This document shows positions 1-52,331 of a stretch of 52,331 bases of DNA, in pieces (position 1 is the first letter of the stretch; the number at the start of each line of letters is the position of its first letter). Below the pieces are notes generated by a model that was given only the letters and a program-made list of their open reading frames with translations, was not told the DNA's origin and made no database searches. The stretch comes from Enterospora canceri (Eukaryota > Microsporidia > Enterocytozoonidae): contig LWDP01000015.1 of the NCBI GenBank assembly GCA_002087915.1, forward strand, positions 1 to 52,331, written 5' to 3'. The position numbers and the translations under genes are program-made.

Positions 1-3000
1 CAATAACAGATGTGTGGCATCATTGGATATGCTTTCTCATCCATTTCAACCACTTCAATCCGAATATCTTTCTTAGTCTCCTTCTCAATGAATCCTTTGA
101 ATTCATTCAAGTATTCCACTTCATCAAATGTTACCTGATACTTCTTCATATTCATCAAATAATCCATACTGAATCCAATTCTCATTTTGCTGTTACTGTA
201 ATTCCTACTCTCTTCCAGAATACTCTTCTTTATCTCATCATTGTTCTTCCCACTCTCCTTCATCTCCTTTATTCTCTTCATACAATCCTCCTTCCAATCA
301 CTGTATTTATTTGCTACCTTAATCACTACCTTATCCTTCTTTCTTACCATATTAATTTGTCTCACCACTTCCTTAACATATTCAATTCCATCAATATTAC
401 CTATATCACTTTTCTCACCCATATCAATCTTCTGTCCAATCTCCTCCATCAAGTATCTTGTATAACTTGGTATTATTGGATATAACATCCTCATCATCCT
501 ATAATACGCCCATTCTTTCATCTTATAGTTCATCCCACCCATGGTCTCATACGTCTCAATCGTAGCATTCATGTTATAGAAACCATACTTCAATGCATCC
601 CTATAAATCATATTCTCATACGCCTCATTTGTTCTCTTCTCATTTTCATTAACACTTTCAACCAAATACGCATCAATCAACCTGGATTCAATTGATCCAG
701 TTTTAGGGACATTCAACACATTCTGAGCCAAAGTGTACAACTTGAGCACAAATGAGTTAGCAACACTCTCTACGAAGTTGGCATCCTCATTCGTGTCACC
801 ACACGCAGCCAGACACATTCGAGTTGCAGATGGTCCAAACTTCTTTAGAGCATTTTCAACAGTCAGGAAATTCCCTTCTGATTTGCTCATTTTGGAATTA
901 TTCAGCAATAAATGCCCATTTGTGAATATACGTCGTGACCAGTATTCCCTNTTCAACCAAATACGCATCAATCAACCTGGATTCAATTGATCCAGTTTTA
1001 GGGACATTCAACACATTCTGAGCCAAAGTGTACAACTTGAGCACAAATGAGTTAGCAACACTCTCTACGAAGTTGGCATCCTCATTCGTGTCACCACACG
1101 CAGCCAGACACATTCGAGTTGCAGATGGTCCAAACTTCTTTAGAGCATTTTCAACAGTCAGGAAATTCCCTTCTGATTTGCTCATTTTGGAATTATTCAG
1201 CAATAAATGCCCATTTGTGAATATACGTCGTGACCAGTATTCCCTATCAAAACAGGCTACGTGATTCATTAGGAAGAATATCAGGTGATTATTGATCAGA
1301 TCCTTTCCAGATACTCTCAAATCAACTGGATAGAAGTATCTGAAACTACTTCTTGCTTCTACTGCAATTTCTACATGTTTCTTTCCTTCTTCTCCAAATT
1401 CATCCAACTTCTTTCTCAACTTCTCCTGATCAATTTCACCAAACACAAATTCCCATAGTTCGTTACACAGATACTTCTTGCAGTAGATTTGATCATTGCC
1501 CTCTAGATCACCAAATAATAGATGCTTCACTGTGTAAAATGCCATATAAATGGTTGAATCACTTAATGAATCAATTAGCACACTCTCATCCTTATGGAAT
1601 CTAGTTCCCAATCCAAATGACCTACTGAATCCCCACTTTTGAATCCAATCTAATGCTCCATACAATTTGGCACTGGTGTCTTCAGAGCATTTCANTTCTC
1701 AATTTCTCCTGATCAATTTCACCAAACACAAATTCCCATAGTTCGTTACACAGATACTTCTTGCAGTAGATTTGATCATTGCCCTCTAGATCACCAAATA
1801 ATAGATGCTTCACTGTGTAAAATGCCATATAAATGGTTGAATCACTTAATGAATCAATTAGCACACTCTCATCCTTATGGAATCTAGTTCCCAATCCAAA
1901 TGACCTACTGAATCCCCACTTTTGAATCCAATCTAATGCTCCATACAATTTGGCACTGGTGTCTTCAGAGCATTTCAGTTCTCCAAGACATTCCCTGGTT
2001 CTCTTCTTCCACTCTTCATTCCCATAATCCAAAAACCACTGATCTAATAATGCAACTGTGCATATTCCACCTGATCTAGAAATAACCTGGTCTTCTGGAA
2101 CATAACATACCAAATAATCACTTTCTAATCCACTACTACCCATCTTGATTCTCTCAAACTTCTCTTTATCTAAATCACTTATTGTTTCACCCTTGCTTTT
2201 TAAGTAACTTCTTTTCAACACTTTTTCACCTGATATTTTTGTCACCTTGTTATGAATCCTACACAAATCTACCTCAGTGCATTCATTAACACCCTCAATC
2301 TGATTCTTTAGATTCTCATAAATGAGTCTTTCAGCTACATATGTCTCTGATCCAATTCCAATTCCAAATTCAACCCATTCAATCACCTCAGACGTGATAA
2401 TCNAACATACCAAATAATCACTTTCTAATCCACTACTACCCATCTTGATTCTCTCAAACTTCTCTTTATCTAAATCACTTATTGTTTCACCCTTGCTTTT
2501 TAAGTAACTTCTTTTCAACACTTTTTCACCTGATATTTTTGTCACCTTGTTATGAATCCTACACAAATCTACCTCAGTGCATTCATTAACACCCTCAATC
2601 TGATTCTTTAGATTCTCATAAATGAGTCTTTCAGCTACATATGTCTCTGATCCAATTCCAATTCCAAATTCAACCCATTCAATCACCTCAGACGTGATAA
2701 TCACCTCAGACGTGATAATCTCATCAGTTGTTGATAAACTGGTTGCTTCTACCAGAATATTCATTCCAACTTTCTTCAGAACTACTGGAATTGGTTTAAT
2801 ACCCTCTCCTTTCCTCCTATCATGATCCAAGCATATTTGTTTATCAACTGGGCAATATATGGAATATCTCTTACCAAAACTGATGTATTTTTTCGACTCT
2901 AACTTCCTGAATTGATACCTCACAAATGAATCGTAATATTGATCAATTTCTGTAGTGATAAATGACCTACTCCAATCTATATTTGCATCAAACTCAATTA

Positions 3001-3451
3001 ATGATTTCTTACAATATTCTGGGAATGTCCTACACCAGTGATATGGATCAGCGAATCTACAAATACACATATTTCTATCACATTTCTCTCCAATTGGATG
3101 TGTCATCTCAAATCCAATTGACCTCAATATTTCCATAACAGAAACATCAACTTTCTCACCTGCTAATTCCTGTCTCAACTTCTGTGCTGATGCTGAAATA
3201 GGCATTCCAGTACAATGGAATCCAAATGGAAATAGAACATTATATCCCTTCTGCTCCATGTAGTAGCTAAAGAAGTCTGACTTAGATATTGAATACAAGT
3301 GGCCTAAATGAAGCTTACCATTCATATATGGATATGGAAACGTAATAAAGAACTTCTTGCTATTCTCATCCACCCCTATTCTACGTCCTTCTCTTCTTCC
3401 CTTTCGTTCTAAGTTATTTACGTATTCTAGTTTGCTATTTGACTGAGTCAT
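1..3451 (-). CDS. LARS: Cytosolic leucyl-tRNA synthetase, 3' end beyond the window, broken by three assembly joins
   Basis: Charges tRNA-Leu with leucine in the cytosol. Just after the N-terminus the protein shows the class I 'HIGH' motif as HLGH (within FPYPYMNGKLHLGH), and further on KMSKS (NNSKMSKSEGN). The connecting region carries DHDRRKGEG and SRSGG..VALLDQWFLDYG, as in eukaryotic/archaeal LeuRS. The CP1 editing domain between these is short: the threonine-rich TLRPET-type motif reads TSLSTTD and no GTG-VxSVPSD-type motif is visible, so post-transfer editing is probably lost. Single Ns at 951, 1695 and 2403 each sit between duplicated blocks; removing one copy plus the N (295, 283 and 300 nt) restores one continuous frame of about 857 codons that is still open at base 1. 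The start at 3451 is the first Met of the frame. The identity is certain; the apparent frame breaks are assembly artefacts in my view. Confidence 0.95.
657..1245. repeat. Assembly join: 294-bp direct duplication around one N
   Basis: Bases 657-950 and 952-1245 are the same sequence separated by the single N at 951. The block lies inside LARS and would duplicate about 98 residues with a frameshift. A single N flanked by identical contig ends is what an uncollapsed contig overlap looks like, so I read this as artefact rather than biology. Confidence 0.93.
1413..1977. repeat. Assembly join: 282-bp direct duplication around one N
   Basis: Bases 1413-1694 recur as 1696-1977 with the N at 1695 between them. 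I see one mismatch near the left end (ttctcaac versus ttctcaat), compatible with an error at a contig tip. It disrupts the LARS frame by one base. Confidence 0.92.
2104..2702. repeat. Assembly join: 299-bp direct duplication around one N
   Basis: Bases 2104-2402 recur as 2404-2702, with N at 2403. The insert (299+1) is a multiple of three, so LARS stays open through it and appears to contain a repeated ~100-residue segment. The first copy ends exactly at the end of an 18-bp unit that is tandemly repeated at 2685-2720, which probably explains why the assembler broke there. Confidence 0.93.
2685..2720. repeat. Perfect 18-bp tandem repeat inside LARS
   Basis: Two adjacent copies of acctcagacgtgataatc (2685-2702 and 2703-2720) encode a doubled hexapeptide, IITSEV, inside the degenerate editing domain of LeuRS. 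It is in frame, so it can be real coding variation. Confidence 0.85.
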
Positions 3452-3569
3452 GTGGTTAAATTTTTACTTCTTTTCCTGACTATAAATGATTAGAATATTC
3501 TTACCACAATATAAAACAAAACTATCTTCGATTCTCTTAATTTATTACCCTCTTAAGGTGTATTACCCA

Positions 3570-4445
3570 TCACACCATACCTGCTTCACTCACCATCTTA
3601 GTTTTCTGAGATTCCAGGTAGAAGTAAACTCCAATACTAATTGCTGCAATAACAATCAGTATAATGCCTACAATCAGAATAACCTTGAGGCCTGTTGACA
3701 TTCCATCCTCCTTCTTGTCAGATGATCCTGTCTTTGGCTTTGTCTTTGGTTTTGTTTGCGTCCTTGGCTTTGTTTGTGTTCTTGTTCCCACTGGTTTCAT
3801 AGTGAATTTGTTGTTCTCAAACTTCACGTCCATCAACTTGGACTTGTATGCTTTGTCCGTATTGTAGACCACGAACATCGTGAATAGGTCCTTTTGCACC
3901 ACATCCTTGATTTTATTCAAGCAGACGTATGCATTGAGGTCCTTGATTCCGTCCCTAATAGCTGGCTTCAAGTTACCTGCTGGATTGTCGTTGTCTTGAT
4001 CCACCTTGGTAGTTAGCACATCTTTCATCATGTCTGATACTTCAGTTGGAACTATTTGAGTGAATGCATCAGCAGAAACCTCAGCAAGTGCAGCTGCGTG
4101 TTCATCGTGTTTAATTGACCTCTTTCTAGAGTAAATTACCACTGCAGGCAATTCGGTCGTCAGATAATGCAGCAGATCATCACGAGTCACAAATCCATCG
4201 TCAACTTTCTTGTATGCACTCATGTCAATTGTTGTTGCATCCTTATCAGACTTCTCAGCCACAAATGCCGTAAGATCGGTTAGATCATTTTCAAACGTAT
4301 TCTTCTTGAGCATCAGATATTTTTCAGATGAAATGTCAATTATGCTCGCGTCCTCATCAGCACCGTTATCGTCGAATGTCTTCTGGAGGCTGTCAGCAGC
4401 CATAATGATGACAATCTTACTGATCAATCCTGTGTTAAAAAACAT
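3570..4445 (-). CDS. Single-pass membrane protein, unrecognised
   Basis: A 291-residue protein of unknown function. The start at 4445 is preceded on its strand by ...accctATG, the usual C-run start context. The N-terminus has a short hydrophobic stretch (GLISKIVIIMAA) that could be a weak signal anchor. The middle is acidic and mostly hydrophilic (about residues 20-225), followed by a Lys/Thr/Pro-rich linker with repeated TQTKP/KTKPKT units and one strong transmembrane segment (about 254-276, VILIVGIILIVIAAISIGVYF) before a short basic tail. The layout suggests a type I or tail-anchored surface or secretory-pathway protein. No family recognised. Confidence 0.75.
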   Translation of the reverse strand: MFFNTGLISKIVIIMAADSLQKTFDDNGADEDASIIDISSEKYLMLKKNTFENDLTDLTAFVAEKSDKDATTIDMSAYKKVDDGFVTRDDLLHYLTTELPAVVIYSRKRSIKHDEHAAALAEVSADAFTQIVPTEVSDMMKDVLTTKVDQDNDNPAGNLKPAIRDGIKDLNAYVCLNKIKDVVQKDLFTMFVVYNTDKAYKSKLMDVKFENNKFTMKPVGTRTQTKPRTQTKPKTKPKTGSSDKKEDGMSTGLKVILIVGIILIVIAAISIGVYFYLESQKTKMVSEAGMV

Positions 4446-4949
4446 AGGGTAAAAATAGAGAGGATCATATTACCGCAAATTAATTGATCATTTTCGTGTT
4501 AAATTAGACCGTATTACTTCTTGGTTGGTGCTGAATCACGTACCAATTGTGCTAAATTGATCAAGATCACTCTTTGAAGATTGTGCTCCAGTATGTTGTT
4601 TGCTAGTTAAAATACAGCAATTCAGTCACTTAGCCACTTGTTAGTCTGAATCAGATTTAGAAGAGTTCATCCTACCACATTTCATATTTTCCCTCTTTTT
4701 TTCACAAATTTCTACCTCAACTGATCCAGGTAGTTTCTTCTTCTCATCAACATCCAACTACACACCAGTATTAAATATAACATTTACTGATGATTCCTTG
4801 TCAATAATTAGGGTTCAATGAAAACTATTTCTTAAATAGTCAGTTTGATAGGTTTGACACCTGATACTGATATCAACTAAAACTTGCATAAAAAATAGAT
4901 TTTCTTAAACCATATTCATAGACGATTCCTTGCCAATACCACTATCTGA
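4446..4949. other. Intergenic, no gene seen (504 nt)
   Basis: A+T-rich spacer between two minus-strand genes. I see no convincing ORF or RNA gene. Two imperfect copies of a short word occur (gatgattccttgtcaata near 4790 and gacgattccttgccaata near 4921). Confidence 0.6.
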
Positions 4950-6050
4950 TTAATTATTTATTCTTTTTGTCATTTCCTCTTCCTTGTGACTGTTGAATGC
5001 CTGATCAAGTGTCTCTGTGACTACTTCAGCCGCATCCATTTGCTCATTTTCTGCTTCGTGTCTCTTTGTTCTGTAGAGCTGTACAGCCAATTTCACTGCA
5101 CTTGTCACACCTATCTGTTTGATTACGTTCTGAAATGTGCTGTTATCCACATTCACGTACGCCAGTCTCACAGCTAGCCCATTCTCCTTGTTCTTGTACT
5201 CGTATACCTCCTTTCCGAAGTCATCTGGCTCGTATTCCTCAGGCATCACCGAATACTTGGCCACAAACTCAGCTGGCAGCTCTCTTGGATCCACGTGATC
5301 AATATTCAAATGAATCTTGCACTTTTTCTGAATCCCCCTTATGGCGTACTCAATATGCCCTGCTTGTGGAATATTTGCATGAAGTCGCCTACGTTCGATG
5401 TCTCCACTAAACACCTCGTCCTTGAAGTACTTCGATCCCTTTGACGTCTTGCAGATGTTTCGATACGAATCAACTGCCCTTTGAATCAGCCCCTTCTTCC
5501 CGTAAAGCAGAACTGGATTCAGTGACACAAACTTGCAAGCCAACTTGTTGCATTCTGTCTCGTAATTCCACCTGTTTCCTGAATATCGCTCATAGGGCAC
5601 ATTCGCCCTGGGATAGACGCAGTTGTCTGCCTTGAACTTCTCATTCAGTTTCGTGATGTCCACGCTGTCCAGGTCAAATCGTACGCAAAACTCGTTCTCA
5701 TCCACGGTGTCCTTTGGCATCGAACTCATCACCGATTCAGAGAGCTTCGTGTTGTACTTGAATGCCAGTCTCTCTTCCCCATCAACCATCTTCACGTACG
5801 GCTGTGACGCAGGCAGATTCACAATCTTCCTGTTGCTGATCTTCCTTGGCTCGTCAGCCTTCCGCTTCTTCTTCTCCTTCTTCTTCCTAGGCGCATTTGT
5901 GAAGTTCTCGTCGTTCCCCACGCGTGGGCTGTAGAACTCAGCCTCCTCGTAGTTCTGCAGCTTCATGCTGTTGAAGTTGTTCTCGTTCGACGCAGCCTGC
6001 TCGTCGCTCTCGTCGATCGACTTGAATGCGTTTCTCATGTCACTGTGCAT
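4950..6050 (-). CDS. Conserved fungal-type protein, DUF8032-like domain
   Basis: A 367-residue, probably nuclear protein. A basic Lys-rich stretch near residues 50-70 (RKKKEKKKRK) looks like a nuclear localisation signal. The central part carries the run FDLDSV..NCVYPRANVPYERYSGNRW.YETECN followed by LIQRAVDSYRN, which from memory resembles a domain conserved in fungal putative regulators (DUF8032); that name is uncertain. I start at the second Met (6050) because it is preceded by ccaggggcATG, a G-run version of the start motif; the longer frame to 6086 only adds 12 residues translated from a T-rich leader. Function unknown. Confidence 0.7.
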   Translation of the reverse strand: MHSDMRNAFKSIDESDEQAASNENNFNSMKLQNYEEAEFYSPRVGNDENFTNAPRKKKEKKKRKADEPRKISNRKIVNLPASQPYVKMVDGEERLAFKYNTKLSESVMSSMPKDTVDENEFCVRFDLDSVDITKLNEKFKADNCVYPRANVPYERYSGNRWNYETECNKLACKFVSLNPVLLYGKKGLIQRAVDSYRNICKTSKGSKYFKDEVFSGDIERRRLHANIPQAGHIEYAIRGIQKKCKIHLNIDHVDPRELPAEFVAKYSVMPEEYEPDDFGKEVYEYKNKENGLAVRLAYVNVDNSTFQNVIKQIGVTSAVKLAVQLYRTKRHEAENEQMDAAEVVTETLDQAFNSHKEEEMTKRINN

Positions 6051-6234
6051 GCCCCTGGAAATTTTTATAGGAAAAAAAGGAAGCATCAGGGGAATCAGAG
6101 AGGGAAGTGACAGCAGTAGGAGAATGGGAAAATGGCCTAGAAAGACTACTATACAGGGGCTATTATAGTATGGTATAAGGTTGTTGAAGAATATTACAGT
6201 ACATCATTTCCATATATCAATTGTCCCCTATTGA

Positions 6235-7053
6235 ATGATTTGTTATTTTATGGGATTTGTTTTATCAGTTGTACACGAATACGACATAAATAGGGAAGTA
6301 GAGAGCACTGCCACCGTGGAGGATGCGCAGTTTGTGGCAAATGCTGCAAATATCAGCAGTTTGGCACTAAACAACAACATTTTACAGGTGGATGGAACTG
6401 GATTCTATTCTAAAGAACGTGTGCTATCACACGATTTGCTCTCTCAGACAGCCCAGTTTGTGGAGATGTTTGCTCTTTATAGTCGATTTGAGTACGTCAG
6501 AAGCACAATTCAGTCCAAGAAGTACCATTTTCCAACATTAAAGGAGAAACTGATTTTGATGGAAGGGAAACTCCTTGGATTCAGAATGAGCAGAGACGGA
6601 AAGAGAATGAGGCCTGTTCTTCTTGCTCTTGATCTGCTGAAGACAGGAGAGCCAGCAGAGACAGTTGTTTCCCACTTTCTTAGTCTTATTTCTCATAAAA
6701 TCAGTTGTATGAAACAAGGCGTATTCCATGCTGAAGTAAGTGGCATTTCATTGACTCGAATAGACAGTAAAGAAGATGTGCGACTGTTTGAGGAGATGCT
6801 TGGACGACTTCTGCTCTGTAAACAGGTTGGAACACGAATCACGACTGGTGCCCATAAGAAGTCACGTGGCTACTGGTTTCTTCTGATTCTGATGTTTGTG
6901 TTTGGAGTGGTTTCAATTGGATTCATCCTGGTTGGAGTGATACGAATTATACTACGGAAGACTGGTCGCTATCGGGTCTATGAGACACAAGAAGACGAGA
7001 ACATGGTCACGAAGAAGGAAGATGGCAAATATACGATTGGTTCAGAAGTATAG
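6235..7053 (+). CDS. Secretory type I membrane protein, unrecognised
   Basis: A 272-residue protein. Start at 6235 follows gtcccctattgaATG. The first ~16 residues (MICYFMGFVLSVVHEY) look like a signal peptide. A lumenal/extracellular helical region follows (about 20-210), then one strong transmembrane segment (about 216-240, WFLLILMFVFGVVSIGFILVG) and a basic cytosolic tail. It is followed 87 nt downstream by another secretory gene (PDI-like) on the same strand. No family recognised. Confidence 0.75.
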   Translation: MICYFMGFVLSVVHEYDINREVESTATVEDAQFVANAANISSLALNNNILQVDGTGFYSKERVLSHDLLSQTAQFVEMFALYSRFEYVRSTIQSKKYHFPTLKEKLILMEGKLLGFRMSRDGKRMRPVLLALDLLKTGEPAETVVSHFLSLISHKISCMKQGVFHAEVSGISLTRIDSKEDVRLFEEMLGRLLLCKQVGTRITTGAHKKSRGYWFLLILMFVFGVVSIGFILVGVIRIILRKTGRYRVYETQEDENMVTKKEDGKYTIGSEV

Positions 7054-7140
7054 AGATTTGTAATAAATATATTCGGGGTAAATGACTACCAAAATAAACA
7101 GCCTGAAACAGGGGTATAAAAACAGTAAGACTATTTACAC

Positions 7141-8631
7141 ATGATTGGTAGAGTGATAGCACTATTAGGAGCAGTCTGGGCTGAAGAAGAGGCGTGTGTG
7201 CCTCCAATGGATGGAATGGTCATCAACCACTACGTTCTGGAGAACTGTACTGCCTGTAACAGGCTTGGGCCAGTTGTAGACGAGTTGCTTGGAAGAGTTG
7301 AAAAGAGAGCAGTTGGAGTGAAATACAGGCGGGTAGTTTGTAATGACTGTGATTGTGACGGAATCAAGGCATTTCCAACAATAGAAATAACTGATGATAA
7401 AAAGGGAATAGGAAGAACAACAGGGTACAAGAAGTACAACGAATTGGCTGGATTTGTGGCAAAGAGGCTTGGACTGAATGAGGATGCGCTATTAGGGGCG
7501 ATTGAGACGGAAGAGAGTCGAGTGAAGCAGCTGAAGAGTAGCGACTTCCTGAGTGGATTTGATGGAGAATGGGTCGTACTGTTCTATGAGGACGCCCAGG
7601 ATCCAATGAGGAAGATAATGGCAGAAATAGCAAAGACAGAGACACAGGTGAAGTTTGGTGAGGCACATAAGAGAGACGTAGGTGGAAATGAGGGAAGAAT
7701 GAGCATATCGAGGTATCCACACATTAGTGGAATCAATGCTGGGACATTTGTTCCATTCATGGGATCGTACGATGGAGACGACTTCAGGAGTCGTCTTACG
7801 GCATTCGTGGAAAAACTAGCAAGACCGAGCTTCGAACCCATAACCTACGCAAAATTGAAGCAGCTGTCTAAGACCCTGGCTCCTGGTGAACCAGTTTACG
7901 TAGTGGCATATCGCGACTACGACACGGCCTCCTTCTACTTCGGCAGCCTTGCTAAACAGTTCAAGTTCAAGACGACAATCTACCGCACCAATGATCCAGT
8001 CTTCTTCGAGAAGGCTGGATTCCACCCAGAAGAGACTCACGACGACCACGATCAGCTGGTCCGTCTCTTCGTCTACAAAAATGGATCATTCTACGCCTGC
8101 CCGTACAAACTGGAGGAGAATGCCGAGGTTGTTCAGTGGATATTCCACACTCACTTTCCATTTGTGACTGTTCTTGGAAACGAGAATTTCTACTCCGTTT
8201 TCCACGGAATTAAGCCAGTTGTCCTTCTTGTGACTGAAGGAGACGCCCTTCTTGACGAATTCAACCGCATTTCAGCCGATAGACACCTTGGAACGCCCTA
8301 CACAAATACGCTCTTTGTTGCCCTCGATGCTGCTGAATATCCGCTATTCAAGCAGAGTGTGCTTCCATTGGTTCGAATCCCGTCAATTTCTGTTTTTGAC
8401 CCATTTGCCTCACAATGGTTCCATCAGCCTGATGAAGTATCAGCTGGAAACCTGAGGAAGAAGACTCTCTCGTACATCGAAGACTACTACGCTAGACGCC
8501 TACCAACATATCCACCAGCACCATCCAAAACTAGGCGATACCTGGCAGCAGCTGCTATTGTAGGAGTATTACTGGTTATCATAACTTATATCAGGCGAGA
8601 GAGAAACAAGAAGTTTGCATACTACGATTGA
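7141..8631 (+). CDS. Membrane-anchored protein disulfide isomerase-like protein
   Basis: Likely oxidises or isomerises disulfides of secreted proteins in the ER. The N-terminus is a short signal peptide (MIGRVIALLGAVWA), followed by one thioredoxin-like domain with the active-site pair C36-T-A-C39 and the cis-Pro segment KAFPTIEI, typical of PDI a-domains. Further thioredoxin-fold-like regions without CxxC follow. The C-terminus has one transmembrane segment (about 465-484) and a short basic tail (RRERNKKFAYYD) with no KDEL. This resembles TMX/Eps1-type anchored PDIs. Upstream is aggggtataaaaac, a G-run and TATA-like element. CTAC is not the common CGHC, so redox properties may differ. Confidence 0.82.
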   Translation: MIGRVIALLGAVWAEEEACVPPMDGMVINHYVLENCTACNRLGPVVDELLGRVEKRAVGVKYRRVVCNDCDCDGIKAFPTIEITDDKKGIGRTTGYKKYNELAGFVAKRLGLNEDALLGAIETEESRVKQLKSSDFLSGFDGEWVVLFYEDAQDPMRKIMAEIAKTETQVKFGEAHKRDVGGNEGRMSISRYPHISGINAGTFVPFMGSYDGDDFRSRLTAFVEKLARPSFEPITYAKLKQLSKTLAPGEPVYVVAYRDYDTASFYFGSLAKQFKFKTTIYRTNDPVFFEKAGFHPEETHDDHDQLVRLFVYKNGSFYACPYKLEENAEVVQWIFHTHFPFVTVLGNENFYSVFHGIKPVVLLVTEGDALLDEFNRISADRHLGTPYTNTLFVALDAAEYPLFKQSVLPLVRIPSISVFDPFASQWFHQPDEVSAGNLRKKTLSYIEDYYARRLPTYPPAPSKTRRYLAAAAIVGVLLVIITYIRRERNKKFAYYD

Positions 8632-8682
8632 ATACATAAATATAAAAATGATACGATTAATTGCTGATATTACTCACCCCAT

Positions 8683-9123
8683 ATGCTATTTGATAGATTA
8701 TTGGGGTTGTTTAAATCAGATAACCAGTATTCTCAACTTCTTAACATTAATGATGACCAATTTAGTGGTATGTCATGTGAATTAGTCAGGTCCAATGAGT
8801 TCATACAGTGCATGAACATAGTTATCAACAATTTCAGGCATAAATATGAAAAAATCAATAAAAAATTCATCAAATACCGGAAATTGGATCCAGAACCAAT
8901 CAAATTGAAGAATGAGATCAGAATACAACTCTACCACATGAGAAAGGTCAGAGAATTGTTCACTAGAGCACTGAATGTGGTGACCAACTGCATATTGGTG
9001 CATCAGAATGATAACAGGATTGTTCAAATTATGAAGATTTCCACCGAAATGGCCAGATTGGAGAGTATCATCAGTAACTTGACTATCCTATCAAACAGTC
9101 TCGATTTGTTACTAAGAACGTGA
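8683..9123 (+). CDS. Small helical protein, unrecognised
   Basis: A 146-residue, almost entirely helical and basic protein. Start at 8683 follows tactcaccccatATG, with a TATA-like element (aatataaaaatg) about 30 nt before the C-run. The N-terminus MLFDRLLGLFK is amphipathic and followed by long predicted helices. This outline is reminiscent of small membrane-remodelling or coiled-coil subunits (for example ESCRT-III-like), but no diagnostic motif is present, so no function is assigned. Confidence 0.7.
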   Translation: MLFDRLLGLFKSDNQYSQLLNINDDQFSGMSCELVRSNEFIQCMNIVINNFRHKYEKINKKFIKYRKLDPEPIKLKNEIRIQLYHMRKVRELFTRALNVVTNCILVHQNDNRIVQIMKISTEMARLESIISNLTILSNSLDLLLRT

Positions 9124-9141
9124 CTCAATTTCCACCCATCT

Positions 9142-9399
9142 ATGCCCAGTTCCCACCAGTTCAAACTGAAGAAACTCCTTCAGGATGATTCCCCCTACAC
9201 GAATTTGACCAAATGCTCCTTGCGTCTCTATAAAGTGTGTGACATCACTGGATTGCCATCCAACTACCAGTGTCCTAGAAGCAGACTTCGATACTACGAC
9301 TCATCTGTCTACGATTACATCAAAAGCCTTGAGTTTGAGGAAGTAGAAAGATACTACGAATTGAGTAGATTTAAACATAGGCATTACTTTTGTATTTAA
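9142..9399 (+). CDS. IES6: YL1-C domain protein, INO80 complex subunit Ies6-like
   Basis: An 85-residue protein that is nearly all YL1 C-terminal domain: CDITGLPSNYQCPRSRLRYY followed by DSSVYDYIKSL matches the conserved 'CDITG..A.Y.DP.T.LRY' core. In yeast this domain occurs in Ies6 (INO80 complex) and in Swc2/YL1 (SWR1 complex); the small size favours Ies6, a chromatin-remodelling subunit in the nucleus. Start at 9142 follows tccacccatctATG. It lies 18 nt after the previous gene on the same strand. Confidence 0.8.
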   Translation: MPSSHQFKLKKLLQDDSPYTNLTKCSLRLYKVCDITGLPSNYQCPRSRLRYYDSSVYDYIKSLEFEEVERYYELSRFKHRHYFCI

Positions 9400-9436
9400 C
9401 TAGTTTTCCACTACTCATTTTTCTACCCCAAATCCG

Positions 9437-10645
9437 ATGAGAAACACGTCAAACCCACTCAATTCCAACTTGGCCAAATGCGATAGCACAGAAACCATTT
9501 CAACTCTTGAAGACTACGATGAGAAGAATAATGAGAAATACGATACCACAATCCACGAAACAACTGCAACTGCGTCATTCACTGACTTCGGCCTCAACAG
9601 CCGTCTCCTTCAGAACATCAAGGCCGCCCAATTTGAGCAGCCTTCTCCAGTTCAAGCCCTTGCAATTCCAAAAATGCTTCTTGGAAGGGACGTGCTCTGC
9701 CAGGCGAAGTCTGGGACTGGGAAGACGGCCGTTTTTGTGGTAGCAACGGTGGAACAGACACTGAGAGACCCAAAGACCAAAACAGTCGTCTGCTGCAACA
9801 CGCCTGAAATGGCCGAACAAGTCCACTCTGAGTACACGAGATTCACTCGTGGAATGAACATCAACACAATTAACCTTAATTCAAGTACTGATCAATATAT
9901 TGATCAGAATATTGATCAGAATATCAGTATTTTCATTGGTGAGATTGACGCCCTCCTGAGGCATAGGCGAATCAATTCAGTCAAAAATGCCCTTTTTGTC
10001 CTTGATGAATGCGACCAAATCATCAACCATCGTGGCCTAAGAACCCTTCTCTCTCGCATCCACCCGAAATCAGTGAACATGTTCACGGCCACCCTCACCC
10101 AGGCGGCCAAGAGGGCTGCTCTTGCTCTGCTTCGTGATCCGTACGAGCTGTACGTCCACGACGACACGCAGCTCACTCTCTACGGATTGAAGCAGTTCTA
10201 CAGGGAAGTGAAGGAGAGGGAGAAGCTGGAGACCACGCAACGAATCATCGATGGAAGCGAGGCAGCCAAAATCATCGTATTCTGCAACAGGCCTCAAAGT
10301 GTGGCGTACTTGGCCACGATGCTGAGGCACAGGAGGGTTCTGAGTGCAACTGACTGTGATGGAGACGGAGTCAGGGCGTGGCAGCTGCGACTGTTCAAGG
10401 AGAGCAGGACGCAGGCAGTGCTTGCTGCCACTGACGTCATGGCACGTGGAATTGACGTCAGAGGGGTGGAATTGGTGATCAACTACGATATGCCGCACGA
10501 TCCAGAAACGTATTTGCATAGGGTAGGAAGAGCAGGACGATTTGAGACTGAAGGAGTTGCAGTGAACTACATCAGTGGAATAAAAGACAGAATGAGAATG
10601 AAGGAGGTTATGAACAGGTACGAAGTGGATGTAAAGGTGATGTAG
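9437..10645 (+). CDS. SUB2: DECD-box RNA helicase of the Sub2/UAP56 family
   Basis: ATP-dependent RNA helicase acting in spliceosome assembly and mRNA export. Visible motifs are Q motif (F48 to Q73), Walker A AKSGTGKT (90-97), motif II DECD (190-193, the hallmark of Sub2/UAP56), motif III as TAT rather than SAT (217-219), and C-terminal ATDVMARGIDV and HRVGRAGRF. Length 402 is close to the family norm (~430). Motif Ia/Ib is divergent: no TPGR is present, and a Gln/Asp/Ile-rich insert (STDQYIDQNIDQNISIF, about 150-166) encoded by tandem attgatcagaat units sits there. Start at 9437 follows ctaccccaaatccgATG. Confidence 0.9.
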   Translation: MRNTSNPLNSNLAKCDSTETISTLEDYDEKNNEKYDTTIHETTATASFTDFGLNSRLLQNIKAAQFEQPSPVQALAIPKMLLGRDVLCQAKSGTGKTAVFVVATVEQTLRDPKTKTVVCCNTPEMAEQVHSEYTRFTRGMNINTINLNSSTDQYIDQNIDQNISIFIGEIDALLRHRRINSVKNALFVLDECDQIINHRGLRTLLSRIHPKSVNMFTATLTQAAKRAALALLRDPYELYVHDDTQLTLYGLKQFYREVKEREKLETTQRIIDGSEAAKIIVFCNRPQSVAYLATMLRHRRVLSATDCDGDGVRAWQLRLFKESRTQAVLAATDVMARGIDVRGVELVINYDMPHDPETYLHRVGRAGRFETEGVAVNYISGIKDRMRMKEVMNRYEVDVKVM

Positions 10646-10694
10646 AAGAAGAATGGTTGTATTGACTCTATTACTTTTCTGATATTCACCCCTT

Positions 10695-11025
10695 ATGAAC
10701 ATTGCTACTACAATTATTTCACTATCAGAGTCTCTGTGATAAAGTGTGGTGTGAATTGGAGAATCTCCAAATTGGTATCAATGATACGATGAAACAACAT
10801 GGATTTACACCCGTGGATAGTGATGAGTGTTTTGAGTTCATTAGAGGTGATCGATCAATGGTGGTTGTGAGAATAGGAGACAGGAACAACAGTACAGCAG
10901 TGGATGAGAGTCATTTTAGTGATCGTGGAATGAGATTGTACAGTGAAACAAGAAGTATTAGTAGACCAAATCATGAAGTAGAAGACTACAGAATAACATT
11001 CTATAGGAAACTAACTCACCAATAA
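10695..11025 (+). CDS. Small unrecognised protein; reading frame broken near its start
   Basis: The C-run and ATG (ttcaccccttATG at 10695) open a frame that stops after 14 residues (MNIATTIISLSESL). The main frame, one base off, is open from 10702 to 11025 but has no ATG until 10789 (MKQHGF...). The two frames join naturally around 10733, so a one-base indel (sequencing error or real lesion) is the simplest reading; alternatives are translation from 10789 (78 residues) or a short intron. The protein is hydrophilic with no recognisable domain. Confidence 0.5.
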
Positions 11026-11044
11026 TAATAACATATTCATTGAT

Positions 11045-12922
11045 CTACCACTCATTGGGGTCTATCTTCTTTTTGACTACCTTATTCTCATTGTTCTCAA
11101 CTGTCTTATTCTCCATGCTGTATTTCTCACACAAACTAATTACGTCTTCCACGTCTTCCATGTTTCTTCCTTTTTTGGTATTCTCCCCCAGTTCAATGTA
11201 TTCTACACTGTTTATATCATCACTGTTACTCTTCCTTACCACTGCATATCCATCAATTACTCCTAGCACCGTCTCACTTATTGATTTGATTAAGTACAAT
11301 ACTCCACCATTTCCAACAAATAGGTTGTTACCACTCTTCACGTAGAGTTTATCATCAGTTATTCCAACATAACTGATTCCACTGATCTGATATTGATGAA
11401 TTAGGTGTAGATCAGTTGTCATTAATTGGAGTTGATTGCTATTCCACATCAAAATGTGGTGATCATAGACCAGGATGTTATCATAGGTGCAATATATCTC
11501 ATGGATGGTATCCATATCACTGTTAATCACACTCAGAAGATTGTTGTTGATGATATAGATCAGTTTGCTGTTGATTCCAACTGATTTGATTCCACTGAAC
11601 TGTTTAACACTGTTGTTGTGGAATATTCTGGTTGAATCAGCCAAAATGCACCTTGATCCACAGAATGCCCCCAGTGTGATTGACTCATCCATCTTCATTT
11701 CCACTGGTATCATATCACTATCATGATACTTGATATGGATCACATTACTGATATCATTCTTAATTAGGTACATGTAGCCAGTATTATTGTATTGGAGTAG
11801 TAGTGTAGTTGGATTGAGTTTGATTGTATTACTTTGAATACTAATTATATCGGTGTTGATATTGGTAGTAATATTACTAGTATTAACATTATTAGTCACA
11901 TTCTCTGATACCTTATTGGTGAATTGTTTTCCTTTTTTAGTAACATCAAAATGATCCTTGTTTCTCTTTCTGATTCCTAAACCACTTCCTCCTACTACAA
12001 ATGGCTCTTCTTCCCTAGTCTTCCTTCCTCTGATTATTTCATCACTTTCTGAATTCATCAAATCAACCTTCACCTCTTCAACCTGTTTGTTCCTGAATTC
12101 CCTATCAAGTGATCTGTCCATCATAGGGAGCATTGTGTTACCAAGAACACCATTTGAATCAACGTAGAACAAATTGTCACCAACAAATGCAACTGGGGCA
12201 GAAATGGCAATGCTGTACTTCTTGGTGTTAGAGAAGCCAGTGAGAAACTTCGCATTTCCCTCGATGATCAGGAGACCGCCCTGATTTGAGACTACGACAT
12301 CATTGATGTATTCAGTGCTGGTGTAAACAGAATGCATGTCACGGTTTCGGTAGAGAAAGAGGGTTGATCCCTCTGAAATGTAGACGGTGTTGTTAAACTG
12401 AAAGAGTCTGGGACGACGGAAGTCGAAAGAGTGGCTGTTGCAATGGGACATGACGTACTTGTCAGAGTCAGTGAAAATCAGGTCATCATCGTAGGCAGCA
12501 ATTTGGGAGACTGGTCTTGAAAATGTGACCGTATTGGCACGTCTGAATAATTCACCACTGAAACTGTAGCATGGAATGGCATCTTCCAACAGAATGTAGA
12601 GCCTATTTGTTCCAGTAGCAATTTGCCTGATTTCTGATCCAAATTCTGCGGCATATTCTGCGTAGTCAGAAAGACGAATCGTCTTATTCTCCAGCAATTT
12701 GTTTGTATTCTCTTTTATGCTTATTATTTTGTTCGTTTCTGTATTTATGCAAAATAGTAATTTGCCTTCATAAATAAATAAATGCGTTGGATAGAGAAGG
12801 AAGCATCCTGTACACTCCACCCTGAGTATCATACTGTTGTATACGACATTCTGCAGCACAACCTGTCCAGGAGTCTCTCTGAATGCAACAACCTCTCCCT
12901 CAGCCTGAATGCTGCCTTTCAT
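11045..12922 (-). CDS. CTF4: Two-propeller protein, probable Ctf4/AND-1 replisome adaptor
   Basis: A 625-residue protein made of two regions of short beta-rich repeats separated by a charged, low-complexity linker (about 285-345). That is the architecture of Ctf4/AND-1 (WD40 propeller, linker, SepB propeller), the trimeric hub linking the CMG helicase to DNA polymerase alpha. Supporting detail: FYVDSNGVLGN just before the linker, and VIHIKYHDSDMIPV in the second propeller, which resembles the AND-1 segment 'AIDVEFHDTSI' from memory. The C-terminal helical bundle seems reduced. Start at 12922 follows tagcccctATG. It is divergent from eS8 with a 62-nt shared promoter. Another beta-propeller protein is possible; the assignment is moderate. 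Confidence 0.5.
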   Translation of the reverse strand: MKGSIQAEGEVVAFRETPGQVVLQNVVYNSMILRVECTGCFLLYPTHLFIYEGKLLFCINTETNKIISIKENTNKLLENKTIRLSDYAEYAAEFGSEIRQIATGTNRLYILLEDAIPCYSFSGELFRRANTVTFSRPVSQIAAYDDDLIFTDSDKYVMSHCNSHSFDFRRPRLFQFNNTVYISEGSTLFLYRNRDMHSVYTSTEYINDVVVSNQGGLLIIEGNAKFLTGFSNTKKYSIAISAPVAFVGDNLFYVDSNGVLGNTMLPMMDRSLDREFRNKQVEEVKVDLMNSESDEIIRGRKTREEEPFVVGGSGLGIRKRNKDHFDVTKKGKQFTNKVSENVTNNVNTSNITTNINTDIISIQSNTIKLNPTTLLLQYNNTGYMYLIKNDISNVIHIKYHDSDMIPVEMKMDESITLGAFCGSRCILADSTRIFHNNSVKQFSGIKSVGINSKLIYIINNNLLSVINSDMDTIHEIYCTYDNILVYDHHILMWNSNQLQLMTTDLHLIHQYQISGISYVGITDDKLYVKSGNNLFVGNGGVLYLIKSISETVLGVIDGYAVVRKSNSDDINSVEYIELGENTKKGRNMEDVEDVISLCEKYSMENKTVENNENKVVKKKIDPNEW

Positions 12923-12984
12923 AGGGGCTAAATTTGCCTATTTTTTGCCTCTGCCTTTTTCTCAAAATTTCCACCCCAGAATCA
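12923..12984. promoter_or_regulatory. Compact divergent promoter between CTF4-like and eS8
   Basis: Only 62 nt separate two divergent start codons. On the minus side the start is preceded by CCCCT; on the plus side by ccaccccagaatcaATG. The centre is T/C-rich. Both transcripts must initiate within this spacer or inside the opposing gene. Confidence 0.6.
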
Positions 12985-13500
12985 ATGGGAATCACTCGCT
13001 GCGGAAGACACAAACGTAAGAAATCTGGTGGAACCAGAAATCAGATGCAGAAGAAGAGGAAGAACATGATGGGCCGACAGCCATCGAATACGAAGATTGG
13101 CGCAGAGCGAATCAAGGCATTGCGATGCAGGGGCAGCAACATCAAGCAGAGGGCATTGCGCCTGAATGAGGGCCTATTCGCGTTTTACGATGGGAGCGAA
13201 TACGTCTCAAACACCTGCAAAATTGAGCAGGTGATTTATCACCCAAGCAGCAACGAGCTGATGAGGACGAATACGCTCACTAAATCAGCTGTGGTGAAAA
13301 TATCAGCAGAGAACTTCAGCGTGGAGAAACTGGGAGACATTGACCGTGTTCTGAATGTGATGAAGAGCAGGGGCTTCTTCTACGGAATTGTCACAAGCAG
13401 GCCAGGCCAGGAGGGAAAAGTGGTTGGCCACGTTCTCCAGGGGGAAGAACTGGAATTCTACCAGAACAAGCTGAAAAAGGGCAGAATTGAGGCAGCCTGA
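12985..13500 (+). CDS. RPS8: 40S ribosomal protein eS8
   Basis: Structural component of the small ribosomal subunit. The N-terminus MGITRCGRHKRKKSGG is followed by MQKKRKNMMGRQPSNTKIG and VRTRGGN-like RCRGSNIKQRALRL, all typical of eS8. The true start is the internal Met at 12985, after ccaccccagaatca; the longer frame from 12934 adds an unrelated hydrophobic leader. At 171 residues it is shorter than most eukaryotic eS8 proteins (~200), as often seen in microsporidia. Confidence 0.95.
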   Translation: MGITRCGRHKRKKSGGTRNQMQKKRKNMMGRQPSNTKIGAERIKALRCRGSNIKQRALRLNEGLFAFYDGSEYVSNTCKIEQVIYHPSSNELMRTNTLTKSAVVKISAENFSVEKLGDIDRVLNVMKSRGFFYGIVTSRPGQEGKVVGHVLQGEELEFYQNKLKKGRIEAA

Positions 13501-13525
13501 AAATGACTGAATAAAGTTGGATTTT

Positions 13526-13828
13526 TCACATGTTGAACTGCCTTCTTACGGCCTCCTTGACCAACTTGTTGGTCTCAGGGTCGCCACTGTCGACTTCAAA
13601 GTCACCGTCGAATTCCTTCTCCAATTCGAATTCAACGTTGTTCACCTTTCCGCTTCCACCAGTCTTTCTGATGTAATCGATTTGAATAGCAATTTTCTGG
13701 TTATCAAAGGTGTACAGGTTGTCCAGATCCAGCTTCTCAATGGTTACTTTGCCCTGCTTCTCTGGAACAGGTGGACTCTCTGGCAGTGAGGTGGCTGCTG
13801 CAATTAGTTCAAGTGCATAAAGTATCAT
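13526..13828 (-). CDS. Small secreted protein candidate
   Basis: A 100-residue protein with a likely signal peptide (MILYALELIAAATS) and a mature part of about 85 residues rich in Asp, Glu and Lys. Start at 13828 is preceded directly by cataacccATG. No cysteine pattern and no transmembrane segment after the leader, so it could be exported or ER-resident. Function unknown. Confidence 0.65.
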   Translation of the reverse strand: MILYALELIAAATSLPESPPVPEKQGKVTIEKLDLDNLYTFDNQKIAIQIDYIRKTGGSGKVNNVEFELEKEFDGDFEVDSGDPETNKLVKEAVRRQFNM

Positions 13829-13892
13829 GGGTTATGAATTAGAGCAGTTTATAAGCGAAATAAGCTTAAATTATAAGCGTATTTGTTTGCCC

Positions 13893-14243
13893 ATGTCTGA
13901 TAAGTGGGAGGAAAACAGGAGCAACATTCCTGAATTCGACTACAAGGGTCTCTGGAGGGAGATAGAGGGAAGCAGGGAGATGACTGAGATGGCTGATGAC
14001 AATTCCATGCTTCAGAGGAAGCCAGCTGATGAGACATTTGACCCAACTGAATTCATAAAGATAACTGAGGATGAGATGAAGCAGGCCAAAATACTCTCGA
14101 AACAGAGCCAGAAGGAGCACTTCGTAGACAAAGAAGGCGTCAGGGAGTACTTCAGGAAGATCAACGAGTATCTGGACCAGGATAACCAGGAATTGGACCT
14201 GATTCTGGTCAAATTGGATGAAATAGTAAATATCACCAAATAG
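13893..14243 (+). CDS. Small acidic helical protein, unrecognised
   Basis: A 116-residue acidic protein (MSDKWEENRSNIPEFDYKG...) with a helical C-terminal half ending in EYLDQDNQELDLILVKLDEI. The start at 13893 is favoured because it follows tttgcccATG; the frame is open 22 codons further upstream. It is divergent from the small secreted protein and ends 2 nt before the convergent HRD1-like gene. No family recognised. Confidence 0.65.
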   Translation: MSDKWEENRSNIPEFDYKGLWREIEGSREMTEMADDNSMLQRKPADETFDPTEFIKITEDEMKQAKILSKQSQKEHFVDKEGVREYFRKINEYLDQDNQELDLILVKLDEIVNITK

Positions 14244-14245
14244 TG

Positions 14246-15247
14246 CTAGAGTGGTACAGCCCTGATGATCGTGTTTCCCTGTTCTATTTCAACAGTCTTT
14301 TCGGTGCTAAGGGGCTTCCTGCAAATTGGACACGTGGACTCTCGTTCACACCACATTTTGAGACAATCAGTGTGGAAGACGTGATCACAGCCAAGCATCT
14401 TCCCACGTTCCATGTCATCAGTGCAAATCACACACGTTGTGTTCACAACCGTATCAGGAATGCTCTCAAGGCGGCTACAGAGTGCCACGTACCTGTAGAA
14501 TATCACGCATCTTCTCCTCAATTCCTGTAAATCAATCACAATAAGTTTGATGTAGCTGATTGGCATCCTGAATCTGATCAGGTTGTTGGCGTAGTAGGCA
14601 GTGAGGATGATCTTGGCACTGAGATGGAGGAAATGGATTCCAAATATCGTATATGGATTCATCTCACTGAAAATGAATAGAGCCATGTGTTTGAAGAGGT
14701 AGAAGAGGCTGATGAAGTATTCGAAGGCAAGCAGGCCGTTGAATGACATGAAGGCCATTGCGAACTTGTTGACGTACTGTTGCAACTTGTAGAGAATCAG
14801 AGAGCCAATCACCACAAAGCAGACCAAATTCCGTGAGAAGCTTCTGTTATGCAAATTAAGCTTAAACACCCATGTTAGACCAGTCACATTGTACATGAAT
14901 ACAAATGGAAGCAAAGAGCTAATATGGAGGACATAGGGGAATGAGACAGCAGTCATGAAGCAGTTGCTGAGGTATTCAAGGGCCATGTCGTTGAAGGTGC
15001 CTTGCTCTGACTCAGCAAGAGGCAGGAAGAGCGTGTGGCTCAGAATGGCGGAACAAGTTGTCAGAAGCAGCGTCAGAAGGACGTTGTAGAGCAGGAAGAC
15101 GTCTGTGTTGGAGTAGATGGTCTGGATGCAGTCAAAGAGGTTGAGTTGAGCGACGTGGAGCCTCAGAAGGAGGCCAATGGCGCAAGAGACGGCCAGGATG
15201 AGTGTGGCGTAGAATGTGGCCTCGTTCTTCATGAATGATTTAAGCAT
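14246..15247 (-). CDS. HRD1: Multi-pass RING-H2 E3 ubiquitin ligase, HRD1-like
   Basis: Probably the ER-associated degradation ligase that ubiquitinates misfolded proteins exported from the ER. The protein has about six hydrophobic segments (residues ~10-240) followed by a cytosolic RING-H2 finger near the C-terminus: CVICTDDM..GKMLGCDHVFHTDCLKMWC..ESTCPICRKPL. The stretch after the last membrane segment (RRRCVIFYRYVALCSRLESIPD) matches the position of the Hrd1 linker. Start at 15247 is preceded by ccacccctctttATG. The Pro-rich C-terminal tail of larger Hrd1 proteins is missing. Other membrane RING ligases (e.g. gp78-type) are possible. Confidence 0.75.
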   Translation of the reverse strand: MLKSFMKNEATFYATLILAVSCAIGLLLRLHVAQLNLFDCIQTIYSNTDVFLLYNVLLTLLLTTCSAILSHTLFLPLAESEQGTFNDMALEYLSNCFMTAVSFPYVLHISSLLPFVFMYNVTGLTWVFKLNLHNRSFSRNLVCFVVIGSLILYKLQQYVNKFAMAFMSFNGLLAFEYFISLFYLFKHMALFIFSEMNPYTIFGIHFLHLSAKIILTAYYANNLIRFRMPISYIKLIVIDLQELRRRCVIFYRYVALCSRLESIPDTVVNTTCVICTDDMERGKMLGCDHVFHTDCLKMWCERESTCPICRKPLSTEKTVEIEQGNTIIRAVPL

Positions 15248-15279
15248 AAAGAGGGGTGGAAACAAACAAAATGTGCAGT

Positions 15280-16197
15280 TTATTTGTTCATGCATTCTTG
15301 AACGTGTTTGATGAGTTCAAGGCGCGATTTGAACGATTTCTTGCATTTTGAACACGTTAGAAAGAGTGAATGCTCGGTTTGGTACGTTTGGAGACTGCTA
15401 TGAGATTCTGTCTTTTTTGATTCTGATTTCTGCAAATTGGCTCTTTTTGATGTGACTGAAAGCTGTTTCTTAACTGGTTTAGCCTCTTCTGTTTTGATTC
15501 CAATGGCTTCTTTTATTCCACTTTTTTCTAAATGCTTCTTACTGTTCAGGTGCATCTCAAATGTCCTACTTGTCATATAATTCTTGTTGCATTCTGTACA
15601 GCTGTATTTGTACACCTTTTCCTTTGGAACTTCCTTAACAACAACTTTATCTTTTTTGCCTGATTCACTTCTTTCTTCTGGCTTCTTGTCCTCTTTCATC
15701 CTGTAACTCAGCACACTTGTCAGGTATCTAACTCTTTTTTCTACATATTTGTCACTGATTGATACACTCTTGTAATACTTGATTAGATCTCTACTACTAT
15801 CAAAGCTGTTAACTCCTCTACATTTGTTCAGGTATATTCTGCTTATTCTGTCATAGAAATCATCCTTATACACCTCAATATTACTCTTATCGTATAAATC
15901 AATCTCAATATTATTCATCAGATACTCATAGGCCCAGTTGATTTCCACCATGCTAAACCTCTTTGGTTTTCTTCTGTTTTTGTAGTAAATTTGTTTAGTG
16001 TCTTCTATGCTTATGAATTCGTTATCTATTCCCAACGTGTATCTTGCCTTATCGAAATCATCTTTGAATTCTGTCCTCTTTTTACCAAACACCTTGCCAA
16101 TTAATCTACTAATCACACCCACAATCATCCTAAATAGATGAACCATCATCTCCAAACACCCCTGTGCTGTATTCCTCACCCATCCACTTTTCACCAT
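15280..16197 (-). CDS. Protein with two C2H2 zinc fingers and a J-like region, Jjj1/DNAJC21-like
   Basis: A 305-residue protein. Residues ~16-37 are hydrophobic with scattered basic residues. Residues ~50-95 (TLGIDNEFISIEDTKQIYY ... FSMVEINWAYEYL) follow the spacing of a J-domain but have no HPD tripeptide. Two C2H2 fingers follow: YSCTECNKNYMTSRTFEMHLNSKKH and, at the extreme C-terminus, LTCSKCKKSFKSRLELIKHV. The J-plus-two-fingers order matches Jjj1/DNAJC21, a 60S biogenesis factor, but without HPD it could not stimulate Hsp70 in the usual way. Start 16197 (ATG after gtagcccagaaa); the frame continues upstream only from a TTG. Confidence 0.5.
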   Translation of the reverse strand: MVKSGWVRNTAQGCLEMMVHLFRMIVGVISRLIGKVFGKKRTEFKDDFDKARYTLGIDNEFISIEDTKQIYYKNRRKPKRFSMVEINWAYEYLMNNIEIDLYDKSNIEVYKDDFYDRISRIYLNKCRGVNSFDSSRDLIKYYKSVSISDKYVEKRVRYLTSVLSYRMKEDKKPEERSESGKKDKVVVKEVPKEKVYKYSCTECNKNYMTSRTFEMHLNSKKHLEKSGIKEAIGIKTEEAKPVKKQLSVTSKRANLQKSESKKTESHSSLQTYQTEHSLFLTCSKCKKSFKSRLELIKHVQECMNK

Positions 16198-16222
16198 TTT
16201 CTGGGCTACAAAAATTGCCAAA

Positions 16223-16822
16223 TCAGACTCCTTTTATCACCCTGTAGTATTTGCTCTCTCCTGCTGTCTTGCTCCTTCTGTTTATTTCAACAATGTCTTC
16301 TACTTCTCCACCAAGATACCTTGCAATTATGTCACTCTTCAACATCACTGGTAGGTCCTCTTTGTTGCATTTGAGTCTCTTCAACAGCTGCTGTGACTCA
16401 TCTTCAGCCATAATCCTCTGCTTTGGAACCAAATAGTGTAGAGTTGGATTGAATAGCAGTTCCTTGTACAAGAATATTTCAACCTGTATGCTTAACTTGG
16501 TCAAGTATGCAAGGGTTGCATGATTCAGCTTATTCACCACAACCAGAACCAGCCTAGACACGTTCTGACTGCTGTAGTCTGTGATAATCTGCTCAATCAT
16601 CTTCTTCTGCATCTTTTCTGGTAGTGTAAAGTGTACAGCAATGGACTTGTTCTCTTTGGAACAGATGAGGTTGCATGCAGATGGATTCTCAGTGGTGAAT
16701 GTGCTTAGAAAGGCATCGTACGTCTCGAATGTCTCCTGATTCAAGTCACATCCTCTGTCTCTTAGCATTTGGATCACTGTGTTTCGTGCCAGAAACAGCT
16801 CGCGCATATTCAAATCAGCCAT
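16223..16822 (-). CDS. RPB5: RNA polymerase I/II/III shared subunit RPB5 (RPABC1)
   Basis: Shared subunit of all three nuclear RNA polymerases. The C-terminal assembly domain is clear: EIFLYKELLFNPTLHYLVP, then MLKSDIIARYLGGEVEDIVEINRRS and YYRVIKGV, characteristic of Rpb5/archaeal RpoH. The N-terminal jaw domain is present (199 residues in total, family norm ~210). Start at 16822 follows ttgtgcccATG; the frame upstream runs through tRNA-Ala and is not coding. The start codon lies only 27 nt from the tRNA 3' end. Confidence 0.93.
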   Translation of the reverse strand: MADLNMRELFLARNTVIQMLRDRGCDLNQETFETYDAFLSTFTTENPSACNLICSKENKSIAVHFTLPEKMQKKMIEQIITDYSSQNVSRLVLVVVNKLNHATLAYLTKLSIQVEIFLYKELLFNPTLHYLVPKQRIMAEDESQQLLKRLKCNKEDLPVMLKSDIIARYLGGEVEDIVEINRRSKTAGESKYYRVIKGV

Positions 16823-16848
16823 GGGCACAAAATAGAACAAAATAAAAG

Positions 16849-16920
16849 TGGAACCAGCAGGGATTGAACCCGCGACCCTTTGCTTGCAAAGCAAACGCTC
16901 TACCACTGAGCTATGACCCC
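16849..16920 (-). tRNA. trnA(UGC): tRNA-Ala (anticodon UGC)
   Basis: On the minus strand a 72-nt cloverleaf folds cleanly: acceptor GGGGTCA/TGGTTCC with G-U pairs, D arm GCTCAGTGGTAGAGC, anticodon stem TTTGC/GCAAA around loop TTTGCAA (anticodon TGC), and T arm GCGGG TTCAATC CCTGC. The discriminator is A and a TTTT run follows directly (16845-16848), fitting Pol III termination. CCA is not encoded. No intron. Confidence 0.95.
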
Positions 16921-16957
16921 AATATTAAAACACGTTCCCCTATATAACGACTTATGT

Positions 16958-17383
16958 TCATCGAGACATGCTCATGAATCCCAGTATCATCAATGAGCCC
17001 ATGGCAATAATCAAACCAACTGCCATCCACATTCTCCTATTGAACGTATTTCTGTTCCCATATTCCAATTCATCCTGCATATTCCACTCATCCAATATTT
17101 TCTGATTGTAATCCCTGATTCTCTTCTTTAGCCTCCTTCGCTCCTTGCTCCTCTTCTCTTTTCTCTTATCGTTTACGACAACGCTTATTGTGATCTCTTT
17201 GTTTCTCCTAAATCCAACACCATTCTGTTTATTCTGGATATCCCGAATTATCCCATTCAGTTCATCGACCAATTCGTTTGGAATCAGACTAGGCCTGACA
17301 CAATCCACCTCTACTACGTCATCAATTGCATTCAACTCCATGGATGACTCCGTTTCACTCTTCTTCTTGTATATTTTATGCAT
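16958..17383 (-). CDS. Tail-anchored membrane protein, unrecognised
   Basis: A 141-residue protein with a very basic central helix (KRKEKRSKERRRLKKRIRDY) and a single C-terminal transmembrane segment (WMAVGLIIAMGSLMILGFM) ending five or fewer residues from the stop, the topology of tail-anchored proteins. Start at 17383 follows caactaccccATG; the longer frame from 17422 is not preceded by the motif. A SNARE-like role is conceivable from topology, but no SNARE heptad with a central Q/R was identified. Confidence 0.65.
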   Translation of the reverse strand: MHKIYKKKSETESSMELNAIDDVVEVDCVRPSLIPNELVDELNGIIRDIQNKQNGVGFRRNKEITISVVVNDKRKEKRSKERRRLKKRIRDYNQKILDEWNMQDELEYGNRNTFNRRMWMAVGLIIAMGSLMILGFMSMSR

Positions 17384-17426
17384 GGGGTAGTTGACAAACA
17401 AAGAGTAACCTGACACGAACAAATTC

Positions 17427-18539
17427 CTAATTTATAAATCCACTCTCGTGGCAAATGACCTCCTTGCACTCGTAAATCGTCTTAATCGTCTTCTTGGCCT
17501 CCTCGTTCTCCACTGCCACGCTCTGGACCTTGTACATCTTCCCATTTTCATCCTTTCTGAATGTCCCCACTCTTCCCACGTCAATCAGTTTCAGGTCTCT
17601 CAGGTCCTTCACTATCTTCTGGGCGTACCTCTCACTGATTCCAAATCTGTTTGAAACCGTCTTAGCCAACCTCGTTACTGAATTGGCCTCGTATGTCTCA
17701 TTGTACAGGAAGTCAATTATTCTCCTGGTAAATGCCTTATTTCTTTCAGCATAACTGTGCATTCCAGTACAAAATAAACAGATGTATTTTATGTTGGCTA
17801 CTCTCGGATCCATGTTGCTGAAGAAGCCAGCACAGACAGTATGAGACCAGCAGAAGCATCTTGTACACTCAATCATATCCCCATCATCCTCATTTACGGT
17901 ACAAGTACAGTTTATCATTGTAGTCTTCTCAGGTACCACCACATTCTCAGCTGGAATCACACGCCTGCTTTCTCCACCCCCTCTCTTCAAGTCTATCACA
18001 CTTATTGCACCACTCTGCACCCTCCTACCATCTCCAATCTTCCACATTTCCTTACACTTTAAGAAGTACTTGTTTATTCCCAATTCATAAGAATAAACTC
18101 TAATTTTTGATTTCAGTCCTCCCAGAATGTTCATCTCCTGTAGTGCCGTACAGAGTTCAGTGTAATTAAAACACGTTCGTGACAAATCAAGCTGCATTAC
18201 AAACTCCAGTGACGCATTCTCAGCCCCACCCTCTTCAATTCTGAAGAATCCCATTTGAATCAGCTGAATTCTCTTAATTCTCGTTTCAATAACCCGTATT
18301 ACTTGAAACAGGAGACTGCTCTCCTTGGTATTAACCAGTTTAATTGTTGAAATAGTCGAGTTGTTCTGCTCCACATCCTCTTCAGCACCATCACCATTCA
18401 ATAAGTCATTTTTAATAAGTGATGTTTCAACTTCTGTCTTTGTATACTCATTCTCACCAAATAAGTTGCTCAGGTAGCACCCAATTGAGAAGAATGTCTC
18501 AACCAATTTGGTCTTAGTCTGCTTTATTATACACGACAT
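17427..18539 (-). CDS. HOP1: Meiotic HORMA-domain protein Hop1
   Basis: Chromosome axis protein that promotes meiotic double-strand breaks and inter-homologue bias. Residues ~5-160 look like a HORMA domain: TKLVETFFSIGCYLSNLFGE at the start matches the helix opening of Hop1/HORMAD, followed by the IETRIKRIQLIQMGFFRIEE core. A PHD-like zinc module follows (C211-T-C213 ... C225-TR-C228-FC-WSHTVC ... C254-LF-C257) and then a winged-helix-like region (NSVTRLAKTVSNRFGISERYAQKIVKDL). HORMA-PHD-winged helix is the order seen in Hop1. The start at 18539 is the first ATG; no C-run lies directly upstream. The C-terminal closure motif was not identified. Confidence 0.78.
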   Translation of the reverse strand: MSCIIKQTKTKLVETFFSIGCYLSNLFGENEYTKTEVETSLIKNDLLNGDGAEEDVEQNNSTISTIKLVNTKESSLLFQVIRVIETRIKRIQLIQMGFFRIEEGGAENASLEFVMQLDLSRTCFNYTELCTALQEMNILGGLKSKIRVYSYELGINKYFLKCKEMWKIGDGRRVQSGAISVIDLKRGGGESRRVIPAENVVVPEKTTMINCTCTVNEDDGDMIECTRCFCWSHTVCAGFFSNMDPRVANIKYICLFCTGMHSYAERNKAFTRRIIDFLYNETYEANSVTRLAKTVSNRFGISERYAQKIVKDLRDLKLIDVGRVGTFRKDENGKMYKVQSVAVENEEAKKTIKTIYECKEVICHESGFIN

Positions 18540-18820
18540 AATGAGGATGCACAATAAGGCTAATTAAAATTGGGTGACTAAATTAAAATGTTGTACTCTC
18601 CTACCACAGTACGAATTGACTGATGAGAACTGCAAGGAGCATCAAACTGCATTTGAATGAAATAGACAGTTTTAGTAGAATATTTTATGGTTTCATTTTT
18701 CTATTTTACGGTTGTGAGAGGGATAGAGTGCTAATCTTGCTGCTAGACAGCAACGATATACCCTATTCCACCTGTTCTTCCTATTTCAGCTACCTCTTCT
18801 CTTTTGTTTATTTTTACCCT

Positions 18821-19405
18821 ATGATTTCATTCGCCTTTGTTACCTCTGGCAAGGCCTACCTAATCAGCCAAACTACGCTTACAAACAGCATAATGCGCAT
18901 TAAAGACAGTAAGGAAGAAGTAGTAGAGGTAAATGGCACTCGTGCATTCATTTCTGGAAACCAAGGAGAGACCTACAGACTCAGAATGGAGCTACAGGAA
19001 GGCGTAGAATACGTCAGACGAGTGTTCAAGAAGGAAATGAATACGCGAAACATCGCCAACCTGTTCAAGAACACCATTTACGACAAAATTAGAACGAGAA
19101 TGCCTTACCAGGTGAGTGGCGTCTTCGTAGGACACGACGAGACTGGGGCAATGAGACTCTTTCACGTGGACAACTACTCCGCCGTGAATGAGACGCACTT
19201 TGTGGCCACGAACTACGGCATCTACTTCCTCTACGGACTGGCTGACGTCTTCCACAAGGCGGAAATGGAGCACGAGGAGGCAATTGAGTTCATAAACCAC
19301 GCACTGAAGGCACTGAAGGAGAGGACTGCAATTGACACCCGGAGCTGGAGACTGGACGTGGTGAAGGAGTCCCTAAAGGTTGAAACACAGTACATTGAAA
19401 TATAG
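18821..19405 (+). CDS. PRE1: 20S proteasome subunit beta-4 (Pre1/PSMB2)
   Basis: Non-catalytic beta-ring subunit of the 20S proteasome. It begins with the mature-type N-terminus (ISFAFVTSGKAYLISQTTLT) without a propeptide or catalytic Thr, as in beta-4. Aligning features from memory of PSMB2 include SG.QGETYRL, NLFKNTIYDKIRTRMPYQVS, VGHDE..AMRLFHVD and the C-terminal HALKALKERTAIDTRSW. Length 194 equals the family norm (~200). Start at 18821 follows ttttaccctATG. The frame is open 198 nt upstream of this ATG, but that part has no proteasome similarity. Confidence 0.88.
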   Translation: MISFAFVTSGKAYLISQTTLTNSIMRIKDSKEEVVEVNGTRAFISGNQGETYRLRMELQEGVEYVRRVFKKEMNTRNIANLFKNTIYDKIRTRMPYQVSGVFVGHDETGAMRLFHVDNYSAVNETHFVATNYGIYFLYGLADVFHKAEMEHEEAIEFINHALKALKERTAIDTRSWRLDVVKESLKVETQYIEI

Positions 19406-19451
19406 GCGACTAGGAAGTTATTACAGTAAACAAGGCTAATTACAGTATTCT

Positions 19452-20381
19452 TTAAATCTTACCCTTTTTCACGCGAGTGAACATGTTGAGTCCGAATCCA
19501 ACGAACCACAACGCAACCAGAACAATCAGCCACTTCGTGTACTCCTCTGGGTACTCCATCTCGTTCTCCGTATACTCCACCGTGTTTATCCACATCTCAT
19601 TCAGGTAGTCCTTCTGGTTTGCCAGAATTGCAGCAAGACACATTCCGTAGAATGCGCCTATGAATCCAAAGAGGGCGGCCACTGCCGCATCCACCAGAAA
19701 TGAGACGAAATAGAAGAGAACAAATGAGACCAGAATTGTGAGCCCCAGAATCAGGTAGGCCCCTGCTTCCTGGTCACTAAAATGCATAACATATAATGCC
19801 CTTGCCCCTGCTGCCACCAGAAGAAGGAGAACCAGTGGAACCAGTGACTCAACTAGCCACATTGCGACCATAGAGACGGCCACGTAGCCCAGGAAGATGA
19901 ACAGCTCCCTCCTTCCGCCCTCTTCCTCCTTCTTCTCCGCCTTCTTCTTCTTCTTCTTCTTCATCTTCTGCCTGACGGCGTCGCTTATTCTCTCGTTTCC
20001 CTTAAAAATGCCCTCTTCCCCCAAAACTGACTGAATTGTCTTCACGTAGAACTGCCCTGGATCGTACGCCTCCTTGAAGTCGCCTCCTCTCACGCCATTT
20101 GCCTTCTCGTCCACGAATGCTGCTATTGACGAATGGAGGTTGTAGAGCACCAGTCCCATTATTATGGCTGCATTCACCCTCTTGAACCGTAGTCCAATAC
20201 AAAACAGGTTCAGTAGAAATGCGACTGATAGAACCAGACAGCCTATGCTGAATACTCTCTCTGCCTCGGTTGATACGCCCTCGTAGGCTGCCTGCCAGCA
20301 GCCAAAGAGCAGCCCTGTCTCTTTGACGGTGTGTTCTGTGAACTTCTCCAGTGACTGAATCAGGTTGTGCTTGATTGACAT
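19452..20381 (-). CDS. Polytopic membrane protein with poly-lysine loop, unrecognised
   Basis: A 309-residue protein with about six hydrophobic segments: two near residues 42-88, then after a hydrophilic loop four more between ~158 and 260 and a final one near 283-300. The loop contains a very basic run (MKKKKKKKAEKKEEEGGRR, about 140-158) encoded by a cttctt repeat. Start at 20381 follows ctctcctttATG. The tail ends TRVKKGKI. Possibly an ER or plasma-membrane protein; family unknown. Confidence 0.7.
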   Translation of the reverse strand: MSIKHNLIQSLEKFTEHTVKETGLLFGCWQAAYEGVSTEAERVFSIGCLVLSVAFLLNLFCIGLRFKRVNAAIIMGLVLYNLHSSIAAFVDEKANGVRGGDFKEAYDPGQFYVKTIQSVLGEEGIFKGNERISDAVRQKMKKKKKKKAEKKEEEGGRRELFIFLGYVAVSMVAMWLVESLVPLVLLLLVAAGARALYVMHFSDQEAGAYLILGLTILVSFVLFYFVSFLVDAAVAALFGFIGAFYGMCLAAILANQKDYLNEMWINTVEYTENEMEYPEEYTKWLIVLVALWFVGFGLNMFTRVKKGKI

Positions 20382-20570
20382 AAAGGAGAGAAGAAGTCAC
20401 TGTCTTAATTAATCAAAAGAAAGGGGTGTAACTGTATATTGTAATAAAAGAAGTTAATCGTAGTAGATAGGGGCTAGTTTATTTTATACTAATTTAATCC
20501 AACCTACTATTTTATACTATATAAATTCAGCCTACTATTTTATACTAACTCAACTTACTAACCCAACTTA
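20382..20570. repeat. A+T-rich spacer with repeated cctactattttatacta words
   Basis: Between the polytopic protein start and the SWI3 stop. The word cctactattttatacta occurs twice, with a third partial copy (agtttattttatacta), spaced by about 10-12 nt. No gene seen. Confidence 0.6.
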
Positions 20571-21815
20571 TCAGTTCAACCTTGCTATCTCATCCATCAG
20601 GTTGCTACGTTTCTCAACCAATTCACCTCGAACTGCCTCTACCTCCCCGTACATCTCCTCAATCGCATCCATCTTCAACTCGATCTTCTTTATCCACGCA
20701 TCCAACTTCACCTCCTGCAACCTGCCTATCTTCCTCCTCTTCAGCTCCACCCTCCTCTTTGCCTCTTCCACTGCCACCGCAATCAGGTGCTCAGCACACT
20801 CTGCCTCCCTCTCCTTCTTCTGCATCACCCGTAGAAACTCACCAGCAACTGCTGCACTGATTGCCCCATCCAACATGCTGAAGAAGGCAACCAGGGCAGT
20901 CGTCTGGTTCTCGAACTTGCTGAATGGAAGTGTCTCGTACTCCTCAATTCGCTCCAGAATGCCCTGGTTGATGAAGTGGAAGATGCACATCTCCTTGCTC
21001 TTCCTTCTTCCACTTCCACTCCTCTCATTCACCATCTCAGCCACGCTCTCCCAGCTGTCCCTGTGCTCCTCAATTCCCCTAAGCAGCCAGTACTCCTCCT
21101 TCTTGTCCCAGAGGGCAGCAGCCAGCTCACCAGTGATTCGGTGGTGCCTCGCATCCTCGCCCCTGCATTCTTCACAGCTGAATTCAAATCCACTTGTGAA
21201 GTATTCAGCCTGTTTATTGCATTCACCACATTTAGCACCAATAAATGAAGTAGGGTCAGTGTACTTCTCAGTCAGATAAGTGTATTCAGTGGTGTTAATA
21301 ATATTACTGTTGTTGTTATGGTTGTTACTGTAGTTGTTATTGTTGTTACTACTGTTACCATTACTACTGTTGTTACTACTACCATTAGTTTCAATAGTGA
21401 AGAGCTGTTCAGTTATGCCTGAATATGTCGTATTAATCAGCCTTAGTTCCTCACACACATTGAATACACCCAGAATACTGTCAAATAACCCAATTTCGTA
21501 TTCTACAGCAAATAGACCGTATACTTCTCCAACTCCAATATTCCTCCTCTTATTCTGGTAGAAATCAACTATTCTGTTTCTTACTGTGATATCAACCCCT
21601 CTTTCGTGCTCACTCAGTGAGTCCCTCTTGAACCACTCTGGTACTGCGCCTATGAAGATGGCATCACCCGTCTCAGAAGGCGGACTGGTCGATTCATGGG
21701 CCACCCGCACTGGTGCCCGTGCAACACTCCTGGAACTGCCTATGATCGGCTCCAGTTCCACTCTCTCTGCCCTTGGATAGATATTCGTCATTTCAGATTT
21801 CACTTTCATTTTCAT
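20571..21815 (-). CDS. SWI3: SWI/SNF-RSC core subunit Swi3/Rsc8
   Basis: Scaffold subunit of a SWI/SNF-type chromatin remodeller. Domains in order: SWIRM (about 55-140; VPEWFKRDSLSEHERG...VRNRIVDFYQNK), a low-complexity Asn/Ser run (about 148-172, encoded by gtt/att trinucleotide repeats), a ZZ-like zinc module (C196-GE-C199 ... C214-EE-C217), a SANT domain (about 236-290; WDKKEEYWLLRGIEEHRDSWESVAE) and a C-terminal coiled coil (about 340-414). Start at 21815 is the first ATG, 14 nt after a CCC. At 414 residues it is shorter than yeast Rsc8 (~560) but has all core domains. Confidence 0.88.
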   Translation of the reverse strand: MKMKVKSEMTNIYPRAERVELEPIIGSSRSVARAPVRVAHESTSPPSETGDAIFIGAVPEWFKRDSLSEHERGVDITVRNRIVDFYQNKRRNIGVGEVYGLFAVEYEIGLFDSILGVFNVCEELRLINTTYSGITEQLFTIETNGSSNNSSNGNSSNNNNNYSNNHNNNSNIINTTEYTYLTEKYTDPTSFIGAKCGECNKQAEYFTSGFEFSCEECRGEDARHHRITGELAAALWDKKEEYWLLRGIEEHRDSWESVAEMVNERSGSGRRKSKEMCIFHFINQGILERIEEYETLPFSKFENQTTALVAFFSMLDGAISAAVAGEFLRVMQKKEREAECAEHLIAVAVEEAKRRVELKRRKIGRLQEVKLDAWIKKIELKMDAIEEMYGEVEAVRGELVEKRSNLMDEIARLN

Positions 21816-21842
21816 CGCAGTTCTGGGTGAAAAATAATTCAA

Positions 21843-22080
21843 CTGAAAAGTGCCTACATTATTTACCTTTGTTATTTACCTTTGTTATTTGCCTATATTA
21901 TTTGCCTATTATTACAACCTACTACTACTACAACCTACTATTACACCTATTACCCTACTGAATTATTTATTTACCCAAACAAACACGATCACCAAACATT
22001 TCCAGTATACCCAATCAGACCTGAAATGCTGTAGTACAGTTTATCGTACTCCAATCATTACCTAACAAATAATCAATTTA
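21843..22080. repeat. Low-complexity spacer with tattattt/gcctatt repeats
   Basis: Intergenic region between SWI3 and GFA1 with repeats of ttatttacctttg and ttatttgcctata, then a cctactactac run. No ORF of interest. It is the shared upstream region of two divergent genes. Confidence 0.55.
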
Positions 22081-22091
22081 ATCTACCCATA

Positions 22092-24037
22092 ATGTGTGGA
22101 ATATTCGGAATCATCACGAGCAACAGCCCAGGGGAAGTGATCCACCAGGGTCTCGGCGTCATGCAGAGTCTCGGATACAGGGGATACGAGTCATCCGGAA
22201 TTCTGGTCTTCAACGAAACCAGATCATTTTTGCACCGTGAATTGGCACTGATCAAGGAGGAATCAGTTCCAACTGATGGAATGGAAGAGTGGCTGGAAGA
22301 GGAGCGAGGGAAGACGACTCTTCTGCTCCACACCCGCTGGATGACCCACGGGAAGAAGGAGATCGTAAACAGCCACCCTCATCGCAGTGGAACCGTCTAC
22401 GTCGTCCACAACGGAAACGTGGACAACTTCGAGGCGCTGAAGGAGGAGCTCAGCCCAGGACACTCCTTCGCCAGTGCCACTGACACCGAGGTGATTCTCG
22501 CCTTGGCCAATTTGCTCCTGAAAGAGGGAGTGGAATGGGGCTGTCTCGGATCGAGGCTGATTGGCCGCCTTCAGGGCGAATACGCCTTTGTTCTGGCTGA
22601 CACCGATAGAACGAATGGGATGGTTGTGGTCAGAAATGGACTGGGAGTGGCAATGGCATTTTCAGACGACATCGTCGTAGAGGAAAACAGAATCAGGGCC
22701 AGCACAATTCAGGTCTGCAGTGACGCATCGAACATCTTCGACAAGGAGTATCCGGCAGTGAACAGGCTATTTCAGCTCGAAGACGGTGAAATTGTGACAG
22801 TTGAAAATGGGGTAGCAACTGTGACCAGAGTTGGAGACGAGGCAGTTGGTGACGTATTGGAGAGAATTGGGCTGGAAACGAATCTGCCTGACAGAAAGGC
22901 AGTTTACGGCAAATACAGTCACATGATGGAGAAGGAGATCAACGACCAGGCTGAATTGGTGAAAATGGCAACAGAAGGGCGAATTGATGAAAGAGGGGAA
23001 GTGGTTCTGGAGAACTCGAATTTGGGTGAGAAAAACAGGGCTACAAAACGAGGGGGAGTCAGGTACCTGAATGAGGACGAGTTGAGGGCGGTGATGGAGA
23101 AGTGCACCAGAATGCGTCTCGTTGCCTGTGGTACGTCGTATCACGCCTGTCTCGCAGTAGAGCGGACCCTGAACAGCCTTCTGAAGAAGGACATTTCAGT
23201 CGCAGTTGCAACTGATCAGACTGATTCTGGGGCAGTGATCAACAAGGATGACGTGGTGGTGCTGGTGAGCCAGTCTGGCGAGACACTCGACGTGATTGAG
23301 ATCATGAACAAGGCGAGGGAGGCAGGGGCGACAGTGGTGGCATTCACAAACTCACCAGGCAGCATGATTGCAACTGGATCCAACTACAACATCGATCTGC
23401 GGGCTGGAAGAGAGGAGGCAGTGGCATCGACCAAGGCGTACACGGTGCAGGTGTTGACGATGACACTCTTTGGAATCCAGTTTGGGGGGAGTCAGGGAGA
23501 AAGAGGGCCATTCTGGATGAGTTGCTTGTTTTGCCTGAAAAAATAAGAGAGACCCTGGGATTGAACTGCTCTGAGATCGTGAACGGGCTCGATGGGGCCA
23601 CGAACCTGCTTGTGGTTGGAAGAGGGTACAACAGGGCGACTGCCCTTGAGACGGCACTGAAAATATCGGAAATCAACTACATCCACGCCAAGGGCGTGAT
23701 GGCAGGGGAGTTGAAGCACGGGACACTTGCACTGGTTGAGGAGGAGACGAAGATGCTCTTTGTTGGCGTAGGAGACGAAGATGACACGAGCAACAAGGCG
23801 GCTCTCAACCAGATCATATCGCATAATGGAACACCGATTGTGATTGGGACAGCTGCCCTGACAGACTGGGCCAGTGGCCACGGTCTGAGGACGGTGACTA
23901 TCCCTGAGACTGTTCCTGAGTTACAGAACATCCTGAATATCATTCCTATGCAAATTGCAGCCTATCGAATAGCAGTCAATATTGGCATAAATCCAGATAA
24001 GCCAAGGAATCTGGCTAAGTCAGTTACAGTGAAATAA
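22092..24037 (+). CDS. GFA1: Glutamine:fructose-6-phosphate aminotransferase (GFAT), with one frameshift
   Basis: Makes glucosamine-6-phosphate from fructose-6-phosphate and glutamine, the first committed step to UDP-GlcNAc and hence chitin of the spore wall and GPI anchors. The N-terminal glutaminase domain begins MCGIFGI with nucleophile Cys2. SIS domain 1 shows ACGTSYHA, SQSGETLD and STKAYT; SIS domain 2 shows VVGRGYNRATALETALK, EL.HGTLAL; the C-terminus is PRNLAKSVTVK, a near-invariant GFAT ending. The frame breaks at a six-G run (23484-23489): upstream reading stops at 23546, while the downstream part continues in another frame to 24037. One more G would join them, giving about 648 residues, the normal length. 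Likely a homopolymer sequencing error. Confidence 0.93.
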
Positions 24038-24058
24038 ATGTGTGCTAACAGTAGTAAT

Positions 24059-24163
24059 AGGGGTAGTTAGGGTGGTAAGAATAATCATAACTACCCCTAC
24101 TAAATACGCAACTAATATGGTCATTCTTACTACCATAACTACCCCTATTAAATATGTAACTAA
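24059..24163. repeat. Inverted and direct repeat cluster between GFA1 and PWP1
   Basis: 24059-24082 (aggggtagttagggtggtaa...) is nearly the reverse complement of 24123-24146 (22 of 24 positions), with a 40-nt spacer. A 30-nt direct repeat also occurs: 24086-24115 and 24134-24163 differ at three pyrimidine positions. It could form a hairpin in the GFA1 3' region. Related words occur at 34287 and 52205. Confidence 0.8.
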
Positions 24164-24186
24164 CTACCCTACTAAATACCACCCCA

Positions 24187-25146
24187 ATGATTAGTTCAAT
24201 GGGTTTCCTATCTAAACAAACCGTAGTGACCTACAACGAGTTCAAGGTGCTGAATGAGTTCAACAGGGCAAAGTACACGGTACCAGGGGCAGAGTACAGG
24301 GAGCCAGGGGATGAGGTGGAATTGGAGGAGCCAGTTGGTGAAGATGAGACCAGGATATTTGCAACAGTGAACAGGGACGACTTCTCCTGTTTGGCCCATT
24401 TTGCCAGCAATGGCGAGGCAGTCTACTGCAACCACGATCTGTTTGTGCCAAATACGGTGATAAACGGGTGTAGAATCGAAGTAGGAGGAAGAGAGGCAGT
24501 GGCATTGGGCACGTTTGACGAGGGTGTCTTGGTCTACGATCCACTGGTGGAATTCTCACCGTATCCAATTGCGGTGCTATCAGGTCACAGGGAAACAGTC
24601 TCATTCGTCTGCAGCGATGGGGAACTGCTCTATTCGGCAGCAGGAAGAGAGATCATTCGATGGGATTTGGGGAGGATGGAGGCAGGTGACCGATTTGATA
24701 CCGGAATTGACGTAGAGAGGGTGGTGGCAGATGGAAGAATGCTCTACTACTCAGAGGGAGACACTGTCATTGCATACGATACGAGTTCACCAGGTGATTA
24801 CGTCACAATCAACTCGATTGGATCAGTTGAATCATTTTGTATCAGTGGCCGTAATCTGTTTGTAGGAAACTCAGAAGGAGGCGTAGAGTGCTTTGATTTG
24901 AGGGAGACCAGGCAGAAGAGGACGATGGTGGTTGGAGACGGGGCAGTTCGTGCGATTCAGAGGCGAGGAGGCGATGACGAGGCTGTTTCGGTCGTGGTTG
25001 GGAGGAGTCTGAAGACTCTCAGGGAACTTGCTGTGGTGGGGGAGTTTGGGCTGAGTGGCCTGGGATGCGCCTTGATCGACGATGGGGCGACTCTTTTTGT
25101 TGGAACCGAAGATGACAAAATTGACGTATTCACCCTGAAAGAGTGA
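24187..25146 (+). CDS. PWP1: WD40 protein Pwp1, rRNA processing factor
   Basis: Probable nucleolar factor for 60S subunit biogenesis and rDNA chromatin. The diagnostic segment is EAVALGTFDEGVLVYDPL, matching the Pwp1 signature 'AVGT.DP.IE.WDLD', followed by a GHRETVSFV repeat and further degenerate WD-like blades (REIIRWDL, VIAYD, GVECFDLRETRQ, DKIDVFTL). At 319 residues it is much shorter than yeast Pwp1 (~575), missing insertions and tail. Start at 24187 follows taccaccccaATG. The WD fold is certain; the Pwp1 assignment is good but not proven. Confidence 0.72.
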   Translation: MISSMGFLSKQTVVTYNEFKVLNEFNRAKYTVPGAEYREPGDEVELEEPVGEDETRIFATVNRDDFSCLAHFASNGEAVYCNHDLFVPNTVINGCRIEVGGREAVALGTFDEGVLVYDPLVEFSPYPIAVLSGHRETVSFVCSDGELLYSAAGREIIRWDLGRMEAGDRFDTGIDVERVVADGRMLYYSEGDTVIAYDTSSPGDYVTINSIGSVESFCISGRNLFVGNSEGGVECFDLRETRQKRTMVVGDGAVRAIQRRGGDDEAVSVVVGRSLKTLRELAVVGEFGLSGLGCALIDDGATLFVGTEDDKIDVFTLKE

Positions 25147-25189
25147 GAATCTGCTACTCCTTGCATTTTGATTTGAAGCCCCTTTGAAA

Positions 25190-25792
25190 ATGGTGAAGAA
25201 AGTGACGAAGCAGAAAAGTGTGGCACTGAAAATAGGCAGGTCAAATGCAGTTGTAGGCGCATTCAAGGCGCTCTTTAGGGCAATCTGCATCGAATACCTC
25301 GATCCAGTGCAGGTGACCTGTTCGTATGGAACTGGTATCGTGATGTACGTGATTCTAGTTGTGGTGGCATATCCAGTCAGGCTGCTAGGCGTAATGATAA
25401 ACATCCTGTTCAACAGAAAGGGAAAAGAGCCATTCTTCCTCCCAAAAGAGACCCTGATATCCCATGGAATTTGTGTGGCCGCATACACCATTACGCTTAT
25501 TGTAAGCATGTTCATGTTTGGAACATACTTCAAGTCGAAGAAGTACGACTACTTCTTATCACTGCTGGTCTCATCGTGTGTCTACGTCCCACTCATCAGT
25601 CTGGTTCAGTTTCACAAGGCAATACGAGTCCTGGCATCCATGTTGGTCTCATTCATCATGCAATACTACATTGGACAGTCTCTCCAGCACTACATCTACA
25701 CGCCTAAGGACGACAAGGAGCGACAGCTGACGTTTCTGCTTGTATTGGCCATCTCGTTCCTGTTGGCCGTGATGCTCGTTGCCATTGTCTGA
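25190..25792 (+). CDS. Polytopic membrane protein, first of a related pair
   Basis: A 200-residue basic protein starting MVKKVTKQKS with about five membrane segments (roughly 48-68, 92-112, 122-140, 142-160 and 178-198). Start at 25190 follows agcccctttgaaaATG. Its C-terminal half (PLISLVQFHKAIRVL...YYIGQSL) resembles that of the next gene (PLIALLRFIPYVKEA...YYCTESL), so the two probably arose by tandem duplication. The topology recalls Yip1-family proteins, but no signature was found. Confidence 0.7.
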   Translation: MVKKVTKQKSVALKIGRSNAVVGAFKALFRAICIEYLDPVQVTCSYGTGIVMYVILVVVAYPVRLLGVMINILFNRKGKEPFFLPKETLISHGICVAAYTITLIVSMFMFGTYFKSKKYDYFLSLLVSSCVYVPLISLVQFHKAIRVLASMLVSFIMQYYIGQSLQHYIYTPKDDKERQLTFLLVLAISFLLAVMLVAIV

Positions 25793-25869
25793 TGATTCAA
25801 TAAATCGTAGTCTTATTTCAGTGCATAAACCATCATATTTTTCAACAAACAAATTCCCAATAAACAAAC

Positions 25870-26454
25870 ATGGTAAAACAGGCATCACGGACAGAAGTAG
25901 CAAGAACCAACCCAAGGGCCGTGGAGTCGAGAAACGGCCTATTTCGGTCGTATATGCGCATATGGGGGTCAGCCCTGACAATCAGGCCTCTTTCGGAGCA
26001 GAATGTCGATAACCCGCTAGCGTGTCTGATTCTGTTTGTTCTTACGCTTGGGATCCTCCAGGGACTGGCTCTCTGGTGCTCCATGCTTGGATTCGATGGA
26101 AGTGGCCTTGGTTTGGGAGAGACCTTTGCCAAGTTTGGGGTGATGTACCTCATTTTCCTTACGGCTGCCTTTGGTTTCAGTCTGATTTTCACAGCTTGGA
26201 TTGGAAAGGGCTTCAAGTCGTTTACGGTGCTCGTATTCGTCTCAACCTGTGCCTGGGCCCCACTAATCGCCCTTCTTCGATTCATTCCATACGTTAAGGA
26301 GGCCATGACACTTGGTGCCTTCTTCATAATGGGCTACTACTGCACGGAGTCACTTGGAACAGAATACAGGCCAGCTGATCAGAGGGAATCAGTGATTCAA
26401 AGTGCCATTGGCTTCATAGGCGTATTGGTGCTATATGCAATACTGATTGTCTGA
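25870..26454 (+). CDS. Polytopic membrane protein, second of a related pair
   Basis: A 194-residue protein with MVK start, a hydrophilic head of about 45 residues and about five membrane segments, ending in a hydrophobic helix at the extreme C-terminus (VLVLYAILIV), as does its upstream neighbour (AVMLVAIV). Shared PLI.L..F and FIM.YY...SL patterns support common descent. Start at 25870; a CCC lies about 15 nt upstream. Function unknown. Confidence 0.7.
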   Translation: MVKQASRTEVARTNPRAVESRNGLFRSYMRIWGSALTIRPLSEQNVDNPLACLILFVLTLGILQGLALWCSMLGFDGSGLGLGETFAKFGVMYLIFLTAAFGFSLIFTAWIGKGFKSFTVLVFVSTCAWAPLIALLRFIPYVKEAMTLGAFFIMGYYCTESLGTEYRPADQRESVIQSAIGFIGVLVLYAILIV

Positions 26455-26477
26455 TATAACAGTAAACATCACAGAAA

Positions 26478-27005
26478 TTAGGTGATTTTGATTCTTGAAA
26501 ATATGCTCCTATTGATATCACAGAATATCGTATTGATTCCAAGGTGAATCAGAATACTAAGAATTGTGTTGAGTACGGTGACTGTATTGGTGCATGATTC
26601 CATATTCTGGGCTACTAGAAATGATGCTAGGGATGCACTGGTGAAAATGGCTGTTTGGGGTGGAACCAAAATGAATTCACTGGGCAACTTGGCCATTGGG
26701 TAGAATGAGAATGACAGAAGGGTGGCTACGAATAAATTGGTTGAATTCTGCTTTCTGGGCGCATATGCTGCTTTCATGAACAGGCTGTAGGCTACAAATG
26801 CAGTTCCAAGCACCAGGTAGTTGATTCCTTGTGCCTTCCAATTATTATGGTAATTTGCATCAAATAACAGAGATGTGAGTTGCTGGACTGCTACGTAGTG
26901 GAGAAGGACGAATGCGACTAGTTGAGGAGTAGAATACCTGTTCGTACTCCCCTGTTTCAATCTGTTGAGCTGCATGGCGTCAGAGTACCATTTTAGTATT
27001 CTCAT
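26478..27005 (-). CDS. Polytopic membrane protein, unrecognised
   Basis: A 175-residue protein with about four hydrophobic segments (roughly 28-48, 62-80, 92-108 and 148-165). Start at 27005 is preceded by gagccccagaaaATG, and it is divergent from the gene at 27033 with 27 nt between the starts. No family recognised. Confidence 0.65.
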   Translation of the reverse strand: MRILKWYSDAMQLNRLKQGSTNRYSTPQLVAFVLLHYVAVQQLTSLLFDANYHNNWKAQGINYLVLGTAFVAYSLFMKAAYAPRKQNSTNLFVATLLSFSFYPMAKLPSEFILVPPQTAIFTSASLASFLVAQNMESCTNTVTVLNTILSILIHLGINTIFCDINRSIFSRIKIT

Positions 27006-27032
27006 TTTCTGGGGCTCTTTTTACCCTACAAA

Positions 27033-27473
27033 ATGAACTATAAATTCTATGGGGAGAATAGTGCACTATTTCTACAGTACTTGACTGCAACTGCTGTAGT
27101 CTCATACAAGTTGTCTCAGAAGAAGGAGACCGATGCGTCATTTCGGGTGTTCATCAACGGCAGAGACAGCACAGACGCATTCGAATTCTACGCCATTTCA
27201 TTGCAGAATGAGGTTATGAATTGCCAGATATTCGTAGAGACACTCTCGGAGCAGACGACTGAGTTGTACGAGATTGTGATAAAGGGAATAGGAATGCTAC
27301 TCCATAGAAGTGGACTGGTGCCCAGGGAAGCTGTCTTCTTTGCGATCTACAAAAATGGGCTATTTCTGGTACTGAATTCACAGGGTGAAGTTGTAAAATG
27401 CATTTCAGGGGGAGAGAAGCAGCCTGTGGAATTCAGGGAGGAATTGGATGAGTTTTATGCACAAATAGTTTAG
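27033..27473 (+). CDS. Small soluble protein, unrecognised
   Basis: A 146-residue protein of mixed alpha/beta appearance (IYKNGLFLVLNSQGEVVKC near the C-terminus). Start at 27033 follows ttttaccctacaaaATG. An exosome RNase PH-like subunit was considered because of size and pattern, but no motif supports it. Confidence 0.65.
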   Translation: MNYKFYGENSALFLQYLTATAVVSYKLSQKKETDASFRVFINGRDSTDAFEFYAISLQNEVMNCQIFVETLSEQTTELYEIVIKGIGMLLHRSGLVPREAVFFAIYKNGLFLVLNSQGEVVKCISGGEKQPVEFREELDEFYAQIV

Positions 27474-27512
27474 AAGTACGAAATACCTTTTTATTCCTAA
27501 TCAACCTACTTC

Positions 27513-27824
27513 TTACTCAATCTTGTACAACTTGACCAGAATGCGCTGGCCCTGGGCCTTTGGATTCAGGTTCCTCTCAAAGGTGGCCCTGACTGCGCCC
27601 TTGTTTCCGTGAACCGCCTTGATGAATCCGTGGATGTTGACTACATCGCCCTCTGGCCTGGTATACGTGAATAGCACGCCATTGCGAACATATTTCTGTG
27701 CTGTCTCCCTGTCGTAGACGCTGTCGATTGTGAGAATCGCCTGCTTTGGATGAAGTCTCCTCTGTCCTCGTCTGTGTGACACGAACGTACCCAAAATGTG
27801 AATCGATTCCAGTTCAGTTGACAT
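27513..27824 (-). CDS. RPL33: 60S ribosomal protein eL33 (L35A)
   Basis: Structural component of the large subunit. Recognisable segments are GTFVSHRRGQRRLHPKQAIL near the N-terminus, YTRPEGDVVNIHGFIKAVHG (family 'G.V...HG..G') and VRATFERNLNPKAQGQRILV near the C-terminus, matching 'V.AKF..NLP..A.G..IRV.LYP'. 103 residues is the normal length. Start at 27824 follows attttaccctgaATG. Confidence 0.93.
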   Translation of the reverse strand: MSTELESIHILGTFVSHRRGQRRLHPKQAILTIDSVYDRETAQKYVRNGVLFTYTRPEGDVVNIHGFIKAVHGNKGAVRATFERNLNPKAQGQRILVKLYKIE

Positions 27825-27853
27825 TCAGGGTAAAATTTGATAAGAATATTTTA

Positions 27854-28261
27854 CTAGGGCACAAACCCATGGACCACGCTGTACAGGTTGACAACGGCAT
27901 CCTGCTCGTTGCAACAGTCCCCTGTCTCCGTCTCTTCCTCCACGTCATTCTCCAGAATGAACTCCTTGCACGTCCTAATTCCTTTCTTAAAGACTGCCAA
28001 ATTCACGTTGGACTCTTTTTTGTAGGGCTTTAGGTTGAAATAGGCGAATACAAAGCACTTGGAGTAGAGTTCCAGCATGTTCTCGTCCAAGTACTGCAAA
28101 TTTGCCAAATATTTTGAGTAAAAGAGTTTGAAGTGCTTTGAGATGGCTGCTGCCCTGAGATTCCTCTCTTCCAGCACCAGTTTCACGTGCTTCTCACTGA
28201 ATTGTACGACATTCTCTCTCTTCCTTGCCACATTCTTCCTCGTAGTTGGCTTCTTTCTCAT
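27854..28261 (-). CDS. Small basic protein, unrecognised
   Basis: A 135-residue protein starting MRKKPTTRKNVARKREN, very basic at the N-terminus, helical in the middle (YSKYLANLQYLDENMLELYSK) and acidic toward the end. I choose the start at 28261 because gagcccATG precedes it; the frame extends to 28333 without such a motif. It is divergent from the SPC25-like gene. Function unknown. Confidence 0.6.
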   Translation of the reverse strand: MRKKPTTRKNVARKRENVVQFSEKHVKLVLEERNLRAAAISKHFKLFYSKYLANLQYLDENMLELYSKCFVFAYFNLKPYKKESNVNLAVFKKGIRTCKEFILENDVEEETETGDCCNEQDAVVNLYSVVHGFVP

Positions 28262-28398
28262 GGGCTCTTTTGACTCGCACAATTCAAACCAAATGCGTAC
28301 CACCGTCTTCCTAGTCCACCAGTCTCTCTCCATCCATTCATTGGTCTCCCAAATCCACCATTTGCTGGCACTGAAATAAAATTTTAGTGGCCCAGCCC

Positions 28399-28848
28399 AT
28401 GAAAAAAGAAGATGGCGTCCTGAAAGAGAAGCAGCCTGAGACAGAGAAGAAGAATGCGCTCTTTGATCTGGTATTCAGGACGGAGGAGAAGGAGAGCCAG
28501 CCTCCGCAGCCCAAGAACGACCTGCTCCTCTACCTTAAGAATATACTTGGATACAAAATAACTCTCCTGAAAGATAACACATTTATGCTTACATCAATCT
28601 ATGCATTCACTAAAGACGACTATTTTTGCGTAGAAGTCAAAAACAGTCGCATGTCGTTCCTGAGCACGCCGTTCCTGAGGCAGTGGAAGGAGCACTACGT
28701 GAAGTACGTGACGGATGGGTCGTCGATATCTGCGTTTCTGGCTGCTGTAAACCTGGAACTGTTCAACATGAAGACGAGTGACTTCTATAACGGCACTGTT
28801 CAAAGACGATTTGGATACGATAAGGAACAGGGTGATGGTGATTATTAG
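28399..28848 (+). CDS. SPC25: Probable kinetochore RWD protein, Spc25-like
   Basis: A 149-residue protein with a hydrophilic, possibly coiled N-terminal third and a compact C-terminal domain. Residues ~45-125 (ILGYKITLLKDNTFMLTSIY ... YFCVEVKNSRM ... ISAFLAAVNLELF) follow the RWD-fold pattern of Spc25, including a final FSAFL..V-type helix. Spc25 pairs with Spc24 at the inner end of the Ndc80 complex. Start at 28399 follows ggcccagcccATG. The long coiled coil of typical Spc25 (~220 residues) is mostly missing, so this remains a fold-level guess. Confidence 0.4.
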   Translation: MKKEDGVLKEKQPETEKKNALFDLVFRTEEKESQPPQPKNDLLLYLKNILGYKITLLKDNTFMLTSIYAFTKDDYFCVEVKNSRMSFLSTPFLRQWKEHYVKYVTDGSSISAFLAAVNLELFNMKTSDFYNGTVQRRFGYDKEQGDGDY

Positions 28849-28922
28849 GTGGTATTATTAGTAATATTAATAAGTAGAGTATTTATTTAGTAAAGTAGCT
28901 ACCTGTACTAACTACTCCACTT

Positions 28923-30341
28923 TCAATTCACCTTTTGAATTAGTTCAATTAGTTTGTTTATGCTTACATCTACGAACAAATTCTCTTCCTCAGGCACTTT
29001 CGGCAACTTCTTGAGAATCCTCCTGATGTCAATCTGGCCCTTAAATGTCAGATCGAGATACTCGAATGACCCCATGCAGCTGCTCACAACCCCCTGTGTC
29101 CCTGCTGCCCTGCTTCCTGCTCTTCCGCCCTCGTTTCTCTCCAGCATCTCCCTGTTCTTCAATGCCTCCTGCTTCCTCAATAGCAGCTCCTTGTACCTCA
29201 CGAACGATCCTCGCCTGAACTCGTAGTCCAGCATCATGTCGTACATCTTCTCTGTCTTCGCCAGCTTCCTGAAGAAGACAGTCAGGTTGTCTGCGTCATT
29301 GTTTCGAATAAGCAGCTCCAGAAACTTCTCGTTCAGCAAGCTGTTGTCTCCAAACTTCTCGTGCGCCTTCACCATGATCTCATACGCCCTCCTGCTCTCG
29401 ATTGGATGCTCTGTCTCTGCTGCGAAGATGTGGAGATGCGGCGTCACTGCCTCTGGGAACGTGGCGCAAATTCGATCGAATTCGGCCCTGAAGGTGGCCA
29501 GCCCCTGGAACTGAATTTGGTAGTTGAGGAAGTTGACTGCTGTCAGGGCGAAATGGGCCTTCTCCTTCAAATTGAAGAAGTCGGCCTTGTAGTTGAAGGA
29601 GAACCAGTAGGAGAGGAGGACGGAGGAGGAAGCAAGGCGCCTCAGGCGCCCTGCGTCTCCGACTGGGTCGTAGCAGTCTTCGACGTAGATGGTCTTGAGC
29701 ACCTCGAGGGCCTCTGTGCTTGCGACTCGCCCCTCGAAGTACGAGAAGACCGCAAGAAGGCGGCTTCTGTGCTCCTTCTTCGGCAGCTTCAGCAGGTTCT
29801 CCACCTCAACGTCCAGGACGCCGAAATAGGCGTCCTTTTGGATTCCAGTCGCCATTTTCTGGTAGACGCTCAGCGCGTTCAGGTAGAACGGCTGGTGCTG
29901 CTCCAGGATGCTCTTTGCGCTCATCCTGTTCACCGATATCTCCCACGCCTCGTAGCTCGCCCAGAGCTGCGACAGCCTCGCCATTGGAATTCGGAGAAAT
30001 TGCTGGTAAATTCGCCTGATTTTCTCGTTCTTGCTGCTTTCAGCCAGGTCGCCCTTCTCAAGCTCGTCGACGGCCTCCGTGATGAACTCGTAGTTGTCGT
30101 ATCCGTGCTCAAAGTGGTTCAGCACGAAGTAGAACACGTCCAGCACCTGCTCGCTCTTCAGATCAAGTCTCCTCGTGTACGACAGGTAGAGTCTCCAGAG
30201 TCGGTAGTCGTATGATGATTTAAGATACTTGCTGAACACTTTTTCGAGATTTAAATTATCTTTTTTATTAAACAGCTCCGTCGCTGTGGCGTACACCTCG
30301 TCAGCGGGAACCACGGTCTCGGTTGTGCTTGGCTCAGACAT
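28923..30341 (-). CDS. RNA14: mRNA 3'-end processing factor Rna14/CstF77
   Basis: HAT-repeat scaffold of cleavage factor IA, needed for pre-mRNA cleavage and polyadenylation. The sequence has HAT-type helices with the W..Y and E..A.E patterns: YDYRLWRLYLSYTRR, LSQLWASYEAWEISVN, and later LHIFAAETEHPIESRRAYEI (a Suf-domain signature) and MYDMMLDYEFRRG. At 472 residues it is smaller than yeast Rna14 (677). Start at 30341 is the first ATG (ttttttggccATG); the upstream frame begins only at a GTG. Prp6/Crn-type HAT proteins are alternatives. Confidence 0.75.
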   Translation of the reverse strand: MSEPSTTETVVPADEVYATATELFNKKDNLNLEKVFSKYLKSSYDYRLWRLYLSYTRRLDLKSEQVLDVFYFVLNHFEHGYDNYEFITEAVDELEKGDLAESSKNEKIRRIYQQFLRIPMARLSQLWASYEAWEISVNRMSAKSILEQHQPFYLNALSVYQKMATGIQKDAYFGVLDVEVENLLKLPKKEHRSRLLAVFSYFEGRVASTEALEVLKTIYVEDCYDPVGDAGRLRRLASSSVLLSYWFSFNYKADFFNLKEKAHFALTAVNFLNYQIQFQGLATFRAEFDRICATFPEAVTPHLHIFAAETEHPIESRRAYEIMVKAHEKFGDNSLLNEKFLELLIRNNDADNLTVFFRKLAKTEKMYDMMLDYEFRRGSFVRYKELLLRKQEALKNREMLERNEGGRAGSRAAGTQGVVSSCMGSFEYLDLTFKGQIDIRRILKKLPKVPEEENLFVDVSINKLIELIQKVN

Positions 30342-30410
30342 GGCCAAAAAATTGGAGGAAATTCTGGCCACCGTCTCAACCGCCTTATTTGTCTTGATCC
30401 GCCATTTATC

Positions 30411-30482
30411 GGCTTAATAGCTCAGTGGCAGAGCACCGGTTTTGTAAACCGACGGCCGGGGGTTCAAATCCCTCTTAAGCCT
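30411..30482 (+). tRNA. trnT(UGU): tRNA-Thr (anticodon UGU)
   Basis: A 72-nt cloverleaf: acceptor GGCTTAA/TTAAGCC fully paired, D arm GCTCAGTGGCAGAGC, anticodon loop TTTGTAA (anticodon TGT) on a stem with one terminal mismatch, and T arm GGGGG TTCAAAT CCCTC. A T6 run at 30482-30487 ends it as a Pol III terminator. No intron. The start codon of the downstream deubiquitinase lies only 36 nt away. Confidence 0.95.
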
Positions 30483-30487
30483 TTTTT
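30482..30487 (+). terminator. Pol III terminator of tRNA-Thr
   Basis: Run of six T directly at the end of tRNA-Thr, the standard RNA polymerase III stop signal. Confidence 0.8.
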
Positions 30488-30518
30488 CTCTTTTTCCTTT
30501 GTTTCCACACCCTTCCAC

Positions 30519-33002
30519 ATGGCCAAGCGATCCGACGTATTCAAACACACCTTCAGGCTGAAGAAGGAGACGTCACCGGAGTTCGAGAGCGCAGTCGCGG
30601 GGCTGCGGGCAGAGGGCAGGGCGCAGCCAGGCCGCTTCAGACTCCACCTCCGCGACCACGTCTTCTGCATCGAGTTCATGTCGAAACAGTACAGGGAAAG
30701 CCCATTCCAGGTCGACGTCCTCTTCGCCCAGGCGGAGAAGGAGCACGAGATGGCCTTCTCCTTCGACTTCTCCACCTTCAGCAACACCTTCTACTTCGAT
30801 TTGAAGAAGACGAACAAATTCGACACAAACAAAGAATTAAGCATAACCATATGCATAAACAAGACTAATCCAACAAACTGCTTCTGTGGCCTGGTGAACC
30901 TGGGGGCGACCTGCTACATCAACTCGCTGCTTCAGACGATGCGCTACATGTTCCACTTCCAGAAGGAGCTCTTTGAGGCCGAAGACGGCTTCTACACCAC
31001 GAACCTGAAGCGCCTCTTCTACCAGATGTCCACGAACCCGTCTGGCGCCGAAAGGACGCTCTCGTCGCACTTCGTGCACAACCTGCCCTTTGTTGCCTCT
31101 GTTTCCGAGCACCAGGACGTCCACGAGTTCTCGAAGCTGCTCTTTGACCGCCTCGAGGCGGAGAACAAGAGCGTCATCAAAAACAACTTCGAAGGTGCCC
31201 ATAAAATCGTGTTTTCCTGCGACTGCGGCTGCACCGTTGAAAAAGAGGAGTCGTTTCAGGACATTTCGTTGCAGATGAATCGGAGCCAGAGCCTGGCTGA
31301 GTCGATGGCCGCCTTCTTCGAGGACGAGGCCATCGACGAGTTCCGCTGCGAGACGCACGGGGCGACGGCGGCGACGAAGTCGACGCGTGTCCACCGCGGC
31401 CCCCGCTACCTGCTCGTCCTGGTCGGCCGCTTCTCGTTCGACTGGGAGTCGAATTCGCCCCTGAAAAACAACGGCCACTTTTCGTATCCGCCTGAACTCG
31501 ACCTGGGCGCCTTCTGCGCCGATTCGGCGGCCTCTGAGCGCTACGCGCTGCTGAGCACCGTCGTGCACGCTGGCAGTGCCAGCCAGGGCCACTTCTACGC
31601 GTTCGTGCGAATTGGAGGCCGCTTCTACAAATTCAACGACGAGGCCGTGACGGAGGCGACTGAGGAGGAGGCCGTCGACTGGAACTTCGGTGGCGAAAAC
31701 GCCTTCACGGGCAGAACGAAGAAGTTCAGTGCCTACTGCCTCGTTTACGAAAAGAAGGCAGATTACGAAAATAAGGCAGAATCAGGCGGAATCTTCTTCC
31801 TCGAAAATGTCCCAGAGGCATTGACGAGGGAGCCAGTGACTGAGACAGTCGCAGTCCTCGACAGCCGCTTTCTCTCAGGCGCATTCTGCCCTGGCGCCTA
31901 CGCCACCGGCGCAGACTACGCGGCCAGGAGGCCACAGACGGTGGAGCTGTCGCAGTTCGACAGCCTCCCATCACTGATCAGAGACAAAGACGCCTACCAA
32001 ATGCAAAATGGTCGATTTGAGAAGGTGACCAAAAACATAGGCGGAACAGCCCCCCTTGTTCTGGTCGAAAAGGGCCCAGGCACCTTCGTCATTTTGAAGA
32101 CGTTTCAGGAGACGCCGTCTTGTTCGACCTGCCCAGAGAAGTTGAAGACGGTCGGAGCCACCCGAATCAGGCGACTCGAGGAAATCACAGGGGTGGAAGA
32201 GGGAATAGGCGCATTCAGGGAACAGGCTGACGGAGTCGAGAGAATCGAGAGATTCGATGACGTCAGAGAGGGCGACGTCCTCGTCGCCACCGCCTGCGAC
32301 GGCAGTCTCCTCGGCGACTACGTCGAATTCCTCAGAAAACGAAGGTGCCTCTTCGTCCAAGTCGGCGACCAGCAGCTGCCCCTCTTTGCAGAGAGGCAGC
32401 TTGGCCAGGCCGAGCTGGCCCAGGAGATCCAGCGCACCTTCCTCTCTCCCCTTCCTCTGCTTTCTGGTGGCGTAGCCACTGGCAACCTCCTTCGAGTCGA
32501 ATTCGACGAGCCAGTCAACGTCTTCTACGTTGGCTCCCTCTTCGGCCGCCTCAATGTCGGTGCAATTCCACACGTTCATCCTTTCGTCCTTCCTGCAGCT
32601 GCAACTCGGGCTGACTTCGTCAGACTCCTTCGTCGCAGCACCCACCCCTGTTTGAGAGGCGTCTACGGCCTCGATTCCATTTCGGTGATGCAGACGCACA
32701 GGCAGGTGCCAGCTGTGACCGTGGTGGAGAATGAGACCGATCTGATGCCAGTTGGTGGGCTGATTGTGGTCAGAGAGAGGCTGACTGATCCACTGGTGGT
32801 CTGTTTCATTGATTCATTCAGAAACATCGTTGATTACCCAATTGTGGTGGAGAGGGTGAAGACAGTTGCAGAATTCAGGAGGAAATACATGGTACTGGGA
32901 AGAATATTCAGGAAAGGAGGAGTTGGAGATGAGTGTGTAGAATGTGGGGATGATGAGATGGTTGATATGGGAGAAAAAGGATATTTATTAGTGGAGCAGT
33001 AG
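30519..33002 (+). CDS. UBP15: Ubiquitin-specific protease, USP7/Ubp15 type
   Basis: Deubiquitinase. Residues ~1-112 fit a TRAF/MATH-like N-terminal domain. The USP catalytic core follows: Cys box GLVNLGATCYINSLLQTM with nucleophile C132, EHQDVHEFSKLLFDRLE, His box HAGSASQGHFYAFVR with H358, and KFNDEAV with D374. A long C-terminal part (about 400-827) corresponds to the ubiquitin-like HUBL repeats of USP7/Ubp15. Start at 30519 follows acacccttccacATG, 36 nt after tRNA-Thr. Most of the gene is strikingly G+C-rich at third positions, turning A+T-rich after about 32700. Its 3' end is repeated in an assembly duplication. Confidence 0.9.
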   Translation: MAKRSDVFKHTFRLKKETSPEFESAVAGLRAEGRAQPGRFRLHLRDHVFCIEFMSKQYRESPFQVDVLFAQAEKEHEMAFSFDFSTFSNTFYFDLKKTNKFDTNKELSITICINKTNPTNCFCGLVNLGATCYINSLLQTMRYMFHFQKELFEAEDGFYTTNLKRLFYQMSTNPSGAERTLSSHFVHNLPFVASVSEHQDVHEFSKLLFDRLEAENKSVIKNNFEGAHKIVFSCDCGCTVEKEESFQDISLQMNRSQSLAESMAAFFEDEAIDEFRCETHGATAATKSTRVHRGPRYLLVLVGRFSFDWESNSPLKNNGHFSYPPELDLGAFCADSAASERYALLSTVVHAGSASQGHFYAFVRIGGRFYKFNDEAVTEATEEEAVDWNFGGENAFTGRTKKFSAYCLVYEKKADYENKAESGGIFFLENVPEALTREPVTETVAVLDSRFLSGAFCPGAYATGADYAARRPQTVELSQFDSLPSLIRDKDAYQMQNGRFEKVTKNIGGTAPLVLVEKGPGTFVILKTFQETPSCSTCPEKLKTVGATRIRRLEEITGVEEGIGAFREQADGVERIERFDDVREGDVLVATACDGSLLGDYVEFLRKRRCLFVQVGDQQLPLFAERQLGQAELAQEIQRTFLSPLPLLSGGVATGNLLRVEFDEPVNVFYVGSLFGRLNVGAIPHVHPFVLPAAATRADFVRLLRRSTHPCLRGVYGLDSISVMQTHRQVPAVTVVENETDLMPVGGLIVVRERLTDPLVVCFIDSFRNIVDYPIVVERVKTVAEFRRKYMVLGRIFRKGGVGDECVECGDDEMVDMGEKGYLLVEQ

Positions 33003-33348
33003 AGTGGTAGTAGTGGTAGGTAGTTAGTCTGATATGGTTAATTGCCCTNAGTTGGTGGGCTGATTGTGGTCAGAGAGAGGCTGACTGATCCACTGGTGGT
33101 CTGTTTCATTGATTCATTCAGAAACATCGTTGATTACCCAATTGTGGTGGAGAGGGTGAAGACAGTTGCAGAATTCAGGAGGAAATACATGGTACTGGGA
33201 AGAATATTCAGGAAAGGAGGAGTTGGAGATGAGTGTGTAGAATGTGGGGATGATGAGATGGTTGATATGGGAGAAAAAGGATATTTATTAGTGGAGCAGT
33301 AGAGTGGTAGTAGTGGTAGGTAGTTAGTCTGATATGGTTAATTGCCCT
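32750..33348. repeat. Assembly join: 299-bp direct duplication around one N
   Basis: Bases 32750-33048 recur as 33050-33348 with N at 33049. The block carries the last ~84 codons and stop of the deubiquitinase, so the second copy (33050-33302) is an untranslated shadow. The first copy stops at the end of one 18-bp unit (gatatggttaattgccct) that is followed in the second copy by a near-identical unit. Confidence 0.93.
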
Positions 33349-33366
33349 GATATAGTTAATTGCCCT
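33331..33366. repeat. 18-bp imperfect tandem repeat
   Basis: gatatggttaattgccct (33331-33348) is followed by gatatagttaattgccct (33349-33366), one mismatch. Both flanking N joins have their duplicated edges in these units, so this repeat probably split the assembly. Confidence 0.8.
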
Positions 33367-33953
33367 ATTATACTGATACACTCCACTGTAGCAACACCTC
33401 CATTTCATAGGCTGCCTTCTATTTGTTTTTCTTATTGTTTTCTACCTCCTCTTTCATGAATAGTAATGGATTCAGGAGAATGTGCGTGGATGAGATAAGG
33501 AGAGCAGACAACGTGGCTGTTCTGGAGGAGTGTACCGACTTCTACTCCTTCGTGATGGAGCAGGCGAGGGTGGCCACCAGAATATGCATCTGCTGTCTGG
33601 CACTGGGGTGCGACGAGAAGACGGAGGAATTGGCCAGAATTCTGGGGCGGCGGNGTTAATTGCCCTATTATACTGATACACTCCACTGTAGCAACACCTC
33701 CATTTCATAGGCTGCCTTCTATTTGTTTTTCTTATTGTTTTCTACCTCCTCTTTCATGAATAGTAATGGATTCAGGAGAATGTGCGTGGATGAGATAAGG
33801 AGAGCAGACAACGTGGCTGTTCTGGAGGAGTGTACCGACTTCTACTCCTTCGTGATGGAGCAGGCGAGGGTGGCCACCAGAATATGCATCTGCTGTCTGG
33901 CACTGGGGTGCGACGAGAAGACGGAGGAATTGGCCAGAATTCTGGGGCGGCGG
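33355..33953. repeat. Assembly join: 299-bp direct duplication around one N
   Basis: Bases 33355-33653 recur as 33655-33953 with N at 33654. The first copy contains the PGS1 start (33456) and its first 66 or so codons, then is cut by the N; the second copy continues into the complete gene. Confidence 0.93.
33456..33653 (+). pseudogene. Truncated duplicate of the PGS1 5' end (assembly artefact)
   Basis: Identical to the first 198 nt of PGS1 at 33756-33953 and cut by the N at 33654. It should not be counted as a separate gene. Confidence 0.85.
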
Positions 33954-34943
33954 CTCAGGGAGGGGGTGGAGCTCGTGATTCTGGCCGACAAGACGAGGAA
34001 CGAGGAGGACGAGGGGATTCTGGCGATGTTCTACAGGCACGGGCTGAGAGGGAGCATGAGACTGGTCGATGCTGAGACAAGCAGGTGGCTTCCAAATCTG
34101 GTGAATAACGCCCTGGGAGTCTATCACAGCAAACTGTACATCTTCGACGAGACCGTGTTGATGACAGGAGCAAACTTGTACGGGATTTACTACGAAAATA
34201 GGGCAGATCGATATTACGTCATAAAAAGTAGGGAATTGGCAGAATACTACTGCAAAATGGTAGTAGGAGAGGGGGTGTGGCACGATAGGGGTAGTTATGG
34301 TGGTCAGAGTGAGGGTAGTATGCGTGAAACAGGTGAAACTGCTATGGGAAAGTGGAACTCGATTAGTCTTGAAAACGTACAGTTTCAGGTGAGCACATTC
34401 AACCAGAAGAATGAGAAGGAGGTGCTGTTGAGGCTGTTTGAAACAGAGTACAGCGAAATGGCTGTTTCTACGGCCTACCTGAATATGCCAGGGGAGTATC
34501 TGGATGCATTGAGGACGAAGGAGTTCAAGCTGTTTGTACCAGCACCAGAGAACAACACTTTCAACACATTCGGGTTCTTTAATCAGGTGATTACGCAGGT
34601 GTATGCGTATACAAGTTATTATACAGCAAATAGACTACCAAAATGTGAGTTATACGAGTATACGAGACCAAATTACTCATTTCATAAGAAGGGGATATGG
34701 GTGTTCTATGAGAAATCAGCAATATCAGTGGTGGGGTCATCGAACTACAATTTACGAAGTAATCGATTGGATGAGGAGCAGAATTTCATGATGTTTACGG
34801 AAGATAAACGGATTATTGCGATGTGGAGGGAAGAAATAAGGAAATTGGAGGAGGATTGTAAGAAGAGAAGTGTAGAAGAGATGAGATACAGGTGCAAGTT
34901 ATGGGTTATGCTGATATTTATTCTGGCGAATTTTCTATTTTAG
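33756..34943 (+). CDS. PGS1: CDP-diacylglycerol:glycerol-3-phosphate phosphatidyltransferase
   Basis: Phospholipase D superfamily enzyme making phosphatidylglycerol phosphate, the precursor of phosphatidylglycerol and cardiolipin, normally at the mitochondrial inner membrane. The first HKD motif is complete (VYHSKLYIFDETVLMTGAN), and the second is the PGS1 form FHKKGIWVFYE followed by VVGSSNYNLRSNRLDEEQN. A C-terminal hydrophobic helix (LWVMLIFILANFLF) may anchor it. Between the motifs lies a Gly/Ser-rich insert (RGSYGGQSEGSMRETGE) encoded by a copy of a dispersed intergenic repeat word. Start at 33756 (cctcctctttcATG). 395 residues, somewhat short for the family (~500). In a microsporidian it would serve the mitosome or another membrane. 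Confidence 0.85.
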   Translation: MNSNGFRRMCVDEIRRADNVAVLEECTDFYSFVMEQARVATRICICCLALGCDEKTEELARILGRRLREGVELVILADKTRNEEDEGILAMFYRHGLRGSMRLVDAETSRWLPNLVNNALGVYHSKLYIFDETVLMTGANLYGIYYENRADRYYVIKSRELAEYYCKMVVGEGVWHDRGSYGGQSEGSMRETGETAMGKWNSISLENVQFQVSTFNQKNEKEVLLRLFETEYSEMAVSTAYLNMPGEYLDALRTKEFKLFVPAPENNTFNTFGFFNQVITQVYAYTSYYTANRLPKCELYEYTRPNYSFHKKGIWVFYEKSAISVVGSSNYNLRSNRLDEEQNFMMFTEDKRIIAMWREEIRKLEEDCKKRSVEEMRYRCKLWVMLIFILANFLF

Positions 34944-35700
34944 AAATATTTGGTTATTGATTTGGGGGAAGTAAGAAATAAATGGAATTATACTGGTTTG
35001 GTTGAATATAGATTATAAAAGTAATAGATGAAGAATGTTACTATATTTATTGTAATGCGAAACTTCTGGGTTTAAAACTAGAAACATGTTGGTTGCAAGG
35101 AATGATTATAAAAACAAATAATAATGTGTCAGTTTACCTAGCCACTATACTGTTATAAAAGTTCATTTTGATAAGATTATTCTTTAAGGAGTTAGTATGT
35201 TATATGTTTCGGCTTCTATTTTCAAAAGAGAATAAAATTTAAGTAAAAACAAAAAGTTAATAATTACAACAAATAATATACTCCATCAAAATATAATTTG
35301 AAGTAAAACACCAATTAAATTAATGGCCAAACGAGCGAAAAAGTCTAAACAATACAATAATGCTTTAAATATATTTATTCCTTCAATTTTCAAATGATTT
35401 TTAAAAATAAATATGTGTTTATCTTACTAAAAAAATTAATATTTATCCAATATAAATGTGTAGACTTTATAGTATATTAATATGTAAAATAAACGTATAT
35501 TAAATATATGAAATGAATAACACATTCCATATCTAAATAAATATTTACAACAGGAAATGCTTTTTATCGATTCAAAAATAATTTTACAAAAAGTATGGTA
35601 ATAATAGGACTTTTAAATGTTATTAATAACCTTGTTAAATACAAATTTGATATTGTATTTAAATTTACTAATTCTTTATCAAAATATATAAAAACTAGAA

Positions 35701-35754
35701 ATATACATTGTGTATAAAATTATTTAAATGCATTATTTTATACACAATGTATAT
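35701..35754. repeat. Perfect 20-bp inverted repeat (hairpin)
   Basis: Arms atatacattgtgtataaaat (35701-35720) and its exact reverse complement (35735-35754) are separated by 14 nt. Shortly after, another small hairpin lies at about 35783-35804 (cttatatag-ttag-ctatataag). A perfect 20-bp arm is unlikely by chance even in A+T-rich DNA. Confidence 0.9.
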
Positions 35755-36195
35755 ATTTAGTTACTTCAATATGGTAAAATGCTTATATAGTTAGCTATAT
35801 AAGTGTTTAAAACTTATAATGCTAAAAATTTAATTTTATAAGTCCATTTAATATTTGCACATTTCTCATACGCCTTTCATTTCTAAAGTATTGAAGAAAA
35901 TATTAAATATGCGAGCATTTGAATAACTTTGTTTAGTTTAATCCATCAATATTTTTGTGTGTATATTATATTCTGCAGATCCCAAACTGTTTTCTTATAC
36001 TTATTAATTAAAGTATGCATTAGACAGAAGCAATATAGCTAAAATTATTGCAGTTTATTAATAAACAAAAATCAATGACACATAAGATGTTGTTTTTAGG
36101 AGAAATATTCTGGTAATCTTTGCTGGCAATTCAATAATTATATTTCTTGTCATCGTCATCATCTTAATGTAATACTTTAGTCATATATACACACA

Positions 36196-36217
36196 TATAA
36201 TAAAAATTTTTATTATA
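36196..36217. repeat. Perfect 22-bp palindrome
   Basis: tataataaaaa followed directly by its reverse complement tttttattata, with no loop. All A/T, inside the gene-free block. Confidence 0.85.
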
Positions 36218-39200
36218 AACAGTATGAATAAATACCACATGACTTATAATAAAAATATAAGCAAATACTTATATGTAATTAAATTCATTCTAAACTTCAT
36301 TCTAACTAAATATAAAGAATGTAGTGATAATTCTGTATATCGTTACAAAGTATAGTAACAAACTTTAGTGAAAAAAATTAGCATGAAGTTTTCCGTCTTA
36401 TATTAATTCATATTTGAATTTTTATTTATAAAATATAAAAATTAGCACTTTAATGCTACTAATTATTTATGTTTACTGAAATAATTTTACACTTTATAAC
36501 AATATAATTAAAAATATTTTATACAGCAATATTTGCTGGCATTTCCATAGTCTTAATGACATAACAATAAAATTGGAAATAGAATAGTTTTTCGAACTTC
36601 TAACTTTTTATGAAATTAAAATATCAAGTTTTTTGTATGTTATCATTACGCTCTTAATACAAAATTTCACATGTTTAGTATATTTAGTATATTTAAATAC
36701 AAAAATTTATTGATGATACAAGCATGAATTAAATATATTCGCTTCATCTGTTTAGTTTTTAGTATTATAAATAACTAATTTATATATAATTGAATTTGTT
36801 ATAATATGATCATAAATTTTGGTTATATTAATGTTAAAGTATGGTTTTTCCGTTAGGATGTTTAAGACACAACTAAAACCACATTTGTATTATAACTAAC
36901 TTTAACATCTAACAAAACTGCATTTTTGTAAAAACGTTTAAACAATGAAAGCTTTGAAGCGTATGCTAATTTAAATACATTCGTTTAGGGTATATGCGTA
37001 TTAAACAAGATAATATTGTAAGCAAAGTTCATGCTTTTATATGTTCAAAAGGTAATTGATATGGACAAATTACATTACTTTATGATTAAATAGGAATACA
37101 CTATTTGTTTTCGTAAAACATGTGATTTTTTAATTTACATAATTATTATATTGCATATATCAAATTAGCATGTATATTATTTATTTTTTACTACATTCTC
37201 TACAATAACCATTATATAAGTTTAGAGCAATATAGAATTCACTTTAAGTATACCATCAGGGTTTTTAAGTATTGTATTTCTGAAGTATTTAGTAAAATTC
37301 AATAATAATGTCAAAATCATTCCGTTTTGTATAGATATAAAATTGAATTTTTTGCCTTTAAACCTTTGTTATCTCTATTTATTATACCATTTTGTGCTAA
37401 AAATGAAAATAACACAATACACATTGATGTATTACTTTGATATTTTAACCAATGTCAACTATTCAAATAACGATTCAAATATTTTTATCTGATACAGATA
37501 TATAGTGCCAATATAATATATTCAAATTGTTTAGTATGAAAATGTTCTTTCAGTAAACAATTTAATTACCTATATTTCTGAACTGGCATTTTTAACAACA
37601 GGTAGAATATTTATCTAAGTTTTGGTTCTAAAATTCTACAGAACTCCAAAGGAATCTTTTGTTTTTATCTCATTTATACAGAAATACAATAATTTAAACA
37701 GTATATGTAACCACTCTTCCTACTACAAAAAGTGTATTCAAAGCCCTATTTACATTAAAAATAGCTGTTATTATTTTAGTATCTATTAACTGTACACCTT
37801 CACATTCTGTCTTTCTTTATTTATGATGGAATATGATTCATTTTCTCAACCAGCCAAAGGTTTAATAAAATGTAAAGTTCGACACAGTTCCATTACTGTT
37901 CTAATATTGATTTCAATTATTTTTCATCAATAATGTATTCTTCTGTAGTAATCCCATCATTTTTAATTTTAAGCGTCTATTACATTGGTATAAAACATGT
38001 TCTTCCAGAGTCTATATATTAAAAAGTATAAATTACAATACAATAGACTTAAAATATTTTGTTAAACAGAAAAACGTTTTCATAAACTATTTGAAATAGC
38101 AACAATTGAATTCAAATGCCAATTCCATTTTAATAATTTCATGAAATTTAATGTATTTAGATATGGAAGAAGTGCATCTTAAATTAGATTATGTATTTTA
38201 CAATAAAAGTTTCTCTATTTCATACCTGTTAAAATTTTACAAATTAGACAATAGATTTTGTACAGATCTTATTCAAGTCAAATATCATAATTAAAAATCA
38301 TGATTTTCTTATTTTTTAAATGCTATTATCACTTTAATATGAACATGTGCAAATAGTATATAATCTTAGCAAAAAAACCTCTATAAAACACGTAATACAA
38401 AATTATTATTATAAATACATGTTTATTTACTATAAGTGTCGAAGAAAATATTTCAACAAATTTTGTCACGTCTAACCTGCTTTACTTGATAGTTTTTAAA
38501 AATAAAAAGTGTTATTAAATTTTTAAGTTTCTATAAATCATTAATTGCTCTTTTTGCATTTATATATTACTGTCTTTATTAACGTACAATCTTAGGAAAA
38601 ACATTGCTCATTGTAATGTATATAACTACATTTATTTTTTATTAGCTTTATATAATCTTTATTGGTTAATTAGTTCAAAATAACATTATATTAATAAAAA
38701 TCTAAAGTAGGTTATCCATTCCTAAAAAGCGGACAGTAAAAGTAGACTCATACCTCTATAAGTATGAGAAGACATAAACACTAATTTATATGATAGGTGA
38801 AAACTAAAGCTAGCTACATATATTTTTTGAGGCAATGCCATGGTTTTTTTTCTTGACTCAGCAAAAAGGATAATATCAGAGTAGAATAATTAAAGTCACC
38901 TAATCAATTTATTTTTCAATGCGTGAAATCTAAATTAAAGATAATATCATATACATTCGTTCATAATTATTACAATAAATAAGATAATAACAAAAAAATA
39001 ATCTATGCTTATTCTTGAAAGTCTAAATGTATTAATATCATTTTAAAACAAAAACCATATAGGTGCATAATAGTCTTGTTCGTCTATATATTTAGTCAAT
39101 AAAATTTTTAATGTAAACATGTTTTGTGTTAGAAGCTAAATATTTCAATTATTCTTAATAAATAGTAGTATCCCATACGTAAATGTAAATATAATTCCCC

Positions 39201-41341
39201 TAACATTTCTGACTTCGTAGATAAAAATATCCAAATATTATATACAATAATGTTTTTGGAAATTAATGTAGATTTTATTGTTTATAAAGTAAAAGTTGTG
39301 TGCTCATGTCATTTTTGTTTTGGAAACAATAAACGTGTAAACATTAGCCTATTAACACATATTGTTTTTAATGTTTGTATTGTAATTTGTAATAGTATAA
39401 GGCAATGTCAATAATTCACTTATATTTTCCAAAAATAATTCTTTATCACAGTATAACACAGATGTATATTAAACTCAATTGAGAATCTATTAAATTTCAC
39501 TTAAACACATTCCTTCATATCTTGCATGAATGGTAAAACATTTTTTTAATTTTAATCTAATAACATTTGTCTGAATCTCATGATTAGGCAATCTACTTTA
39601 TTAGAAACATATTATACAATAGTTAATGGGCGAATAATAACATATTTATTTATCAAATAAATACTAGAGTGTGTCACAGACTATTTTGCCTTTAAATATA
39701 TCTATCAAGTATAAGAATGATGTCGTTTTAACGATAAACAAACAAGAAATTTATTTTAAATATAGAAACTATGTTGTAAGTTTTGCAAATCCAATATAAA
39801 TTATACAACAAATACAAAAAAATAACCATATAATATTCGAACATTCAAGTTTTAACAAATTTAATTTATTATGAATTTTGAAGGAATTGCTTGTTGTTAT
39901 AAATATAAATATGCAATGAATAAATTGTAATCTATCAATTTTTAACTGCGAAGAAGGCTAAGCAAATCTTTGATACAATGAAATTTGTGGATGATTTTTG
40001 ATTCAGCAATATATGATATAAAAATTGCCATATAATGAAGTTTATAATTCTATTAAGTTGAAATATATATTGGTTTTTATAAGTGAAAAATAAAATATTC
40101 TATGATTATAATATATAAGAAAGATTATTTAATATGCTAAACAAAATCCTTGATTGTGATAGGTACTTCAGAGCCAAGATTGTTGTCAGCTATTTGAAAT
40201 AGTAAAATCGATTTTATCAGTGCATTTATACACTATTATGATCAACAACACAAAAACTACTCTATAAAATCATATTTCATGTGACAATATACACACCATT
40301 CTTCTTATTGTGTTTTAACATGTTATAATAAAGAATTAAACAAGGTAATGTATACAATAATTGATTAAGATCATTATAAAACGTGTATAATTTGGTTCTT
40401 TTTTGAATAAATTGACAATATTTAGAACTTAAATTCATTTGTTTGCATTAAAAACAAACCCATGTGAATATATTGATGTCTATAATATTCACCAATTTGT
40501 GATTTACCTAGTATATGAAGATACAAGATAATCCTTTTAACCATAATCATACTATTGTAAAATGTAAATTTTAGTTTGTTTTTACAATCAGAATCACTCT
40601 ACCCATTGCACGATAACGATGTTTTGAAAATCGTACTATGTAACATAAATAAGCTATGCGTTATATCAAATGTTATATATGTTTTTAAAACATGATTTTC
40701 TGTGTTAATATAATTCTTACAAAGAACTATTCAATTAATATATAATCAAATATATTACAATGTTGAATCCTATCATAATGTTATAACATTAAAAATAAAC
40801 TCTAACTTTCAGTTAATTAAAGATAAACATGTATTTATAAATTCTCGTACTTTCTTATAAATATGATAATATAAATCCTAAAATAATTTAATTGATTAAC
40901 TCAGGTGTATTTATAATTACAGTTTACGATGGCTTTTTATTTGAGTATTAAATTTATATCCTTGTGTTGAGGATAAGATAGTTTTAAAATAAACTCTTAG
41001 CTATAATCTTTGATTTCTTGAATTACAACACCTTGTTTTTTATAAAATGTTTATTTCTATTTCCATCTTTGATTATAATTTAAATAATTTACATTATTTT
41101 GTTATATACTGTTGGCATATAATATATTGTTGTGGTTGACTAAACATATCAATTTATAAAGTTTTCTTTACAAACCCAAATTTTTATTTAAAGTTATTCA
41201 GAAATGCATCTTTCCTAATTTATTCAAAATGCTTAAGAATAAATATGTTTAGAGCACAACTGCAATTAATATTATTGTGATTTAAAGCACTCCGGTATTC
41301 CATTGTACATTACATAATCTTTTTTTAATATAATACTGTAT

Positions 41342-41437
41342 TTAATCACAAGACATCATATTCGACATCCAACTGTTGTGTTCAGCTGCTGAGCCATCTT
41401 GCTCTTGTGCCTGAATACTCTTTTTAGTTGCAACCAT
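41342..41437 (-). CDS. 31-codon small ORF with promoter-like upstream region
   Basis: The only ORF in the A+T-rich block with a local start context like the annotated genes: on the minus strand a TATA-like element (ggtataaatag, 41470-41476) is followed by gagcccc (41449-41452) and then an ATG at 41437. The 31-residue product starts MVATKKSIQAQEQDGSAAEH and has no signal peptide or membrane segment. Local base composition is also higher in G+C than the surrounding block. It may be a true microprotein, the leader of a non-coding transcript heading into the block, or the decayed 5' end of a lost gene. Confidence 0.35.
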   Translation of the reverse strand: MVATKKSIQAQEQDGSAAEHNSWMSNMMSCD

Positions 41438-41876
41438 TTACTTGATAAGGGGCTCTGATAAACCCTTCTATTTATACCTGTTGTTTGTCTACAAACAATC
41501 AACATATCAACCACATATTGTTTTGATCCTTGACAGGTTGATGTGACAGAGTCCTGGTATCAGGCTCACACAACACCAACTATTTTAAATCTCATTTCAA
41601 CCATAATTACAAATGTTTACTTATCAAAATCTTAGATTATTTCTGTTATTATATTTTCAGAATATTGTTCTTTTAATAATCAAAATTGTTGAAGAGTAGA
41701 TTCTGGGAATCATACTCTTAGTCGTCTTACCACTATTAACTCAATTAGGTTTTTCACCCCTAACTTGAGTAACAACTAAATCTTTATCCCAACAAAAACA
41801 CCGTTGTTATTTCAATAATGTTTTCAAACTAAATATTTCAATAACTAAAACAACTAACCAATTCCATTTTCTTGTT
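41438..41876. other. Spacer between small ORF and AAA ATPase gene
   Basis: Holds the promoter-like elements of the small ORF, an 8-bp inverted repeat at 41481-41498 (ttgtttgt-ct-acaaacaa) and otherwise no gene that I can see. Confidence 0.5.
41449..41476 (-). promoter_or_regulatory. TATA-like box plus CCCC element facing the gene-free block
   Basis: On the minus strand, tataaat (41470-41476) lies about 18 nt before a CCCC (41449-41452), which lies 11 nt before an ATG. Similar TATA-then-CCCC spacing is seen before the gene at 8683. It directs transcription leftward into the A+T-rich block. Confidence 0.45.
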
Positions 41877-43043
41877 TTAGTCAAGGGTGTTCGAATCCTC
41901 TCGTTCTTTTTGCTTTAATGTAGCTAGCAGCTTGTTCTCACTAAAACCAATCAGTTTCCCGTCCCAATCATACTGTTTCACCAATGACATCGCTGACTCT
42001 ACAAAACCAATTGATTTGGTTATGATGGCATATTCCAATTGTTGTTTGTTTTTCAGAGTAATACCCAAACTTACAATTTTCTTGGTGATAAATACGTCAA
42101 TGTATTCATTAATTGTAATATTATCAAGTGGGTACGTTCTCGTTCTTGTCTTAAACTGCGTAGTAATATCTGCATCCACCATGTCTACTTCCTTTTCTGA
42201 CATGAAAACGGTCTTACGGCCGCTAGACATTGATTTAAGCACGCTTGAGAAACCATTGATCCTTGCATCCAGGATAATCTCAGGCTTCTGCAGATTCTTC
42301 CTGTTACATAATAGCCCCTGCGCATCATCAACAAGAAACAGCCTGAATTCAAATGACCTCCTTGGAACTGCCTTATTGAATATGTCATAATAGCTCTTTC
42401 CCTTAAGTGACTTGTCAGTCAGCAGATCAGATGGACTCATGATCAATAAGGTCACAAGCTGCTTCGTATCTTTTATGGCATTCTTGTCTACGTCATAAAG
42501 ATTTTTCATTACTGTGAATGGCTGCTTCTTTGACTTCTTGTACTTCGATTTCATCATTTTTAGCTGACAGTCCAGAATATACGCCAGTCTCTTAACGTAG
42601 AATGACTTTCCTGTTCCACATCGCCCGTGTATGAACAGAAAGTGGTCTTTTGGCGTGAAATTGTCGCCCTCAAAAATGTCTCTTCCAACAGCATTGCATA
42701 TTTTCAATACCCTATCCTTGATTTCATCCTCCTTTCCTACGAAATACGAATCCTCATACAGAGACAAATCAATACTCTTTGGTGGCATATCTGCTATAAC
42801 GGTCTCATCACTTTCTTCAATCATTTCTATGTTACCGTATCCTATCTCAACGACAATGTTGTAGAACATCAGTGGGAATACTATACAGAATACACCTATG
42901 AGGAATATGCACAGTTTCAATATTGATGCTGCTATCTTATTCATCTTTTCCTTTGTCGTGATCTGGTTGGTGACGTCTTTCTGTGGTCTCTGATTCCTCT
43001 GTTCATTTTCTGGATTTGCTTCTGATAAATTTTGTTCAGGCAT
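41877..43043 (-). CDS. Membrane-anchored AAA+ ATPase, possibly ATAD3-like
   Basis: A 388-residue protein with a hydrophilic N-terminus (1-36), one transmembrane segment (about 37-64, AASILKLCIFLIGVFCIVF), then an AAA+ domain: Walker A GRCGTGKS (140-147) and Walker B RLFLVDDAQ (234-242), where the usual catalytic Glu is Asp. The order (N-terminal region, single membrane segment, AAA+ module with ...RINGFSSVLKSMSSG after Walker B) recalls ATAD3-type mitochondrial ATPases, but also Orc1/Cdc6-like folds; I cannot separate these. Start at 43043 follows ttagccccttATG. It borders the gene-free block. Confidence 0.55.
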   Translation of the reverse strand: MPEQNLSEANPENEQRNQRPQKDVTNQITTKEKMNKIAASILKLCIFLIGVFCIVFPLMFYNIVVEIGYGNIEMIEESDETVIADMPPKSIDLSLYEDSYFVGKEDEIKDRVLKICNAVGRDIFEGDNFTPKDHFLFIHGRCGTGKSFYVKRLAYILDCQLKMMKSKYKKSKKQPFTVMKNLYDVDKNAIKDTKQLVTLLIMSPSDLLTDKSLKGKSYYDIFNKAVPRRSFEFRLFLVDDAQGLLCNRKNLQKPEIILDARINGFSSVLKSMSSGRKTVFMSEKEVDMVDADITTQFKTRTRTYPLDNITINEYIDVFITKKIVSLGITLKNKQQLEYAIITKSIGFVESAMSLVKQYDWDGKLIGFSENKLLATLKQKEREDSNTLD

Positions 43044-43197
43044 AAGGGGCTAATGAGAATGATTTTGTTGGCGCATTTGATGACTACTTAATTCACCCTA
43101 TACTTGAATAAGTTGAATGCATGACATCAACTATCTATATATCATGCGCATCGTAGTCAAATAGCATTGTTTACAATATTTATGTCATTTAACCCAT

Positions 43198-43956
43198 ATG
43201 AAGAAGAATACACTCTTTCTATTTGATGTAGATGGAACACTGAGCGAAAGCAGGGCGCAAGCACCGAGATTCATAATGGAGATGCTGAGAGAGCTGAAGA
43301 CACGAGTGAAAATTGCATTTGTGGGCGGGTCTGACCTGACGAAACAGAAGGAGCAGCTGGGGGAGGACGTGCTTGTCATTTTCGACTACGGCTTCCCTGA
43401 AAATGGCGTACAATTCTACGAGAACGGTCTCCTGGCTTCGAGTGAATCATTCATAGGGTGGCTTGGGGAAGAAAAGTTCAAGAAGCTGGTGAACAAGTTT
43501 CTGGCGGTGTTAGGAAGGACCGATTGTCCGAAAAAGAGGGGGACATTCATCGAGACCAGAAACTCGATGATCAACGTGTGTCCGATTGGAAGAAGCTGCA
43601 CCAAGAAGGAGCGAAAGGAGTTCAACGACTTTGATGGGATTGAGAAAGTGAGACAGAAAATTGTGGACGAAGTGGCGCCATTTGTGGACGAGATGGACGT
43701 GGCCTGTTCGATAGGCGGGCAGATTTCGATCGATGTCTTCCCGAAGGGGTGGGACAAGACGTACTGCCTGAAACATATCAAGGAGACTGAAATCTACTTT
43801 TTCGGTGACATGACTCACAAGGGTGGAAATGACTACGAGATCTTCATGCACCCCAAAGTCAAGGGACTCACCGTCTCTGGGCCAGTTGACACGCTCATGG
43901 GCGTAAACGATGTTTTAAAGAAAATTGGGGAGCCTGAAATACGCATAAACGAATAA
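43198..43956 (+). CDS. SEC53: Phosphomannomutase (Sec53/PMM)
   Basis: Interconverts mannose-6-phosphate and mannose-1-phosphate for GDP-mannose, feeding GPI anchors and O-mannosylation. HAD-type motif I is LFLFDVDGTL (D10, D12), followed by FVGGSDL.KQ and FDYGFPENGVQFY (family 'DY.F.ENG'), NVCPIGR, ISIDVFPKGWDKTYCL and FFGDMTHKGGNDYEIF (GD..GGNDYEI). 252 residues is the family length. Start at 43198 follows atttaacccatATG. Confidence 0.95.
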   Translation: MKKNTLFLFDVDGTLSESRAQAPRFIMEMLRELKTRVKIAFVGGSDLTKQKEQLGEDVLVIFDYGFPENGVQFYENGLLASSESFIGWLGEEKFKKLVNKFLAVLGRTDCPKKRGTFIETRNSMINVCPIGRSCTKKERKEFNDFDGIEKVRQKIVDEVAPFVDEMDVACSIGGQISIDVFPKGWDKTYCLKHIKETEIYFFGDMTHKGGNDYEIFMHPKVKGLTVSGPVDTLMGVNDVLKKIGEPEIRINE

Positions 43957-43976
43957 AACACTGTTAATTTTAACCC

Positions 43977-44576
43977 ATGCAAAGTTATTCAAGAAAGCCA
44001 ACGAATCTCTACCAGGACACGCTCAATCTGCGAGTGCTATTCACTGGCTCCCTTCAGGGCGACAGACCCCTGCTTTCTGAGCTTGGAATCGACCTCACAA
44101 GCATCCGGAGCGAGTCTACGATCGTCTTTGACGTCATCACAAAAAGATTCAAATATGAGGAGCACCAGTCGTGCGATTGCATTGGGCCTGTTGTCTTCAT
44201 CGCACTCTTTGCATTCGCACTAACTCTCAAGGCCAAGCTTCATTTTGGATACATCTATTTCCTGTGCATATGCAACGTAATTGGAATATTTGGATTAATC
44301 AACCTCTTATGCACAGAATACATTGGTCTCACTGCCTGCTGCAATGCACTTGGATACTCGTTTCTTCCGATTGTGCTCTTCTCTTGGAGCAACCTGTTTC
44401 TCTTCTTCGTCCCCCAAACCATTTCAATTGTTTTGGGCGTCATTGCAACAGTTTGGGCCACATTTGTATCGACCCAGCTTCTGAGCCACAAGTTGGGCAC
44501 GTACGATAAGACGCTTATAATCGGGTATCCAATCTTCCTAGGCTACTTTGGTTTCGTACTCATGGCAATATTCTAA
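43977..44576 (+). CDS. YIP1: Golgi/ER membrane protein Yip1 (YIPF5)
   Basis: Rab-interacting, multi-pass protein of ER-to-Golgi transport. The characteristic PLLSELGID precedes the membrane region, which begins with CDCIGPVVFIALFAFALTL (family 'DLAGPLVF...') and continues KLHFGYIYFLCICNVIGIF and NALGYSFLPIVLFSW (family 'LGYCLLP'). About five membrane segments, 199 residues. Start at 43977 follows ttttaacccATG, 20 nt after SEC53 on the same strand. Confidence 0.88.
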   Translation: MQSYSRKPTNLYQDTLNLRVLFTGSLQGDRPLLSELGIDLTSIRSESTIVFDVITKRFKYEEHQSCDCIGPVVFIALFAFALTLKAKLHFGYIYFLCICNVIGIFGLINLLCTEYIGLTACCNALGYSFLPIVLFSWSNLFLFFVPQTISIVLGVIATVWATFVSTQLLSHKLGTYDKTLIIGYPIFLGYFGFVLMAIF

Positions 44577-44601
44577 TAAAGTATCATATTCTAACAAATT
44601 A

Positions 44602-45048
44602 TCATATTCCATGGTCCCAAGGTGATCTCGTCCTTATCTCTGTGTTTGGAATTCGCTTTTCAATTCGTCTCATTGCCTCGTGCACGTGCGTCGGCATCAG
44701 TGGCCCAGTATGACCAGCCTCCTTCTGAACCACAATCGCCTCCATCACTAGCTCTCCAACAAACACCTTTGCAAGCCCACTCACCCCAATCACGATATTT
44801 GGATTCACTGCCTGCCCAATAATTTGGTTTATGTATTTCTTTACTGCCCCCTTCACAAAGTTGCTTCTTCTGAATGTCTCGTATCTCTGCTGATCATTCT
44901 GGCTCATGACTGCGACCTGTTTCTGGATGAATGCGTCTGTCTTCTCTCTGAAGACGCTGTCGTCAGTGGACAGCTGATTGTTTACGTCTGACGACTCAGA
45001 TGGCTCGTTCTCCTGCACGTTATTTTCATTCTTCTCATTTTTAGCCAT
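44602..45048 (-). CDS. TAF11: TFIID subunit TAF11
   Basis: Histone-fold subunit pairing with TAF13 in TFIID. The core reads QQRYETFRRSNFVKGAVKKY, then VNPNIVIGVSGLAKVFVGEL and PLMPTHVHEAMRRIE, matching the TAF11 histone fold (about 53-130). The N-terminus is a short acidic tail. 148 residues. Start at 45048 follows aacaaccccaATG. Confidence 0.92.
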   Translation of the reverse strand: MAKNEKNENNVQENEPSESSDVNNQLSTDDSVFREKTDAFIQKQVAVMSQNDQQRYETFRRSNFVKGAVKKYINQIIGQAVNPNIVIGVSGLAKVFVGELVMEAIVVQKEAGHTGPLMPTHVHEAMRRIEKRIPNTEIRTRSPWDHGI

Positions 45049-45158
45049 TGGGGTTGTTGAAACTGCCTATGTTTTAGATTGGCAATGGCCCCAAATACCC
45101 TCATGAATTAACTTATTTCACTATAAAATGTTCTAACAGGGGTAAAACAGTAAACGAC

Positions 45159-46334
45159 TCACTTTTTACTCAAATCCATGAATTCAGCAACCTGATCGTC
45201 ACTAACACGCTTTCGACTCTCCTGGAACGACCTAACAAACCGCTGTACTTCTTCTACGCATATTGTCTTGATGTCTGCAGTAGACATTTCTCCCTTACTG
45301 TATTTCCTACCAATCTCATGCAATCTATCCTCGTCTTCCATGAAGTATTTCAGATACTGATACGATACGTCTGAATCGAGACACGCGCCCTTCTCCCTTT
45401 GCTCGGCCAACGTGGCCTGGCCGCCTGAAAATGCGTGTTTTCTGATTTTCCTTTCAATTTCCTCAGGGGTGTCAGACAGAAAAATAGACGAGTTCTCATC
45501 AGAAGCACTCATTTTCCTGTTTGGGCCACGCAAATCAGGCAACAGGCTCACGTAGAGCGAAGTTGGCTTCAACTCGCCCAGAATGTTGGCCTTGTGTCTC
45601 GCCAGCCTGAAATACGGATCCTGATCAACTGCTGCTGGAATCAAAACAGGCGTGTTTTTCTCAAGAAATGGAAATGAGCTGGAATACGCCGGTGCTATTT
45701 CCTTGGCTGGAAATTGCGCCATTCCAATGCTCGAATTCATTCCAAAGCCAAAGACCTTGAATGCCTCGTTCAGGCTGATCAACTTGCTGATCTTGAGTGT
45801 ATTCTTCTCAAAAATACTGCTTGATTTGTAGTTGGAGAAGATGTACGTCAGCTTTGGATCAAATCCAAATGCAATGATGTCCCTTATGTTCAGCATTCCG
45901 TACTTAATGGAGTCTTCCAGAGTCAGGTTCTCCTTGAAGATGAATTTCTCATCATCAGTTATCTGAATCACAATGGGGCATTTGAACACGTCCTGGAAGT
46001 ACTTGCAAAGCAGGAACGGAACAGCGTGTCCAATGTGCATTGATTCGCTTGATGGCCCCCTTCCTGTGTACATGTAGAACTTCTTCTTCTCTTTAATCAG
46101 CTCAATGATTTTATCAAAGTCCCTGTGAGCAAAGCAGAGGAGCCTTCTCAGCAGTGGATGCGTATTCTCTCCCAGACACTTCTCCAAATCAGTGATGTGA
46201 TCACGCGTTAGTTTCTGGCAGCCGAATTGCTCGATGATGTGGTCGTAGTTGATCAGTTTTCCCTCTTCGGCGACTACTTCCCACGGTGTCACCACTGTCT
46301 TCGAATCATCTTGTGGTCTGTTGCTCTCAGTCAT
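45159..46334 (-). CDS. WRS1: Cytosolic tryptophanyl-tRNA synthetase
   Basis: Class Ic synthetase charging tRNA-Trp. Motifs are MHIGH (99-103) after YTGRGPSSES and KMSAS (274-278) in RGPNRKMSASDENSS. Also seen: QITDDEKF and the dimer-region IPAAVDQDPYFRLAR. 391 residues, similar to microsporidian/eukaryotic minimal forms without the WHEP extension. Start at 46334 follows gaaaccccATG. Confidence 0.95.
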   Translation of the reverse strand: MTESNRPQDDSKTVVTPWEVVAEEGKLINYDHIIEQFGCQKLTRDHITDLEKCLGENTHPLLRRLLCFAHRDFDKIIELIKEKKKFYMYTGRGPSSESMHIGHAVPFLLCKYFQDVFKCPIVIQITDDEKFIFKENLTLEDSIKYGMLNIRDIIAFGFDPKLTYIFSNYKSSSIFEKNTLKISKLISLNEAFKVFGFGMNSSIGMAQFPAKEIAPAYSSSFPFLEKNTPVLIPAAVDQDPYFRLARHKANILGELKPTSLYVSLLPDLRGPNRKMSASDENSSIFLSDTPEEIERKIRKHAFSGGQATLAEQREKGACLDSDVSYQYLKYFMEDEDRLHEIGRKYSKGEMSTADIKTICVEEVQRFVRSFQESRKRVSDDQVAEFMDLSKK

Positions 46335-46687
46335 GGGGTTTCAAAAAGTTTTGCTTTTATACTTTTAGTGATTGAATATACACTGATTTACATCACTACG
46401 CTATTATAGTATAGGTTGGTGGGCTAGAATATAGCATTGTTAGAGTATTTTATCGTATTTTTGGGTCTGGGCGATTTGATCACTTCTTAAATCAGGTGGG
46501 TTTTTTGATCAAACACAAACATCAAGAATAATGTGAAGGAAATAGTCTCTTGGTTACTATTAACGTGTTTAATACTCTTTACTGGTCATTTATAAACTGA
46601 TTAGGAAATAATCATTCTTGTCTGTTTTAGTTGACAGGAATCAGCTGAACTAAGTAAATTTTATCACGAAATATCTGACTCACATAA
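46335..46687. other. Intergenic, no gene seen (353 nt)
   Basis: A+T-rich spacer between the small minus-strand gene and the WRS1 start. No ORF, tRNA or notable repeat apparent. Confidence 0.55.
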
Positions 46688-46948
46688 TCATTTAATGTTG
46701 TAATAAATATCTTTATAGCACTGTTGGAGTGTCAAGTGCGTTATTTCTTCATTAACAACACCTTCCGCTTCATCCTGGTTGAATACAAATGATATTTTCA
46801 TTTTACCATTTACAACAGCTACAAACTCAGAAATGAACTCAATATGACCAATCTGTACATCAATTGGTGTATCCAAATAGTAATTGTTCTTCAGTAAAGA
46901 CTCCGCATCAGAACTCTTCTCAATTGCATATGCTGAAAAATCATGCAT
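46688..46948 (-). CDS. Small protein, unrecognised
   Basis: An 86-residue acidic protein (MHDFSAYAIEKSS...) with alternating strand-like segments (VQIGHIEFISEFVAVVNGKMK) and a C-terminal helix. No C-run precedes the ATG at 46948, which weakens the start and the call. It is divergent from the MCM8-like gene. Function unknown. Confidence 0.45.
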   Translation of the reverse strand: MHDFSAYAIEKSSDAESLLKNNYYLDTPIDVQIGHIEFISEFVAVVNGKMKISFVFNQDEAEGVVNEEITHLTLQQCYKDIYYNIK

Positions 46949-47064
46949 ATTTTTAAGGTTGTTTTGAATTTATAGTCAAAATACAACTGTTTATGCATAA
47001 GGAGATAAGAACATGGTTTCTGTATTATACAGAAGATGAACAGAGGGTATTTAACAAGGATTAG

Positions 47065-48876
47065 GATGCCATACACCTCATTCTGGATGAATTGACGGAA
47101 CCTGAGATCAATGAGAATGTGTTTATTTGTGATTACGATTTCTATGCAAAATACGGTAACTTGAGATCGATTAGCTGTGCTGTATCTAAGTATTTGTACA
47201 AGAAAACAGACAAATTGTCCAAGATCAAGACAAGAATCAACATCAGCTCTTTTACAGGTTACAAATTAACCACAATTGAACAATTTTCACCTGAAATTGT
47301 TGGAAAATTCATTAAAGTGACTGGAATTGTAACACAAACAAAATCCACACAAATAAAAAGATGCATATTTATGCATGAATGCACTGTATGCAATAAACTC
47401 AGGAGACTGAACACAACAAATAATTCACCACAGTGTTCATGTAAGAATAAACAGCACCTATTCCACTCAAACCACCCAGAAACCACGATTGAAGAATCAC
47501 AAACCATTCTGGTTCAGTTACTACCAGAATATCAAATGAACACAATTGAAATTGTTCTACAGAATGAATTATGCAATAGAGCAGAACCTGGTGAAGTATA
47601 CGACTTCGTTGGCCAGGTTGAAATTCAACTGAAAGGAGAGAGCTACCACACATTTCTTGTTGCAAACAACATAAGAAGACACATCAGAGAAAGAGTCGAA
47701 ATCAACAAAGAGGATTTCATTGCATTTTCAAAAAAGAAGAATTTGATGGGGATATTGATCAATAGCGTGTTTGAAAACATAGCAGGCAATGAACTGATAA
47801 AGGCAGGATTATTGATGGCCATGTTTGGTGGAACTGAAAAATACACTGGCTCAGTTGCAGTATCAGATAAAATCCACGTACTGATCATTGGTGGAGCAGG
47901 ATTAGGAAAGACTAAAACACTCAAAGATTCCGCTAAAGCAGTCACCAACTCAAAATACTTTACAGGTGAAAATGATCATCACTTTCTATCCAATAAAACA
48001 ACAACAAGAAAGAAGCAACATTCTACCAAATGTGGAATAATCAAATTGGCACAAAATGGACTATGTTGCATTGATAACCTGGAAGAAATCAGAGATCTGT
48101 ACAATTTGAGTGACATTCTTCTGAATAATACAACAGTTGTAGCCACAACCAGATCAAAAAACAACACCTTTGATTCCACCAAAACCATAAAAGAGAATAC
48201 GAATCTGCCTACCGATGTCCTTGATTGCTTCAATCTGACATTTGTGATCAAAGACACACTCACCACGAAAGAAAACTACGAAATCAGTAGCAAAATGCTA
48301 AAGAGAATCGAAGGCAGCTTCGTTACCAACTTCAACAGCAGTTGCACCACCGAAACAACAACTAAACTGGATAAGTTGTTCCAGAAGGCAAGAAACACTC
48401 ACAGTTTCTACAAGGAAACAGATGAATCAGTCAATATCAATTTCATCAGGGGATATATTGAATACGCCAAATCACATTGCAAACCAAGGTTGTCTAGAGA
48501 ATCACAAGAGCATCTCATTGCCTATGCCAGAGAGAACAAACTCACAACCAAATCACTTGAAACCCTGATCAATATCACTGAATCAAATGCAAAAATGCAC
48601 CTGATGAGCACCACTGACCTAAATTGCGCAATGTTTGCTACCAAAATATTCAAAGAAACCAGCCAGACAAAGACAGTCACCAAATCAAAGGTGAAAATTG
48701 AAGATGCTCTCAAAAACTACAGGGCTGAATTCGGAACCAGAATCAACAAGGCCGCCCTGATAAAAATCATTGAGGAAACCAACGATGATACCAATGTGCA
48801 TAAAATACTAGATAAGCTTAATTATAGGGGAATAATTATCAGAAGAAACAAGGAGGAGTTTAAGATTGATTTGTAG
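47065..48876 (+). CDS. MCM8: Degenerate MCM-family protein, MCM8-like; 5' end uncertain
   Basis: The fold is MCM: an N-terminal OB region with a zinc-finger-like C-TVC...CSC, then an AAA+ core. Residue numbers below count the TTG at 47092 as 1. Walker A is IIGGAGLGKTKT (264-275), and the GLGK form points to MCM8 rather than MCM2-7. Walker B is GLCCIDNLEEI (322-332), where Asn replaces the catalytic Glu. The sensor-1 region (TTVVATTRSKNN) has no Asn at the usual place, and the arginine-finger segment LPTDVLDCFNL (371-381) reads DCF where SRF is expected. ATP hydrolysis is probably lost. No in-frame ATG lies near the N-terminus; the frame is open from 47065 (DAIHLILDEL...) right after a TAG, see findings for a possible intron. 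Confidence 0.7.
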   Translation, partial: DAIHLILDELTEPEINENVFICDYDFYAKYGNLRSISCAVSKYLYKKTDKLSKIKTRINISSFTGYKLTTIEQFSPEIVGKFIKVTGIVTQTKSTQIKRCIFMHECTVCNKLRRLNTTNNSPQCSCKNKQHLFHSNHPETTIEESQTILVQLLPEYQMNTIEIVLQNELCNRAEPGEVYDFVGQVEIQLKGESYHTFLVANNIRRHIRERVEINKEDFIAFSKKKNLMGILINSVFENIAGNELIKAGLLMAMFGGTEKYTGSVAVSDKIHVLIIGGAGLGKTKTLKDSAKAVTNSKYFTGENDHHFLSNKTTTRKKQHSTKCGIIKLAQNGLCCIDNLEEIRDLYNLSDILLNNTTVVATTRSKNNTFDSTKTIKENTNLPTDVLDCFNLTFVIKDTLTTKENYEISSKMLKRIEGSFVTNFNSSCTTETTTKLDKLFQKARNTHSFYKETDESVNINFIRGYIEYAKSHCKPRLSRESQEHLIAYARENKLTTKSLETLINITESNAKMHLMSTTDLNCAMFATKIFKETSQTKTVTKSKVKIEDALKNYRAEFGTRINKAALIKIIEETNDDTNVHKILDKLNYRGIIIRRNKEEFKIDL

Positions 48877-48890
48877 GAAATAAACAACCC

Positions 48891-49181
48891 ATGACAGAGC
48901 AGAAACCAAAGATTGAAATACTCCACTGGGACCTGGTAGCAACGTGGTCACTTGATCTACAGGTTGAGACGTGTACAATTTGCAGGAATCACATCATGGA
49001 CATGTGCATAGAGTGCCAGGATGACGCAGCAAACTCAAAGTGCATGCCAATTTGGGGGAAATGTGGTCACGCCTTCCACAAGCACTGCATCAACAAGTGG
49101 CTGAATACGAAGAACATCTGCCCATTGGATACTCAGATTTGGGTTGAAGACACAGACGCCAACAAATTGCAGAAGGAGTAG
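48891..49181 (+). CDS. RBX1: RING-box protein Rbx1/Hrt1, cullin ligase subunit
   Basis: RING-H2 subunit of SCF and other cullin-RING ubiquitin ligases. WSLDLQVETCTICRNHIMDM followed by CIECQDDA, WGKCGHAFHKHCINKWL and ICPLDTQIW is the Rbx1 signature, including the extra zinc ligands. 96 residues, close to the family ~108-120. Start at 48891 follows aaacaacccATG, 14 nt after the MCM8-like stop. Confidence 0.95.
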   Translation: MTEQKPKIEILHWDLVATWSLDLQVETCTICRNHIMDMCIECQDDAANSKCMPIWGKCGHAFHKHCINKWLNTKNICPLDTQIWVEDTDANKLQKE

Positions 49182-49232
49182 GCTGTAACAGTGTTTCAGA
49201 AACCAAAATTAATCCTGTATTCGTCATATGGC

Positions 49233-52211
49233 ATGGATCAGAATGAGAACGAGAAAGCAGTAGCATTCAACAAGAAGGCCAATACCAAGAAAATCACGTC
49301 ACTCAAGGAGTTCTTCACCTCTGAGCTCTCCTACGTCAACGACCTGACTCTTTGGGAGACTGGTTTCAGGAAGGAGATCCTGAACATGAAATGCATTCCA
49401 ACAAAACAGCGGTATCTTCTGAATGACATCATCTTCTGCAATTTGTCTCAAATTGTGAATTTGCACCAGGAGAATCTCGAACTGATGCAAGAAATCAATT
49501 ATCAGGCAATGAAGGCATCGTATGAGAAAAGAGGAAAGGAAATCAGTAAGCGGCTCATGAAGAAGACTGAGTTCATAATACCATTGGACGAGGACATCGA
49601 TGTGACCAAATTGGACTATGCCACCATTTACATGGACAACTTTCCCAAGGCATTTGCCTACTACATCGACTACACCAAAACACTTCCATTTGCAATCTAC
49701 GAGTTGGAGCGACTCAGATTCAACAACGCCGAATTCGCAGATGGCGTAGTGAACTGGCTCAGAAAGAACAAGGTCTACAACCTGGGCGTAAACCACTTCA
49801 TGTTCAGGCCATCTGTGAAAGCAGCCAGATACGGGATACTCTTTGACAATTTGATCAAAAGAGAGGTGACTGACACCATCAGAGAGATCTGGATCGGTCT
49901 CAAGGGAAACATCTCATCGGCAGTTGATGAGTTGGATCGAACATTCAAGGAGAGTTCGAAGTATTTCAACCTCTACGTCCTGAAGAAGCTGGTCACCTAC
50001 AGAATCGAATCACATAACATCTTTGCCCTGGGACTGGAACAGAAGGGCCTGAACATGATTCTGGAGACGCAGCTGATTGTGAAGAAGTCGATGGTTGAGC
50101 CAGCCTCGTACAAACAGGTCTACGTCTTCAACAAGATGCTTGTCATCTGCAACACGATATCCAATCAGTTTGAGAACATTGTGATTGATACGAGACCAAT
50201 ATTCCTGTCCAAATGCATAATAATGAGAAATAGAATGCCATTCTTCGACCAGTCAGACAACATCGACAACCTCTACCCAATCTACGTGATCCAGAAGGAG
50301 CTGCTTGACATCAAGGGCCTCTACTTCACGGACCAGTACTCCCGGAACGCGTTCTTTGAGAAGCTGAAACACGCGATAAAGCAGGCGATTCCTGCTCGCC
50401 AGAATGATCAATTCTTCTTTGACGAGGTAAACACCGTTGCTGCTGATAGCAAACTGACCTGCATCCTCGAATTCGAGAACAACGACACCGATGAGAACGG
50501 AGACACCTTCTACAACAGGCACAAGGAGACGTACGACCTGGATAAGACGGTCGTAGGGCAGTTGGAGGAGACGGTGTCAGAGAGCAGCAGCGTTGCGACT
50601 GAGGATGTCCACTGGGAGACGTATTCTGGGCTGCAATTTGAGTACGTGAAACACGAGGCGAAGTCGAAGGAGAGGAAGAAGTCGGTGCTACAGAAAAACT
50701 CCAAATCGGGGTCACTGCTGAAAACGAACCTGTTTGAGAAGTTCTACAACAACAAAATGGCGGAGAAGTCGGAGGAGTCGTCCGACCAGAGCGGCGATGA
50801 GGAGCAGGCTGAGGAGGAAGGCGGCTGCTGCAACATGCTGAAGACGAATCCGCTCTTCGCAGTCGACATCTCCATCCAGAAGCCGCTTTCTGGTGAAAAC
50901 AGGCCATTTACGGTCTATGCCACTGAAGAAGGCGTCTTTGTCCGCGTAGAGGGCGACGAGGAGGCAACGAAGATCTGGAACCAGGGCACCAGGAAGGTGC
51001 TCTACGACGAGAGGCACCAGCTGCTGATGTTCATGGTCGGCCCCCGCCTCCACGTCGCCCACTTCCACTCGACCATGCGCAGCATCAAGCCGCAGGAGCT
51101 GAGTCTCAAGATCGAGGACTTCTTCCACGGCTGCACCGACGACAAGACGTACGTGGTGCTGACTGTCTCAGGCGCCTACGACTTCTCGCTCATCTACCTC
51201 CTGAACATCGAGGAGCACGAGGAGCACAACCAGCTCGTCTTCCAGCGCAAGCTGTACATCGGCAACAAGATCTCGTCCCTCTGCTTCATCAGAAACCGCC
51301 TGATCATCGCATGCAAGGAGTTCGAGGTCGTCGACATCGACTCGTTGCGGACGCAGTCGCTGATCGAGGACTACGACACGTACACGGCCTCGTTCACGAG
51401 GGCGATCAGAAGCCTCGAGGCCAAGGCCACCTTCAAAATCGACTCAGAGACCTATTTGCTCTGCTACAGCGGAGTTGGCTTCTACATCGACCTGATGGGC
51501 AGATACAAACACAGCTCAATCTACTTCAACTGGGAAGAAAGGGCAAATCACTTCCGCCTCTACCGGAAATACGTCGTGGTTCTGAGCGACCACTTTCTGC
51601 AGCTGTTCGACCTGCGAAACGGGAGGCTGCTCCACTGCCGCGAGTTCGAGGACGGGCAGTTCGTGCTGAACAGTCGGAGACTGCGCGTCTTCAACGAGAC
51701 GGGGCAGTTTGAGATAGCGGAGAACGACGACTTCGTCCACGTGAGGAAGAAGAGGACGAAGAAGGCAGTTGATGGGGTTGGGCCGAGTATCGTGGCAAAC
51801 AGAAACATCTTCAGGCAGTATTCGATGCTGACTACGATACCAGCAGAATTCAGGGTTGTGAATCACACCGTGGCAGACCACACTGTTTCAGACGACCGTG
51901 TTCTGATGAAGAAGAGCAGGAGGAAGAAGATCAGGAAGCCACGGATCAAGCCAGGTGACATCCACAGGAAGCTGAGTGTGGACGAGGGCTGTTGGAGACT
52001 GAACAGGGCTGTGAGCAACAGGCGCATTCAGACTGAGCCAGTTGGAAGCGAGTTGCCTGCCATTGACAGGGTGGTTGTGACTGATGAGACAGTAGCAGCA
52101 CCAATTTACATGAAGGAGAATGTGTCAACTGAGACAATCAACGAGATCATCAAGGCGTATGAGGAGAAGTACAAGAATTACAGTCTGCTTTGTCTCAAGT
52201 TAGTGGGGTAG
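49233..52211 (+). CDS. ROM2: Rho guanine-nucleotide exchange factor, DH-PH-CNH (Rom1/Rom2 type)
   Basis: Activates Rho1 in the cell-wall integrity pathway in fungi. The 992-residue protein contains a DH domain (about 25-265; SLKEFFTSELSYVNDLTLWE opens it), a PH-like region (about 270-390; GLEQKGLNMILE, YKQVYVFNKMLVIC), a charged linker with Ser/Glu-rich stretches, and a CNH domain (about 535-850) with YLLCYSGVGFYIDLMGRYKH as its core. A basic C-terminal tail follows (LMKKSRRKKIRKPRIK). I start at the first ATG (49233); the frame extends to a GTG at 49191. Third codon positions become strongly G+C-rich between about 50500 and 51750. Confidence 0.88.
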   Translation: MDQNENEKAVAFNKKANTKKITSLKEFFTSELSYVNDLTLWETGFRKEILNMKCIPTKQRYLLNDIIFCNLSQIVNLHQENLELMQEINYQAMKASYEKRGKEISKRLMKKTEFIIPLDEDIDVTKLDYATIYMDNFPKAFAYYIDYTKTLPFAIYELERLRFNNAEFADGVVNWLRKNKVYNLGVNHFMFRPSVKAARYGILFDNLIKREVTDTIREIWIGLKGNISSAVDELDRTFKESSKYFNLYVLKKLVTYRIESHNIFALGLEQKGLNMILETQLIVKKSMVEPASYKQVYVFNKMLVICNTISNQFENIVIDTRPIFLSKCIIMRNRMPFFDQSDNIDNLYPIYVIQKELLDIKGLYFTDQYSRNAFFEKLKHAIKQAIPARQNDQFFFDEVNTVAADSKLTCILEFENNDTDENGDTFYNRHKETYDLDKTVVGQLEETVSESSSVATEDVHWETYSGLQFEYVKHEAKSKERKKSVLQKNSKSGSLLKTNLFEKFYNNKMAEKSEESSDQSGDEEQAEEEGGCCNMLKTNPLFAVDISIQKPLSGENRPFTVYATEEGVFVRVEGDEEATKIWNQGTRKVLYDERHQLLMFMVGPRLHVAHFHSTMRSIKPQELSLKIEDFFHGCTDDKTYVVLTVSGAYDFSLIYLLNIEEHEEHNQLVFQRKLYIGNKISSLCFIRNRLIIACKEFEVVDIDSLRTQSLIEDYDTYTASFTRAIRSLEAKATFKIDSETYLLCYSGVGFYIDLMGRYKHSSIYFNWEERANHFRLYRKYVVVLSDHFLQLFDLRNGRLLHCREFEDGQFVLNSRRLRVFNETGQFEIAENDDFVHVRKKRTKKAVDGVGPSIVANRNIFRQYSMLTTIPAEFRVVNHTVADHTVSDDRVLMKKSRRKKIRKPRIKPGDIHRKLSVDEGCWRLNRAVSNRRIQTEPVGSELPAIDRVVVTDETVAAPIYMKENVSTETINEIIKAYEEKYKNYSLLCLKLVG

Positions 52212-52232
52212 TTAGGTAGTTAGGGTGGTAGC
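52205..52232. repeat. Copy of the ggggtagttagggtggta word
   Basis: Directly at the ROM2 stop: ggggtagttaggtagttagggtggtagc, with an internal gtagttag duplication. Same word family as 24059-24082 and 34287-34307. Confidence 0.7.
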
Positions 52233-52276
52233 AATCATTTACTACTATAATAATAGTAGGGTAGATTTACTACTAC

Positions 52277-52331
52277 AATAATATTAGTGTCAATCATTTA
52301 CTATAATAATATTAGTGTCAATCATTTACTA
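52277..52331. repeat. 28-bp tandem repeat running off the right edge
   Basis: Unit aataatattagtgtcaatca plus tttactat occurs at 52277-52304 and again at 52305-52331 (cut by the window end). A related, shorter stretch (agcaatcatttactactataataatag) precedes it. Copy number is unknown. Confidence 0.9.

Follow-up and report, generated by a model that had tools for sequence, protein, structure and literature searches.

A+T-rich, gene-free blocks as candidate regional centromeres in the microsporidian Enterospora canceri

Described centromeres and the Enterospora canceri blocks

The closest described systems are the short A+T-rich centromeres of fungi. In Candida auris and its relatives, centromeres are ORF-free, A+T-rich, without tandem repeats and of kilobase size (PMC8262905), with ORF-free lengths of 2.1-2.6 kb among five rows of Table 1 of that study. 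Here we describe blocks in the genome of the microsporidian Enterospora canceri that are alike in these respects and are about 2.5 times longer. The Candida auris group is called motif- and repeat-free in the same source, whereas 7 of 10 E. canceri blocks share diverged elements, and CENP-A binding, shown in that group, is predicted for the E. canceri blocks. Malassezia is also described as having a GC trough at each centromere, with a core A+T content that averages 78%, compared with 76-78% over the E. canceri blocks (PMC7025860). According to that account, the A+T-rich core of Malassezia is shorter than 1 kb, sits inside a kinetochore-bound region of 3-5 kb and shows enrichment of a 12-bp motif, whereas the A+T-rich DNA of E. 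canceri extends over ~6 kb and no short motif stands out. A+T-rich DNA alone is reported to act as a centromere in fission yeast (PMC8754631).

Among microsporidia, Microsporidia sp. MB resembles E. canceri in belonging to the wider Enterocytozoonida, encoding CENP-A and having TTAG telomeres (PMC13174016). The centromere-like candidate loci proposed in all of its chromosomes are described there as retroelement-rich, CpG-methylated and raised in GC, whereas the E. canceri blocks are A+T-rich and no transposon gene was seen inside them. The same paper, from 2026, cites local GC drops in another microsporidian, Antonospora locustae, that were likened to centromeres, and states that confirming centromere positions in any microsporidian needs more data. 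Encephalitozoon likewise has more than one H3 gene, one of them proposed as CENP-A, and epigenetic centromeres were proposed for it; its chromosome cores are described as gene-dense and GC-rich with little deviation and no region of the E. canceri kind, and its centromeres were placed near the telomeres (PMC10158259). A survey of nine other microsporidia reports no centromere by GC content or repeats, which speaks against the present reading, and considers holocentric or epigenetically defined centromeres (PMC12449221). As far as we could find in the literature, experiments have yet to locate a centromere in any microsporidian. E. canceri itself is listed among intranuclear parasites (PMC12134460).

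The block and its neighbouring genes

The window, meaning the whole 52,331-nucleotide stretch that was analysed, is contig LWDP01000015.1 (C9). The candidate block runs from stop codon to stop codon over 6933 bp (34944-41876), exactly between the end of the left gene at 34943 and that of the right ORF at 41877, which bears out the first-pass annotation of a gene-free gap. The gap coordinates given for the very A+T-rich block were thus exact, but the A+T-rich core proper ends near 41346 rather than at 41876. The change in composition that had been noted is indeed abrupt: GC content is 23.0% in the gap against 44.3% in the remaining window. By part, the GC fraction of 35201-41346 is 0.220; the initial 257 bp of the gap reach 0.265, the final 530 bp 0.321, and the left and right flanking genes 0.463 and 0.387.

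Table 1 Features of the block and its surroundings on contig LWDP01000015.1.
Feature	Position	Strand	Details
Left flanking gene, PLD-like, 395 aa	33756..34943	+	Pfam PLDc_2, E 1.9e-12, above cut-off
Maximal-scoring A+T-rich segment	34929..41346		6418 bp, 22.2% GC; first 15 bp inside left gene
Gene-free gap, candidate centromere	34944..41876		23.0% GC; without RNA gene
Inverted repeat	35693..35762		31-nt arms, 90% complementary, 8-nt loop; kind not block-specific
Element B, ~120 bp	38739..38868	+	Profile built without the C9 copy, E 7e-8
Core element A, ~1.2 kb, non-coding	39494..40669	-	nhmmer; also in C8, C57 and C36
Right flanking ORF, 388 aa, AAA-like	41877..43043	-	Weak Pfam only: AAA_22, E 0.0034, below cut-off

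The longest ATG ORF within the block has 54 aa, in keeping with the reported lack of any ORF of 60 codons. The longest stop-to-stop run in 34929-41346 is 88, within the range of mononucleotide shuffles (mean 77; 5-95%, 60-104), so the block does not exceed shuffled DNA in openness. An Rfam scan of the block gave no match at the gathering score and one non-credible match at E<0.5, so the claim that it holds no RNA gene stood as well. A tandem repeat search of the block found none, and a phage record search gave no matches. The Ns of the window are five single positions (951, 1695, 2403, 33049 and 33654), those at 33049 and 33654 lying between duplicated ends and being taken as assembly joins. 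Since the last of them is at 33654, no N occurs in 33655-52331, a stretch that includes the block and the genes on its two sides, and the edges are without Ns as annotated. The right flanking ORF had no Pfam match at E 0.001. An SPC25-like gene had also been placed nearby; none was matched in the 20 ORFs scanned of the 53 in the window with at least 100 aa, and the closest thing among them is a MAD1 C-terminal domain gene at 28399-28848.

Recurrence, shared elements and kinetochore genes

We analysed an assembly of 2.24 Mb in 75 contigs, the published figure being 3.10 Mb in 537 contigs (PMC12134460). Blocks were searched for by A/T-run scans and inspection, and their extents were set by the same A+T-rich segment scoring throughout. 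This uncovered ten similar blocks on ten contigs. Six of them are interior, and the other four, on C27, C36, C57 and C69, are truncated where the contig ends. The interior A+T-rich segments measure 6454 (C8), 6418 (C9), 6467 (C26), 6028 (C30), 5332 (C52) and 6842 bp (C55), with a mean of 6257 bp and a coefficient of variation of 8%. The initial A/T-run search also pointed to C12 and C37, which turned out not to have blocks, and C72 has just a 319-bp A+T-rich stub close to the contig end. GC content is 22-24% in all ten blocks, compared with ~35% in other intergenic DNA. In the window together with 12 control stretches, 99 gaps between ORFs of at least 100 aa show ~35% GC, a median of 133 bp and a maximum of 2869 bp, which argues that the C9 block is not merely non-coding. 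A G/C followed by 20 A/T occurs at 140 places in the genome, 98 of them within the blocks (2.6% of the genome) and at least 6 in each; this describes the concentration and is not an independent test, because the blocks were partly found by such patterns. No contig has more than one block, which, with contigs of 10-133 kb, is weak evidence for one block per chromosome. TTAG repeats were found at four contig ends.

Of the 16 block edges that are visible, 12 have an ORF of the same contig no more than 165 bp away, and for the other four the distance is 0.4-1.6 kb. Six of the adjoining ORFs have Pfam matches above cut-off. The flanking genes have no common orientation, several blocks are adjoined by paralogous genes, and C36 is adjoined by a DDE transposase gene. 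The right edge of the C52 block was found again in contig C20 (97.2%). In C26, a 118-aa ATG ORF exceeds the 95% limit of its shuffles (7 of the 10 blocks were so tested), which counts against a centromere; it gave no Pfam match.

The blocks share two diverged non-coding elements, one or both of which are present in 7 of 10. Element A occurs in four blocks (C9, C8, C57 and C36, the last with two inverted copies) with pair identities of 55-62%, compared with 44% between shuffled cores, and most of its gaps have lengths that three does not divide (29 of 163 are multiples). Element B occurs in five (C9, C26, C36, C52 and C55, the last with two copies). Because blastn is unreliable in such A+T-rich DNA, where three shuffled sets gave 50-75 rows each (best 8e-9) and a permissive run produced meaningless kilobase matches, we used nhmmer with shuffled and reversed controls. 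It gave 21 between-block matches at E<1e-3, comprising 17 of element A, 3 of element B and 1 that links a block edge of C26 with one of C30, against none in three shuffled sets and none at E<1e-2 against reversed blocks. Two observations on the elements speak against a centromere: C27, C30 and C69 have neither element (C27 and C69 being cut by the contig end), and a fragment of element A (20 bits) lies outside any block, at C26:2129-2322. A BLAST search of the whole genome with the shared core matched C36 and C8 only; it missed the copies in C9 and C57 and is therefore no evidence that the element is limited to blocks.

No motif common to all blocks was found, which also speaks against a centromere. 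The top 8- and 10-mer counts were near those of Markov simulations, and one 12-mer was marginal (8 blocks versus 6). A point centromere of the budding-yeast CDE type has the same short element in every centromere; the blocks do not fit that type, since four of the ten contain A, five contain B and three contain neither. Palindromes are not a hallmark of the blocks: 7 of 10 beat all 20 shuffles, but so do 6 of 12 controls (first 6400 bases per stretch, 10 shuffles each). The CpG observed/expected ratio is higher in blocks (0.73) than in flanks (0.65) or controls (0.62), with no sign of decay as a trace of methylation. RIP is indexed by a rise of TpA and depletion of CpA/TpG. The pooled blocks have TA 0.94, AT 0.99, CA 1.23 and AC 1.06, with CA in excess rather than depleted, which does not fit an RIP-made centromere of the Neurospora type. 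C26, C27 and C57 contain perfect tandem copies of 251-302 bp that resemble centromere repeats, but these flank a single N and were taken as assembly joins.

Two H3 variants are encoded, on contigs C26 and C7, each 100% identical to a deposited E. canceri CENPA protein, and one CENPA-labelled variant gene lies 4 bp from a block. A canonical-looking H3 is also encoded. NDC80 gave one match above cut-off. A CENP-C-like match was below cut-off, as was the same family in 8 of 14 prokaryotic control genomes, and this counts against the centromere reading. Taking the function of these genes from their sequences, the features of the short regional A+T-rich class found here are a gene-free stretch of a few kb, a GC minimum, and encoded CENP-A and outer kinetochore genes. 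Retroelement genes, typical of the transposon-rich regional class to which the Microsporidia sp. MB candidates belong, gave no match above cut-off in 8 of the 14 longest stop-free stretches listed.

Competing explanations and the centromere reading

The blocks might be gene deserts without a centromere role, in which genes decayed during genome reduction and the DNA drifted to a mutational equilibrium of ~22% GC. Since four relatives have 22-26% GC genome-wide (PMC12134460), ~22% may simply be that equilibrium, and the paralogues beside several blocks show local duplication and turnover. However, decay predicts varied lengths, whereas the interior segments vary by 8%, and it predicts gene relics, whereas 8 of the 14 longest stop-free block stretches, when searched, gave no Pfam match above cut-off and no retroelement gene. 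Other intergenic stretches of 1-2.9 kb also remain at 30-40% GC, and we consider this explanation unlikely. We regard it as very unlikely that a lineage-specific mobile element decayed in the blocks and left A and B as its remnants. The recurrence of both elements, the inverted pair in C36 and the transposase gene beside that block would fit, but A covers ~1.2 kb in 4 of 10 blocks and B ~0.12 kb in 5 of 10, few gaps in A are multiples of three, the 8 stretches searched gave no transposon protein relic, and CpG depletion is no stronger in blocks than elsewhere. This reading may add to the centromere reading rather than replace it, because retroelement-rich centromeres were proposed in Microsporidia sp. 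MB (PMC13174016).

Foreign DNA, from the crab host or elsewhere, could have been misassembled into the contig, as the abrupt edges and the single-N joins between duplicated ends of ~250-300 bp in the assembly might suggest. Against this, the 16 visible edges adjoin ORFs of parasite contigs, six with Pfam matches above cut-off, C9 has no N from 33655 onward, the C52 edge recurs in C20, and the blocks are akin to each other. Host contamination or chimerism fits badly because 7 of 10 blocks share A and/or B, which are missing from the shuffled and reversed controls, and we hold it to be the most improbable of the explanations. Replication origins are often A+T-rich, and the blocks look untranslated, as a dedicated origin or a long non-coding RNA locus might. 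Such a chromosome-scale element is nonetheless highly improbable: in a eukaryotic genome of 2-3 Mb, origins should be shorter and more numerous than these ~10 blocks, the C9 block has no credible Rfam match, and the flanking genes share no orientation. Of the two possibilities raised at first, a centromere candidate has thus been strengthened by ten uniform blocks, never two per contig, with candidate CENP-A genes and NDC80, and foreign DNA is disfavoured by edges near parasite ORFs and by shared diverged elements.

We therefore consider it likely that the blocks are short regional A+T-rich centromeres, as in Candida auris or Malassezia. CENP-A nucleosomes would sit on the ~6 kb of A+T-rich gene-free DNA and carry the kinetochore (the NDC80 complex and others), which would attach the chromosome to the spindle. 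We infer that the blocks bind CENP-A, occur once per chromosome, are not transcribed and serve the kinetochore; the C9 block would belong to a set of ten or more such sites, and each chromosome plausibly has one. Centromere identity probably depends on epigenetic state and base composition, not on a short motif. Selection for A+T, a lack of recombination (and hence of GC-biased repair), or both probably maintain the low GC content, and elements A and B may be traces of exchange between centromeres. A more far-reaching version, which we regard as doubtful, is that A+T-rich centromeres can be recognised by their sequence although the phylum has been considered to be without such marks. They would be partly sequence-defined, with A and B exchanged between them and helping to seed CENP-A, and their family-typical GC content of 22-24% would have been retained through a lack of recombination, escaping the rise of the remaining genome to 40%.

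With the coordinates of the ten blocks, CUT&RUN or Hi-C could address the centromere question directly. If the centromere reading is true, a genome that ranks among the most reduced of any eukaryote would still have kept compact A+T-rich regional centromeres.

Gene-free AT-rich blocks in the window and across the genome

A gap separates a PLD-like gene from an ORF that matches AAA families weakly. The first-pass annotation had described this gap as A+T-rich, without an ORF of 60 codons, an RNA gene or Ns at its edges, and as a centromere candidate or foreign DNA. The gap is real and exact, its bounds being set by the ends of these two genes. It spans 6933 bp at 23.0% GC. The longest ATG ORF inside is 54 aa, in line with the expectation from shuffled DNA, and the gap contains no Rfam match at gathering score and no credible one at E<0.5. 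Window 33655-52331 is N-free, and a search for tandem repeats in the gap found none. Ordinary gaps between ORFs of at least 100 aa (n=99, from the window and 12 control stretches) have a mean of ~35% GC, a median length of 133 bp and a maximum of 2869 bp. The block therefore stands apart from the usual non-coding DNA.

We scanned the whole genome for A/T runs, then extracted the sequences and delimited them with a maximal-segment score. This uncovered at least ten blocks on ten contigs. The searched assembly comprises 2.24 Mb in 75 contigs, and Table 1 in the available part of PMC12134460 gives 3.10 Mb, 537 contigs and 40.15% GC for the published one, so all counts given here are lower bounds; A/T-run scans can also miss run-poor blocks. 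All ten blocks have 22-24% GC, and the AT segments of the complete ones average 6257 bp with a CV of 8% (n=6). The pattern of G or C plus 20 A/T, which was also used for finding blocks, fell inside blocks at 98 of 140 listed places, with at least six per block. Outside blocks, no 7-kb stretch contained more than two distinct A/T runs; two runs 1.2 kb apart on C1 lie in a stretch that proved on inspection to be no block. In none of 13 comparison stretches did the best AT segment exceed 629 bp; these include that of C72, which carries a 319-bp stub of block-like composition near its contig end. No contig had two blocks, which is weak evidence given the contig sizes.

The longest ATG ORF was ordinary relative to shuffles in the tested blocks (7 of 10) except C26, where a 118-aa ORF, without a Pfam match, exceeded the shuffles' 95% limit of 75. 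Rfam searches at gathering score covered the loci of seven blocks and gave no match inside a block.

Blocks, elements and genes (window positions are on contig C9; flank, flanking gene with a Pfam match over cut-off)
Feature	Position	Strand	Details
Complete block	C8:15725-22178		flank peptidase C13; element A
Complete block, the window's own	C9:34929-41346		flank PLD-like; elements A, B
Complete block	C26:3290-9756		flank histone; element B
Complete block	C30:3638-9665
Complete block	C52:19401-24732		element B
Complete block	C55:5484-12325		element B
Block cut by contig end	C27:1-4782		flank TFIIS zinc ribbon
Block cut by contig end	C36:73094-79363		flank DDE transposase; element A (inverted pair), element B
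Block cut by contig end	C57:56787-62454		flank helicase C-terminal domain; element A
Block cut by contig end	C69:10-3722
Gap	window 34944-41876
PLD-like gene, left of gap	window, end 34943
ORF with weak AAA matches, right of gap	window, end 41877		no Pfam match over cut-off
Element A copy	window 39494-40669	-
Element B copy	window 38739-38868	+
Element A fragment (20 bits)	C26:2129-2322		outside any block
H3-like gene	C1:20193-20642		canonical-looking tail (our reading)
H3-like gene	C7:5068-5502		strongly diverged; paired with H4 (H3/H4 region C7:5068-5965)
H3-like gene	C26:9761-10258		divergent
MAD family C-terminal match	window 28399-28848	+	149 aa; E 6.9e-12
Divergent MCM-type ATPase	window 47371-48876	+	501 aa; MCM, lid and OB domains
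Single-N joins	window 32800-33953		at 33049 and 33654
Dispersed repeat	C20:1-269; C72 (L011:1849-2117); C6 (L021:120-326)		95-100% identical

Block edges and shared elements

At 12 of 16 visible edges, an ORF of at least 80 aa lies within 165 bp of the block or slightly overlaps it; at the other four the ORF is farther off, 0.44 kb to the left of the C55 block, 0.53 kb to the right of C9, 0.77 kb to the right of C69 and ~1.6 kb to the left of C30. Five further flanking proteins, on the right of C8, C9, C30 and C52 and beside C69, were scanned and had no Pfam match over cut-off; the neighbours at C26 left, both C55 flanks and C30 left were at most compared with one another. Paralogues recur among the neighbours: the blocks of C8, C52 and C30 share a 366-aa gene (90-93%), those of C26 and C30 one of 281 aa, and those of C69 and C30 one of 459 aa. 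The 281-aa family has a further copy on C6, a contig without a detected block, which shows that these genes also occur away from blocks. Contig C20 repeats the right edge of the C52 block (97.2% over 1.8 kb), which supports this junction as genuine.

The single-N joins left of the gap lie between perfect direct copies (at least 249 and 299 bp), and this duplication takes in the start of the PLD-like gene. They are apparently unmerged contig ends from scaffolding, and similar joins occur in blocks C26, C27 and C57.

Between blocks we found 21 matches at E<1e-3, which are not mutually independent: 17 of element A (~1.2 kb), three of element B (~120 bp) and one linking an edge of the C26 block with an edge of the C30 block. 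Three shuffled sets gave none each, and reversed blocks none at E<1e-2. An element A profile from C8, C9 and C36 recovered two untrained copies, in C57 (1.3e-13) and again in C36 (8.5e-7). Pair identity was 55-62% versus 44% for shuffled cores. With gap lengths divisible by three in 29 of 163 cases, the element does not resemble coding sequence. A genome BLAST with the C36 core matched only C36 and C8, missing the C9 and C57 copies, and thus gives no proof that element A is confined to blocks. Element B was first noted in C26, C36 and C55; their profile found C9 (7e-8), C52 (1.4e-6) and, weakly, another copy in C55 (0.005). Neither element was found in blocks C27, C30 and C69.

Origin of the contigs and centromere candidacy

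The genome has one NDC80 match, one histone that we read as H4, and six strong MCM family matches plus one divergent gene. These counts argue for contigs from a single organism. The nearest named protein to the window's phosphomannomutase is from Nucleospora cyclopteri (65%). TTAG telomere repeats end C5, C7, C37 and C73; this four-base type is reported for Enterocytozoonida in the available part of PMC13174016. The dispersed repeat sits at the contig start in two of three cases. Third-codon-position GC ranges from 0.36 to 0.57 across the 12 control stretches and the window, a strong variation that would suit a genome divided into GC-poor and GC-rich regions.

Three H3 forms occur in a genome that ranks among the smallest of eukaryotes. 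The C7 and C26 variants are each 100% identical to a protein deposited as CENPA of Enterospora canceri, which belongs to the microsporidian family Enterocytozoonidae. Among its solved relatives, a Cse4 comes closest to the C26 protein (E 2.7e-14), with H3.3C scarcely behind (6.6e-14), so both variants are just candidate CENP-A. The C26 gene begins 4 bp past the AT segment of its block, possibly by chance. A CENP-C-like domain on C32 scored 24.8 bits against a cut-off of 29, and says little because 8 of 14 prokaryotic control genomes also give such sub-threshold matches to the family. The MAD family match lies ~6 kb from the window's block.

We consider it quite likely that the blocks, which are real and recurrent, are centromeric. 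They are probably short regional centromeres, a known kind, in which AT-rich gene-free DNA would host CENP-A chromatin; the available part of PMC8754631 reports that AT-rich DNA can suffice as a centromere in fission yeast. Their low GC may be due to selection, to the absence of GC-biased repair where recombination is rare, or to a composition retained from the family; four relatives have 22.4-26.3% GC (PMC12134460, Table 1, available part). The available parts of PMC12449221, PMC10158259, PMC13174016, PMC12134460, PMC8754631, PMC7025860 and PMC8262905 contain no description of the blocks; an earlier mention in the paper on A. locustae or in the first one on the E. canceri genome is possible. 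The blocks would be probable centromeres in a phylum, Microsporidia, in which no centromere has been located experimentally as far as the available parts of the literature found indicate.
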